Below are positions 1-64,000 of a stretch of 64,000 nucleotides of DNA, in pieces. Below the pieces are notes generated by a model. That model was not told the DNA's origin. It did not search any database and worked only from the letters and a program-made list of their open reading frames with translations. Within the stretch, counting starts at the first letter, position 1; every line of letters starts with the position of its first letter. Origin of the DNA: Amphibalanus amphitrite (lineage: Eukaryota > Arthropoda > Thecostraca > Balanomorpha > Balanidae); contig NW_024882022.1 in assembly GCF_019059575.1 (NCBI RefSeq), positions 393,001-457,000 of the forward strand, given 5' to 3'. Both the position numbers and the translations under genes were made by a program.

Positions 1-454
1 CTGCTAATTTTCTTATGTTGGGGAAGAGGTGGCAACCACTAACCAGAGTGTGCAAGGTTCGGAGAGAAAAAAGTGGATGCGACAACAACTCGAAGCTCAT
101 CGCTTCACTGTTCGTCATCCCGCCCATGTACGCAGGTGCGTGGTCGCGGATCAGGTGCACACTTTACGTCAGCTTCCCTATAGCCTCTCCTCGATGTTTA
201 TCGAATGGACGCACATCATCAATTGTGTGCCCCTGTTTTGGAAAGTTGACGAGCGGAGGGGGGTCACATCGACCCCTCCCCCCTGCCAGGCCGTGTTATG
301 AAAAATGCCCAGGGCGAGGGTTAACGCTTGGTGCCTTTTCTGCACTAACTACTATGAAACGAATCACTGCTCTCTTCTGGGCGTCGCCCATCCTATCCGA
401 AATGGCGAACTATGCTACGAATAGAAGCCCGAATCATTCACAGAAGAGACTTAA
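1..454. other. Unassigned sequence at left edge
   Basis: No protein family, repeat or RNA gene was recognised. Short open frames here have no recognisable motif. It is simply the left flank of the TTAA-bounded transposon that starts at 459. Confidence 0.5.
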
Positions 455-1652
455 TTAACCCGCGCCCGGCTGGGGGTCCTGGATTTCCACGCCCTGCTGG
501 GGGGGGGGGGTGTTTGAACACCCCCCCTTGTAACTCGGCTCCTGGGCCACGTAGCGATACGCGGAAGGCGGCGTTCGAAAGAGCGTCAAAAATAATGACG
601 AAATCACTTCGGTCAATTTTTTGGTCAGGTCAAAGGTCAGGTCACCAGAGGTCATTGAAGGCAAAATTTGGCCGATTTCCAGGTCGAATGGCAAAAATTT
701 CCAAGAAGCCAACGCATAACTCGGGAACCAATAGAGCTACAGCGCCGCGGAAAAGCGCATTCGATAGCCCTATTAACGCCCTTTCTGAGTAATGCTCTCA
801 GATTTGACCTAACGTCAACGGTTTTGCCTGCAGGGGGCAAAAACTGCAAAAATAGCCGATTTTTTCGGAAAGTTTTTCTGCAATAACTTTTGACCCAAGC
901 CCTGTACGAGCTTACTTTTACCGGCATCGTGTTCCTCTCGTCAAGACGCATCGAATGAACTATAACTTGATCTTGAAAGGTCAACTTGAAAATTTGACCT
1001 CAGGTCAAGGTCATGACCTGACCGGAAAGGGTCATGTTGCATATCAGTCGATCCGTATCGTCGAGCTGAACACATCTCAGGCGTTTTCATCGCTCTAGCA
1101 TGCCTCTATCAAAAGTTATTTGCGAAAAACTGTTAGATACCATTCGTGACCTAAGATGACCTCAGGGCATAAACAAGGGTCACGGACACCATTTTCATGT
1201 TCAGTGTGTCTAAACCACTTGTAATTCGGTGTTTGGGAGTGTTTATAATGTCTTTCATCCAAAATAGGCGCATTTCAATTTTCTCCCATTGACTTATAAT
1301 GGGGAGGTCGCAAAAATGACCTGACCTTAGGTCATCGATATCAAAATTCTGAGATATACATTTTGTACATACTATTGCTTTTAGCAATCGCTGAAAGTTT
1401 CAAAGCGATCGGTCACTCGGTGTAGCTATGACAGACATTGAAACTTTTTATGAGGTGAGGTCACTTCAAGTGACCTGGTGACCTGACCTTGAATGACCTT
1501 GGTCTGAAATTTTCACAACATGTGTAGAATTGATGTATGATAAGGTGTACCAAAAACGGCGGCGCTCCGCGCCGCCGTTTTTGAGATATTCGCGAAAAAC
1601 CACAAGGGGGGGGTGTTCAAACACCCCCCCCCCCCAGCAGGGCGCGGGTTAA
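455..1652. mobile_element. TTAA-flanked non-autonomous DNA transposon (piggyBac-like ends)
   Basis: The element runs from 459 to 1648, with TTAA on both sides (455-458 and 1649-1652). The ends are inverted: the left begins CCCGCGCCC and the right finishes GGGCGCGGG. Each end carries a G/C run plus the small palindrome GTGTTTGAACAC (left near 512-523, right near 1612-1624). The left end has about 25 extra bases between the tip and the G run. A TTAA target with CCC...GGG tips is the habit of piggyBac-type elements, though Kolobok elements also use TTAA. No transposase is encoded in the 1.19 kb, so it must be mobilised in trans. The interior is unusually rich in AGGTCA/TGACCT. Related interiors lie near 42.2, 43.5, 51.4 and 57.0 kb. 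Confidence 0.7.
620..1500. repeat. Array of AGGTCA / TGACCT half-sites
   Basis: Many copies of AGGTCA or its complement lie inside the transposon, clustered at about 625-660, 980-1045, 1150-1165, 1317-1340 and 1450-1500. Several are direct repeats with no or few spacer bases, for example CAGGTCAAGGTCA near 1002-1014. AGGTCA is the core half-site bound by nuclear receptors, and TCAAGGTCA is the extended FTZ-F1/ERR-type site. Whether receptors bind here is inference; the motifs could instead be subterminal transposase-binding repeats. Confidence 0.65.
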
Positions 1653-2174
1653 TGGCCACTTACTTAATTTGCGTAAGTGGACATCCCAATAACACATCAT
1701 TTAACACACCGCCTTGCAGGCCAAAATTCCAACTCCTTCATTGTTCGGCCCGAAACTTTTTGAACGCCCCTCGTAGTTACGAGCTTCAGTTTTCGGGGTC
1801 TGATGCGGTAATGACCTGGCGTTGAACCCTGGGGAATCAGGCTGCATCACCCACTCAAATCAATATACCTATGGCCTATTCTGGAGCACCGCGGCACCTT
1901 CCGAAGTCGGTGTAGGGCCTCCAGCGGCTGGTGTGGAGACGGATCGGGGTCTATTAGGGGCGGTCGCGTGGTATGCGGGACTCAGAGGCAGTTATGGACC
2001 TCTATAACCAATTGCGTTTTCGAGCCTCTTAAAATCCATTAAGTACCGGAGTCCTAGACACGTGAAACCTCATTGTCAGCTACATGCACCTACTGTGGCT
2101 AGAACCTTATTTATGTACTTGCATATGTGCTTATTTAATATTTGCTTATCTGTTTATTTTGATTTTTTATCAAC
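1653..2174. other. Non-coding, nothing recognised
   Basis: About 520 bp between the TTAA element and the first hAT-like end. No protein motif, tandem repeat or clear regulatory cluster was seen. Confidence 0.4.
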
Positions 2175-2279
2175 TGATAAGTGACAAAAGATTGGTAGGG
2201 CTCAGCGAACATTGGTAGGACCCAAATAAACATTGGTAAGGCTCGGGCCCTACCAGGCCTATACAAAACGACGCCCCTG
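2175..2279 (+). repeat. hAT-like right terminus, copy 1
   Basis: A block of about 105 bp that ends AAAACGACGCCCCTG, the complement of a CAGGGGCG tip as seen in hAT transposons. Short repeats of CATTGGTAGG/GCTC precede the tip. A diverged direct copy ends at 2692. No matching left end was found upstream. Confidence 0.5.
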
Positions 2280-2293
2280 ACTATTGTGAAACT

Positions 2294-2318
2294 TGGTAGG
2301 TAGGTAGGTAGGTAGGTA
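2294..2318. repeat. (GGTA)n microsatellite
   Basis: Six tandem GGTA units between the two hAT-like termini. Confidence 0.85.
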
Positions 2319-2585
2319 CCACATAACTTGGAATTACTTGACGTAATGACATGATGTGGAAAGTGAAAATGATACCTAGGTATTGATGGAAATTTATGGA
2401 CTTAGGTACGCTACAAGAAGATTGAATTGGTCAACCAATTCAAATTCAATCTACTTGTGGAGTAAGTCTATAGATTTTCATCAATAGTTACCACTTACCA
2501 TTGAAGTTACTTGCTATCATGTTGATTTTATACATAAGAACCTCATTCATTTTATTTGTATGACATGTTTGAATGCAATTTTCTC

Positions 2586-2692
2586 AATAAGTGAAGAAAA
2601 ATGTTGGTAGTGCTCAACAACACATTGGTAGTGCTCAGCTGAACATTGGTAGTGCTCGGGCACTCCCAGGCCTATACAAAACGACGCCCCTG
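2586..2692 (+). repeat. hAT-like right terminus, copy 2
   Basis: Diverged direct copy of 2175-2279, sharing the final 26 or so bases (AGGCCTATACAAAACGACG then CCCCTG) and the CATTGGTAG/GCTC sub-repeats. Two right ends 413 bp apart suggest one element inserted in a relative, or a duplicated end. Confidence 0.5.
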
Positions 2693-2772
2693 GCAGGAGC
2701 TCATGCATCAAATCGCAGCGCTACCTAACTGAGAGGACGCTGCCGCGCTACCGTCATTGCATTTTGTGCCCG

Positions 2773-3903
2773 CAGCAGTATGGTTTCCGTCCCGGTCTGT
2801 CCACGGAGGCGGCTGTGCTGGACGCTGTCATATACGCCAGTGAGAACATCGACCGAGGACAAGTGACGTCACTAGTAACAGCAGACACGTCGAAGGCGTT
2901 TGACAGCGTCGAGCACGGCCGTCTCCTGGACAAGCTGGGTTAGTATGGTATCCAACCTGACTGGTTTGCTGACTGGCTTCAGGGGCGGACTCAGGTCATC
3001 AGAGGGGGGTCGACATGTGCCTATGACGTCACGCATGGTGTGATCCAGGGATCCATTTTGGGACCTGTTCTATTTTTACTTTTTACGAACGACCTGACCG
3101 CACACATGCCCTACGGCAAAGTGATTTTGTACGCAGATGACGCCCAATTCCTGGACACAGAACTGCCTTCAAACAGTGACATTCTTAAAAATCGAGTCGA
3201 ACGTAACCTCTCCACTGCATTTAAGTGGTTCACTCAGAACAGACTGAGGATAAATCCATCCAAAACGGAAATGGTTATTATTAAATCGAAGTGGAAAATT
3301 TTTGAGGAAAATTTCTCAGTTAAATTTGGAACAGATACGATTCTCCCAGCTCAAAGTGTCAAGGTTCTGGGCGTCATCATTGATCGGCATCTGACGTGGG
3401 AAAAACATGTATCAGCAGCTGTGCAGCGCTGCTACGCTGTGTTGATAAGCCTGGCCAGGATGCGTCACCGACTACCAGAGGATACCAAGCGCCTGCTCGT
3501 TGAAGCGCTAGTCCTTCCACATGTGCGCTATTGTATCAGTGTTTGGGGTAGCTGCACGGTAGAGCAGAAGAAGCGGATCCAGAGGGCTGTGAACTTCGGT
3601 GCTAGGATTGTAACTGGACTGGGCCGCCGCGAACATGTTACACCGGTGCTGCAGCAGCTCGGATGGGGAAAGCTGGATGACATGCTGAAGGATCATGATA
3701 TCTCGATTGTAAAACGACTCCTCACTGCGTCAGACGCATCGGAGATCCTGAGAGCGAAGCTCGTGCATCGCTCTGAGATATCCGGCCAGAGTACCCGAGC
3801 AGCAGCGAGTGGCCAGCTGCAGTTGCCACGCGTCAAAACAGAGATGGCGCGACGCAGTTTTCTTTTTAGAGCAGCTGCTGCATGGAACAGTGTTCTGAAG
3901 TGA
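2773..3903 (+). pseudogene. Non-LTR retrotransposon (LINE) reverse transcriptase, 5'-truncated
   Basis: The frame from 2773 reads as the palm and thumb of a LINE reverse transcriptase. It starts at the conserved QYGFRPG motif, passes an A-motif variant (TADTSKAFDSV), then GVIQGSILGP and the catalytic YADD at about 3130-3141. It ends in the C-terminal region typical of the Jockey/CR1/L2 group (SVKVLGV, then a histidine/cysteine and NRxI-type tail) and stops at 3901-3903. A TAG at 2941-2943 interrupts the frame before the catalytic centre, and the endonuclease and first RT motifs are missing. It is therefore a dead fragment. A related but clearly different LINE tail lies on the minus strand at 12095-12815. 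The clade is not certain. Confidence 0.85.
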
Positions 3904-4940
3904 TAGGTCTGTCCTCGTGCCTTTTATTTTTTGATCTATATAGTATCTACCTACATGTATGCATTTTAGTGGTTCTTATTTTCTTTAAGGATTTCTATCT
4001 ATTTTGTAGCCATTTATATATTTTACCATCAGCTTGTATGCTGATGTCATACACCTATTTCAGTGCCTTCTATATTTCCACTTTTATAGGGTGTTCATTT
4101 TTAGAGTAGTTACAGTTTAGCACTACTGTGCAATTTTAACATTGTATGTTTGATAGATAGGTGTCTGGCGTTGGTTTGTCTGTGCAATGTCTGTCTAAAG
4201 TGTTTTGTATTTATGTATTATTGTATTGTAACGGATGTTTCGGACGGCTAGAATGTCGTAAATTGTAATTTACTTTGATATTGACGTGTTGTCTGTACGA
4301 CAACCCAGTGTCTAACCCATACTAACTCATGAATTGTTGTGTGTTTGCAGATGTGGACGGATTGGTTTTATCCTTTTTTCGTTCTAATATCTCAACAACC
4401 CGTCTATACTAATGTACTTTTCTATCACTTGACGATACAATGCCCTACTTCGAAGCAGAGATTGTGGACGTATGTGTCAAAGTTACCATACCGTGTTAAA
4501 ATGTTGAATTACCAAGTTTCCTGTCGTTTTTCAAAGCACCGACGACATCGGTGTATTGACCTGTTAAATTACTTACGGAAATTAATATATTTAAAGGTTA
4601 AATATGCTATTAAATAACGGTTAACTAAGTAGTTAACATTGATAAGTGAAGCATTGGTTGCGTTAGTGCTTCTAACATTAAAGTACGCCCGATGTCTGAC
4701 GTTCACTGTAAACCAAATTGACAAGTCTTGTGTAATATAACCAATCATCTCTTGGTATGTTTACCAACTGATACTTTTTAAACAAGCCGTTGTCTAGTGC
4801 ATTGCTTGTCAGGTGACAACTACGAGTCAATAGTTACTATGCACACCAACTTCTCAGTATCCAGACCAACTCTACATTTGTTTCAACGTTTGTTTCTTAA
4901 CCAGTTTTGGAAACTTGTTGCCGCATGGTTATTTAACCGG
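3904..4940 (+). other. LINE 3' flank / AT-rich non-coding
   Basis: AT-rich sequence after the LINE stop. The first part may be LINE 3' UTR, but no poly(A) tail or target-site duplication that would mark its end was found. No gene was recognised. Confidence 0.35.
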
Positions 4941-4952
4941 CGCCTAACTTGT

Positions 4953-5268
4953 ACTGGTCAGCTGATCAGCATACACATGGTCAGCTGCGCCCATGACGTC
5001 AGACTTGGCGGACCAATCAGCGGTCGCCGCCCGCCGTTATAACGGCCCGCGCGGGCCCCGGCGGTTTCGAACCAGCAGTTAATGCGCGGCCGCCGTGCAG
5101 CATGGATCAGCGATGAGGGCTGTTCCAACATTTGTGCAGTAAAAAGTGAAATCTGTGAGCTGTGGTGTTCGTGCTGTGAGTGAGGCCCCCTCTGGCCTGC
5201 GGGACGCACTAATCGTGCCTATACCCGCGGTCGAGACGCCTCCTTTCCCCTGCGCGCGCAATGTAAGT
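4953..5268 (+). promoter_or_regulatory. Putative GC-rich promoter and non-coding first exon
   Basis: A sharp change from AT-rich to CpG-rich DNA. It holds two CAGCTG E-boxes (near 4960 and 4982), a perfect CRE TGACGTCA (4994-5001), a CCAAT box (5013-5017) and GC-rich stretches. About 200 bp downstream is a strong splice-donor match, GTAAGT (5263-5268). The order fits a promoter with an untranslated first exon. It could equally be the control region of an unrecognised retroelement. No acceptor or coding exon was tied to it. Confidence 0.35.
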
Positions 5269-5454
5269 GGGCCAGACCTGTGCATGCACATGTGAGCAGA
5301 TGTTTTGCGGTCGGTGTTTTTTTTATATATATAAATACCTACATTTATTTGGCTTTAATTCAACTCTTTGTATTCTTAACTTAACTGATGGACATATATG
5401 GGCTGTAAAAGCTAATCTGCTTGGCGATCATGATTTATTCGAATTATCTGCGTG

Positions 5455-5930
5455 ATCGTGCAACTGCCGTGATTGTTATGCTTAATGTTCAGGAAATATT
5501 CGTCATACGGGCATGCTATACTTCTGGCTTGATGCGGTGCACAAAACCATGTTCTTCCACATACGCAGCCGTTCTTGCTTCAAAGACTTATATGCTGACG
5601 GTGCACGATGGGTATACCTACTGGGTATACCTACCTCATGCATTTACCACATCCATTCGAAAATATGCACTCGGAATTGTCTCCAGTCAATAGTATTAAT
5701 TACGAGACCGTAATAAATACTTATGATTCCAGAAACTTCCGAATGGATGTGGTGTATGCATTCATTGATTATATAACCCATCAGTATTTCGTTTCTTGTC
5801 AGCGCAAGCCTTTGAGCAATAACTGATGCCAGTCATGGTTTTGTGCACCACTTCCAGCCAAAAAATAACCTGTCCGTAAAGAAAATATTTCCTGAATCAG
5901 TATCGTGGCAATTGAAAACTAGCGCGAATC
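5455..5930. repeat. Imperfect foldback (long inverted repeat)
   Basis: Matching inverted segments are spaced symmetrically about position 5692: CAACTGCCGTGAT (about 5460) with ATCGTGGCAATTG (about 5905); TTCAGGAAATATT (about 5487) with AATATTTCCTGAA (about 5885); GGTGCACAAAACCATG (about 5535) with CATGGTTTTGTGCACC (about 5835); and ACCACATCCATTCG (about 5645) with CGAATGGATGTGGT (about 5741). Together they make an imperfect hairpin with arms of about 200 nt, either a decayed foldback transposon or a source of double-stranded RNA. Confidence 0.6.
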
Positions 5931-6059
5931 GTAAGTTCTTAAGGTTATCAACGCAAACAAAGCGATTGTAAGGAAGAACAAGTTCGAACAGAGCGTTAGT
6001 ACACTTACTTGTTGACAATTTGTAAGCTAGCAATGCCCAGTAAAAGGCTAGTTCATCAA

Positions 6060-6385
6060 CAAACCAGGGGTTGGTGAACCGACAAGGAAACGACTATGCC
6101 TATCCAGAAGTTGGTAGGTCCACAAGGCCCAGACTAGTACTCAACAAGGTGACGGCTATGCGAATTGGAACCAAACTTGTAGACAAACTGTTAGTTTGTT
6201 GGCCAACAAGCCTGGGGTTGGTGAATCGACAATGTATCGACAAGGTGACGCCTATGCGAATTGGAACCAAACTTGTAGACAAACTGTTAGTTTGTTGGCC
6301 AACAAGCCTGGGGTTGGTGAATCGACAAGGTATCGACAAGGTGACGCCTATGCGAATTGGAACCAAACTTGTAACAAGGAGCTAA
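6060..6385. repeat. 96-bp minisatellite, about 3 copies
   Basis: The anchor CAAGGTGACG recurs at 6145, 6241 and 6337, an exact 96-bp period. Each unit includes GCGAATTGGAACCAAAC and GTTGGCCAACAAGCC. A diverged partial unit precedes the first copy. Because 96 is divisible by three, several frames stay open through it, but none looks like a real protein. Confidence 0.9.
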
Positions 6386-6791
6386 CTTGTAGATTTGGTT
6401 TACAGTGTTCAGCCCCTCTGTCCGCCCCGACTTCTCATCCCCTGACATACATCCATACCCCGACTCGACTCATGACGACTCTGCACCGGACCAAACGACC
6501 GACACCAGCCCTGGAGGACACGACAAACACCTGACTTGGCCCCCCATCTGTCACCGCCCATGAGATACTGCCGCTCGTCTTCTTTGTCTCGGCAGGAACA
6601 AGAGACCAGCCTATCGAACCGAGAGATATGAAACCGGGCCCCGGAGGCCGCCAGACACCACAGAGGCTGACTGGCGCCGAGGTCGCAGCCGGTCATGGAG
6701 ACAAAGGCTGGATGACCTGCCAGGCTGCCGCCGGTCAACGGGTATCTCAGGTGACACCACACAGGCGCGGCGCCATCAGCTGACGCTGCTG

Positions 6792-6860
6792 CTGTCGGCT
6801 GACAGACCTGACGTCGGCTGACAATACCTGACGTCGGCTGACTGACCTGACGTCGGCGAC
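6792..6860. repeat. Short tandem repeat with CRE-like core
   Basis: Three to four copies of a roughly 21-bp unit built on TGACGTCGGCTGAC. It lies in a GC-rich stretch (about 6430-7100) that has long open frames but no recognisable protein. Confidence 0.7.
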
Positions 6861-8468
6861 ACAACGAAGCCGCCCGGACTCGGTGCTCTGCTGACCAATG
6901 GTAACGTCGTTCCGCCCGGCACTGGGTACACACTCGATGCCCTGTGTCCCGGGTCTCGTGGTGCGCGGTGAGCACCAGAGCCGCCCACGGGACCCCACAG
7001 CCGGCGGAACGTCCTACATCAGCACCGTGTCCCCTACATCTGTTCACCTGGACCCCTGGACCCCATAGCCCCGGTGCCCCGGCACAGTATCAGTGGACTT
7101 TTAATGGTTCGATAGAGACTGAAAGTATGAACATTGAGCAATAGTGTGAGTGACAGAGACAGAAATGGGTGAGTGAGTCACATGAACTGCAACCAGAAGT
7201 GAACTTTGAACTGAACCGGTGGACTCTTATATGTAAACAGTAACTACTTCTTCAACTACGAGACTTTAAAATATCATCGACCGTCTTTTCTGTTATTATA
7301 TATCGCTAGTGATGTGTTATATTGTATTATGTTGTGTTGTACTGTGATGTGTTGTGGTATGCGTGTCGTGTTGTATTATGTGTTGTTGTGTTGTGAATGA
7401 TATGACTAACTTGTGTTGTACGTCATATCCTTTCCCATAAAGTAATTGAAGTTGAAATTATGATTTATTTGAATCAAATTTCAAAAGGACCTCGCGGTTG
7501 TGATGTAACGAAGTAACTTCCCTGTCCCATCAATTAGCCTCCTTGCCGACCGCCCAGCTTTAATTCTTAATATGGTAATCCCTTCCTTATTGGCCCCGTG
7601 ATATGACGTACATGTGTGACGTATGACTGTGTGCCTGGCCGGAGCGGGCAGAGCCCCCGGCAGACTACGTTTGGGCCTTGTGGCAGACGGCCACGCTTGT
7701 TCATTACTAACCCCATTGGTTTGGCTAAGGCAAATAAAAGCCAAACAAGAACTCTTTCTTTTTATTGAAAACACACCGCGAGAATATAGACTTCACGAGC
7801 CAAAAAGGTTAGGTACAACGAGCAACAAGCACATATGGCGAGGAGTAAAAAGCGGGGTCCACAAGCTGGACCGTCGAACCATCGAACGTCGGGAGCTGGA
7901 CCGTCGAAGAAACAGGGGCGCAAAGGTGAAAAACAGTGAAGCGCAGTGATGACTGGACATGTGTTCATGTCGTCGGGACCGTATTTTACACTGGATGTGA
8001 TCTGAATTACTGGGTCGAAGACGGGGCCTGCTAGAATCGTTTTTATTTCGTGTTTACGACAGAGTTTGAAATAAACAAACAACTCGTGCACAAAGGACTT
8101 GTTTTGCAGTGCGATTGTCGTCTATAGCATTTAGCAATCTACGATTTGGCAGCCATTACAGTTGGCTGTTGTTATCACTGGGCAGTGCTCAACTCATGAG
8201 TCGTAAGCTCGTAAATCAAATGTGGCTCCTCACTTGCACTGATTCAAACGAATCGAGTGTAAGCCTAGTCCTTTGAAAAATTAAGGATTTCAGGCGAATC
8301 AAAGATGAGTCACGATGCTCATCATTTGTGTCAGCATTGGGGCATCTGAATCGTCACATCAGTCATGCGTCGAGTCAATCCAGAATTCATGAGTTAAGCA
8401 CAATCTGGGGCGTCAATATTTCAGGTTGCCTCAGCTCTGTAATGGGTATATCTCTGAATCACATGCCC
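6861..8468. other. Non-coding, nothing recognised
   Basis: GC-rich to about 7100, then a TG-rich low-complexity part (about 7315-7405) and ordinary AT-rich sequence. Near 8190-8400 there are scattered ATTCAAACGAATCGAGT and ATGAGTC-like words that recall the MITEs at 39.6 and 51.0 kb, but they are too decayed to call a copy. No gene was recognised. Confidence 0.35.
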
Positions 8469-8524
8469 GGCCAAATGACCCCACTCCCCCGGCCAAATGA
8501 CCCCGGTACCGGGGTCATTTGGCC
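8469..8524. repeat. Perfect 34-bp palindrome with preceding half-copy
   Basis: Positions 8491-8524 form a perfect palindrome: the first 17 bases GGCCAAATGACCCCGGT are followed by their exact complement. A 14-base copy of the left arm, GGCCAAATGACCCC, lies just upstream at 8469-8482. A related GGCCAAATCGCCCC follows near 8691. This could be a transposon end or a cruciform-forming site. Confidence 0.85.
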
Positions 8525-8910
8525 GCCGTGCAGTCTTTGAAAGAACGGTTAATTACTACCGAAACGAGGTGTCCCGGCATGATGCAAGTAACAGGCCGGA
8601 ACAGCTATCGAACGCCCCACACCCCTCCATGGAGAAATCGACCAGACGCGCACTGGTTTTCTCAAAATATCGTTTTTACAAAAAGGCGGCCAAATCGCCC
8701 CGCTCTCCCCTAATATAAAGGCACGGGTCGGGTGGGCTACCATTTCTATATTTTTCATTTTATCTTTAGTTTTTAAAAATATCGTTTCAGGGTTGTGACG
8801 AAAAGTAAGTGCCCTAAATCCGATGAGAAAAACAGGATTTGGGGGTACCCTAGGTTTGGCTTCTGGCATGAGTTGCTCCCCCCCCCCAAAAAAAAACGCA
8901 GGTCTGGATT
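8525..8910. other. Non-coding, nothing recognised
   Basis: No gene or repeat was recognised apart from short homopolymer runs near 8878-8896. Confidence 0.35.
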
Positions 8911-11718
<2,808 letters not shown>

Positions 11719-11825
11719 CTGATGACAGGACAGGCAGGTCAAACAACAGTCAGCCCGCAGAAATCATTCCAGTAAGCCGCACTACATAACACACACAGAT
11801 ATACATGCATACATATATATGTTAC

Positions 11826-11930
11826 AGGGAGTTTGAGAAATCCGTGAGTTTGCAAACTCCCTAGGGAGTTTGCAAACTCTCTGACCCATCAGTGAGTTTG
11901 CAAACTCACTAGGGAGTTTGCAGATCTTTG
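11826..11930. repeat. Clustered GAGTTTGCAAACTC palindromes (left part)
   Basis: Four overlapping inverted motifs of the form GGGAGTTTGCAAACTCCC lie here, able to form several hairpins. A matching piece (TTTGCAAACTCACT, then GGGAGTTTGAGAAAT) lies at 12818-12866, beyond a LINE fragment. The LINE therefore seems to have landed inside this repeat. TTTGCA on both sides may be its target duplication. Confidence 0.6.
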
Positions 11931-12815
11931 TGGCACCCAAACACATCGTTGGCTGTTAAGCCACAGCGTCGAACATACAGAGCTGCCACAGCAATCGTCC
12001 AGTAGAGTAAAAATAAAAAAAAACACGCACATGATTAAAAGATAAACGAGACAAAGTGAATGGTTTAAAATCTTTGGCTGGATTAATGAGCGCATCACAC
12101 ACCTCCGGAGCTTAGGCCTTTGATCACTTTCTCTTTCAAGCACTTTTTGAAAGTGTTTGTATTTCTATTGTCGCGGATGTGGCTTTCCAGTTGGTTCCAG
12201 GTGTACAAAGAGCGAGTGGGCACGGTTTTCCTACTACACTCTAAGCGGCACCGGCGCATATGCAGCAGACCGGCGGCGGTTGCACGGGTTTCGCGCTCAG
12301 ACACATCGGCACGGAAAGATATCAGCCGTTTCAGGTTCTCAGGCCCCTGATCTTTATGCACCATCGCATGCACCAGCAGGGCATCTCTGAAGTCAATCAT
12401 TGCATCACAGTTCATCCAACCCAGGTCTCGTCGAGAGGCCGATATGTGATCATGGCGGCGTTTTCTCGTCACAATGCGGACAGCAAAGTTTATTATTTTG
12501 TCTATACGGTTGCGTTGTTGCTGGGTGGGTGGTGCCCAAGCTGGCAGGCAGTAATTAATGTGGGAAAAGACGAGGGATTGAATGAGATGGGCCAAGGTTT
12601 TCTGCGGGAGCGTATCTCTGAGTTTACTTATTGTGACGAGGCTGCTGTAACAACGCTGTGTCACCCTGCTGACTTGCTTCTGCATGCTTAGTTCCGGGTC
12701 AAGAGTCACACCCAGTACTTTGACGCTTTCGGCCGGTTTCAGTTCTACGCCATCAAAATTCACCGAGAAGCTAGAGGACTTTTTGAGCGCTGATGCGGTT
12801 CCAAATAGAATCAGT
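11931..12815 (-). pseudogene. LINE 3' end: reverse transcriptase C-terminus and 3' UTR
   Basis: The minus strand from about 12812 reads LILFGT, then VKVLGVTLDPEL, the thumb region and C-terminal tail of a Jockey/CR1/L2-type LINE, ending at a stop at 12095. The catalytic YADD and everything before it are absent, as expected of a 5'-truncated copy. The remaining frame of about 240 residues has no stop, so the insertion is fairly young. The 3' UTR extends to about 11931. It resembles the plus-strand LINE at 2773-3903 in layout (VKVLG...QRCY...RIVT...LGW) but is a different family. Confidence 0.85.
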
Positions 12816-12868
12816 TTGTTTGCAAACTCACTGACCGGTCAGGGAGTTTGAGAAATTCCAGGGTGATT
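12816..12868. repeat. GAGTTTGCAAACTC palindromes (right part)
   Basis: Continuation of the palindromic repeat at 11826-11930 after the LINE insertion: TTTGCAAACTCACTGACC followed by GGTCAGGGAGTTTGAGAAAT, itself an inverted pair. Confidence 0.6.
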
Positions 12869-13041
12869 AGGCCAAATAAAATCAAGTGTGTAAGATGAGG
12901 GTGGCATATGTGCCGTCCGTGATGTTAAAACAAAGGCGACTAGTGGTGCGGCCTATATAACCGTCGCACGCTGACAAAAAGCTTACAGATCCTGCAAGCT
13001 GTAGCGACACATGCAGTGCAAATGGTAGCAGACAGCAGTAG

Positions 13042-13204
13042 TGTTAGGGTCGTGGTGCGCGCCATAATGGTCTCAAGGGTGCATTGTTCGGTGGCGTGGA
13101 GCGTGGAGGGACGCCATCTTGGTTGAGAGTTGTGTGTGGTGTACCGTGAGGTAAGGGTTGCGGTTTGGAGACCGGTTTTTTGTGGTTGGAGGACAGTGAA
13201 AATA
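13042..13204 (+). repeat. Outer Ty3/Gypsy 5' LTR, first part
   Basis: Starts TGTTAGGGTCG and runs to the TA at 13203-13204 where the Tc1-like element inserted. It matches 28896-29058 with about three differences. The second part is 22489-22553. Confidence 0.92.
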
Positions 13205-13319
13205 CAGGGTCCGGCAAAAGTCTTGACGTAGTTTTAAAATCGTTCCACACTTCAAGCCATTGTAAATAAAAAGGTTGTTCAGCGCTCAATGTATTGTCCA
13301 CGGACAAGCAAACACTTGT

Positions 13320-13557
13320 TGTTATAAACTTAAAATCTCTTTTGAGGCCGATGCATTGTATTTAAAAGGTATGCCCCGTCAAAATTAAAAACAAAACACA
13401 CAATGCCTACATTTTTAGACAACAACAACCTTTCTTTCATTTTGTCCTACATTTCGAAATAAAATAAAACACGTGCTGCACGAACTCGGTAGCCTAGGGA
13501 ACCACCATATCGACAACACCCTATTATCTTTAATACATGTAAGCTTTGTTCGCAACA
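13320..13557 (-). repeat. BEL/Pao composite 3' LTR (outer)
   Basis: 238 bp from TGTTATAAAC to TTCGCAACA on the plus strand, beginning TG and ending CA. It is identical by eye to 17354-17591. On the minus strand it is preceded by a purine tract (ATGGGGAGGC, complement of 13558-13567). Confidence 0.93.
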
Positions 13558-14320
13558 GCCTCCCCATAATTCGACCCAGCTCCGTTTACGAATTATCACT
13601 TCGACATCGAACAAAGCATGCACGCAGGCAAACAAACATGGACATTTAAAAGACCATCGTCACTATATAGACACTTCGATAGGACTTGCATCAACCGCCT
13701 GAGCTGCGCGCGCGTTTTACTTCCGTCCGTTGGCAGTCTTCCAGCAGGCACAGACGGACAGTTGGACGTGCGTACCTACATCCCGCTGACCGCCTCGATT
13801 TCGGCGGCGGGCGCGTAGCCGTCGGTCCCACAAATCGGGTGGACAGCTCCAACTAAAGGAGGCCTCCCCGCTGCAACATAGCGGGCAGCCATCTCTGCCG
13901 ACGATCGCTGTCCTCTGTTGCGTCATCTGTGAGGGTGCCAGCGTGAGTATCGGGTGGTTTGGCGTCCGATCGGCTCCAGTACGGACCAGTGTCGTGATGC
14001 CTGCCTCTCACTAGATCGGTTTCCAGCAGCCGGGGCGCCGCCTCCTTCAGTTCCAACTTCCCCGGCAGCGAGCTGAACTGGATTTCGTTTGGTCCCGTCG
14101 TCAGGAGCTGTCCCATCGGAGCGCGCAGAGCGTCATCACCTGGTGCACGGACATGGTGAACCAGCAGCGTGTCATCTCTGTGGAGCGCCGGCAGCCGGCC
14201 GGTGGCTATCCAGCCCAGCCGCGTGCGCACCGCGGACGGGCTCCCCGGTGGGCCCTCTCGGACCTCTCGTGGCACGATCAGACCAAATACATCGGCTCCG
14301 AGCAGGACTTCAACTGACCA
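13558..14320 (-). pseudogene. Second BEL/Pao unit: gag C-terminal remnant
   Basis: About 760 bp parallel to 14558-15310, carrying the last 140 or so codons of the gag/protease frame (13853-14320, minus strand) and the same 3' non-coding part and purine tract. In minus orientation the internal LTR is followed by only TGGTC of the primer site and then jumps into gag. Everything between the primer site and the gag C-terminus is missing. The sequence differs by a few percent from the first unit. Confidence 0.85.
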
Positions 14321-14557
14321 TGTTATAAACTTAAAATTTCTTTTGAGGCCGATGCATTGTATTTAAAAGGTATGCCTCGTGAAAAGTAAAAACAAAACAC
14401 ACAATGCCTACATTTTTGGACAACAACAACTTTCCTTCGTTTTGTTCTACATTTCGAAATAAAATAAAACACGTGCTGCACGAACTCGGTAGCTTAGGGA
14501 GCCACCATATCGACAATGCCCTATTATCTATAATACATGTAAGCTTTGTTCGTAACA
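14321..14557 (-). repeat. BEL/Pao composite internal LTR
   Basis: 237 bp, same ends as the outer LTRs, but with about a dozen substitutions or small indels scattered through it. It belongs to an older tandem arrangement than the outer pair. Confidence 0.92.
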
Positions 14558-14842
14558 GCCTCCCCATAATTCGACCCAGCTCCGTTTACGAATTATCACT
14601 TCGACATCGAACAAAGCATGCACGCAGGCAAACAAACATGGACATTTAAAAGACCATCGTCACTAGATGCTTCGATAGGACTTGCATCAACCGCCTGAGC
14701 TGCGCGTGTTTTACTTCCGTCCGTTGGCAGTCTTCCAGCAGGCTCAGACGGACAGTTGGACGTGCGTACCTACATCCCGCTGACCGCCTCGAATTCGGCG
14801 GCGGGCGCGTAGCCGTCGGTCCCATAAATCGGGTGGACAGCT

Positions 14843-17221
14843 CTACCTAAAGGAGGCCTCCCCGCTGCAACATAGCGGGCAGCCATCTCTGCCGGCGGTC
14901 GCTGTCCTCTGTTGCGTCATCTGTGAGGGCGGCACGTGAGTATCGGGCGGTTTGGCGTCCGGTCGGCTCCAGTACAGACCCGTGTCGTGATGCCTGCCTC
15001 TCACTAGATCGGTTTCGAGCAGCCGGGGCGCCGCCTCCTTCAGTTCCAACTTCCCCGGCAGCGAGCTGAACTGGCTTTCGTCTGGTTCCGTCGTCAGGAG
15101 CTGTCCCACCGGAGCGCGCAGAGCGTCATCACCTGGTGCACGGACATGGTGAACCAGCAGCGTGTCATCTCGGTGGAGCGCCGGCAGCCGGCCGGTGGCT
15201 ATCCATCCTAGCCGCGTGCGCACCGCGGACGGGCTCCCCGGTGGGCCCTCTCGGACCTCTCGTGGCACGATCAGACCGAATACATCGGCTCCGAGCAGGA
15301 TTTCAACTACCTCCGAGGTCGCTTCACAGAGGTCGATGTCTGCCAGATGTGGCCACTTCAACTTCTCCAGCGGCCAGTTCACCGCCCGTCCGGATACGTT
15401 CAGCGTTGGAGTTGCTTGTGCGTTCGTCACTTCGTAGAGCTCGCCTGACCCCATAGGCTGCACGCTAAACGTAACTCGTCGTGACGGCCTGGCCGTGATG
15501 CGATCGACCGTAGCGATCCGCAGTGGCTGTACTGGCCCTGTCAGTCCCAACTGACCCGCCAGCTTCTCCGTTACCAGCGATATCTGGCTTCCCAGATCTA
15601 ACAGGGCATTCACCCGGCGGCTACCTCCCGGCCCGTGAGCAGTAACCGGCACCACCTGCAGGATCAGCTGGGTCCTGCCGGCTGCCGGCGCTCCGTCAGC
15701 TCCGGTGACGGTCTGTGTGCCCACCCGGGCGACTGAGTCCACTGTCCCGTGACATCGGACGGGTGCACGCTGAGACTTATCACAAACGGCGCCAGGAACA
15801 CTCGGGGCGGGCGCCGCAGCACTGTGAAGAAGATGGTGATGGTACCGGCCACACCCGTTCACAGTACATTTTCTTCTCAGCTTGCAGTTGCGTGCGACGT
15901 GGCCAACCGCTAGGCACGAGAAGCACGCTCGTGCCTGCGTGACAATGCACATTCGGTCGCTCAGACTCATGCGCAACAGCTCCTCACATGAGTCTAGCCC
16001 GTGGCCGCCGCCGCAGCAGCCACACGGGAGAGAAGGTGCCGACACGACAGCAGACACACCCGCCATACGGGATACAACAGCCTCCCCGGTCATTCTGTCC
16101 CGATCTCCATCTCTACTGTTGCTGCTGAGGCTGTCTTGACAGACGTCTCGGCGGTCATCCTGCACTGCACGCGCAGCCAGCGCCTGTCTCCGTAGCCATC
16201 TGTCTAAGTCGCCAAGAGTCGGCCGCACAGGCCTCTTTGCCAGAACTTCCTCTCCCCACTTCCAGGCGAGTGACAAAGGCAGCTTTGAGACGACTGCTGC
16301 GACATTGGAGGTGGCTGCGAGGTCAGCGTGGTAACCCATCGACCGCAGCACACTGACGGCGGCGTGCAGGCCGCGGGACAGCTCGGCCAGACCAGTCAGG
16401 CTGTGTTCCGTCACAGGAGGCAGCTGTAGCACCTGACGAATGCTGGACCTCACAACCGCTGTCGGATCACCAAACTGCTCCTGTAGCTCGCGGAGAGCTT
16501 CTCCGTAGAGGGAGCCGTCACACAGGAGGCCACTGACGGCGTCTCGTGCCGGCCCTTCGAGACACGTCTGAAGGTGGGTCAGTCGCTCTGCGTCAGAGAG
16601 CTCGCTTCGATCGTGCACTAACGACTTGAACAGAGCGCTCCACCTGGGCCACTGCAGCGGGTCACCGTGAAACTTCTCCAGCGCCAGCCTCGGTAGAGGA
16701 GAGGGTGCTGCAGCCGTGCGCTGTCCCGGCTTAACCATATCTGGGCTGGTGGAGGGAAGCAGCTGGTCGATCCAGGAGCCAAGCGGCGTTCTCTCCGGGG
16801 AGCAGGCCCGGCTCCCCAGCTCGCTGATCCAGCGGCTGGTGCGATCGGCGGCAGTCACCGGTGCCGCGTCACACGGCGGCTGATGATCCGTGACAGCAGT
16901 GGGAGGCGGCTGTCCGGCTGCCGCGGGCGACTGCACTCTGGAGTCGCCGCCGCCACGCACACGCTCGTCATCACCATGGTCATCACTTCCATTCCGCTCG
17001 TCTTGTTCAATGAGGTCCGCCTCCGCTTCGAGAAGCTCAACCTCGTGAGCAAGCGCGGACTCTTTCAGTCGCCGCTCAGCCTCCTGAAGCTGTCGCTCCA
17101 GCTCGCTTCGTTGTCGCTGCTGTGACAGACGAAGCTTGGCCAGCTCTGCCTCACGCCTTACCGTGGAACTTCTCGACGAAGCCGACACGGCACTGCGGGT
17201 TTTCAATGATTCCGTAGTCAT
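14843..17221 (-). CDS. BEL/Pao Gag-protease polyprotein (pol deleted)
   Basis: An open frame of 792 codons. Residues about 20-90 are a charged coiled coil rich in Arg, Glu and Gln. Next comes a gag domain of the DUF1759 type used by BEL/Pao elements (conserved KFHGDPLQWPRW start). A CCHC zinc knuckle follows (CFSCLAVGHVARNC), then a retropepsin-like DUF1758 region whose active-site motif reads LLDLGSQ. The usual D-S/T-G is here D-L-G, so activity is doubtful. The frame stops after a short tail, and no RT or integrase follows before the internal LTR 285 bp on. Gag would form cytoplasmic particles; reverse transcription must come from a related element. The long undamaged frame agrees with recent activity. 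Confidence 0.85.
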   Translation of the reverse strand: MTTESLKTRSAVSASSRSSTVRREAELAKLRLSQQRQRSELERQLQEAERRLKESALAHEVELLEAEADLIEQDERNGSDDHGDDERVRGGGDSRVQSPAAAGQPPPTAVTDHQPPCDAAPVTAADRTSRWISELGSRACSPERTPLGSWIDQLLPSTSPDMVKPGQRTAAAPSPLPRLALEKFHGDPLQWPRWSALFKSLVHDRSELSDAERLTHLQTCLEGPARDAVSGLLCDGSLYGEALRELQEQFGDPTAVVRSSIRQVLQLPPVTEHSLTGLAELSRGLHAAVSVLRSMGYHADLAATSNVAAVVSKLPLSLAWKWGEEVLAKRPVRPTLGDLDRWLRRQALAARAVQDDRRDVCQDSLSSNSRDGDRDRMTGEAVVSRMAGVSAVVSAPSLPCGCCGGGHGLDSCEELLRMSLSDRMCIVTQARACFSCLAVGHVARNCKLRRKCTVNGCGRYHHHLLHSAAAPAPSVPGAVCDKSQRAPVRCHGTVDSVARVGTQTVTGADGAPAAGRTQLILQVVPVTAHGPGGSRRVNALLDLGSQISLVTEKLAGQLGLTGPVQPLRIATVDRITARPSRRVTFSVQPMGSGELYEVTNAQATPTLNVSGRAVNWPLEKLKWPHLADIDLCEATSEVVEILLGADVFGLIVPREVREGPPGSPSAVRTRLGWIATGRLPALHRDDTLLVHHVRAPGDDALRAPVGQLLTTEPDESQFSSLPGKLELKEAAPRLLETDLVRGRHHDTGLYWSRPDAKPPDTHVPPSQMTQQRTATAGRDGCPLCCSGEASFR

Positions 17222-17335
17222 TTTACATATTTACATTTTACATAGGTATACGTAGTCATCATACTCATCTTACACGTATATCATTCCAAAAAAAAAGAAT
17301 AAATCCGGATCCATTAGAATTACTGATTACTAAAG

Positions 17336-17353
17336 ATCCGGCCCGGAGGACCA
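17336..17353 (-). promoter_or_regulatory. Primer-binding site of the BEL/Pao element
   Basis: Directly after the 5' LTR on the minus strand is TGGTCCTCCGGGCCGGAT, complementary to a tRNA ending in CCA. From memory it comes closest to a tRNA-Tyr 3' end, with a few mismatches. The leader to the gag start is 132 nt. Confidence 0.65.
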
Positions 17354-17591
17354 TGTTATAAACTTAAAATCTCTTTTGAGGCCGATGCATTGTATTTAAA
17401 AGGTATGCCCCGTCAAAATTAAAAACAAAACACACAATGCCTACATTTTTAGACAACAACAACCTTTCTTTCATTTTGTCCTACATTTCGAAATAAAATA
17501 AAACACGTGCTGCACGAACTCGGTAGCCTAGGGAACCACCATATCGACAACACCCTATTATCTTTAATACATGTAAGCTTTGTTCGCAACA
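17354..17591 (-). repeat. BEL/Pao composite 5' LTR (outer)
   Basis: 238 bp identical to 13320-13557, followed at 17592 by the target duplication CTTGT. Confidence 0.93.
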
Positions 17592-18009
17592 CTTGTGAAC
17601 ACGGTTTGGCATACTGGCCACGAGAGTGGGGAGCACAGACGGCTGGATTCGTGACCACGCAGACTTGAGCTGCGTCTCCAGCTGCGCGAGGTTGGTTGCT
17701 GGCGTCTGTTTGTCGAGGTCTTTCTGGACGATCGCCCACAGCTCTTCAATGGGATTTAGGTCGGAACTGTTCCCCGGCCCCTTTTCCTTCACCCAGAAGT
17801 GCGGCAGGTTGTCTCAGCACCACTGCTGGGCTGTGGCAGAGCGATGCGCTGGAGCCCCTTCCTGCATGAAGATGGCTTTCGACCTCTCAGCCACCATCCG
17901 TCGCTTCAGAACAGAGCCATTTCTGGGAGTTCATCCGAGATGGTCTCCACATAATACTTGGTGTCCACCTTCGTCTTGGGCGGGATGACATGGAGCAGCT
18001 CACTGAGCA
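17592..18009 (-). pseudogene. Tc1-like transposase, C-terminal part
   Basis: The minus strand carries the end of a Tc1-like DDE transposase. A stretch reading HVIPPKTKVDTKYYVET lies near the upstream edge and NSSDLNPIEELWAIVQKDLDK around 17720-17765, the latter holding the last catalytic D and E of the D-D-E triad. In-frame stops occur between them. The reading continues toward 13319 beyond the BEL/Pao insertion, which cut the coding region near its 3' end. It is the downstream piece of the gene begun at 22018-22323. Confidence 0.85.
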
Positions 18010-18209
18010 TGTGCTGGGCGGTGCCTAGTAATACGCCGCACGCGAGTGTGATATTATCTTGCGCTAGGATGGTCTGACCTATTGGGCCGTTGATGGGATT
18101 TGGGAGGTCGAAAAGAGCTTTGGGTGAAGAGTGAAGTGAATGGAAGTAATGTGGATTATTGGGTGATGTTGTGAGTGTGTTTGCTTAGAAAATATATTAA
18201 TTCGCTACA
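18010..18209 (+). repeat. Young Ty3-like 5' LTR
   Basis: 200 bp from TGTGCTGGGCGG to ATTCGCTACA, identical to 21813-22012. The leader to the gag ATG is only 24 nt. Confidence 0.95.
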
Positions 18210-18233
18210 AGCTATTTCGGCTATTAACGTAAA

Positions 18234-18953
18234 ATGGCAGGTTTACAAATTAAGGATTTCTTGCAGCCGTTTGACGGATCCGGCGATGTAGTGCAGTGGC
18301 TAACGAAAGTAGATGTTGTTGCGAAACTACGTAAAATCAAGAATGTCGCAGAAGTTATTCCTCTTTTCCTTGAGGGTGCCGCTTTCGCTGTGTATAATGA
18401 GATGGCAGAGGAAGAAAAGGTAAACGCGGAGTGCGTCCGACAAGCACTGACTGTCGCGTTTGCGACCAACCCCTTCCGTGCCTATGAGGAGATGTGCAGG
18501 CGAGTGTGGCGGGATGAACCGGTAGATGTGTACCTGACGGACCTCCGGCGGCTGGCGCGCCTGGCTGGAGTAACTTCCGATATTCTTTTGCTGCGTGCGT
18601 TTGTCGTGGGTCTCCCAGCAGCTGTATCAAGAGAGCTGCGTGCACTGCCAGGCGTGGAGAGGATGCCGCTCTCCGATGTTGTGGAGCGCGCTCGCTGTCT
18701 GGTGGGAGAGCTCGTCGAGCGGCCTGTGGTGACCTCTGCGGCTGCAGTGGCACGCAGAGGCGTCCCGCGTAAAGGAGCGGTTCGATGCTACGGTTGTGGG
18801 GGCCCCCATCTTCTACGGTTTTGCGATGCTGCTGTGAAGACACCACTGTGTTGCTGGAACTGCGGGTGCGAGGGCCACTTGGCCAGAGACTGCCGTGTGG
18901 GAAACGACGCGGGGAGAGCTGGTGCGCCGGCAGCTCCCCCGCAGCAGGGTTAA
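18234..18953 (+). CDS. Gag of the young Ty3-like element
   Basis: 239 codons from ATG 18234 to TAA 18951-18953. The N-terminal two thirds resembles retrotransposon Gag (FDGSGDVVQWLTKVD, the usual start of such domains). Near residues 185-198 is a first knuckle (CYGCGGPHLLRFC) and near 205-218 a second, canonical CCHC knuckle (CWNCGCEGHLARDC). It forms the particle and binds the genomic RNA. The last 16 or so codons overlap the pol frame, and translation into pol requires a -1 shift at 18899-18905. Confidence 0.88.
   Translation: MAGLQIKDFLQPFDGSGDVVQWLTKVDVVAKLRKIKNVAEVIPLFLEGAAFAVYNEMAEEEKVNAECVRQALTVAFATNPFRAYEEMCRRVWRDEPVDVYLTDLRRLARLAGVTSDILLLRAFVVGLPAAVSRELRALPGVERMPLSDVVERARCLVGELVERPVVTSAAAVARRGVPRKGAVRCYGCGGPHLLRFCDAAVKTPLCCWNCGCEGHLARDCRVGNDAGRAGAPAAPPQQG
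18899..18942 (+). promoter_or_regulatory. -1 programmed ribosomal frameshift signal
   Basis: GGGAAAC at 18899-18905 is phased in the gag frame as G GGA AAC, the canonical X-XXY-YYZ slippery heptamer. Three bases later a hairpin is possible: GCGGGGAGAGCTG (18909-18921) with CAGCTCCCCCGC (18931-18942), 12 pairs with one bulged A and a 9-nt loop. The pol frame is exactly one base behind gag and gag stops at 18953. The spacer is shorter than the 5-9 nt usual for viral signals. Confidence 0.75.
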
Positions 18954-21748
18954 AGGCGTTGCCGATTGTTCCAGTGGCTGTCAATGGAAAAGAGTTCCAG
19001 GCACTACTAGACACAGGTTGCTCTCGAACTGTAATCGCCGTGTGGACAAGTGGGGCTCTTCGGCGTGGAGAACAAGAGATAGTGACCGTTGATGGCAGTC
19101 GAATTACCTGTGCTGGAACAGCGTCAGTCACGTTGAAGGTCTATGGGAATGTGATAACAGCAGATTGTGTGGTGGTGAATCAGCTGCTCAGAGGTGTAGA
19201 CGTGGTGCTGGGCATGGATGTGTTGACTCGGTTGGGTGGAGTCAAAATCGATGGTGACGGAGTAAAGCTGGCATGTGGAGCTGACAGCAAAAGAGACGCG
19301 TACACTGAGGAGATCGCAGCAGTCGGGAGAGGCGTGGAAGCTGCGGCTGCGTCGTCAGTGACTGCTGAAGGCAAAGATGATGCCGACAACAGTAGCGCTT
19401 GTGAGGGAAGGAGACAATCACCCGGAAGAGACGAGATATCTGGGGCTACACCGTCGATGGTTGTTGAAGATCAGGATTTTAGCGCCTCTTTCGACGGTTG
19501 TAAATGGACCGTGAGCTGGAAGTGGAAAGATCGCGCACCAGAATTGGCCAACACAGTAGAAATATACCAGAGCACCTTGAATGAGGAAACAGAAGAAAAG
19601 TTTGAAGAGGAAATCCAGAAGTGGATTGAGGCGGGCTGGCTACAGCTACAAGAAGGCGAGCCTACTGGTGGCGTGATACCGCTGATGGCGGTCATGCAAG
19701 AGAACAAAAAGAGGGTGCGTCCAGTGTTCGACTTCAGGGAGTTGAATGAATTTGTTGAAAATCATACGAGCGGGGACATTGCAGTGTGTGACGAAAGCAT
19801 CCGAAAATGGAGACAGATTCCTGAACCAGTACGCACACTGGATTTGAAATCAGCATACCTCCAGATTCATGTAGACTCTTCTCTGTGGAAATACCAGCAG
19901 GTCAGGTTCAAAGGGAAGACATATGTTCTCACGCGCCTAGGTTTTGGCCTGAACTGTTCTCCTCGAATCATGTCGAAGATCTTGAGTGAGGTGCTGGCAC
20001 AGGACAGTTCAGTGCAGAGCGGGACAGATCACTTCATGGATGACATCATCGTGCAAGAGAATATAGTCACCGCAGACCAAGTGGCGGCTCATCTGCAAAA
20101 ATACGGTCTCGAGACAAAACCACCAGAGGCGCTGGACGGTGGACGTGTGCTGGGTCTCCAGCTGAACCGTGACAGCCAGGAGGATCTTCAGTTCAGCAGA
20201 GGCAATGAGATCCCTGTCATGGACGCGTCTGTGAAGCTAACACGCAGAAAACTGTTCTCGATCTGTGGTCGCCTCACCGGTCACTATCCGGTCTGCGGGT
20301 GGCTCCGAGTGGCGTGCAGCTACATCAAGAGGAGAAGCGAGGGTGTGCGATGGGAGGACGATGTCGGAATGGATGTGCGTCTGATGACAGAAGAGCTTCT
20401 TGAGAAGATTCAGGAGCATGACCCTGTGCGAGGCCCATGGCTGGTGAAAAATGAAGCAAAGCACGGTCGCGTTTGGTGTGATGCGAGTAGCCTGGCGATG
20501 GGGGTCGCGCTGGAAATCAATGGAGCCATTGTAGAAGACGCAGCCTGGCTGAGGAAAACAAAAGACTACAATCACATAAACATCGCCGAACTAGATGCAG
20601 CAGTGCGTGGTGTGAATCTAAGTCTAAAGTGGGGACTGCAGTCGGTAGAAGTCATCACTGACTCCGTGACGGTTAAGCGGTGGCTGTCTTCAGCGTTGGA
20701 AGGAAACTGCAGGATAAAAGTCGCAGGGATGTCGGAACTGCTGGTCAGACGTCGCCTGGGTCTCTTCAAGGAGTTGGTGGATTCGTATTCGCTGCTGGTG
20801 ACAATTCAGCTGGTAGAATCCAAGAAAAACAGAGCTGACATCCTCACAAGAGTGAGCAAGCGATGGCTGGTCAGAGAAAAGGACAAGGACGTGTGCGCGG
20901 CAAATGTCGAACTGCTACACGCGGAACACCATTTCGGAGTGGACAAGACGCTCTATCTGGGACAGCTGGTAGATCCTGAGCTGACGAGGGCAGAAGTTGA
21001 GCAATGTGTGCAGCGATGCGCCCCATGTCAGTCCATCGACCCATCACCAGTCACTCATGAGGGTGGAAGTCTAGCTGTCACAGACAACTGGTCACGTCTG
21101 GCAGTGGACACGACCCACTTCGGAAACCGCTGCTACATTACAGTAGTAGACTGCGGTCCAAGTAGACATGCGATTTGGAGGAAAATTCGATCAGAAAACG
21201 CAGAAGATGTGGCCACTGTGTTAGAGGAATTGTTCAGGGAACGAGGTCCGGTGGATGAACTTCTGTGTGACAACAGCACCACGTTCCGCTCTTACAAGCT
21301 AGCGGAACTGTGCCGCCAGTGGAACATCCGACAGAGATTCCGAGCAGCATATCGTCCATCTGGCAATGGCATTGTAGAGCGAAATCACAGGACAATCAAG
21401 CGCATGGCCTCGCGAGGTGGTATCACCCCACTCAAGGCAGTTTTCTGGTACAACCTGGCAGCAAAGGACGGAAGTGACCCGAGCACGGCACCAAGCGGGG
21501 GGATATTCACATATCGGTGGCGCCATCCGGAGGCCCAACCGAAGGACCCGGCTCTGAGCGAGGAGAGGATGACTCATGAGTACCGTGTCGGTGACCAGGT
21601 CTGGGTGAAGCCGCCCGGTGCCAGGTGCACTACCCGCTGGTCTACTGGCCAGGTGACCGGTTTGGTGTCGGGCAACACTGTGCTGGTGGATGGTGTACCC
21701 CGGCATGTGCTGGACGTTAGAAGGGTAACGCCAGAGGGGGGCAGCTAA
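18905..21748 (+). CDS. Pol of the young Ty3-like element (PR-RT-RH-IN)
   Basis: Open for about 948 codons after the frameshift site. In order: a retropepsin with LLDTGCS near 19007-19030; RT with VRPVFDFREL near 19710-19740, LDLKSAYLQIHV near 19840-19870 and the catalytic motif FMDD near 20034-20045; RNase H with WCDASS near 20476 and IAELDAAV near 20583; integrase with an HHCC-type zinc region ending CAPC near 21020, then DTTHFG, LCDNSTTFRS and GNGIVERNH as the DDE core, to 21450; and a C-terminal tail with a GDQVWVKPPG module. It converts the RNA to DNA and inserts it. FMDD in place of the usual YxDD is uncommon but keeps both aspartates. No damage was seen. Confidence 0.9.
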   Translation, partial: RRGESWCAGSSPAAGLKALPIVPVAVNGKEFQALLDTGCSRTVIAVWTSGALRRGEQEIVTVDGSRITCAGTASVTLKVYGNVITADCVVVNQLLRGVDVVLGMDVLTRLGGVKIDGDGVKLACGADSKRDAYTEEIAAVGRGVEAAAASSVTAEGKDDADNSSACEGRRQSPGRDEISGATPSMVVEDQDFSASFDGCKWTVSWKWKDRAPELANTVEIYQSTLNEETEEKFEEEIQKWIEAGWLQLQEGEPTGGVIPLMAVMQENKKRVRPVFDFRELNEFVENHTSGDIAVCDESIRKWRQIPEPVRTLDLKSAYLQIHVDSSLWKYQQVRFKGKTYVLTRLGFGLNCSPRIMSKILSEVLAQDSSVQSGTDHFMDDIIVQENIVTADQVAAHLQKYGLETKPPEALDGGRVLGLQLNRDSQEDLQFSRGNEIPVMDASVKLTRRKLFSICGRLTGHYPVCGWLRVACSYIKRRSEGVRWEDDVGMDVRLMTEELLEKIQEHDPVRGPWLVKNEAKHGRVWCDASSLAMGVALEINGAIVEDAAWLRKTKDYNHINIAELDAAVRGVNLSLKWGLQSVEVITDSVTVKRWLSSALEGNCRIKVAGMSELLVRRRLGLFKELVDSYSLLVTIQLVESKKNRADILTRVSKRWLVREKDKDVCAANVELLHAEHHFGVDKTLYLGQLVDPELTRAEVEQCVQRCAPCQSIDPSPVTHEGGSLAVTDNWSRLAVDTTHFGNRCYITVVDCGPSRHAIWRKIRSENAEDVATVLEELFRERGPVDELLCDNSTTFRSYKLAELCRQWNIRQRFRAAYRPSGNGIVERNHRTIKRMASRGGITPLKAVFWYNLAAKDGSDPSTAPSGGIFTYRWRHPEAQPKDPALSEERMTHEYRVGDQVWVKPPGARCTTRWSTGQVTGLVSGNTVLVDGVPRHVLDVRRVTPEGGS

Positions 21749-21812
21749 ACTGACGTGTATAAGTGGTGTATGGGGTAGATAGTGATGTTGTGATGTGGAC
21801 ATCAAGGGGGCA

Positions 21813-22012
21813 TGTGCTGGGCGGTGCCTAGTAATACGCCGCACGCGAGTGTGATATTATCTTGCGCTAGGATGGTCTGACCTATTGGGCCGTTGATGGG
21901 ATTTGGGAGGTCGAAAAGAGCTTTGGGTGAAGAGTGAAGTGAATGGAAGTAATGTGGATTATTGGGTGATGTTGTGAGTGTGTTTGCTTAGAAAATATAT
22001 TAATTCGCTACA
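21813..22012 (+). repeat. Young Ty3-like 3' LTR
   Basis: Identical to 18010-18209, followed by the target duplication GAGCA at 22013-22017. Confidence 0.95.
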
Positions 22013-22017
22013 GAGCA

Positions 22018-22323
22018 CTTAATGTGACACCGTCCCCCACACCATCAACTTCGCTGGGAATTTGACAGGAGCTGTGGGCACACTGGCTGCGTCGGGCGCC
22101 CAAACAAATGCGGCCATTCTGGCGATTTGGTGGGTGTTAAGTGCTTCCACCACCTTTGCACTGGTCGGAGAGGGGCGCCGACATTATTCGCGACCAGACT
22201 TTGTGACATTCCCGCTTGAATCATGCTGATGGCTCGATTCCTGAGACTGACATCGTAATATTTGACCATGGTGTTTTCAGCCTTCATTTCAACTGCACGC
22301 TCGCTACTCAAATGACCTCGCAC
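22018..22323 (-). pseudogene. Tc1-like transposase, N-terminal part
   Basis: The minus strand reads RNRAISMIQAGMSQSLVANN, the first helix-turn-helix of Tc1-type transposases, which binds the terminal repeat. It then continues through a W-K region before the frame becomes unrecognisable. The remaining DDE part appears only at 17592-18009, beyond the young Ty3-like insertion. Much of the middle of the gene is missing even after removing that insertion. Confidence 0.8.
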
Positions 22324-22488
22324 AATCAGCCGCTGACCCTTAGGTTATCTGTGGTCTCATACCCCGGGGCACAATAGATGCGCTGACACAATGGCGTTGG
22401 AAGCAAAACGCTGGGTGGGGCAAAACGCGCATGGGAAGACACAGAAACTAGAATACCACATACGACAAGACTTTTGCCGGACCCTGTA

Positions 22489-22553
22489 TATCAGAGGTCA
22501 AGATATTGGGTCTTGGATGCGTAAACTGAACGAAGTGGCCCGGAAACACAACA
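22489..22553 (+). repeat. Outer Ty3/Gypsy 5' LTR, second part
   Basis: Resumes TATCAGAGGTCAAG after the Tc1-like element and ends AACACAACA, matching 29060-29124 with one difference. A site resembling a primer-binding sequence (TGGGAATTTAATC, 22561) begins a few bases later, but the tRNA is not identified. Confidence 0.9.
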
Positions 22554-23562
22554 TCAGCGGTGGGAATTTAATCTTAAACCAGACCGCCTTTTCTCGCCAC
22601 GTGGAGATACGCGCCAGATATGACTCACAACGAAACCAAACCGGATTTGAGCTTATGAGAGGGTTCGTCAGGGGCATTCAGGCCCCAGTTATTTGCAGGA
22701 GGTGACCCTGAAGCTTTTCTGAGGCAATTTAATCGAGTGGCACGGGCCAATGGATGGAGTGATACCCGCAAACTGGACATACTCCCTGCTTTGTTCGTGG
22801 GAAGCTACGAGTGGATAGCTGACCAACTGGATGCAGAGTGCCCAGCCACAGTGGAGGAGGCTGGAAGGATCATCATTGAAAAGTTGTGTCCAAGAGAGAA
22901 AAGAAGAGAAATGCTACATTCCCTCAACGAACTTCGGATGAAGGAAACAGATGAGCTTCGAGCGTTTGTAAGTAAGCTGCAGGAGATGCTTCATGCAGCC
23001 ATGCCCGATGTTGACAAAGAAACTAGAGATAACCTGGTGGTTGAGAGAATCCCGAAGGCCGTGCCAGATAAGTGGCAGCTACGGCTTCTGGACATGGATA
23101 CTTATTCCGTGGAGGCATACATCCGCAAGTTGGAGAGGATGCAGTCAGCTGAGAAGATGCAAAAGGAGTTCCGTGGCTCTGACACTGTATCAGAGGCTCC
23201 GCAGGCTCATCCTGTGAGTCAGACAAGGCAAGGTCCTGTGGGTCATGAAGGTAGGAGGACACGTGGGCCCTGCTTCGTGTGTGGTAAGATGGGCCATCTG
23301 GCTGCTAACTGTTTCAAGAGAGTCAATGGGCAGCCCATGAAGTGCTTCCAGTGTGGTGGAGTGGGCCATTATGCCAAGCAGTGTCCAAGTCCAAGAAGCC
23401 CAAGAGGAGCATCAAGTACCTCTACACCGGAACCGAAGAAACCCGATCAGCTGGTCAGAAGGGTGGAGACTGCTGTCCCTGTGGAGGTAAGGGTTCCCGC
23501 TGTATTGCAAGGAGTCGAGGTCCCTGTAACTGTTGATACGGGTAGCCCGATCAGTCTGAGAT
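22554..23562 (+). pseudogene. Outer Ty3/Gypsy Gag and start of protease
   Basis: The clear reading frame begins before 22737 (FLRQFNRVARANGWSD) and continues as a Ty3/Gypsy Gag with a helical capsid domain. It has two CCHC knuckles, CFVCGKMGHLAANC (about 23273-23314) and CFQCGGVGHYAKQC (about 23343-23384). The frame runs on into the retropepsin active site VDTGSPIS (about 23532-23556). A 1.08-kb MITE-like element then breaks it within that protease motif. The gag start lies in a frame-shifted stretch between 22554 and 22737, so the N-terminus is damaged or misread. Confidence 0.85.
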
Positions 23563-24638
23563 AGAGCCTTGGTCTGAGGCCTGTTTCACTAAAAACGTGT
23601 ATTTACAAGTGTTTGTAGTTTACAATTCATAAGTATTTTTACCACTGAACTCTAATATATACTGGAAGGAGCATTGGTGACTTGTTTTTGTCTATCGATT
23701 TCCGCCATGTTGTGTATACCAGAAATATAAATTGCATGTACGGTAGCAGAGGTGCAGTTTAGTGAGAGGTACACTACTCAAAAGTGCTGCTGCTTCATGC
23801 TTGCAGTTTGATTGTAGTGATCAACTTTTCAAGACTTTGGTATACACAACATGGCGGAAATCGTTAGACATTCTGGCCCATATACGGCCAAGGCGAGTGC
23901 CTCCCCCTGATTTTTACCAACTACGTAAAAACCGATTTCACTAAGCTTCATCGCCAGTGGCACCTCCGATAAGAAAATGTTTGCAAATAAATTTGTAAAC
24001 AGTAAAAATCAGTAAAAATGTTTTTAATCAAGAACTATAGCATGTTAAAGATATTGCTTCTTTGTATCAAATATTGTCTAGTATTCATGTCAAAAGCTGC
24101 CTAATTAAATTATATTTAATGATGCTGTTGGAAAAAGATATAAATGATAATTCACATTGTCCTATTATTGTAAGAAAATAACACGCAAAACATTTGACAG
24201 CAGAAGACTGTTGAATGCAATTATGGCGCGCGAATGACAAAACTTGACGATATTTTAATACCGATTATTTTGCTTCTTAGGGTGTGTGCTAAGTAAAAAT
24301 TGAGCATGAAACGACTCAACAAAGCATAGTTGTTCTAAATATATGACTGTTTGCATTATTGCACAAAAAGTATCAAAATTCCGAACGTCAGGACCACTGG
24401 AATTTCAGGTTTGTAATTACGATGTCTTCTTTCAAGTTTCTGGTCTTCGTGAAACAGAAAGTTTGCGATTCCCATGTTTTCTAGCAAACTTTTTCTTGTA
24501 AAAAAGTTTGCAAATTCTAAGCTCAAAATTTATGTTCAAAGGTTTCGTGAAATCCGAATCTCAAATGTTGGTAATTATTTCTTGTAAACTCAAGCTTTTT
24601 CTTTGTAAATACAAGTTTTATTTGTTAGTGAAACAGGC
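23563..24638. mobile_element. MITE-like DNA element inserted in the protease
   Basis: The inverted ends GGCCTGTTTCACTAA (23578-23592) and TTAGTGAAACAGGCC (24625-24639) bound an AT-rich, gene-free kilobase. CTGAGAT occurs on both sides (23556-23562 and 24639-24645) and is the likely target duplication, though the left end carries about 15 extra bases outside the repeat. Subterminal TTTACAAG/CTTGTAAA words add to the symmetry. The superfamily is unknown. Removing it rejoins the protease region of the outer retrotransposon apart from a frameshift near 24690. Confidence 0.75.
23697..23864. repeat. Inverted repeat inside the MITE
   Basis: GATTTCCGCCATGTTGTG (about 23699) is repeated as CACAACATGGCGGAAATC (about 23846). 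With the flanking TATACCA/TGGTATA the arms are about 26 bp with a 115-bp loop. This may be a smaller element nested within. Confidence 0.7.
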
Positions 24639-24649
24639 CTGAGATCAGT

Positions 24650-26184
24650 GAAACGTTAGCAGTCCAGCTGGGGAGGAGTGGACCAGTGCGGAGGAGGAAC
24701 TGCGGGCAGCCAATGGGACTGCTGTCAAAGCCCTGGGAAGGACGAGTTTAGAGATTCAGATTGGAGGTAAAAAGATGGTGCACAGTTTCATAGTGGTGGA
24801 GGACATGCTAGACTCAACGCTTGTCGGACTGGATGTTCTGCACAAGCTGTTTGACCCTGAGGATGTGGAGGGTGTACAGATTGCTTCTGTGGTACACATG
24901 TCAGGCTCAGGCATCCCTGTACGCGTTATCAACCATGGAGATGAAAGCGTGATTATTCCAGCAGGCACAAAACTGGGAAGCTGTGATCCGGTGGAGGTGA
25001 CAGCCTCATCTGGAGCTGAAGGTGGCCTCTCACCGTCAACGACATTGAAGCTGCCACAGGTGAAGTGCGACAACCCGGCTGAGGTGAAGCAACTGCTCCA
25101 AGAGTACAAGGATGTCTTCTCCCAAAATGAAGAGGACATAGGAAACTACACTGGTAAGCACACCCTAATCATTGATGCAGGGAATGCCAGACCAGTTAGA
25201 CAGAGAGCTTATCGCACACCGATCCATCTCAGAGACACCCTAAGAGCGGAACTGCAAAAGATGGAAGAACAAGGTGTCATTGAACCGTCTTCGTCACCCT
25301 GGGCATCACCCGTGGTTTTGATCAGAAAGAAGAATGGCAAGATCCGTTTTTGCTGTGATTACAGGGCAGTGAATAAGCTCATCAAACATGATTCCTATCC
25401 ATTACCTCGAGTTGAGGACCTGTTGCAAGCGACACAAGGTTCAAGGTTCTTTACCGTGCTCGATCAGAAGGCAGCCTACTGGGCAATCCAAGTGGAAAAA
25501 CAGTCGAGGGAAGTGACTGCTTTTCTCACGGAATTTGGACTTCATCAGTGGGTCAGACAGCCATTTGGGCTCAAGACCAGTCCTGGGGTATTTCAGAGAG
25601 TGATGGAGGATCTCCTGGGGAGCATGAACTGGCACAGAGCTGTAGTATATCTGGATGATGTGATTGTCTTTTCAAGGACCATGAAGGAGCATCTGGAGAG
25701 CCTGAGGGAGCTGCTGCAGAAGTTTCGTGAGGGCGGCCTGAAGCTGAATCCAGAGAAATGCTGCATCGCTGCTTCAGAGGTGCACTTCCTGGGCCATCAC
25801 CTGGATGCTGAGGGTATCCACCCTGCTGAGGAGAAAGTAGAAGCCATCCGCAACTGGCCTGTTCCTGGGAGTCCAAGGGCTCTTCGTCAGTTTCTCGGCT
25901 TCATGGGATATTACCAACAGTATATCCCCGACTACAGCAAGAAAGCGGCAGTCTTGACCGACCTTCTGAAACAAGCAGCACCATACCAGTGGACACCAGA
26001 ATGTCAACAGAGTTTCCAGAACCTGAAGGATGACATCGTGAAGTACAGAGTGCTGAAGTTCCCAGATGTGGAAGAGGAGTTTGTCCTGACTACTGACGGA
26101 AGTGGCTCTGGCTGGGGCGCGGAACTGAGGCAAAGGCAAGGAGTCATCGCCTTCGCCTCAGGGAATGGTCGACTACCGAGCTGA
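24650..26184 (+). pseudogene. Outer Ty3/Gypsy protease end, RT and RNase H start
   Basis: After the MITE the protease resumes (GLDVLHKL) and the frame from 24775 is open to 26184. The RT has YRTPIHLRDTLRAEL, SPWASPVVLIRKKNGK, RFCCDYRAVNKLIKHDSYPLPR, the QPFGLKTSPGVFQ motif and the catalytic YLDD at about 25648-25659. Next is the connection region (LRQFLGFMGYYQQYI) and the start of RNase H (TTDGSGSGWGAEL). A one-base shift near 26166-26172 ends this frame early. The remaining RNase H (ELNWSATEKELGAVV) reads in the next frame. It is a typical Ty3/Gypsy RT, unlike the divergent RT of the inner element. Confidence 0.9.
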
Positions 26185-26762
26185 ACTGGTCAGCGACAGA
26201 AAAGGAGCTTGGAGCGGTGGTAAAGGCAACTGAGAAGTTTCGACATTACCTTCTAGGGAAGCCCTTCAAGCTGAAGACAGACCATCAGGCGCTCAAATAC
26301 TTACACCAGTCGAGGCCGCCAACTGGGAAGCTATTCCGCTGGCTGGAAAAACTACAAGAGTACGACTATGTGGTGGAACACGTACCAGGTCCTTCCATTC
26401 CACACGTGGATGCCCTCTCCCATCAGCACAGCCCCATGGTGCAGACCGAAGTGAGGTCAAACTTGCGAGCATCCGCACCTGCCTTCGTGCCCAAGCGGAA
26501 CCAGGAGCTGAAGGCGGAGGAGCCAATGCACCTGCAGACCCGCTGGGTGAAGGAAGACACAGCAACTCATCAGCCCCTGCAGGACGGCCGGGGTGAAGCA
26601 AGTTGCCACCAGATTCACCGAGTGACGGAAGACACGGTGGAGCAACTTCAGACGGACCGCGTTCCAGATGATGGAAGCACAGACAAGACAACGGAAGACA
26701 GAGAACGATCCGGCAGGCAGTGTCAAGAGACCCTGTTCTCAGCAGACTATGTCACCAAGTGA
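26172..26762 (+). pseudogene. Outer Ty3/Gypsy RNase H remainder and linker
   Basis: A frame shifted by one base from the RT carries FRHYLLGKPFKLKTDHQALKYL (cut here at the catalytic D region) and ends the RNase H near VEHVPGPSIPHVDALSH. A Glu/Asp/Gln/Arg-rich linker follows. True coding moves to a third frame near 26690-26720. The two shifts show that the polyprotein can no longer be made. Confidence 0.85.
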
Positions 26763-28666
26763 AGAACAAGATGAAGGACAGCAAGTTGGAGTTGGACGGA
26801 CTGACGCCCGCCCAGCAAGCTGAGCTGAAGTTCTACTGTAGGATGGAGGATCTGGCTATCCAAGATGGTATCATCTGCAGAAGATCAGATGGGTTTCGCG
26901 AGAGCCAGATAATCCTGCCAGAAAACCTGCGTGCCAAGGCACTGAAGCTCGCACATGAAGTCCCAATGGCTGGACACGGGGGAGTGCGCAAGACGCTGCA
27001 CAGGCTGACCGCAAGTGTATTCTGGTACAACATCAGGTCTGATGTCAGGAAGTTTGTTACCAGTTGTCACTCGTGCCTGGAAAACAAGCCAAAGAACCAG
27101 AAGTGTCAAGAGGGAAGAGGAGCGGTTCCGGTTGGAGGTGAACCGCTACAGCACTGGGCAGCGGACATTCTAGAGCTGCCGCTCTCCAGAGAGGGATTTC
27201 GGTACGTACTGGTCGTTACCGACATGTTTTCTAAGCTTGTGGAGATATTCCCTTTGAAACATCATACAGCTGTAGATATCGCCGATTGTTTCCTTCAAGT
27301 CATCTGTAGATACGGGGTAATGCGCTCGCTCTTGACAGATCAAGGTCGTAACTTCGAAAGTAAGCTCATCCAAGTACTATGCAAGAGGCTAGGAGTTGAG
27401 AAGCTCAGAACCTCAGTGTATAGGCCCTGTTGCAATGGGGTTACGGAAAGGTTCAACCGGACGTTGTGCGAGATGCTGTCCCATTTCAGAGAAGATGAGG
27501 AATGGCCGGCACTGTTACCTCTCCTGTCAGCCGCCTACAACACCAGTGTGCATACTACCACTGGCATCTCGCCGTACGAGCTGGTCCATGGTACTGCTGC
27601 GAGAACCCTTCTGAGAGCCGAGTTCGATGCTCCTGTCGAGCTTCCACAGAAGACGTACTGTCAGTACCTGCAAGAGCTGAAACGGAAGATGGCGAGGACG
27701 AATGAAGCAGCCGTCGAGAGGATCCACAAAGAACAAGCGAGCAGGACCGACCCACCAGAACCTGTTTTCAAGACGGGCGAGCTCGTGTGGTGTCGCAACT
27801 TCAGTGCCAAGAAGGGAGTGAAGGGCAAGTTTGATGCGAAATTCGAAGGACCATACCGTGTGATGGAGTGTCGACCACCAGACTACGTAATCAAAAAAGG
27901 AAAGAAGAAACGCCTGATCCACGGGGCACATTTGAAGCGAGGTGACACCTGGCAGAACCGGGAGACGGTGATCAGCGAAGGAGACCAAGAGGACGTCACG
28001 TTGAAGACGACGGAGACGACGCCGGAATGGGCCCCGCAAGCGCGTGGTACGCCATCAGCTAGCGGGGTGGAAATCGGATGGGAGGAGGACTACACCCAGT
28101 TTCCTTCCCGCGCAGTGCAACAGAGGCAGACCTGTGAAGGTCCCGATGCGGGCTCAGCTGCGGCTACAATCTCAATCACTGCAGAGAACCGCGTAGAGGA
28201 CCCGGTCGGAGTAGCGGAGGTGACTGCAGCCGACAACGACAGAAGAGAAGCCGGACTCGAAGTTGTGCAGCTGGACGGATCTAGTACCCAGCCAGCGCCG
28301 GAGACCGACAGCCGGCAGACGACAGACAACGCGGAAATCGGCCGGGCGGACCAGTCGGGACTGGTCGCCCCGGCCGCAGCAGAGGTCACGGCGGACGAGG
28401 CAGCCGCGACTGCGGGCGTACCAGAGGTGGATGGCCGTGGAAATCCGACAGACGGCCAGGGCGGAGCGGCGGAACCAGATCCACAAGCGACGGCAGCAGA
28501 GCAGGGGTCACGGGAGCCGTCCGGTGCGGTGGCGCCCACTGGAGTCACGGGCGAGTCGACGGTGGCGCCACCTGGCTCGGTGTCTGAGGCGGTAGCGGAC
28601 ACGACCGGAACGAAACGGACGAGGTGCGGGCGTGAGGTTCGGCGCCCGAAGCGGTATCTTGATTGA
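26690..28666 (+). CDS. Outer Ty3/Gypsy integrase with long C-terminal extension
   Basis: The frame reads TIRQAVSRDPVLSRL (about 26690) and stays open to the stop at 28664-28666. It contains the HHCC zinc domain (HEVPMAGHGGVRKTL to CHSC, about 26955-27075). The DDE core has aspartates at WAADILELP and LLTDQGRNF and a glutamate at GVTERFNRTL. A C-terminal module follows with FKTGELVWCRNF and a GPY-type FEGPYRVM near 27845-27870. After this come about 220 residues of low-complexity Ala/Thr/Glu/Gly-rich sequence ending RRPKRYLD, an unusually long tail. Integrase joins the cDNA to host DNA; the 4-bp target duplication fits. The upstream frame breaks leave it without its polyprotein. Confidence 0.88.
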   Translation, partial: NGRQRTIRQAVSRDPVLSRLCHQVKNKMKDSKLELDGLTPAQQAELKFYCRMEDLAIQDGIICRRSDGFRESQIILPENLRAKALKLAHEVPMAGHGGVRKTLHRLTASVFWYNIRSDVRKFVTSCHSCLENKPKNQKCQEGRGAVPVGGEPLQHWAADILELPLSREGFRYVLVVTDMFSKLVEIFPLKHHTAVDIADCFLQVICRYGVMRSLLTDQGRNFESKLIQVLCKRLGVEKLRTSVYRPCCNGVTERFNRTLCEMLSHFREDEEWPALLPLLSAAYNTSVHTTTGISPYELVHGTAARTLLRAEFDAPVELPQKTYCQYLQELKRKMARTNEAAVERIHKEQASRTDPPEPVFKTGELVWCRNFSAKKGVKGKFDAKFEGPYRVMECRPPDYVIKKGKKKRLIHGAHLKRGDTWQNRETVISEGDQEDVTLKTTETTPEWAPQARGTPSASGVEIGWEEDYTQFPSRAVQQRQTCEGPDAGSAAATISITAENRVEDPVGVAEVTAADNDRREAGLEVVQLDGSSTQPAPETDSRQTTDNAEIGRADQSGLVAPAAAEVTADEAAATAGVPEVDGRGNPTDGQGGAAEPDPQATAAEQGSREPSGAVAPTGVTGESTVAPPGSVSEAVADTTGTKRTRCGREVRRPKRYLD

Positions 28667-28882
28667 TCAGGGATCGTCGAGTGATTAGGTGTTTGTTCTG
28701 ATGTCTTTGCAGTTGTGTCTGATGTGAGTGTTATGTGTGACAAGAGGTCATGGGTCATTTTGTTGGTGTAGACCTGGGTTACAAGAGTGTGACCTCAGGA
28801 GCCGTGAATTTGTGACCGTCCTAAGCGAGGTATCCGTGCTACCTACATTCGAGGTGATGTGTTGGCGCCATAAGTTTGGCTT

Positions 28883-28895
28883 GAGGTGAGGGGGA
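28883..28895 (+). promoter_or_regulatory. Polypurine tract of outer Ty3/Gypsy
   Basis: GAGGTGAGGGGGA immediately precedes the TG of the 3' LTR, the expected primer site for plus-strand DNA synthesis. Confidence 0.8.
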
Positions 28896-29124
28896 TGTTA
28901 GGGTCGTGGTGCGCGCCATAATGGTCTCAAGGGTGCATTGTTCGGTGGCGTGGAGCGTGGAGGGACGCCAACTTGGTTGAGAGTTGTGTGTGGTGTACCG
29001 TGAGGTAAGGGTTGCGGTTTGGAGACCGGTTGTTTTGTTGTTGGAGGACAGTGAAAATATATCGGAGGTCAAGATATTGGGTCTTGGATGCGTAAACTGA
29101 ACGAAGTGGCCCGGAAACACAACA
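28896..29124 (+). repeat. Outer Ty3/Gypsy 3' LTR (intact)
   Basis: 229 bp from TGTTAGGGTCG to AACACAACA. It shows the empty Tc1 target: GTGAAAATATATCGGAGG here against a GTGAAAATA / TATCAGAGG break in the 5' copy. Followed by the target duplication GTAG at 29125-29128. Confidence 0.93.
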
Positions 29125-29128
29125 GTAG

Positions 29129-30268
29129 TTTCCCCTACCAAAGAGGTGGTTTCTACCACAGACGCTCGTCGAGGTCGGAATTTCCAAATACGCATAGGAG
29201 ACAAGTCATAAGCCTTGGCCTTTTGACGTCTAAAACACTGCCATCGCCGAACCAACAAGTTCGCTCCCCGCCCGGCTCCCTTCATAATGCAACCGGGCGC
29301 AAACTTTTTCTGAATTCTCGCAGACTTTATTTGGTGTTTCCGTGGTGGCAGACTATCCCTGGTAAAAGTTCCCAATTGCAGTAAAGTATGAAAAAATGAT
29401 ATCAGTAGATGTCAAAAAAAAAATTCTTTTCAAAAATGTCAAAATTTAGGTGTTGGCAAGTGCGCGCAGCGAGTGTTTTTTGCTAAAAGGGGAGGATTGA
29501 TGTATATTTAGTTTTGCCGCGTTTTAGTTATTCAAATTATTGCAGTGTTTTAGTGTTTCTCAGTCGTTACGTATTTGGGCGCCTGTGTTTCTTGTCATTT
29601 TGGTTTGAAGAGTAAGGTTCCTTCACGCAAATTGTACCGAGTTGATTTCAGCTGTTTTCACTTTGTTTATGTGTCTTTTGTCTCTGGTCTGCCGGCTGAG
29701 TGCGTTTGGATGTGTTGGCCCGTGGTCTGGTGCGCGGAACACAGAGCTGAGAACCTCATTTTTCTGGCAGTCGAAGTTGCAGCAGCAACCATGAACTTTA
29801 TTCCACATATTATCACATGATTCGTATCTTATTCACGACCTAGCAAGCCATGGTGGATAGAAAAAAGCAGATGTTGATCTCGCTTCCTAACTACTCAGCT
29901 AGGAACATGGCCGAATCTGTAGTTTTTATGTTGTGACCATCTAGATTTCAAACATTTGCTTGGTACCTCCCGTAACATCTTAGGAGAATGTGGAAAATAA
30001 GAACTCCTGTGAAATGTAAATGTGATTACTGCTCACTGTCCAGTCTTCAGAAACACATTTCAGTAATTCAAGTTCTTTTTGTCCTTGCTTTTTTGATGAA
30101 TGTGTTAATGCTTTTTGCAGGCAATACCTCTTTGATTGCATTCGATATTTTAACAGTTAAAGGCTGGAATTGAGTTTCAAAATTGTGGTTATTTGTGGGG
30201 CCAACTCAGCCAAAATCAGCCTGCTGGTAGTTGTAGTTGGACAATGGATGGCTGCTGGGTGGGGCGGG
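29129..30268. other. Non-coding flank, nothing recognised
   Basis: Host sequence to the right of the nested insertion; its left continuation ends at 13041. AT-rich after about 29390. No gene, repeat or MITE was recognised. Confidence 0.4.
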
Positions 30269-31449
30269 TAGGGGAGAGTGGGGTAAGATGCCCAGGGTGG
30301 GAAAGACGCCCCACCCCCTCTAGCGGCGAAACAAAGAATCGAACCTAGAAATTAATGTTCTTAGCGTAAAGCGGAAGCCTGCCTTGTTAACTGCACAAAA
30401 ATTTGCGAAGCTCGGTTGGGCAACGGCTGGCTGGTGACTGCATGTTTTTTATTTGCTGTTTTCAAAAAATATTTTGGTGTCAAAACATTGTAAATATCAA
30501 AGAAGGTAGATAATATTTGCGTCCCTTGCTATAGTCGTGATACATCAACATGCGTGCACTGTGTCCCAAACAGTTTGTTTCAGGGTGTAGTTTTATGGCT
30601 AACAAATTGTACTGATTTAATGTTACTTCGGTACCTTGGGGTAAGATGCCCCCTATCCTGATGGGGAAAGACGTCCCCCTAAATCCGTAGGCTGTCCTTC
30701 AAGCAGCCCGTCAAATCATTTATTACATACTTGTGATGAGAGACAAAAGCCGATCTGGGACTATTGAGAATCCAGTACGGTCGGGTGCTCCCCATGCCGG
30801 TCTCTCGGCCCACACAGCGACTTTTTGGGCGGCATCTGACTCTGAGAGCCCTCACGACGGCCTCTGTGGGCCCCATTATTGGCTCCAGGACCCCTCACGA
30901 CATCCTTTGAGGGCTCCCACGTTGGCTCCACGGGCCGCGCTGGCATCTGAGGTCCCCACGATGGGCTCGAGGGCCCTCAAGCATCATGAAGACCTATAAG
31001 GGCCCCACAGTGGTCTCCGAACGCCACCACGGAGGCTTGTGTGGCCGCGCTGGACTATGATGGCCCTAACGATGACCTCTGAAGCCCCTTACGACTACTT
31101 TTGAGGGCCCTTACGATGACGTTTGGTGTCTACTGCAGGCTCGAAGGGACTACTGATTCGTTCAGGCGATTCACGTGCCCATTTATGTCATTTATAGTGC
31201 AGGGGGCATCTTCCCCAACGCCAGGGGGCGTCTTTCCCACCCTGTGGGGTAAGATGCCCCCTTTCACTTCTTCAGGAAAATGCTTAATAGCAAAAAAAAG
31301 TTATCATATTTCAGGCACGAAAGTGTGATCTTTTTGGAGAAAAATGATGTCGGCTTCCGTTGAAACTCCAAGTTTTTGCTTTCCGATCGTCATTTTCGAA
31401 TAATATATGACATAGTAAAACCCTGGGCATCTTTCCCCACTCTCCCCTA
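30269..31449. mobile_element. Non-autonomous TIR element (GGGGAGAGTGGGG ends)
   Basis: The ends GGGGAGAGTGGGGTAAGATG (from 30271) and CATCTTTCCCCACTCTCCCC (to 31447) are inverted copies with one mismatch, each flanked by TA (30269-30270, 31448-31449). GGGGTAAGATGCCCC and its complement also recur inside (about 30640-30680 and 31205-31262). No transposase was found in 1.18 kb. The TA flanks suggest Tc1/mariner-type mobilisation. Confidence 0.75.
30780..31115. repeat. Degenerate tandem repeat inside the TIR element
   Basis: About a dozen imperfect units of roughly 28-30 bp built on GGGCCCTCACGAYGGCCTCTGA. Too diverged for a firm unit length. Confidence 0.55.
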
Positions 31450-31702
31450 CTGAAGTTGCCAAAATGTGGCATCTCTTGTAAGGGTAAGCTAGAATCAAGA
31501 ACGCAGGTTTTCTAAAATGCCGGTAATTTGGAGTTTTTTTTTTTGCTTGGGGCGCATGGTAGCATGTCGGTATCCCAGAAATTTTTTTTTGTGGGGCGGC
31601 GCGGCGCCGGTAGCAGCCTTTCGGGAAAACTTCGCTTGGGATCCAGAGCGTCGTAAGCCTCGTCGTAGCTGAAGTTAACATTCGACCAAAATTTTCGCCA
31701 AA
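31450..31702. other. Short non-coding flank
   Basis: Lies between the TIR element and the target duplication of the Penelope-like pair. A long minus-strand open frame here has no recognisable domain. Confidence 0.35.
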
Positions 31703-31742
31703 AATTTGCAACATTCTCTAAGGACATGATGTGGAGTTTGTT

Positions 31743-32345
31743 ATTGTAATAGGTAAGTGAATAAGGACTTTACTCCACAAGAAATCGTTCGGGTCGGAGC
31801 TTTCGAATTGTATTACAAAACTTCGTCAGCGAGTCGTAATCGGGTTCGAGGGGTATCGGTCGCAAAATTCAGGACAGTTCGCAGTCGGTAGACAGTGGCA
31901 TGACACAGATAGTAAAATACATGAAAAGCACGTGACATCCTATGCTAGAACTATTTAACATTTATTTAATAAAGAAAAACTAATAGCACTGTTGTACAAC
32001 TCCTAAATATAAGGTGACTAAATATGAAAGCTTTCAGAAAAGTAATAAAGTGTAATAAATACCTGCATACCTTAATAAGTATACAAAGGCAATATAAGGA
32101 GAGCAAAAGGAAAAAGCTGTATAAAAAAGCACCTTCACACGACATGGACCACAATGAAGGGGGGGGGGTGATGAAATAAAAACGATGTGAATATATGCTC
32201 AATGTAAAATACAGTCAAAAGGCATAGAAAGCCTTAACTAACAACATTAAAAGCAAAGTACAAAGTATGGTAGAAAAGTCATATAAAGTTGCCGTATCAA
32301 AGGGGGGGGGGGTATAAGACTATAAAAGGTTAAAAAAAAAACGAC
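31743..32345 (-). other. Penelope-like 3' untranslated region, left arm
   Basis: AT-rich, gene-free 3' end mirrored at 34966-35572, with the same G-runs near 32160 and 32302 as C-runs in the right arm. Confidence 0.7.
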
Positions 32346-32846
32346 TTATTGGCGGCACGCACTGCGGATAATAGGTAACCAGCGATCCTGTAACAAAGCA
32401 CCTGAGTTTCTGTTCAAATTGGCATCATTTGGCGACACTAACACAGTCTCGCGTCGTCCTACCGTTCTGATATAGGCAGATTCCAAAAGGAGTCGCATCT
32501 GGTGGTGGGCGGCACGGTCGAGAATCTTGGCATCATCAAAACGAGGCGTGCACTGCCGATGGGTGTTGAATGCTGAGGCGTTGGCTCTGGAGCTCCTCGA
32601 ACCAGACCAGCAGTCTCGGTGCTCTCTGACTCTCGTTCCCAGCTCCCTGTCCGTCTCGCCGATGTAGATGACCGGATCACCGTCGACCTTGCAGGAACAC
32701 TCTATTTTGTAGACCACATTGCTCTCCTGGTGCTTCGGTAGCTTGTGCTTGGTCTTACTGCACAGAACCGCTCCAAGTGTCTGAGTTGGTTTGGAGACGA
32801 GTGAGACGCCGATCTTGTTTGCTGCTTTTTCAGTTGGTAAAAGCAA
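32346..32846 (-). CDS. Penelope-like GIY-YIG endonuclease domain, left arm
   Basis: The minus frame carries VVYKIECSCKVDGDPVIYIGETDRE (shown only to the core here as VYKIEC and VIYIGETDR), the GIY-YIG-type nuclease core of EN-containing Penelope-like elements. It continues with EHRDCW and an AHHQMRLLLESAYI segment. The nuclease nicks target DNA to prime cDNA synthesis. The frame is offset by one base from the RT that precedes it, just as in the right arm. It differs from the right copy by Asp for Gly next to the core. Confidence 0.8.
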   Translation of the reverse strand: MLLPTEKAANKIGVSLVSKPTQTLGAVLCSKTKHKLPKHQESNVVYKIECSCKVDGDPVIYIGETDRELGTRVREHRDCWSGSRSSRANASAFNTHRQCTPRFDDAKILDRAAHHQMRLLLESAYIRTVGRRETVLVSPNDANLNRNSGALLQDRWLPIIRSACRQ

Positions 32847-33537
32847 GCACCGGCGAAGGGCACAGATATTCTAACCGGCTGCTGACTGGGGCTGGTGTCT
32901 GGTGGAGCAGGCAAGGCCCGAGCTTTCAGACGGAGGTCTTCGTTGGTCTTGTGAATGGTGTCGTTGATGAATGAAGTGGGGTAGCCGTACTGATGAAATT
33001 TCCGGCGAATGATGTCCATTTCTCTCTGACGATCTTTTACGCTCGTGCAGTATCTGCTGGCGCGTATACAGTCTGATCTGATGGCCGATCGAAGGTATCT
33101 TGTCTCAGTGTAGGAGTTGAAGGATGGAACTTGATTTGTAGAACACGCTTTTCTGTATACTTTTGTCTTATAGCTGTCTTCCATTCTGCTGATCATGATG
33201 TCCAAATAAGGGAGTTGTCTGTCTTCTTCTGTCTCTGTGGTGACTTTGATGTTCGGATCTTTGCTGTTCAGCTGCATCACCCACTCTGTGATGACGTCAT
33301 CATTGCCTTCAAACAGGACAAGGTAGTCGTCGGCATATCTGCAGAAGCCATGGACTTGGCCTCCACAAGCGAGAGCCACTCGCTCCAGGTCACTTTCCCA
33401 GTGGCCCATGTAGAGGTCAGCGACCACAGGCGAGTAGCTCTTCCCCATGGCCAGGCCAGTAGTTTGTTTGAACCATCTTTCTCGGTCACCGTCTCGAACC
33501 ACTGCGTGGCAGTTCTTGATGGACAGGTCCAAGAGGT
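32702..33537 (-). CDS. Penelope-like reverse transcriptase, left arm (5'-truncated)
   Basis: The RT region from LLDLSIKNCHAVV through TTGLAMGKSYSPVVADLYM to the catalytic FCRYADDYLVLF and DRQLPYLDIMI, all as in the right arm. It begins only at 33537, where homology stops, and the codons upstream (to 33631) are unrelated. The last 45 or so codons of the frame are out of phase with the nuclease frame that overlaps them. Confidence 0.85.
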
Positions 33538-34609
33538 TAATTAATGTGGTGTTACCAAGACCACCACATTCCATCAGTTCTCCGCTCCAAGTGCTAGAGA
33601 TGCTGAACAGCATGCAGCACACAGCAAGCAATGCCGCATGGTATCCCTAGACGTGGAAGCGATGTTTCCATCCATCCCGACGCAGAAAGCCATTCCACTC
33701 ATCAAAGGCATGCTTCTAGAACACAGAGAAGCTCTGTATGACGTCACCTGTCTGAAGCCAGAAGCTATCGCCGACCTCTTGGACCTGTCCATCAAGAACT
33801 GCCACGCAGTGGTTCGAGACGGTGACCGAGAAAGATGGTTCAAACAAACTACTGGCCTGGCCATGGGGAAGAGCTACTCGCCTGTGGTCGCTGACCTCTA
33901 CATGGGCCACTGGGAAAGTGACCTGGAGCGAGTGGCTCTCGCTTGTGGAGGCCAAGTCCATGGCTTCTGCAGATATGCCGACGACTACCTTGTCCTGTTT
34001 GAAGGCAATGATGACGTCATCACAGAGTGGGTGATGCAGCTGAACAGCAAAGATCCGAACATCAAAGTCACCACAGAGACAGAAGAAGACAGACAACTCC
34101 CTTATTTGGACATCATGATCAGCAGAATGGAAGACAGCTATAAGACAAAAGTATACAGAAAAGCGTGTTCTACAAATCAAGTTCCATCCTTCAACTCCTA
34201 CACTGAGACAAGATACCTTCGATCGGCCATCAGATCAGACTGTATACGCGCCAGCAGATACTGCACGAGCGTAAAAGATCGTCAGAGAGAAATGGACATC
34301 ATTCGCCGGAAATTTCATCAGTACGGCTACCCCACTTCATTCATCAACGACACCATTCACAAGACCAACGAAGACCTCCGTCTGAAAGCTCGGGCCTTGC
34401 CTGCTCCACCAGACACCAGCCCCAGTCAGCAGCCGGTTAGAATATCTGTGCCCTTCGCCGGTGCTTGCTTTTACCAACTGAAAAAGCAGCAAACAAGATC
34501 GGCGTCTCACTCGTCTCCAAACCAACTCAGACACTTGGAGCGGTTCTGTGCAGTAAGACCAAGCACAAGCTACCGAAGCACCAGGAGAGCAATGTGGTCT
34601 ACAAAATAG
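33538..34609 (+). CDS. Penelope-like reverse transcriptase, right arm
   Basis: Coding similarity starts within the spacer (about 33570), so this copy is longer at its 5' end than the left one. The first clear motif is MVSLDVEAMFPSIP (33638), the A motif with its catalytic aspartate. Then come LLDLSIKNC, TTGLAMGKSYSPVVADLYM and YADDY at about 33974-33988. The N-terminal part of the protein is missing. The frame stops at 34607-34609 after shifting out of phase near 34480, where a run of five A precedes the nuclease frame. RT acts with the GIY-YIG nuclease in target-primed synthesis. Confidence 0.87.
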
Positions 34610-34965
34610 AGTGTTCCTGCAAGGTCGGCGGTGATCCGGTCATCTACATCGGCGAGACGGACAGGGAGCTGGGAACGAGAGTCAGAGAGCACCGAGACTG
34701 CTGGTCTGGTTCGAGGAGCTCCAGAGCCAACGCCTCAGCATTCAACACCCATCGGCAGTGCACACCTCGTTTTGATGATGCCAAGATTCTCGACCGTGCC
34801 GCCCACCACCAGATGCGACTCCTTTTGGAATCTGCCTATATCAGAACGGTAGGACGACGCGAGACTGTGTTAGTGTCGCCAAATGATGCCAATTTGAACA
34901 GAAACTCAGGTGCTTTGTTACAGGATCGCTGGTTACCTATTATCCGCAGTGCGTGCCGCCAATAA
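34465..34965 (+). CDS. Penelope-like GIY-YIG endonuclease domain, right arm
   Basis: It starts as TEKAANKIGVSLVSKP, the linker typical between RT and nuclease, then VYKIEC, VIYIGETDR, EHRDCW and a terminal ILDRAAHHQ region, stopping near 34965. It is offset by one base from the upstream RT frame. Because both arms share the offset, it either predates the duplication or reflects recoding. Confidence 0.8.
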   Translation: MLLPTEKAANKIGVSLVSKPTQTLGAVLCSKTKHKLPKHQESNVVYKIECSCKVGGDPVIYIGETDRELGTRVREHRDCWSGSRSSRANASAFNTHRQCTPRFDDAKILDRAAHHQMRLLLESAYIRTVGRRETVLVSPNDANLNRNSGALLQDRWLPIIRSACRQ

Positions 34966-35569
34966 GTCGTTTTTTTTTAACCTTTTATAGTCTTATACCC
35001 CCCCCCCCTTTGATACGGCAACTGTATATGACTTTTCTACCATACTTTGTACTTTGCTTTTAATGTTGTTAGTTAAGGCTTTCTATGCCTTTTGACTGTA
35101 TTTTACATTGAGCATATATTCACATCGTTTTTATTTCATCACCCCCCCCCCCCCCCTTCATTGTGGTCCATGTCGTGTGAAGGTGCTTTTTTATACAGCT
35201 TTTTCCTTTTGCTCTCCTTATATTGCCTTTGTATACTTATTAAGGTATGCAGGTATTTATTACACTTTATTACTTTTCTGAAAGCTTTCATATTTAGTCA
35301 CCTTATATTTAGGAGTTGTACAACAGTGCTATTAGTTTTTCTTTATTAAATAAATGTTAAATAGTTCTAGCATAGGATGTCACGTGCTTTTCATGTATTT
35401 TACTATCTGTGTCATGCCACTGTCTACCGACTGCGAACTGTCCTGAATTTTGCGACCGATACCCCTCGAACCCGATTACGACTCGCTGACGAAGTTTTGT
35501 AATACAATTCGAAAGCTCCGACCCGAACGATTTCTTGTGGAGTAAAGTCCTTATTCACTTACCTATTAC
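34966..35569 (+). other. Penelope-like 3' untranslated region, right arm
   Basis: Mirror of 31743-32345, with two C-runs near 35001 and 35143 and an AT-rich remainder. Confidence 0.7.
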
Positions 35570-35656
35570 AATTTGCAACATGTCCCGATAAAGTTCCTCT
35601 CTCTCTGCAAATTATAGTTGGGACACGCGATAATGAAATGATGAGTGTTTTCTATT

Positions 35657-36202
35657 TTAAAGGTACTATCCCACCTTCAAAAAAGCACCGTTTATGATTC
35701 GGAAATGTTACTCATGATATCGTGACGAATTCTGCAAGTCTTTACGCGTTTTCATCGTAGACTTTTTGAGATAGGTTATTGCGACTTTTATATTTCATCG
35801 TGACGTCATTTAGATCGAATCGATGACGTAATGAAGGATTTACTTCATGTCAATGTGGGGGAAAATTTGGCAGCAAATATATTTGCTCTCAAATATGACG
35901 CGGCTCATACAGCAACAAAAGTGTCTCTGATTGGCTTATTCGTAAATCAAGTGATACTTCACTTGAATGCGTGACAGGCGTTCAAAAGACAAATGACGTC
36001 ATCAGATTGCCGTACCTAAATGGTTAAGAGATTGGGACTTATACAGGGAACATTTTCAAATGAAGGGAACGAATTTTTTAAACACCACGGTCCACGAGGC
36101 TGCGGGGGTTGAGACCAAGATAGATAGTGGTTTCTGAACCTCGCCGCAAACTTGGCTATCTCAACTCAAAAACCTAATGTAAAGGTGGGATAGTCCCTTT
36201 AA
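35657..36202. mobile_element. TTAA-flanked MITE, 538 bp
   Basis: The ends AGGTACTATCCCACCTT (from 35661) and AAGGTGGGATAGTCCCT (to 36198) are inverted copies. TTAA flanks both sides (35657-35660, 36199-36202). No coding capacity. TTAA suggests piggyBac or Kolobok mobilisation. It shares no obvious sequence with the TTAA element at 459-1648. Confidence 0.8.
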
Positions 36203-36272
36203 AGCCACAAACACATTCAGGTGAATCGTGCCTTTGTATTTAAAATAAATGTTAGTGTGATAGGTTCACATG

Positions 36273-37635
36273 TACAGGGTGTCTCAAAAGTTCGTTTACA
36301 CATTTCCCATGTCAATAAAGCATATAAGAACCGGCCAAAAATCTAAGGTTTTGGTGTCCGTGTGTACACTAGACAAATATGCATGCTTTGACAACTGCTT
36401 CGGAAGGTTGGAAACCAAACCCTTTGCTGTATCTCCAAAGATATTTGCCCATACCGATTTTCGTCACTCCGTCAGCTGCCGGAGGCTGATAAAAGGTTAC
36501 CAGCTTTCAAGCTCTTGTAGGGGAATCCCCCGCAGTTTCTGCGTCGGATTTAGGTTTGACGAGCTCCCCGGCAACATCCGCTTCTCCCTGAAAGCCGATA
36601 GCTTGCATCGACACCATCCGTGAGTATTTTGTAGGTCTTCTCTGGCGCTAACTCCTTCATGAATGACTGGCGCCGACCTCCCAAGCACCATTTTCCTTTT
36701 CAAAACAACCCCATTCCTGAACAAATGGGAAGTGCCAGGGGCAAATTTTTCGCAGCATATCGTAGCAGAATGTGTCGGCCATCTGTTTCTTAGACACATT
36801 TTGCAAAATTTGCAAATCCCGAACGCTCGTCATTCCCAATGCCAAGACCTTCGCTGGGTTCCGGAGTGTTTTCCTCAGGAGAGGTTCTGCTTTGTAAACG
36901 GCCAAAACCTGTCCATCGTGCGGTTTTGTCCGGATTTTGTGTGTAAAAGAAAGCTATTTGCTCCAGATCTGCCTCTTGAAACTTCGTTAGATAAAACTTT
37001 ACATTAATTGACACTTTTGGAGGGTCACTTGTCCTCGGCATTGACGATTTTCGCATTATTTTCTCTCAAAATTTAGCATCATAGATATTATAAACAATTT
37101 TAAATGATATTTTGTCTTTATTTTATGATAACCTGCAATTTTTGAAACTGGGTAACCTCTGTCTGTGAGCTTCTAGTCAGTTTTCAATAGTTAGGACTGC
37201 ATTTTCAGCTGCTTTCCGGAGCACGAGTCTGCTGCGGTACAAGGGTCGTTCAAAGCGCTGTTAGTCTCGCATGGTTTTGTCCTTCAAAAATTTTAGCCAC
37301 CGTTTTTATTAGATGACCATCATGTTGTGCTCATCCTCGCCGACACTTTGCCATGTGTCATTTCCGACCTAACCATTCCCATTACTCGTGAAGCAGAGAG
37401 TTTCTTAGCCGACCCGAGTACGCGACCTCCATTTTCATGCCTGATCCATGGTCAGAGGTGAACCCTTTTTGTGAGCTCATGAAGGGTCGAATGCGCTTGA
37501 AAACAATGAAGCTGCTTGAGGAAGGTTGTTACCAATGCCCATGCAAAATTTCGACTGTTAATTTCATGTTGATTCAGAATTATTGACAAAAAAGCATGGC
37601 TGGTACCTGTAAGCGAACTTTTGAGACACCCTGTA
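36273..37635 (-). mobile_element. Tc1/mariner-type transposon, decayed
   Basis: The ends CAGGGTGTCTCAAAAGTTCG (from 36275) and CGAACTTTTGAGACACCCTG (to 37633) are perfect inverted copies over 20 bp, flanked by TA on both sides. It is 1359 bp, the right size for a full element. A transposase relic lies on the minus strand. Confidence 0.88.
36497..37056 (-). pseudogene. Tc1-like transposase relic
   Basis: A minus-strand fragment with SSSNLNPTQKLRG near 36550, corresponding to the SPDLNPIEHLWG motif holding the last D and E of the DDE triad. Upstream, fragments in shifting frames are only faintly transposase-like. It is riddled with stops and shifts. Confidence 0.6.
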
Positions 37636-37673
37636 GTTTGGCGGTTGGCGTAGTTTCTACTTGCTGGCCTGTG

Positions 37674-37890
37674 TACAGGGACCCGCAGTTGCTACTGTAC
37701 AGCGACCCTGAGTAAATTGTCCCAGCACCCTCACAGGGAACAACGGTAAGCTGTCAGAGGGTACTCACAGGAAACCTCAGCTGCTCTTGTACAGGGACCA
37801 GCAGTCGATATCAATGTTATCGGTTGTTACTGGACAGGACAGACGGTTAGACTTGGGGTTCGTGTACAGTAGCAACTGCGGGTCCCCGTA
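37674..37890. mobile_element. 213-bp MITE with TA target
   Basis: CAGGGACCCGCAGTTGCTAC (from 37676) is mirrored by GTAGCAACTGCGGGTCCCCG (to 37888), with the palindrome TGTACA just inside. TA flanks both sides. A partial internal copy of the tip (TACAGGGACCAGCAG) lies near 37792. Confidence 0.75.
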
Positions 37891-38167
37891 CTACGTGGGG
37901 CGTAGCTACGTAATTGTTGAAGCCGCCGAGAATACGCACTTAAATCCTCTAGCGCCGCGTCGAACTCCGGCACTCGCCCCGCCATCTCCGCGGTCGAGAG
38001 CCCTCGTCGCCAATGTTAAAGACGCGGTGGTGCGGTTCAAACTGTGTATTCGAGACTGCGCAGAGCCAGCGTGACCGCCATCTGCCTCCAGGCGGTCACG
38101 TGGTATAACGGAGCTGGGCCTCCCCATATAACTGTGCGCTATCGGTGCGAGAACTTTTGGTCTTTTA

Positions 38168-38627
38168 GAGGATCTGCTCGCGCCCTGCTCAGTGGAAGAC
38201 AACAGCTATGAAAATCTGGTGGAGGTGCTCAAAAAGCATTTTGAGCCTGGGACATCGGCGATAGTCGCACGCTTCCGTTTTCACACCTGTGTACGGGGTG
38301 AAGAGGAGCGGGTGAGTGTTTTTCTGGCCCGTCTCAGGAAGCTCGCCAAACCATGCCGGTTTCCAGCGGAGCTGTTGGACGAGCTGCTGCGTGATCGTCT
38401 CGTCTGTGGCATCCGACATGAGCAGCTGCAGTCCCGGCTTCTCAGCGAGTCCAACTTGACACTCCAGTCGGCGGTAGACCTGGCTATGGCGCAGGAGTCG
38501 GCTGCTGCGAGCGCTGCGGAGCTGAGCACCGCTCTGGCCGCGGACAGCACCGACACATCTGCAGTTCATCGAGTGGAGAGCGTCAGCCGTCCAGCACAGC
38601 GGCAGCAGCCGGCCGCTCGCGGCGGCA

Positions 38628-38668
<41 letters not shown>

Positions 38669-38710
38669 CGGGCCGGTGCCTGCACTCGGTGTTTGCGGCG
38701 CCATCGCACA
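38168..38710 (+). pseudogene. Ty3/Gypsy Gag fragment
   Basis: The frame reads EDLLAPCSVEDNSYENLVEV, then KHFEPGTSAIVARFRF and LLRDRLVCGI, the capsid region of Gag proteins of the K02A2.6-like Ty3/Gypsy group. A polyglycine run encoded by GGC repeats interrupts the linker. Coding breaks off at the first cysteines of a zinc knuckle (CTRCLRRH). No LTR or pol is nearby, so this is an isolated fragment. Confidence 0.75.
38621..38668. repeat. (GGC)n trinucleotide repeat
   Basis: About 15 GGC units with one AGC interruption, inside the Gag fragment. Confidence 0.9.
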
Positions 38711-38810
38711 CTGGTCGGAAACGCCCTCACGAGAGGCCACGGCCGATTCCGGAGTTTCGGATTATTTTTTATATGGATCGATTTGAAATTCATCAAATTA
38801 TTATAATTAG

Positions 38811-39644
38811 GCCAAAAAAACTAATCCGGGTGACCAAAAATAATTGTTATCAGCCCCCGAAGATGGGGTATCCCAAAACTCGGAAACTGACGCGGAGCAA
38901 GAGGTTTCTTGAGCCGGATATTCAGAGTCTTATTGCTGATAGACACCAAATTGAAATCCCACATATTATGCATCAAAATGTTCGTTATGAAGTTGCCGAC
39001 TGGTCAGTGAAAAATTTTTGGTATATATTTTCCCTAACTTAGATTTACTGTAGCTTTTTTATGAAGGCTCTCCTGCAGTGATTCTGGAATATAACTGCAA
39101 AGTTTAGGTAAGGAAACAACAGGTAGTCCCATCTAGTTCCACTCTGATTTTTTGTGAGATGAAGCAGGATTTAAATTTACACCAGGGCAACATAAAAGCT
39201 AACTGCGCATATTTGCGCAAAATTTGCAGGAGCCGTTATTCCTACCCAACTACCGCCCGCCCCGCCCCAGTTTCGGCGGCTCGGCCGCCGCGCCCGGCTT
39301 ACGCTGACCTGTGTGGCCTACACGCATCCATGCGTAATTGACTTGTCATTAAAAACAGATGCGCTTGAGTTTATGAATTTTGTGAAAAGCGCGTTTTATG
39401 TATGCATTTATGTATGCATTATGTATGCATTTATAGCATTTAGGTATGCATTGACATCAAAAGCATTCCACATATTGCGTGGCGATTACGGCTTGCATTT
39501 AGAGAGCCTTGCTATTGGTAACCATTACTCGGCTGAAGAAAGTGGAAATTGAAACCTTCGTGAATATAAGACGCTGCAAATATATAATGTAAGACGCTGC
39601 GACACCTGTCACTGGCGTCAGGTTACCTTGGGCCGTCTTTTTAC
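38811..39644. other. Non-coding with short ATGTATGCATT repeats
   Basis: Nothing gene-like. At 39397-39460 ATGTATGCATT recurs about four times. Near 39240-39300 there is a short GC-rich patch. Confidence 0.4.
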
Positions 39645-39942
39645 CAGACTTGTAAACGACTCAAATTTTTTTTGAGTCGATTCTTTGTTTGAGTCTGGAA
39701 ATTTGAATCGATTCATCAAACGACTCATGATGTTAAATTTAATTGATTCGAATCAACTCATGACTCATCAAGGTCCTCGATAAAATGATTCGAATCAACT
39801 CATGACTCGAGCAACTAGCCAACGGAATGATTCGAATCAACTCATGACTCACACATTTTGATGAATCGATTCAAATCAACTCATGACTCACACGACATTT
39901 TTATTGAACTTATTTCATTCAACCCATGACTCACTATAGGCA
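39645..39942. mobile_element. MITE rich in TGACTCA motifs, copy 1 (right end missing)
   Basis: The left tip CAGACTTGTAAACGACTC, then TTTGAGTCGATTC and five or more units around GATTCGAATCAACTCATGACTCA. Each holds the AP-1 core TGACTCA or a near match. A complete relative is at 50974-51196. The right terminal repeat was not found. The CAG tip suggests a hAT relationship. Confidence 0.7.
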
Positions 39943-40094
39943 TTTTTTGATTATTTGACTCAAAGCTATGATAAAATGAATATGCCGCATACCACAATTG
40001 TATTAAGCAGCATAGTAGCCTTGACCAAAGATTCAAGCAGCTACCTAGTAGGACTAGGTACAGTCACCAGCAGTTGCTACCCATCACCCCCGGA

Positions 40095-40620
40095 CGGCGG
40101 GGGAGCAAGCTACCACCGCCCCTGCGAGACTAGCGCCGCCATGCGCCAAGAAGTGGAAACACCACGTGACTGAGGCCACGTGAGGGCAGGGTCACGTGAT
40201 GGAGGGGCGGAGCATAGTAGCTTTTGCGCCCGACACTAACTGAAATGCGGCGCTGCGATTGGGCGCCTTAGCATGAATGAAGCCCCGGCGCCAGAATCAG
40301 CCGTTCGCCTTATATGGAAAGTGAGCCTTTGCGTTTCACTGTTCTGTATTGGTTTGAGAGCCACGGCACCATACGAATTGTGAGCCCCTTTGAACGGGTC
40401 ACCGCCCGAGGCACTGAGGCGACGGCTGTGCCGGGCAAAGTCTAGCCTGGTGGGAGAGGTGGGCCAGGGAAAGTGCGATCGAGCAGCCACTGGGACGTGG
40501 ATTGGTATAATCCAACCGCGACAAACGATGTCAGCAGCCTCTTATCGTGTCATAGACAGTGTCTATGACATGAAAAGCTAGACAGACAACGTGGGCAGTG
40601 CCCAATCAAAAGCTACTAAA
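40095..40620 (+). promoter_or_regulatory. Putative GC-rich promoter with three CACGTG boxes
   Basis: CACGTG occurs at 40163-40168, 40177-40182 and 40193-40198, each in a (T/C)CACGTGA context, followed by a GC box GGGGCGGAG near 40204 and ATTGG (inverted CCAAT) near 40258. bHLH-zip factors such as USF, MITF/TFE and MAX bind such sites. No transcript or coding exon could be tied to it. A short inverted repeat (GTGTCATAGACA / TGTCTATGAC) lies near 40547-40570. Confidence 0.35.
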
Positions 40621-41087
40621 CGATCCAGTTAAGAAGTTGGCGAGGTAGCCAGACCAAATAAAAAGTTTTTAATTCGATTTTGGTTGACAAATGACATACA
40701 AGCCCGCTGTGATGGACCAAAAAAGGAGTTGAGCAGTTCATACAACTTCTAAAAAGCTCAACGGTTTAAAAATTCACAAGTTAAATGTTAAAATTCAGCC
40801 TGCATGTTTAAACTCTGGTCCGGCGCTGACAGGAAGCTTATATTGCCACTTGCCATTCCACTACGTTGTAATATAACCAAGAGTTCTGTAAGATGCAACT
40901 GAAAGCCCCGTTGAGGGGGGGGGGAGGCGGCGCGAAACGGCCCCCTCTCTCCTTTTCAGTCGATATCTCCTAAAGTATAGCAAACGTCGCCACCAAACTT
41001 TCAAGACCCCTCCGGGCATCATTTTTACACCTTGTGACCACATTTTTCCAGAGCTCTTATGATAGGTTAGTCACAAATGGCGTCAGA
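40621..41087. other. Non-coding, nothing recognised
   Basis: AT-rich with one G-run near 40914. No gene or structured repeat seen. Confidence 0.4.
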
Positions 41088-41089
41088 GG

Positions 41090-41412
41090 GATATCTTTCT
41101 AGTTGAGGTTTATTTGCCATTGGGTCTACAGTGCAGGGATATTTCTATCTCGCACTCCTCTGAGATGCAAAGATAAGAATTTGCTATATCTGCATCCCTC
41201 TGAGATGCAAAGATAAGGTCTCGAGGGTTCATAGCGAAAAATCAAGAGTTCATGTGATGATGGGTCAATAACCGAACGACATTTTTAATGGTTGTTTATG
41301 GATGAAACTTATGAAATAAGAACAAACTACTCTGAATCTATGTTTACATAGATGAATGCATTTAAATATAATGTTTTATTAATTAAGAATAAACCTCAAC
41401 ATAGAAAGATAT
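41090..41412. mobile_element. MITE-like element, 323 bp
   Basis: GATATCTTTCTAGTTGAGGT (41090) pairs with ACCTCAACATAGAAAGATAT (to 41412) with one mismatch plus AATAAA/TTTATT. Inside is a 19-bp word CTCTGAGATGCAAAGATAAG (approximately) present twice (41157, 41199). The right end overlaps the start of the next hairpin. Confidence 0.6.
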
Positions 41413-41561
41413 AGGATTCCTCATGGCTCACTCGTGGAAGATCGGATATCTTTTCCTCGCGTGTTACAGAAAAACCTCGCTCCTTCGTCGCTCGGTTTTT
41501 CAGTAACCCGCTTGGAAAAGATATCCTTATCTTCCACTCGGAGCCATGAAGAATCCTCTAT
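41411..41561. repeat. 150-bp near-perfect foldback hairpin
   Basis: AGGATTCCTCATGGCTC, GTGGAAGAT, GGATATCTTTTCC and GTTACAGAAAAACC on the left arm all reappear in reverse complement on the right (GGTTTTTCAGTAAC, GGAAAAGATATCC, ATCTTCCAC, GAGCCATGAAGAATCCT). The loop is about 20 nt (CTCGCTCCTTCGTCGC). It could be a small foldback transposon or a hairpin transcript. Confidence 0.8.
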
Positions 41562-41747
41562 GTCATGTTCTGTCATTTTTGACCCAATAAAATGTTTAGC
41601 GGGAAGAGCTGTCACGCTTACAGTTTTGAAGATAGCGAACAATATTCAAGATCAAAAAGATGTAAAATAGATAGCGCTACCAAACTCGTAACTCGTATTT
41701 CCAAACAAAAATTGATTTTGACCATCAAAACTATAGAAGTATAACCA

Positions 41748-41893
41748 TAGGCGGCGGAACGGGGAAGGCACCGGGGCACCGTGCCCCCTTTGATTTTGGC
41801 ATTTTAACATTAGCCCTATGGGCGTTGCATGGAAAGAATGGGACCAAAAGTCGGCAGTGCCTCCCCCCCTTAATTGAAGGTGTTCCGCCGCTA
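41748..41893 (+). mobile_element. GGCGGCGGAAC MITE, copy A
   Basis: 142 bp with tips GGCGGCGGAAC and GTTCCGCCGC, flanked by TA. Internal hallmarks are GGCACCGTGCCCCCTTTG and AATGGGACCAAAAGTCGGC. Two further copies lie within 2 kb. Confidence 0.85.
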
Positions 41894-42100
41894 CTGAGTA
41901 GGTATAACACCCCGAAAATACCAACAACTTTCAAAATTAAAACTGAAATATATGTTATATAACTATCTGCTCTAGATATGCCAAACTTAAACTCGATATG
42001 ATACCTCCATTTTTAGCAAAGTTATTGCAAAAAACTACTCAAAATTTATTACGTAAAATTTTCAAATTCAATTTTGAGCCGTCACAGAACACACAGAGCA
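41894..42100. other. Non-coding spacer
   Basis: AT-rich, nothing recognised. Confidence 0.4.
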
Positions 42101-42540
42101 AGCCAAAGACCTCCATTTGATTTCCTGTAATGAGCTGCATCGAATAGATACCCCTTTTATGCAAAATATCAACTTTCAAATTTGACCTTTTTTGACCTGA
42201 CCTTAACCTGACCTCCACCAGAATGTAATCTAAACTGGCCCCAGTGGCCGTCTAGCCCACACTATAAAATTTTAAATGTAAAATTGACCGTAAAACATGT
42301 ATCGCACGACCCTAGCATAGTTGGGTTCATATTGTGACCCTTAGTGACCTGACCTCTGTGAACTGACCTGGCATCAATGACCGCTTTAGGCAACATATGT
42401 ATTAGACAACCAACGCTCCATCGACGTTTTTCGATAACATGCCTTTTATTTGACGTGTTAACTGACTGTAACGCATTCCTTAGACTAAATCGGTGAAAAA
42501 ATGCGACGTTTGACCTGACTTGTGACGTCATGGGTTGCAC
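42101..42540. repeat. AGGTCA/TGACCT-rich segment 2
   Basis: TGACCT, GACCTGACC and related words recur near 42183-42215, 42343-42375 and 42510-42525. It resembles the interior of the TTAA element at 459-1648. Terminal repeats were not identified, although a GGCGAAACGG block near 42646 recalls the tip region at 51290. Confidence 0.5.
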
Positions 42541-42884
42541 CTAGGTCAACGAAAGCTGGTAACAAGGTAGTTCCCTGGTGGGGCTATCGAACGCTTTTTG
42601 AATGTTCAAAATCGGTCGGTAACTTTCCGAGATCTCAGGTGGAAGGCGAAACGGCTGCACCACCCGGTCAGGTGATAGGGTCCGCCAATAGCCCAAGGGG
42701 GCGCGGATTATTTATTCACTCATACAGTGTCATTTATTTTGAGAACACTTTTCTCACGCCATGACATGGTCCTCTCGTAATAGAACGAGATGAGGAGAGT
42801 GTTTTCACGCATCCTTATGCACGGCTCTAAGTGTCATTGAGCTATCAACTGTCAGCGGTTTTCGGACAATGAAGTTCTTAGCAG

Positions 42885-43034
42885 TAGCGGCGGAATACCT
42901 TCGATTAAGGAAGGGGGGGGGGCACCGCCGACTTTTGGTCCCATTCTTTCCATGCTACTCCCATAGGGCTAATGTTAAAATGCCAAAATCAAAGGGGGAA
43001 CGGTGCCCCGGTGCCCTCCCCGTTCCGCCGCCTA
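42885..43034 (-). mobile_element. GGCGGCGGAAC MITE, copy B (inverted)
   Basis: 146 bp in the opposite orientation to copy A, flanked by TA. It carries the complements of the same internal hallmarks and an expanded G-run near 42909. Confidence 0.85.
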
Positions 43035-43430
43035 TGGTTCTTAGTTCTTACTGAATCCAATTTTATTTCAAACGATTGCCTCCGTGCTAGCTTTTTCTTA
43101 TACGTTTTTGAAATAGCGCTGAAGAAGTCCGTGATAGACGAAACCGGTCCGTTTATTCTTTTTTTAATTGTTTTTTGAATATTCGTAGGCTACTGGCTCT
43201 TTACTACAAAATTTGAGAACGTTTGGAATTACTTTGACCCGAACGATGTGCAGCTGAATTTTCCCTCTTGAATGATTGTGGACATCTCGCGAAATTAACT
43301 TCAACCTAAACTACCGAAAAGCAGAAGAAAATCCGATACAAGCCTACCTCAATCCCCACACCTTATTCAACCGTTGAAACGTTAAAGGTATTTGTTCAGT
43401 CCGAGTCGCTATGTCGACCACTTGCGCCGT
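43035..43430. other. Non-coding, nothing recognised
   Basis: AT-rich; no gene recognised. Confidence 0.4.
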
Positions 43431-43560
43431 GCCTGGGGGGGGGGGGCGTTTTTACGCCCTTCCCCCCTCAGGTTTTTCGCGAATATCTAAAAAACGGCGA
43501 CGCGATGCGTAGCGTCATTCGAGGTCAGGTCAAAAAATGTTTTATAGGTTGTGCAAAAAA
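43431..43560. repeat. Fragment of the AGGTCA transposon end
   Basis: A G-run with the small palindrome GGGCGTTTTTACGCCC, then TTTTTCGCGAATATCT and AAAAACGGCG, then AGGTCAGGTCAAAA. The same order (complemented) is seen at the right end of the TTAA element near 1560-1640. It is a diverged end fragment of that family. Confidence 0.6.
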
Positions 43561-43665
43561 ATAACATCTCTTTTATGAGACATTTGCGAAACCTTCAACA
43601 TCATCCCCAGACCCCATTAGTGCCGAGCTCCCAACAACGACCATAAAAGCGTCCCCATCCCGTCA

Positions 43666-43812
43666 TAGGCGGCGGAACGGGGAGGGCACCAGGGCACCGT
43701 GCCCCCTTTGATTTTGGCATTTCAATATTAGCCCTATGAGCGTTGCATGGAAATAATAGGACCAAAAGTCGGCAGTGCCCCCCCCCCCCCTTAATTGAAG
43801 GTGTTCCGCCGC
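43666..43812 (+). mobile_element. GGCGGCGGAAC MITE, copy C
   Basis: About 145 bp, same orientation as copy A. TA on the left, but CA on the right, so the flank has mutated. The C-run near 43776 is longer than in copy A. Confidence 0.8.
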
Positions 43813-43929
43813 ACTGCATCCCGTTAACGTGGGTTTATCATAAGGATGCTAAGATTTAATTTCCAATCCGAAGCTGTAATGATGGAAAGCAAATTTACAT
43901 TTTACGTGAAATAAGCAGACACAACTAAA

Positions 43930-44059
43930 TATTTCCTCTCTCGCTCCCTCTCACTGATTTACCCATTGCCCTCTTTCTCATTTTACTCTCTCTGGTTTTC
44001 CTTTTCTGTCTCTCTTTTCTCTCCTCCCGTCCTTATCCCTTCCCTCCAGCCTTTCTTAG

Positions 44060-44147
<88 letters not shown>

Positions 44148-44695
44148 CTATCTCTCTCTCGCTCTATCTCTCTCTCTCGCTCTCCCTCTCTCCTCTATCT
44201 CTCTCTCTCTCTCGCTCTCCCTCTATCTCTCTCTCTCGCTCTCCCTCTATCTCTCTCTCTCTCGCTCTCCCTCTATCTCTCTCTCTCTCGCTCTCCCTCT
44301 ATCTCTCTCTCTCTCGCTCTCCCTCTATCTCTCTCTCGCTCTCCCTCTATCTCTCTCTCTCTCGCTCTCCCTCTATCTCTCTCTCTCGCTCTCCCTCTAT
44401 CTCTCTCTCTCTCTCGCTCTCCCTCTATCTCTCTCTCTCGCTCTCCCTCTATCTCTCTCTTTCTCGCTCTCCCTCTATCTCTCTCTCTCTCGCTCTCCCC
44501 TCTATCTCTCTCCCTCTATCTCTCCCTCTCTCTTTTTCTCTCTCTCTCCCTCTCTCTCTCCCTCTCTCTTTCTCTCTCTCTCCCTCTCTCTCTCCCTCTC
44601 TCTTCTCTCTCTCTCTCTCTCTCCCTCTCTCTCTCTTTCTCTCTCTCTCCTCTCTCTCCCTCTCTCTCCCTCTCTCTCTCTCTTTCCTCACAATA
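43930..44695. repeat. CT-rich array with variable 20-24-bp units
   Basis: Pure CT from about 44064 to 44144, then roughly 15 units of (CT)nCGCTCTCCCTCTAT to about 44520, then interrupted CT with TTTCT to 44692. This is a CT microsatellite in which a point-mutated segment has itself expanded. Confidence 0.95.
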
Positions 44696-46084
44696 TTCTC
44701 GACTGTCACAGCGTTGTAGGGCTTGTTTCCAGACAGTTCCAAGCGCTCCCCACTCCGCAGGCCCCAGCCCACACGGCCCAACCGCCCAAACACCCTCCGG
44801 CGGGTGACCTCTGACCTCGGCGACCTGACCCCAGCCGACCGATCGCGTCCCTCTCCACGCCTCCGCCCCGCCTCCCCCACTACAGCTGCGTAGTAATTGT
44901 AGCGTGTGCAAAGGTCACGTGACATTATTTACTTCAGCGGCTTGTTCGGATGACAAGAGATGGCACTAGTGGTCTGTGGATCAGAGGCGGGGCTAGGTTC
45001 TACGACTTCTTGGGGCACACTTTAGGGCAGAAAAGAGGTTTTTTGGCTCCCTATCCCAAAATGCTTCGAATATACAAAAACAAGTTAGATATTCGAAAAT
45101 CGGAGGACCAAACGTATCGTTTGACGTATCTTGCGCGACTGAGAATTGATCGGCCTTCAAACTACTGAACAAAACCGAGGTGATTAGTAGCAAGTGCTGG
45201 TGACTGTACATAGGTACCTACTTTGGCAAACATGGTTGATCCAGTTTCCAGTTCCTAAGTCCCAATTCCACTTTTGAATTCTAATATTCCTGCAGATTGG
45301 GCTACCTATTCTGTAGCATACTGGTCACTGGTCAGTCTTGCTTCAATTTCTTATCTTGTCACCTACAACAAAGCAAACGAGTTCTAACTGCAAGCAGTCC
45401 AGAAAATACTTCAAATGTTTGTACACATCACTTCCATTCAGTTTGCTGTACACACCCAACAATATTTTGGGCTGTAGAAATCAAATACCAATAACATATG
45501 AGGTAAGTATGACTGAAATCCATTTATAATGGACACAAATCCAATTGAAGCAAGGCTGACAAGTTCCAAATCTCACCTGCCTTTCCAAAGACATTGACAT
45601 ACCAATTACCAAAGTCACTGTGCCCACCGGAAATCGCAGTTCATGTCTGATACCCATGGCCTTGGTTTGATATTTAAATGCATTTCATAACTCAATCAGC
45701 TTTGAAATTATTTCTATCTGTATGAAATGAATCTAAGGCATTCTCCAGAAGCCGTGATATTGAACAGATTTTTAGCCAACTGGCGCCGCATGGTGGCGCT
45801 AGCAGAGCGTATAACACTAGCGCTCTACTAGCGCCATCATACGGCAACAGCTGGCAAATAACTGAGTCAATACCAATGCCATTCTCCAAGGCCAATGATT
45901 CCGTGTTGATATGAAAACGGCGCATTTGAGCGTCATATATGCTAAGCCTTACGCACGCTAATCTACTGCATAAAGGTAACAATTTTGGAACACGATCGGG
46001 AAGAGGACAAAGTCTCCACTCTAGCACATACTAAACGCCTAATGACATTGATACAAAGACCCCGAATGCATTGACGAGTAAATG
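44696..46084. other. Non-coding; one exon-like segment and one hairpin
   Basis: At 44698-44770 the minus strand has an AG-preceded open stretch (ELSGNKPYNAVTVENI) that ends at a GTGAGG donor-like site beside the CT array. The protein was not recognised. The rest is AT-rich and gene-free apart from the hairpin at 45775-45855. Confidence 0.35.
45775..45855. repeat. Imperfect 35-bp-arm hairpin
   Basis: GCCAACTGGCGCCGCATGGT and following GGCGCTAGCAGAGCG pair with CGCTCTACTAGCGCC and ATCATACGGCAACAGCTGGC, with about six mismatches and an 11-nt loop. Confidence 0.7.
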
Positions 46085-46140
46085 TGCATCAGCAGGGGCG
46101 TAGGATCCTATACAGTTGGGGGGGCTTCAGCCCCCCCAAC

Positions 46141-47048
46141 CTGCTGGTCAGCCCCCCAAACTTGCCAGGCAGCCCCCCCAACATTATAAAATATGGACAA
46201 ATTAAAGAAAGCTCAACTTGGGAAAGTTACAATTTTGGGTAGTAGTAAAGCAGGCGTCACACTTCTTTTTGCAACCAAGGAGATGCGCTGTAGGTTTGGC
46301 TGTAGGGTGTAGGTGGTTGCAGGTTTTTGGTTGTAGGTTGTAGGTGAGTTTAGGTCAGGTTTGGTTAGGTTTGGTTTGGTTTGGTCCGATTAGAAAGCAT
46401 CTCTGGAGTCTGGGTAAAGCGCCTCTCTGCTTTACGACTAACTACCCAATTTTGGCCTTAAAACTAACTGGGGCTTTGAAAATGTGCATTGCAATGGAGG
46501 GAGTAAATTTAATTTATAAAATGACTTTCAAGTCATTAGAAAGAACATACTAGCAAAACAAAACCAGGAAGGTACACATAAAAATCAACTGTGGTTTTAG
46601 CAAGCCTGAAATAATCAGTTGGTCAACATGTTAGGACGCGAGTACAGCAGGCGTCACCAAGCAACTTCGGTTGCGGGCGGTATTCTACAAGAACGGTTAT
46701 CTCACCTCCCGAACGTTGTCACACCGTTTTTGTAACAAAACTAGTTAAATTTGAGTAAAATAGAGGTGAAATCAAGGCCGGTGAAATATCGTCAGCTGAT
46801 AATGTTTATGATTATGTCAAATCTTTAAAATGATAACGTCATAATGAATAAAAATAAACTGGCATTATCTTAAATGGATTTGGTGAAAGAAATTTGCACA
46901 TTCACTAACCTTTAACTGTTTTTCCATTTTTTTCTAAGATATCTCTTATGTCTCGCCTTCAGAAAAAGGCCAAATCATTTTTACGGAATTTGACGCCATC
47001 GCAGGCATAATCAGCTGACGATACAGCACAAAACCTTTGGATGTTACT
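46141..47048. other. hAT interior, non-coding
   Basis: AT-rich, with TAGGTTTGGTTAGGT-like short repeats near 46310-46385. No gene recognised. Confidence 0.45.
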
Positions 47049-47050
47049 AT

Positions 47051-47218
47051 GCGTGCGTTCGGCATCCGGATAATCAGGGAAAATTATCCGGGATCAGCGA
47101 TAATTATCGGGGATTACGTTCGGTATCGCGATAACGAGACATGTTGAAGATAGGCACCCACCAATAATTTTCCGGCCGAGAATATCCAAACGATATTTTC
47201 CGGATGCCGAACGCACGC
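47051..47218. mobile_element. 168-bp MITE nested in the hAT
   Basis: GCGTGCGTTCGGCATCCGGA and TCCGGATGCCGAACGCACGC are perfect 20-bp inverted ends. The interior is made of ATAATTATCCGGG/CCGGATAATC-like words. No exact target duplication is evident. Confidence 0.8.
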
Positions 47219-47589
47219 TAAAGCGGCGCAGAAAGCAGAAAAAAACAACAAAACAAAGGCGCGACACTTGACAGCTTCGTTTCGTTTATGTAGGGGTGGG
47301 TGCAAGCAAGGCCATGTGGGTGGAACTCGGACGGTAGGACGAACGATGAGGACAATTGTTCAGGGACGTACCCAAGATGGACGGGGTGCCCCCCCCCCCC
47401 CTCGGGGTTTTGAGGAGGCCCCCGTGGGCCGAAGGCCACGGGGCCAAAATCACGTCGGAGGCGAAAGAAATTCAAGGGAATCCCAAAAATCACGTCAGGA
47501 TATTCTGGGCCTGTGAACAGCCTGACAGCTAGGGTCCTTCTTACTTCCTGGGGCCTCCTGTGAATAACTGCTAGTGTCTGTGTCTGACC

Positions 47590-48062
47590 GCTAGTGCCCC
47601 TCTGACTCCTCAGTAGAGAGGAGGCCCTCTGTAAGAGGAGGCCCCTCTGTAGAGAGGAGGCCCTCTGTAGAAAGGAGGCCCTCTGTAGAAAGGAGGCCCT
47701 CTGTAGAGAAGAGACCATCTGTAGAAAGAAGGCCCTGTGTAGAGAGGAGGCCCTCTGTAGAAAGGAGACCGCCTGAAAGCAGAAGGCCCTCTGAAGAGAG
47801 GATGCCGTCTGTAGAGAGGACTTTCTCAGTAGAGGGGAGGCCGGAGGCTCTTTGCAGAGATGAGGTCCTCTGTAGAGAGGAGGTCCCCTGTAGAGACTAG
47901 AGAGGAGGTCCTCTGAAGAAAAGGTGCCCTCTGAAAGAGATAGACCCTCCGTAGAAAGGAAGTCCTCTGTAGAGAGGAGGTCTTCTGTAGTTGAGAGGCC
48001 CTGTGAAAAGAGGAGGCCCACAGTAGAGAGGTGGTCCTCTCTAGAGAGGAGGCCCCTCTGTG
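47590..48062. repeat. 19-bp minisatellite (GTAGAGAGGAGGCCCTCT)
   Basis: More than twenty imperfect units of about 19 bp. Two more units occur at 49086-49128 inside the same hAT. The unit is partly palindromic (GAGGCCCTC). Open frames across it are repeat artefacts. Confidence 0.9.
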
Positions 48063-48106
48063 TTTTGATTTTTTTTTGCAAATTTGTGTACGTACAGGTC
48101 AATACG

Positions 48107-48720
48107 AGATCGTGACTGTAATTACACCAACCAACCGTGTCAAATTGAATCGGAATTCATATGTGTACTGTGGAGTGTGAAGGGACTCCGGCTTGTACTA
48201 CCATACTAAAAGAGTTGTGAAATTTGTGATTTGGAGCAGTGTTTTGACAAATGCTTTTGCAAATTTTCTCGGCGCTCCGCGCCTCCGACTCATACACCAA
48301 ACAATAAAAAAGGTCGTGACTGTAATAACACCAACCCTGTCAAATTGAATCAAAATTCCTTAAGTGTATAGTCGACTACAGAATGATGTTCCACTCCTCA
48401 GAAGCTATCAGTTGACTGGAGCGCTAGTTGTGCCGTTTATCACGCAATTCAGCGCCTGTCGATTGTGAGCATTAGGACAAAGTTATAATTTGTGAACTCA
48501 GCCCGTGTGATGCGGCACAGCCTACCACTCCAGGCAAATATTTGCCTGTGAAAAGTGGAACATCATTCTGTAGTCGACTACCTATACTGTTAAGGAACTC
48601 CGGCTTGTACTAGCATACTAAAAGGGTCGTAAAATTTGTGTTTTGGAGCTGTGTTTTACTTTTGACAAACGTTTTTTTTTTTTTGCAAATTTTCGGCTTT
48701 CGCAGCGCTTCGCGCCGCCG
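48107..48720. repeat. Tandem duplication split by a MITE
   Basis: A block with TGACTGTAAT.ACACCAACC, GTCAAATTGAATC, GGACTCCGGCTTGTACTA and TTTTGACAAA occurs at about 48107-48300. It occurs again at about 48310-48368 plus 48581-48720, where the MITE at 48371-48578 interrupts it. Confidence 0.7.
48369..48580. mobile_element. 208-bp MITE with TA target
   Basis: GTCGACTACAGAATGATGTT (48371) is mirrored by AACATCATTCTGTAGTCGAC (to 48578). TA flanks both sides. The uninterrupted duplicate at 48107-48300 shows the empty site. Confidence 0.85.
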
Positions 48721-48780
48721 GTTCGTTAACAGGTCAATAGAGAGATCGCTACTGTATATGCTACGAATGCATTAGGCTAA

Positions 48781-49920
48781 AAGTGCGGTAACAATATCAA
48801 CTTCTCGGGGTTTTTAAGTCGGTCGATACGCCCCTCCCCCTCCCAGTAAGAAATCCGTGGCGACGCACTTGTATAGGTGGATTTAACTAAAACTACTGAG
48901 CCGAGTGACTTATAACGATAAAGCTTCATCTTAGAAACGACGAAGACGAAATGCCTTTTGATCTCGACATACTCGCTCCCCCTCCCCCGTTCGTCAGAAT
49001 TCATCCATCAGACCCGGCATGTCGGCCGACCTGTAAAACGACCCCCCCCCCCCCACAAAACGTTCGCCTAGATCCTCCCTTGTTCTCTGTAGAGAGGAGG
49101 CGCCCTGTAGAGAGGAGGCCCCCCGGGATCCTCCGCCCCCCCCCCTTGGCCAAATCCTAGGTATGTGCGTGCAATTGTTTCGTGCATTTTGGGAGTATTC
49201 GTGTGGCTACACGACCTACAACTTTAAAATCAAAATTTTGCTTCCAATGATATGCAGAATGCGGGGGTTTTGCGAAATACTACAGCAGAAATTGTTCTGT
49301 GACTGTCCTGTTTTACCGAGCACGATCCGCCTACTTTGTCGATACCGCTATTGTGGCTATAGAAGTAGTCGAGGAGGTCCCTGAAACAGCCAAAAGGGAG
49401 CCATTAAACAGTCTACAATCTTTACACAAAAACTTGACCCTTCCGAAATGAAGTGGGTGATTGGTGAAAAAAATGAGTATCTAGATTTTAGGAAAGTGCA
49501 GGGGTACCTCCAAGGAACCCCTGAAACAGTTTGCCAAACTAGGGGATAGGAATCTAAATACTGAATTAATCAAGAAATTGAATCTCTCATCAGCCTTAAG
49601 TATAAGAAGAGCATACATATACCGTTTTAGTGGCATCACTTTGCATTTGAAAAGAGCGGGAACATACACTGCATAAATGTGGTTGCAAAACGTTGAGCCG
49701 GAATATAAATACCTACGCCTTATTTTATAAGCCTGAACTTGGATCCAGGGGGAGATTAAGTCATATCCCTCAAGTCATAGACCCGCTTTTCACCACCACG
49801 GTCCACGCTCCCTCCCCCCCCCCCCGGTCAACACCTTTTCCACTGCTGGTTTTTTCCTCCGCCCCCCCCCCCCCGCTCAGCACCTTTCGTCGCCGCCCCA
49901 CCGGCGTCCGGGGTTCAGCC
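48781..49920. other. hAT interior right part, C-run rich
   Basis: Several long C-runs (about 49042, 49137, 49816, 49864) and no recognised gene. Confidence 0.45.
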
Positions 49921-49960
49921 CCCCCAACCTATTTTGCGATCCTACACCCCTGTGCATCAG

Positions 49961-50973
49961 GAACGGATTTTCCTACTTGTTCATCATAGTGATACGTTTG
50001 TAATACGCAATTACTCTGCTCATGGATCCCAGCTCAAAGACGCTAAGATCAAAATCAGGCCAGTCCCAGAAACTTTGGTTTTTATTCTATATCTAAGTAC
50101 TAACAACAAATTGTAGTTTGTTTTCTACGTTAATGAATTGGCACTAAGTCATGATCGCAACCTTGCGGTACTTTAATGCCATTTCGATTTTGCAGTACTT
50201 TAACGCCAACAAAATTTTGCAGTGTTTTAACTTGCTATTGGTGTCGACATTTCTGGCGGACCTTACAGTTTTATGGGTTTTATGTGTTTCTCTATTTTGA
50301 TTTTGATTTTCTGGTTTGGGACGTTATATAGTTGATATTTGAAGGACTTATGTATTCCATTCTAAAAACGAATATCTTTAACCAAGAATATTAGCAAAGG
50401 TATCAGTATATTTATCTTGTTCCATGTTTGATGTTAGGTTCTGACTGATGAAGTCACTGCTCCATGGATCCCCAGTTCACATCATTTTTAGCAGCTGTAG
50501 TAAAAGGGGCTTAGGTGAGCATGAAATTCATTGTTCTTCTTACGCCTTATATTATTAAATATGACCTGAATCTGGTTCTAAAATACAAACTGTGAAGCGA
50601 AGTGAAATGACCATGGCATGAGTGTTTTACTTTGCAACACAAGGTTGCTCAATTGGAAAGAAAATATTTTCTTCTTGCACAGTACACAATTTTCCAAATG
50701 AATTTCAGGAACGGGTCCATCTGGTTCCAATGCTGACCTAGACCGGGTCTGACCGGTTCTGGAAATGTGCCAGTCAGACTGGGTCCAGGTCCGGGTCCCA
50801 AAATTTTCCAGTTTTGCCACCTCTAGTACCTAGGTACCAACTGCCAAATGCTTTTGGCTCATTAGGCGCCTGTGCCTGAGCCTCTGAGGCTCTTGTAAGT
50901 CTGAAATATGAAGTTAAGTGATGGCTAAAGCTGAGGGGGTGATCTAGCATTGATTAATTAGGGTGTTGATGGT
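49961..50973. other. Non-coding; one hAT-like end
   Basis: AT-rich and gene-free. Near 50705-50825 the complement begins CTAGAGGTGGCAAAACTGG followed by GGGACCCGGACC repeats, like one end of a hAT element. No partner end was found. Confidence 0.4.
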
Positions 50974-51196
50974 GACTTGTAAACGACTCAAATTTTTTTG
51001 AGTCGATTCTTTGTTTGAGTCTGAAAATTTGAATCGATTCATCAAACGACTCATGATGTTAAATTTAATTGATTCGAATCAACTCATGACTCATCAAGTT
51101 CCTCGATGAAGTGATTCGAATCAACTCATGACTCATCGAAAAACGGTTTGATTCTGAGTCGATTCACGAATCAACTCAGAGTCGTTTACAAGTCTG
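50974..51196. mobile_element. MITE rich in TGACTCA motifs, copy 2 (complete)
   Basis: Ends GACTTGTAAACGACTC and GAGTCGTTTACAAGTC, about 220 bp, with internal GATTCGAATCAACTCATGACTCA units. The left tip has lost its CA (GGTGACTTG), while the right still ends GTCTG. Same family as 39645-39942. Confidence 0.85.
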
Positions 51197-51223
51197 CTTT
51201 TTACATTAGATCACAATTCCGGT

Positions 51224-52060
51224 ATTTAACCCTGGCCGGACCGATTGGTTTTCTATATTGACCGGGGAGGGTTGGTACAACTCCCTCGCCGTTTCGCCTC
51301 TAATTGAGCTAGAGCCTCGCGGAAAAAAACGAGCTTGTGTGCCGATATAAGACGCAACAAGTACTACCCGATTTTAAGGTCTTGAGTCAGCCAGTGACCT
51401 TTTAGGTCAGGTAAGTGCCACAAGGCACGGACTCGGTTTTTGGTTAATTACTTTGCCAAAAATGATCGCACTGCTGCGATTTTGGCATCATCGTGTTTGT
51501 CTAGCTCAGGCGCGTTGAATGCTATACTTGGTGTTCGGGTGAAGTCAACTTAAGGTGTTAACCTCGGGTCAAGGTCAGGTCGGAGCCCCTCAGGTCACGA
51601 AAATGATTGAAGGAGGCCATATCACATATCATTCGATTCGGCAGGTCTTCCCGAGTCCAGTGTTGGCTTTCCCGACTCTCTAGCTCCATCTGATCAGGAG
51701 TTATTGACGAAAAACTTATATGGCCTTAGTGACGTCATAAATGACGTCACGCAAAGTCAACAATGCTTAAGTGAAGCACCGGACCTTGCAAGGAGTGCAT
51801 GAAACCATTCCCGGTGCCCGAATAGCAGCTTCCATTTTCCCTTGTTCACCTAAAGTGGTGCTAGATCATGTATTATACTCAATTATGACGTCATAACTTA
51901 ACAGATTCACGTCATATATTTAGTGCTTGACATGCAAATGATAGCTTACATATGACAGAGAAGGCATGCAAAGTTTTATGAAGTTTGCTTCATTAGTTTT
52001 TGAATAACAAGTGTGATGATGCCCCCAGGGGGTCCGGAAGCGGTGGGGAGTATGTTTTCA
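51224..52060. repeat. AGGTCA-rich segment 3 (likely TTAA element)
   Basis: Starts TTAACCCTGGCCGG (51225), soon followed by a hairpin-like GGGAGGGTTGGTACAACTCCCTC. AGGTCA clusters follow near 51395-51415 and 51565-51600 (GGTCAAGGTCAGGTC). The layout matches the element at 459-1648, but the right end was not located. Confidence 0.5.
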
Positions 52061-52910
52061 AAAAAAATATTGTTTAATAAAATTTCGCTCATTGGGGGTG
52101 ATTTTCTTGCCGAGATGGTTGCCGACCTGCGCCGTGCTCTGGAACAACCTCAGGTGAGTGTTTTCGGCTGGTAGATCCTCAAATGGTTGATTAATGAGTT
52201 GATTTTCTTGCTGTTTGATTTCTCTCTTGTTCAAACATAATTACACACCCATTTCCAATTGCTGATCGGTCCGTTGGTTTCAAGCTGACCGATTCCTTTC
52301 CGCCACCGTTCCTTGCGCCTGGGGCTCGTCACAAACAATATTTATAATGAGGCTGGCTTGTCGCTTGTCAACATATAGTCTTCACTGCCTAGGATGGTAT
52401 CTGTCTCATAAGGAATTTAGGACACGGATGTCTCCCCAAAGCATATAATTTTGATGCCTCCCTTGAGGACATAACCTGAAGCCACCATCTGATACCTGAT
52501 AGCTACCCACCATTCTCTCCCTTTCTAATGCCTATCATCCCAAAGATAATCGAGTACATCCCCATTTAATGTCGCCCTCAATGCTGAGATTAGATCTCCC
52601 GCTGGTCCTTACACTATATGACGCATACCTCAACCACCCTCAGACTCACTCTCTTTGTCATACCTCTCTCATCCCACTACAATAAATTTGATCCCGCGTC
52701 GACCTCTCAGTCCCTCCCAGCAATTGTTCTAACTCCCTCCAGCGGTACATATCAGGGACAATAAACGCAATTTGTTCAATAGACTCCGTGATTAGTGTAA
52801 ATTTCATCTAAGCTTACTCTTACCTCCCAACGACTTATCGCGCCCCATTCCAACATTGGAATTGTGTGTGCTCTTCCTAGCACCTCTTGGGCTCCCTGGC
52901 CCAATATCCT
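52061..52910. other. Non-coding, nothing recognised
   Basis: Ordinary mixed sequence. No gene or repeat seen. Confidence 0.4.
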
Positions 52911-53156
52911 CGAACACCTACATCACTTGACCCTGATTACTTGTCTAAAGGTGCAACGCAGGTAGCGATTACATTATTAGCGTTCGTCGATGGGTGTGAT
53001 TGGTTCAATCAATCTCTGCCGGCCCACTCTCTTCGAACACCTACATCATTTGACCCCGATTACTTGTCTAAAGATCGACGCGGGTAGCGTCAGTTATTAG
53101 CGTTCCTCGGTGGCTTATGATTGGTCCGTCAACCTCTGCCGCTCACGGCACATCTC
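52911..53156 (+). repeat. Two tandem 123-bp units
   Basis: CGAACACCTACATCA recurs at 52911 and 53034. Each unit continues TTGACCC.GATTACTTGTCTAAAG, then TTATTAGCGTTC and GATTGGT (an inverted CCAAT) and ends near TCTGCCG. Duplicated CCAAT-bearing units just ahead of a GC-richer stretch could be promoter repeats; this is inference. Confidence 0.75.
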
Positions 53157-54189
53157 TGTTTCCCTACTAAAACCCCGCGGCCGGACGTTGGTTACTGACC
53201 CTTGCAGCCATTCTGTGAGAGACCGTCTTACGCGTTTTCACCCAACGAACCGGTGGACACAAGCCTGCTACCCCGACGACCGCAGTCTCACCGGGCTCAT
53301 AGACAGGCACCTACTCAGTACTCTCATGCAGTCATGGCACCCGCAAGTGGCGCCTTTGAATCATTGACCGGTGTGATTCGAAAGACTCCATGACTGAATC
53401 TATCCTGCAATTTTATCCGACGCCGTGGAATTCTGTCCTGCAGATGTGTTTTCAAGCGCGTTAGCGTCATGAGTGATGTATGCTGCGATCTTTCCGACGG
53501 TGGACTTATCACTTACCTCATCCCGGCGGTATTACTCCTCGCCTTATTATTCTATCATCTTCTTCGTATTTGTCACTCACCTTGGGCGGGGTGCTCCCTC
53601 GCCCCGTCTCTCTCTGACCCACCTCTCAGCTTGGGCGTCTTATGGCGTTCTTCGTTCCGATATCTGCCTAACATACTTACTTCTTCCGTAACGTGAGACA
53701 GTTCCGATCCTAGTAGACTTAGACGTATCAGCAGAGTCAAAAACACATGAAAGTGTTGCAACATACCTCCTCTTCGGCTAGCATCCATCCTTAGATCTTT
53801 TCCTCCTTGTGTAATTCCGGTTTCAATATCTATCGACCACTTCAGAGTCACTCCTTCTGTATCTCCTTACCTGTCTGATCCGTAGAATCCCTTCAGTCCA
53901 TGTGCGCACCGCTGCGCGGTACGAGTCATTTGTTTCCCGCGACATGAACACAAAAAAAAATCATTGGATAGAGAAATCTGCGCCGCCAAATACTCAGACC
54001 ATCTACTACTCCTTTCATCTACACGATATTTACGCCTATCAGCCGAAACGTCTCCACCGTAGCTTGCTATATTCACTCAGTGACGTCATATTCCAGGAAA
54101 CAGACTGTGTTTACACTTGTTGATCAGTAATGACGTCATAAGCTCGTGTCGTCGGCGGTTGGTACATCCTGACTTCTCATCGTCTAACC
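53157..54189. other. Unassigned, several short open frames
   Basis: Mixed-composition DNA with overlapping short frames on both strands, none resembling a known family. Confidence 0.35.
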
Positions 54190-54534
54190 TTGGACACGCC
54201 AACTTTTGGTCGGAATTTCAACTTGACTCTCTTGAGTGTTCCCCGTGGTTTCAATGAAGCAATTCTCGGTAGTGCCCAATCATTTGTGATCATGAATATT
54301 TTTATGTGGATTGTTGACTGGCGTCCCTCGCCACGCTGTCGCAAATTTCTCTGGGGTCGTAAGTATTTGCATCAAGGGAACTCTAAGGTAGTGCGCCGGA
54401 TTAGTCTCAATTTTGCATTTCGATTTAAAAACAATCCAATTCATGTGATTTCCTGTTATCTTACTGAACCGATTTATGAGAGTCAATTTTATAATGCAGA
54501 TTTTATTGACATACTCGACCAGATGATTTATTAA
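54190..54534 (+). CDS. Hypothetical 114-codon open frame
   Basis: Opens at ATG 54190 and ends at TAA near 54534. The predicted product is aromatic and basic, with a hydrophobic middle (SFVIMNIFMWIVDW) and a Tyr/Phe/Asp-rich end. No family was recognised. It may be a fragment of an unknown transposon protein or a chance frame. Confidence 0.2.
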   Translation: MDTPTFGRNFNLTLLSVPRGFNEAILGSAQSFVIMNIFMWIVDWRPSPRCRKFLWGRKYLHQGNSKVVRRISLNFAFRFKNNPIHVISCYLTEPIYESQFYNADFIDILDQMIY

Positions 54535-56510
54535 CTTGCAATTGGCAATCGACTTGTGGTGTTCTAATTTAAGGAAGCTCGGTTTACCGATTGCTATGTT
54601 GTTGAAGGTATACAAATTTTGGCAAATGTGATATCCAATTATTCGAGTGGGAACATCAGCAATGAGAAATGGTTATATCAAATCAAGCGGGGACTGTGTC
54701 CACTTCCAGTCTTGAGGACAGGTTAAACTTTCTGACAATTTTATGCTATGCAACTGGAATTGCGCGGTCGGTTGGCAGGCCGAGTTCAGCACAACAAGCT
54801 ATGCTTAGTGCGAGCTCTGATTTCTCAACTCTGCCCATTCACCCATTCAGACTAAATTAAAAAAAGGCAAGAGCAGTAACTTTAACAAGCTAATGGGAAC
54901 CGTCCAATGGAGAATGGTGCTAATTTCAAACTAAATTGATGGCTCGGCAAAGACTGGTGTAATCAATAGTACGCTCATTGCCATTTCTCCAGTGTTAATG
55001 GTAATTTGATTTATTTACCTAGTGGGTACTTTTGCTGGCAAACCTGCTATTATAATCTCAGTCAAGGTAGCTGTCCAGGATAGAGGACAATCCGATAGAC
55101 AGCCCTTCGTTGTATCTGTTCCGCCATCTGACAAAGTTTGTCATGTTCAATGATGCCTTATAAATTTCAATTCCAGGATATCCCTTTTAAGTGAAACCGC
55201 ACTGGTCTGAAACTGTTTTGCTAGCATCCAAGGCCAGATATGAGATTAGTGTGACCTGAGGGGTCAATGGTCATTGACATTGAAATTCCATGTTCAATAG
55301 ATCATGTCAATAGAAAGAGATCAACTAACGGATGTTACTGGGAATAATATGACTTGAATTGTTGCATGTTACTGATTTATCATCTGAATTCATAAATTTC
55401 AGTGTGTCCCTCCAAAACTTCGTATAAGTACAGTTGTCAGCAGCTTTTCACACCACGCTTGACATGAGATGACTGTTCTCCTAGGCTTGGGGTGGCAATG
55501 TCAAAGTTTTAGTGATGCGCGCTCAATCATAACACAATTAATTTCCCCATTCCTGTTTTAGCCTATAATTGTCTGCTAATCTAATGTTAACCTGACTCGC
55601 GATGTAGAGTTTGGTTTCGACTGACGAAGGTAACCTGTTTCTCCCAGATTTAGACCGTAGAGTTGTTCACCAAGATTTACTAAAATTTTGATCGTATGTG
55701 ACTGCTGTCAATTTCTCCCCCTTTTTTGACCACCCGCAAATTTGTCCGCCTTCCTACTGAGGTCAGCGTGGGTCAATCGTTGAAAGAGGGGTTCGTCCAG
55801 CTGTCTTACCAGATAATTCGTTTCTCTCAGCAGGTCCATGTTTGTGCATTGTTCGCGATTCCGCTGAGCTGAGGGCTTGCTGGGCCAGCGCTCTCCAATC
55901 CGACGGGACTGGATGTGAGATCTACTGCCCACGCCCTTGGCTTCCTCTGGTCTACATTAGCAATTCACACCTTGCCTACTGATTTGCAATGAAGTATCAT
56001 ACCCTACTCGGATGTTTACGATAAATTAAGTGTAATTTCAATGCAATGATCACTAAATGTTATTTAGATCATTTGAGAATGTGCCCTGTGATCAAAAGCT
56101 ATCTTGTTTGATTCCCTCATATGTTAGATGTTGAAACGAAGTTGAAACTCAGACCTTTGGTTTGTTATTGCTCTGAGTCCTTTAAACAAAAGATATTTCA
56201 TCGAATCTATACGATATCTGTAATTTAAGCCAACGCAGAGAGTTAGATGATAACCATTTTTAAATGCTTGTAATTATGAGCTTAGCGGGGATATGACCTT
56301 GTTCCACACCTGACCGGCGACCATTCTCGACTCATCGACTCATCGAGCGTCGACTCATCGACGCTTTTGGCGCCGCCTAGTGGATGTAGTTGTAGGTTAC
56401 ACGGGCTAGGTGGCAGTAGAGTGCCACGCATCTCATTCGTACCAAAAGCTTTCATTTATGGGGTCGATCTTTGTAAAGACTGAATTAAAACGTTTTGCTT
56501 CGACATCCTC
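54535..56510. other. Non-coding, nothing recognised
   Basis: Mostly AT-rich. Near 56325-56362 CGACTCATCGA recurs three times. No gene recognised. Confidence 0.4.
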
Positions 56511-56511
56511 C

Positions 56512-56781
<270 letters not shown>

Positions 56782-58820
56782 ACTATGATCATTCACATTC
56801 GCCCTCTCACTCACCCACTCATTTCAGTCAGTCACACGCAATTGCGTGCCGACACGAGGGACCTCTTGCGGCAGTTTAGGGAACCAGCTTGGTCTATTTC
56901 ACGCTAGGCGGCACTGCTAGTACTGTCAGCTGCATCTGAGCGCTGTCGGAGTTTGTGCCGAAGGCAATGGATCTTGTAGGTGGCGCTAGTGGTGCTACCG
57001 TTGGTGCGTCAATTGACCTGTTAATTGTTTAAGGTCATGTTTAAGGTCAAGGTCATACATTTTTCATTTCGCGCGGACTACAATCGCTCAGTTTAGAGAA
57101 AAGCTCACAGGTCCAACATCAGCTAATTAGGATCTGCATCTCGTTCAGTAAGGTGGCCTGGGGACAATCTGACCTGAATAGAACAAATTCTTTATTCTAC
57201 ATGAAGGACATGAGCTGCGGTAATTTCTCGCTTCCCTCCGTAACCAACTCTAGGCGTGTGCAAGCAGGGTGACATTTTTGACATAATCACGTCACATTGA
57301 ACGGTAACTCGCTTGATGTTTATGATCCATTGTCTCAAATGATGCATCAATTTAGCAACCGTAACATTTCCACGTTATTCTTTGATATACCTCGAAGGGG
57401 AAGCTGGCATCAATATCCGTTAGGTACTGATAATGCTAGGAGAGAAAGGGGGATTGATTGACAGGTTACGAACAGCGATAAATTTATAACGATTGAAAAG
57501 GTGATTCAGATTTGTATCGGTTATATGAACGCGAATCACGAAACGACTCAATGCTGATTTAATAACAACCCGGAAGGCGATTCAGACCCCCAGCGTTCTT
57601 GTTCTGGCGCTGAGCTGCCGAAGGAGCAGAATAATGTTTGATGTTTATGTTTACTCTCCTTATCCGAATGTAACTGAACACGTCACGACTTCTTGGGCCG
57701 CCTTCGTATCAAACCTTATCCAAATGGTGAATCTGTCCCAGGAATGTGGCGATCCTACGCTGACCGTCGATTTATCTCGAATAGCACTTGTAAGAATTGA
57801 GAATCGATTGACAGACTTGGAATTAACACTAGATTGACAATGGATTGATACGCTGGCCTACCGAGTTCAAACTAGTTAGATTATGAAACAACTTATGCTG
57901 ACCTGCTAGCTTCAAAAAAAAATGTATCTGTGATGGTCGCGTCGTGAGGGGTGATCATTGCATTTCCGTTGATTGATGATCAGACGGCCGTGGCGTAGTC
58001 CCATTTAACTCCGGTGAACCTGTGGTGTGAGGCCGGCGTGAGGCCGTGTGATCGACGATGACGACTCAATGATAATTACGTTAGCGGTCTCTGTGAATCC
58101 GAATCAGCAACATATCTGGAGTAACCCTCCCTTTTTTTTTTCCCAGACAGATTGTTAAATTTTCACGCTATATTTACAAACGGGCGATACAGCAGTGGTC
58201 AAGCTCAAGTCCTAAACGGTGCATTGCGATCGAGATAGTCAACTCGCCATTCTCGATACAAACCTAGCCTTAAACCTAATCCTAGCTCCCTCACCGCGAA
58301 AAAAAAGATTAATTACAAACATCGCCAGTTGAACTGTCATGACGTCATCTGACGTAGTTTGACGCGTCAATGGTGACCAGCGCCCCAAAAATGATACCAC
58401 CTGACCTGTTCCCCTCCCCTCGAATCCCACACCCCACTGCGGCCGGACCGCGCGCGTGATGGCCGACAGATAGTGCCACCCCAATACCAATGTAATGGTG
58501 AGCCATTAGCCTACACTGACCATTACTAACCCGCCCCGGCTGTCCCTCTAACCCCTCTGTCTATCCCATAGACAAGGCCGGACCAGTCAGGCCCATTAGC
58601 CCCTCCCCGTCTTTACAAACAGACGCCCCACTGCCGCGCTGCTCGGTCGGGAGCGGAATGTAGCGACCATCTGCCCTCCCTTCCCTGCCGAATAACACTC
58701 CCACGATGTTAAATCCATTACCCTCTAATGGTGGCTCAGGTTAGACCCCAGGGAGTGGCATTTGTAATCCAGATCAGAGACATCCGATGGGTAAATGGGA
58801 GGTGAATTGTCCATGACGGG
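56782..58820. other. Non-coding with a small AGGTCA cluster
   Basis: Near 57035-57058 AAGGTCATGTTTAAGGTCAAGGTCAT holds three AGGTCA-type sites, one in TCAAGGTCA form (each stretch given is within the cluster). GC-rich from about 58380. No gene recognised. Confidence 0.35.
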
Positions 58821-60180
58821 GAGGCAGTCTTGATGAGGCGGACAGATGAGATGACTCACTTGACAGTGTTTGATGATTGCTGTCCACTCCAGCTGAGGTC
58901 CGGTGCAGTGATGATCCGATCAGCAGAGAGGCCGCTCCGGCCGAAGCCGGGCGGGGCGGTGTCCCGCGCCGAGTCCCGAGGCGTTCTGTCTCTGGTGGTC
59001 GGCCTCCGGTGGTCGGTCTCGGGTCTGTCTCCGTGGTCTGATGCCGCAGTCTCTTCCCCTCTCTCCTTCTGCGTTGAGTTTTGTTCGCCTGTGATTTCCG
59101 GGCCGGAGATTCCGGGCGTCGCCAGGCCTCCCCGACCGGGGCAGAAAATTGGCGACATCCCGTCTCGCATCCGGAGTCGAGACTGTCACCCTCCGCCCTC
59201 CATTCCGCCGGAACGTGACGTCATCCCCACTTGCACGGCTCATCCGTCTCAGCTGTCTCCTGCCGGATGACGTTTTCACACTCGATTTTCGCCGGATGTC
59301 GGTCCCTGCCAGTGCCGGACGCGGCGTTTTTCGCACTAGCCAGCACCGGAGGGCAGGTGGTTCCGACTGCGCCGCGTTCGTCGGCGGTAGCTGCGCCGGC
59401 CCGGATGGGTGTGTTTGTACTCCACCCTTCGGCGAGCCTTTGATCTTCGCTTAATGGTGACCGGCCGACGGGTCGGGGGATCGTATGGTCGACTCCCTCC
59501 CCACGCCGGCTCAGCGCCGCGGCAGGCAGTGCGATCGTCCTTACGTATAGAGTGTGAGAGATGTCCTTTTTGACGTACGGAGAAAAAAAATGTCACAGCT
59601 TCCAGCTGTTACATTTCAGGCTTCTTCTTTTAATTGTGCCCCCACAATTAAGGATGGGCTTGTTCTGCATGGTAGTCGGCTGGCCTTCTTCGTCTGCCTT
59701 GGCTAGGACGTTGACGTCGTCTGCCTCCCTGCGATGCGAGGGTGCTGTTTCTGGACTCCAAGGGTAACGTCTCCACGATCCTCCGACAGCTGGTTGTGGT
59801 GCCGCCATCCCCCCGAGGTCAGTCCCCTTGCCACCATTTGCCCTAACCTAGCTTACACCCTAACCATCCCATTAGTGACACTTCCCCCTTTCGGTATTCC
59901 ATCCCCCGAGTTAATTACAGCAGGTCATGTCCTAATCGTTTTCCCCCAACATTCGTAAGGTGGTTGCCTGACAAGCCCGGTAACGAGTAAGCACAACACA
60001 TCTGTTTTAAGTACTACACACCATCGGACATCTACCCCTACATAAAACCTAATGACACACCGCGCGCATATTGTCGCATCGGTACATACGTCGCTCCATG
60101 TTGGTACGACGGCCCGTTGTGACCCTCTGGTAGCCACTTGGACGAGATGTCTTGGGCCTTCCCCCTGACCGCCGCCTGGC
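58821..60180. other. GC-rich, open frames without recognisable family
   Basis: High GC makes long frames on both strands between 58830 and 59600. None shows known motifs or clear splice-bounded conservation. Confidence 0.35.
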
Positions 60181-60204
60181 GTGACCCCCTTGGTTGCTCG
60201 TGTC

Positions 60205-60450
60205 CAGGCCGGGGTCGGTCGTCGTAGTCGTGTAGTCCGCTTTGTTGGCGCCAGGGCATCGGGCGCTTTTAGAGCAGCGCCTCTGCCAACGCCTTGGTCG
60301 ATCTGGTTCCCTCCATGGCTGGGCGCTGTTGTCGTGAAGTCCGGTTTGTTGGCGCCAGGGCATTGGGCGTCTTTGAGCAACGCCTCTGCCAACGCCCTGA
60401 TCGATCTGGCTCTGCCATGGTTGGGCGCTGTTGTCGTGAAGTCCGGTGGC
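60205..60450. repeat. 104-bp tandem repeat, about 2.4 copies
   Basis: TTTGTTGGCGCCAGGGCAT recurs at about 60241 and 60345. Each unit has GCCTCTGCCAACGCC, CATGG.TGGGCGCTGTTG and GTCGTGAAGTCCG, and the third copy stops at 60448. Confidence 0.85.
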
Positions 60451-62879
60451 GGTAACCCGCGAGGGTGCTCTGGAGCTGCACGCCTCAACGCCACAGTGGT
60501 AACGTTGCTTGCTCTGGTACCTGGAACAAAAGAGAAGGGGGAGGGTGCTTCTTTGGTCGAAGGGGGGAAGAAGGAAAGTATAAGGCGGTTGGACATGACC
60601 CTTGGAGTGGGTAGGATGGGGTTTGGGATGGTTGTTGAGCAGGATTGGTGTTACTGGGGTTTGTTGTTCGTCCTCCATGGAGCACATCAACTCTCCGTAC
60701 CTCTCCTTGGTGACCATGCCTTTGTTTCTGTATTGCAGTTATCTGGGCGGCCTGTTCCTGTTTCACCAGCTGCTCTGTGCGTTCCCATTCGTTCGACTCA
60801 CTCAGCTGCCCCGCATGCCTCGAACTTCTGGTTTCCATGAATTCCTTTCGGTGTTAGTGCGACTTATACCGGTCTTCGAATTGGTTTGTTGCAGGTCAGC
60901 TCAACACGATGTTCGATGGTTCAATGACATCACGTCCTCAGGTCCATGAAGGCGCTCTTGATGTTCATCGATGTGTATTGCAGCTGTTTCTTCTGATCCG
61001 AATCGAGCGTCTTGGTACCCAGAATCTTCGGATCCATATTTTCTTCATCCTCTTTCCCGCTTAGCCAGACATCTGAGTGTTTTGTTCGCTGACACCACGA
61101 CTTCTTGACTTCGTAACAGTTGGTGGTCTTGATATTTGGTCTTCGGCGTCTCCTCCTTGGGCGGTGGGTAGTTTAGGGGAGTCTTCTGCTGGTGGGTGAC
61201 TTTTTCCACGGCTTGTCTCGACTCAGATGCTGATGGCGTTGCTGATCGGCTGGTTTTTCTCTTCAGGCTCGGTTGGATATTCCTTCGTTACTGCTTGGTC
61301 GACTTCTCCACTTCTCGGAGTGATGTTTCCTCCTGGAATAATCCATCTTGGTCTCTCCTTCTCCGACACCGGTTAGGTAGAGGCCGCCGCTTTCTTTTAG
61401 AGTGTCGCCTCCTTCCGTTCTCCAGGATGATTTTGTTGGCTACAGAGATTCAAAGCTTTCTTTTGACCGCTCGACGATGATGCTGTTTTTTTTGGACGAA
61501 ACTAACTCCGATGATGGCGTCACGGTGAAATTCGGCGTGTGGGGAGGCGTCATGTCTTCTTCTGTACTCCTAACTGGAATTTTACTGCTGTTTCTCAGGT
61601 AACCGGTTATCGCATGACCTGAGGCGGACCGAAGAGCCACGTCCGCGACTTGGGAGGCTTGCTGTTGATGATGTCTGACGAGTGACGCAAAAATCAGTGC
61701 TGGTTTCCTTTGGACCTCCTTTCGACGAGAACACTTTATACGTCGGTCCATGTCTCATGATGTTGATGTTGTAGCGAGGTGGTGGGCTTTCGTGACCAGG
61801 TTAGCTGTTTTCTTCTCAGGCTGTCTTCGATCATCTCTGATTGAGATTCCCGTAGATCCTGGTGTTGTTTCCTGTGGAAGTTGAAGGAAAGTTGCGTCCA
61901 TTCGTCACGCTGATCCCCATGCGAACGATGATGTCAGTTTCCCTGATGCTGTTGATCTCTCGGGAGGCATTCGAAAGCTCGGTGCCGCGGGTGGTGGTAA
62001 TTGTAGCACATATTCAGAGTAAGTCCCTCTCTCGCCTGGCTTGGTTGTCGTATTTGTTGAACCCCTGCGGTCTTGAGGTCCGGTACGTCGCCATTCCTGT
62101 CCGATTGCTTGGCTTTGCGCTGATCGACTTGCTCTTGGCACGTAGACTTCTCCCTTTACCGTACTCAACGCCAGGTCAGTTTTTGTTGTGGAGTTTGGAA
62201 CCGCAAGATTAGCGTAGCATGGCTGGTGTGTTTCCTCCCGCTCCTCTTGATCTCCCCCTCAGATTTTCCCGTTGCTCGCTGGAGGCAGGCTTTGCTCTTC
62301 GCGTTCCAGTCGTCCCGACGGCGCAGGCTTCTTCTCAGGTTCCTCCTCCCGCGTTTGGAAAAACTGCCACGATCTTTCCGACTACTTGTTGCTGCGGATT
62401 CGGGAACCTTCTTGTGTAGCAGCTCAGGACCTCCCCTTCCCGGTGGCTGGCTCCCACTGCTTCTTCTTCATCTGCCATTTCACTTTATTGTCAAATGTCT
62501 TGCATTTCCTGCACTCTTGATCTTGATCTTGTTGTGATCTGGGCTAAACCAGTAACATATGCTTGCGCATGTACGAGTTGGATCCTTGTGATCAGATTGC
62601 TGCTCCTCTCGAACCTCTAGATGTTATCTTGTCTTTGTTTCTTCGTAGTGCAGTGTCTCTCTAATCTCCTTTACCGTCGATCTTGTTTCTTTCTGGGCGG
62701 CTTCTCGATAGGTGCGACTCTGCTGATTGCATGTTGCATTTTGTGACTGCAGTTCCCTTTGAATAACTGGGTTCAAATTTGTCCCTTTGATCGCAAACTT
62801 CTTGAGATGTCATGATGGTTCTTCATCTTCTTCAGTCTTCTTTCTCCCCTTCCTGGCTCGGTTAGGTGTAGCACTGTTG
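60451..62879. other. Pyrimidine-rich unassigned region
   Basis: Mixed, rather T/C-rich plus strand. On the minus strand near 60690-60830 a Glu/Gln-rich open stretch (SNEWERTEQLVKQEQ) is seen, of unknown identity. Faint similarity to the satellite that follows suggests the right part may be decayed repeat units. Confidence 0.3.
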
Positions 62880-64000
62880 ATTGTAGGTTCCGTGCAACAT
62901 AACTGAAACGCATCTGAACAGCTGGGTATGATTCTTCATTCTTGATTATCAATTCCTGGAACGCAACGTCAATGCTTTTCTTAATTTACCCGTCTTAGAT
63001 TTCGCTTTCCTAGATTTGGATTTTGTGCAACATTGCTGAGTCCATGTTGCTGTTGCATGCAATAGAACTGCAACGCCACCGTACGACTGGATCCGTCTTT
63101 CCTTCTTGCCCGCAGATTTCTTGGACACAACGCAATACTTACTTTTACTTCTCGGTCTTCGGTCTCGTTCTTCTGGATTTGGATTTGTGCAACATTGCTG
63201 ATTTCTTCTTGCATGCAACCGCATTGCAATGCCTCTGAACAGCTGGACCTGCTTCTGTCTCCTGACCACTAACTCCGTAATTGTTAATGTTCCTCCTTAA
63301 ATTTTCCAGTTTTGACCTCGTTCTTCTGGGTTTGGATATGCGTAACTCCACTGATTGCATGCAACAGAACTGCAACCTTTCTCGATAGCCGGATTTAATT
63401 GTGTCCTCTTAACCCCAACCTTCTTGGATGTTATGAAGTATTTTTGAATTTCTTCTGTCTTCGGTCCTGTTTTCTGGCTTCGGGTATGTGCCACATTGCT
63501 AAATTGTGTTGCATGTACGGAACTTGCAACGCCTCGAAACAGCTGAAGTACTTTCGGACATCTTGACTATCACCTCCTTGAATAGTGTTCTTGAATGGTA
63601 TCCTCCTTGATTTCTAGCGTTTGGTTTCGTTCTTCTTGGTCCCTGTATGTGCAACATGGCTGATTTTCATGTTGTGTGCAACCGGATTGCAACTTCTCTG
63701 TACTGTTGGGTTATTTCCTGTGTTCATAGCCATGACCCCAGTTGATACGTGGTTCTTCTCCGTAGCTCCTCCGGTCTTCGATCCTGTTTTTTCTCGGGCT
63801 CGGATATGTGCAACTCGGCTGATTGTATGTTGCATGCAACTGAGCTGCAACTCCTCTGGGCTGTTGATGACATCCTGTTTTCATAGCCAGTGGATACAAC
63901 GTGTCTCTTCTCCGTAGCTCCTCCAGTTCGTGGATCGTATTTTTCTTCTTGGGCTCTGGTATGCGCAACTCTGCTGATTGCATGTGCATGCAACTGGACT
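62880..64000. repeat. 150-160-bp satellite, at least seven units, open at right edge
   Basis: The anchor TGCAACATTGCTGA (with variants) recurs near 63027, 63186, 63340, 63489, 63649, 63808 and 63964, spacing 149-160 bp. Each unit carries GTTGCATGCAAC, a palindrome, followed by GAACTGCAACGCCTCTG. It also carries a stretch close to TTCTTCTGGGTTTGGATATG. Units differ by 15-30%. The array continues past 64000. Confidence 0.88.

Follow-up and report, generated by a model that had tools for sequence, protein, structure and literature searches.

A three-deep nest of Ty3-, Tc1- and BEL-type elements in Amphibalanus amphitrite, read against a related contig of the same assembly

Insertion of transposable elements into one another is common. 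Nested clusters of LTR retrotransposons are known from grass genomes (PMC1950507), where complex insertions carrying three LTRs and arising by template switching have also been described (Sabot and Schulman 2007, PMC1950507); tandem LTR retrotransposons of plants are further treated in PMC11899658. The locus described here lies in a 64,000-nucleotide stretch of A. amphitrite DNA, the whole of which we call the window. It resembles the grass clusters in having elements within elements in several layers, but differs in mixing classes (Ty3, Tc1, BEL and MITEs) and in that the same assembly contains another contig of the locus where sites are empty. We are highly confident that the region was built up by independent, nested transposition events, each of which would represent a normal integrase or transposase reaction. 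The nest is a clean instance of an ordinary process, and the kind of system is not new.

The coordinates of all features are given in Table 1. An outer Ty3-type element contains a Tc1-type element, which in turn contains a BEL-type element and a young LTR element; a separate branch in the same outer element runs from MITE-A to a hAT-like MITE. The initial annotation counted four layers, but the depth is three, since the BEL-type and young elements lie side by side inside the Tc1-type element, and the relative order of these two insertions is not given by the nesting. The outer element, with GTAG on both sides of 13042-29124 as first reported, was assigned to the Ty3/Gypsy type on its TG..CA LTRs, short duplication, gag knuckles and RT-RNaseH-integrase order (profile search: RVT_1, 8.1e-37; RT_RNaseH_2; Integrase_H2C2; rve). 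The unoccupied TA site ascribed to its 3' LTR (28896-29124) is indeed there. In the genome, the pol stretch 24640-25140 matched only the window's contig (C525) and contig C498 (2/2). A search with the initial 140 bases of the outer LTR yielded a single further relative, on C220, which gave no alignment at the MITE site within the stretch fetched.

Table 1 Features of the nest, in window positions.
Feature	Position	Strand	Remarks
Outer Ty3-type element	13042-29124	+	GTAG/GTAG flanks
GTAG target duplication, left copy	13038..13041		GTAG also adjoins the element on C498
GTAG target duplication, right copy	29125..29128
Outer 5' LTR, left piece	13042..13204	+	identical to C498
Outer 5' LTR, right piece	22487..22553	+	starts with second TA
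Outer gag-like ORF with CCHC knuckles	22737..23564	+
Outer RT and RNase H region	24775..26184	+
Outer integrase region	26720..28666	+
Outer 3' LTR, intact	28896..29124	+	unoccupied TA site
Tc1-type element with its two inserts	13205..22486		TA at both ends; 997 bp of own sequence; empty on C498
BEL-type element, three LTRs, in Tc1-type element	13320..17591	-	CTTGT at 13315-13319 and 17592-17596
BEL LTR_A, 3' copy	13320..13557	-	identical to 17354-17591
BEL X', second copy of 3' internal segment	13558..14319	-	3.5% different from X; primer-site remnant at LTR_B end
BEL LTR_B, internal LTR	14320..14557	-	14 substitutions from LTR_A in 238
BEL gag-protease-like ORF, 792 aa (DUF1759)	14843..17221	-
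BEL LTR_A, 5' copy	17354..17591	-
GAGCA target duplication, left copy	18005..18009		right copy 22013-22017
Young LTR element, 4003 bp	18010..22012	+	identical 200-bp LTRs, 18010-18209 and 21813-22012
Putative primer site, 12 nt adjoining 5' LTR	18210..18221	+	complement of tRNA-Phe nt 1-12
Young pol-like ORF: protease, RT, DUF7047, integrase core	18785..21748	+
MITE-A, about 790 bp without insert, AGGCCT ends	23577..24640		in outer protease region; also on C498
hAT-like MITE, 267 bp, in MITE-A	23643..23909		ATTTTTAC at 23635-23642 and 23910-23917; absent from C498

The Tc1-like element proposed for the outer 5' LTR is flanked by TA on both sides (13205-22486) and has 21-nt perfect inverted ends. 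Its flanks rejoin as predicted, the three pieces summing to exactly 997 bp. The uninterrupted genome copies fetched, the eight that score best in a set of 26 matches once the window's own is set aside, are all 995-997 bp long with 8-27 mismatches, flanked by TA (8/8), consistent with Tc1/mariner termini, and continuous across both inner insertion sites (8/8); the copies on C53, C396 and C1150, also among the 26, are themselves split. The transposase profile DDE_3 was matched at E=0.00053 (20.3 bits), under the curated cut-off of 28.6. The view that the transposase had been cut by the inner elements needs correction: two inserts do lie inside the Tc1-type element, but the frames are already broken in 8/8 intact sisters. 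The element is non-autonomous, and it shares inverted ends, a TA duplication and a possible DDE remnant with non-autonomous Tc1/mariner elements; it shows no essential difference from these, being a 997-bp family with frames broken in the eight copies read.

The suggestion to look for empty sites in another haplotype could be followed within the assembly. On contig C498 the outer element is again flanked by GTAG on both sides, and the Tc1 site is a clean TA with nothing inserted; MITE-A is present, the site of the hAT-like MITE is empty, and the outer element has received two insertions of its own. C498 and the window are colinear in 16 blocks, with 97 mismatches in 15,221 aligned bases (0.64%). 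Most likely, C498 is the second haplotype of the window locus, the two contigs being alleles. Concerning LTR divergence, the reported counts of about four differences in the outer pair (3 substitutions and 1 one-base indel in 229) and none in the two inner pairs (BEL, 0/238; young, 0/200) stand, but as a clock 3/229 versus 0/438 (Fisher p = 0.04) hardly orders events, and two of the four outer differences are older than the haplotype split. The order of events is supplied by the nesting and the second haplotype, not by LTR counts.

The MITE-like insertion reported for the outer protease is there, and CTGAGAT does occur on both sides in the window, but it is not supported as the target duplication: the left copy (23556-23562) falls within about 17 extra bases that C498 is without. 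Among 16 sister copies, which exclude L046 (ends not found by pattern) and two copies in L050, the ends of MITE-A adjoin CAG or CTG on both sides in 12. CWG was rejected as a 3-bp duplication: the two sides are equal in 8/16 copies and agree in 7 of the 12 flanked by CAG/CTG, so a simple duplication is unsupported. No target duplication was established for MITE-A in the window, on C498 or in the 16 sister copies. The initial inventory also omitted the hAT-like MITE (23643-23909), and it missed or left vague the three-LTR structure of the BEL-type element with its primer-site remnant. The hAT label is based on the 8-bp duplication together with an end sequence that we take to be hAT-type. Six loci of this MITE were fetched, the window's own included: four have exact 8-bp duplications, a fifth has one with a single mismatch, and the sixth gave no match to the end patterns used. 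Overall, the empty sites on C498 and the intact sister copies give the claim of nested insertion independent support, while corrections are needed to the number of layers, to the MITE-A duplication, to how the Tc1 gene is described and to dating by LTR counts.

The young Ty3-like element was correctly placed in the Tc1-type element, with GAGCA on both sides of 18010-22012, and its protease-RT-integrase order and short duplication are of Ty3 type. A second copy has LTRs identical to the window's and its own duplication, TGACA. Six peptide patterns used to look for relatives of its pol in viral contigs found no match.

An odd point of the nest is that the putative primer site of this element is complementary to the 5' end of tRNA-Phe. 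Beside the young LTR there is no TGG primer site that would match the 3' end of a tRNA; AGCTATTTCGGC stands there in 9/9 copies. Next to the 5' LTR, 12 bases complement nt 1-12 of the tRNA-Phe genes of this genome without a mismatch; the 12-mer is invariant in 9/9 copies, whereas LTR matches within the family show 87-100% identity to the window's LTRs. We tentatively consider that the element might prime reverse transcription with a tRNA-Phe fragment ending near nucleotide 12 instead of the CCA end, a possibility suggested by base complementarity. LTR elements primed by fragments include copia (half-tRNA) and Ty5 (internal tRNA cleavage), according to PMC5371799. As in the cases covered there, the putative primer end would lie within the tRNA and away from the CCA end, whereas the putative pairing here involves nt 1-12, the very 5' end of tRNA-Phe. 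Among the titles listed by searches of the open-licence literature, none concerned priming from the 5' end of a tRNA. Hairpin priming is discussed for chromoviruses in PMC3601003. Self-priming of the young element was considered and rejected: no 7-mer of the complement of the 25-nt leader was found in the element, the best LTR-leader duplex (-17.1) was matched by 57/500 shuffled LTRs, and the LTR segment in that duplex varies among copies.

For the BEL/Pao composite, the reported CTTGT was found on both sides of 13320-17591. The corresponding site reads CTTGC in 8/8 Tc1 sisters; one base change prior to insertion may account for the difference. Its 792-aa ORF matches DUF1759 (2.5e-17), a domain presumably linked to BEL, and a protease profile under the cut-off, and no RT or integrase domains were found by profile search in the two BEL ORFs tested. 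The element would be non-autonomous. In element orientation, TGGTC comes after LTR_B and corresponds to the primer site's first 5 nt. The internal LTR, alike outermost LTRs and single pair of target duplications are shared with the complex three-LTR insertions of plants (PMC1950507, PMC11899658). Here, however, the element is of BEL type, no RT or integrase domain was found in its two ORFs tested, and 5 nt of the primer site remain at the middle LTR. Complex insertions have two complete internal regions, and the second one here measures only about 760 bp, so the element resembles such an insertion but is a truncated variant. The term 'bel pao' was absent from the results of an open-licence literature search.

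The BEL-type element would have entered as one three-LTR cDNA, via template switching in reverse transcription. Alternatively, neighbouring copies could have recombined once integrated to give the three-LTR form. In favour of this, the divergence of X' from X is 3.5%, and 14 substitutions in 238 separate LTR_B from LTR_A, which points to two probable source sequences. We nevertheless find this origin unlikely: a post-integration cross is expected to give different flanks, whereas the two outer LTRs do not differ and a single 5-bp duplication encloses the entire element, and alike outer LTRs with one flanking duplication are the marks of a single reverse-transcription and insertion event (Sabot and Schulman, PMC1950507). 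Turning from the single-cDNA origin of the BEL-type element to the nest as a whole, the window is repeat-dense, and assemblers can err in such regions. Yet matching duplications at the Ty3, Tc1, BEL, young and hAT-MITE junctions, Tc1 pieces adding up to their full length, and unbroken states on C498 and in sister copies are not products of a chimera, which makes an assembly artefact extremely improbable.

As for C498, it could be a paralogous duplicate, with insertions piled up on one of two duplicates. In favour of this, the colinear part of the stretches fetched extends only from window position 2,994 to 38,628, and near 455-1654 there are two inverted matches. We regard such a duplicate as quite improbable, given the divergence of 0.64% and an FAD-oxidase_C exon found with equal scores and on the same strand more than 300 kb left of the nest on both contigs (about 352 kb on C525, 321 kb on C498). 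Some of the other exons of this family are likewise paired at equal scores between contigs (C58/C617 twice, C1341/C448), a pattern to be expected if the assembly keeps both haplotypes; three have no partner (C239, C75, C366). On the right side, a 4-kb query (49000-53000) had 8,543 candidates, and the 40 of these that were scored were all repeats, so the query is silent on allelism. With repeats only on the right and an ambiguous left side, a segmental duplication of the locus keeps a small probability. Tc1-type elements can excise, and C498 could thus have lost its Tc1 element rather than never having carried one. However, such excision usually leaves a few end bases, and the site on C498 is a clean single TA without footprint, making a loss very improbable. 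An allele that never received the Tc1-type element is the reading we retain.

The value of the locus is that, for most insertions, the same assembly supplies either an empty site or a sister copy without interruption for comparison, which allows them to be ordered without a molecular clock. One retrotransposon has been a target for insertion on both contigs of the locus, and the later arrivals differ between them. The three-LTR BEL element extends the complex insertion described in plants to a further element type, and the primer site at the tRNA-Phe 5' end, if real, would add a further start for reverse transcription beside the half-tRNA of copia.

The outer element is of Ty3 type, with CCHC knuckles and reverse transcriptase, RNase H and integrase regions. 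A Tc1-type element interrupts its 5' LTR at a TA and has perfect 21-nt inverted ends, CAGGGTCCGGCAAAAGTCTTG. Because the BEL-type and young LTR elements lie side by side, the nesting reaches at most three levels rather than the four layers claimed in the initial annotation, and the nesting sets no order between the two.

Coordinates of the nest, its MITEs and neighboring features (window positions unless a contig is named)
Feature	Position	Strand	Flanks	Remarks
AG/CT microsatellite, long	10571-11746			yields spurious 'RERERE' ORFs
Outer element	13042-29124		GTAG both sides	
3' LTR of outer element				229 bp
BEL-type element	13320-17591	minus	CTTGT both sides	inside Tc1-type element
Young LTR element	18010-22012	plus	GAGCA both sides	4003 bp; inside Tc1-type element
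Extra bases adjoining outer MITE, ~17	23554-23570			in window, not in C498
Outer MITE	23577-24640			on both window contig and C498
Inner hAT-like MITE, own family	23643-23909			absent from C498
Insertion	31715-35581		12-bp duplication AATTTGCAACAT	absent from C498
C498's own inserts	C498:450807-452170 and 452824-454500			inside outer element

Between positions 2,994 and 38,628, the window shares 16 colinear blocks with C498, a second contig of the same assembly (15,221 aligned bases, 97 mismatches, 0.64%), leaving out simple repeats, LTR-to-LTR cross matches, one far 94% match and two inverted matches near 455-1654. Among the stretches compared, no colinear alignment extends beyond the 35-kb block, which would favor C498 not being the other allele of the window locus. 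On the other side, genome matches to the outer pol stretch fall on C498 and C525, the window's contig, only (2/2), and an exon of the FAD-oxidase_C family occurs on both, on the same strand and with equal scores, left of the nest by ~352 kb (C525) and ~321 kb (C498). We take C498 as the other allele. The nesting was borne out at its empty site: on C498 the outer element is again flanked at either end by GTAG, and the Tc1 site in its 5' LTR is unoccupied, with one clean TA, so the BEL-type and young elements are absent there too. Two inserts in the outer element are C498's own, ~1.36 kb near window position 28,396 and ~1.7 kb in the 3' LTR near 29,038; TATTG repeats stand at the start of the latter.

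The window's outer LTR pair shows four differences, two of which (one indel, one A/G) are common to C498 and would therefore, with the contigs read as alleles, predate the split; the other two occur in the window's 3' LTR alone. The C498 3' LTR has one private change, and the 5' LTRs are identical. LTR differences had been read as an order in time; the four outer differences stand, but the counts alone (3/229 against 0/438) reach only p = 0.04.

One Tc1 piece gave 26 genome matches, the window's own counted in, among which the copies on three other contigs (C53, C396 and C1150) are split within the query piece. The best eight full-length copies after the window's own, our sister set, are 995-997 bp long, TA-flanked and continuous across both inner insertion sites (8/8). 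The three pieces in the window sum to 997 bp, differing from these sisters by 8-27 bases, and the flanks thus rejoin as proposed. Since no open stretch in the eight sisters exceeds 157 codons in any frame, we regard the 997-bp element as belonging to a non-autonomous family. Most likely, the window copy held no working gene when the other elements landed in it, and the earlier description of a cut transposase is not confirmed. The BEL site reads CTTGC in 8/8 sisters versus CTTGT on both sides in the window, which fits a single base change that would have preceded the BEL insertion.

The BEL-type element has two end LTRs (LTR_A), an internal LTR (LTR_B), a 3' internal segment (X) and a second copy of it (X'). 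Four other copies were fetched: two are ordinary two-LTR elements of ~3.27 kb (C555, C1011), one is truncated (C596), and one is longer and rearranged (C1053). A query of LTR_A, X', LTR_B and the start of X was matched over its full span only by the window's own copy (1/36 matches). Identity to C555 and C1011 is ~99% for the gag stretch and X, 95-96% for X' and 93-96% for the LTRs. In the element's own orientation, LTR_B gives way to the opening five bases of the primer site (TGGTC), and these to X', which starts just past a GGT of the parent sequence. The three-LTR element probably derives from a single cDNA, given its identical outer LTRs and its one duplication. Both features recur in complex insertions of grasses, for which a single-cDNA origin is proposed (PMC1950507; PMC11899658). 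The LTR_B/X' junction could stem from a short mis-transfer of plus-strand strong-stop DNA onto X or, alternatively, from a deletion within a longer tandem; either route would give it.

Counting the window's, nine copies of the young element were identified with an internal stretch, to which they are 98-100% identical along its full length, whereas matches to the family's LTR range from 87 to 100%. The copy on another contig, C88, shares the window's LTR sequence exactly and is flanked by a duplication of its own, TGACA. No TGG lies beside the 5' LTR; the first 12 leader bases adjoining it (18210-18221) are AGCTATTTCGGC in 9/9 copies, a perfect complement of tRNA-Phe nt 1-12. The 19-base tRNA-Phe start occurs at 20 genome places, versus 0 for a reversed control, and the four places checked are all tRNA-Phe genes beginning at that base. 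By arithmetic estimate, a chance 12-base match at any position in ~60 tRNA types has a probability of ~2 in 10,000, the comparison made here being with tRNA-Phe. A self-priming complement, sought within the young element, was not found. We consider this pairing, as a putative primer site, a lead and not a result; for comparison, copia and Ty5 are precedents that prime inside a tRNA (PMC5371799).

CTGAGAT, proposed as the outer MITE's duplication, is not supported as such, its left copy lying within the ~17 bases that C498 lacks. The family is large (612 candidates, 40 scored, including the window's and C498's), and the inner 267 bp of the window's copy had no match in the other scored copies. 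This inner MITE is 99-100% identical in 40/40 scored of 213 candidates, the window's own included, and 8-bp duplications flank it at five of six fetched loci, one with one mismatch. Among 16 sister copies of the outer MITE with readable ends, 12 have CAG or CTG abutting both sides, and in 7 of these both flanks share the middle base; over all 16, left and right flanks match in 8. Ordinary duplication does not explain this pattern of C[A/T]G flanks.

In the insertion at 31715-35581, which C498 lacks, ORFs that by eye resemble a reverse transcriptase and a GIY-YIG endonuclease, Penelope-like, lie within a palindrome that is near-perfect, its arms 1213 nt long and its spacer 236 nt. From ~52006 to 64000 and beyond runs the apparent start of a long LTR element (~13.5 kb in total, LTRs ~990 bp); the stretch recurs at 98-100% identity at no fewer than 22 places besides the query, among the matches listed, several paired 12-13 kb apart. 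Beside the microsatellite, on the minus strand, lies an exon resembling D-2-hydroxyglutarate dehydrogenase by eye.

Overall, the nest is real, well supported and ordinary in kind, and its worth is that it can be checked inside a single assembly.
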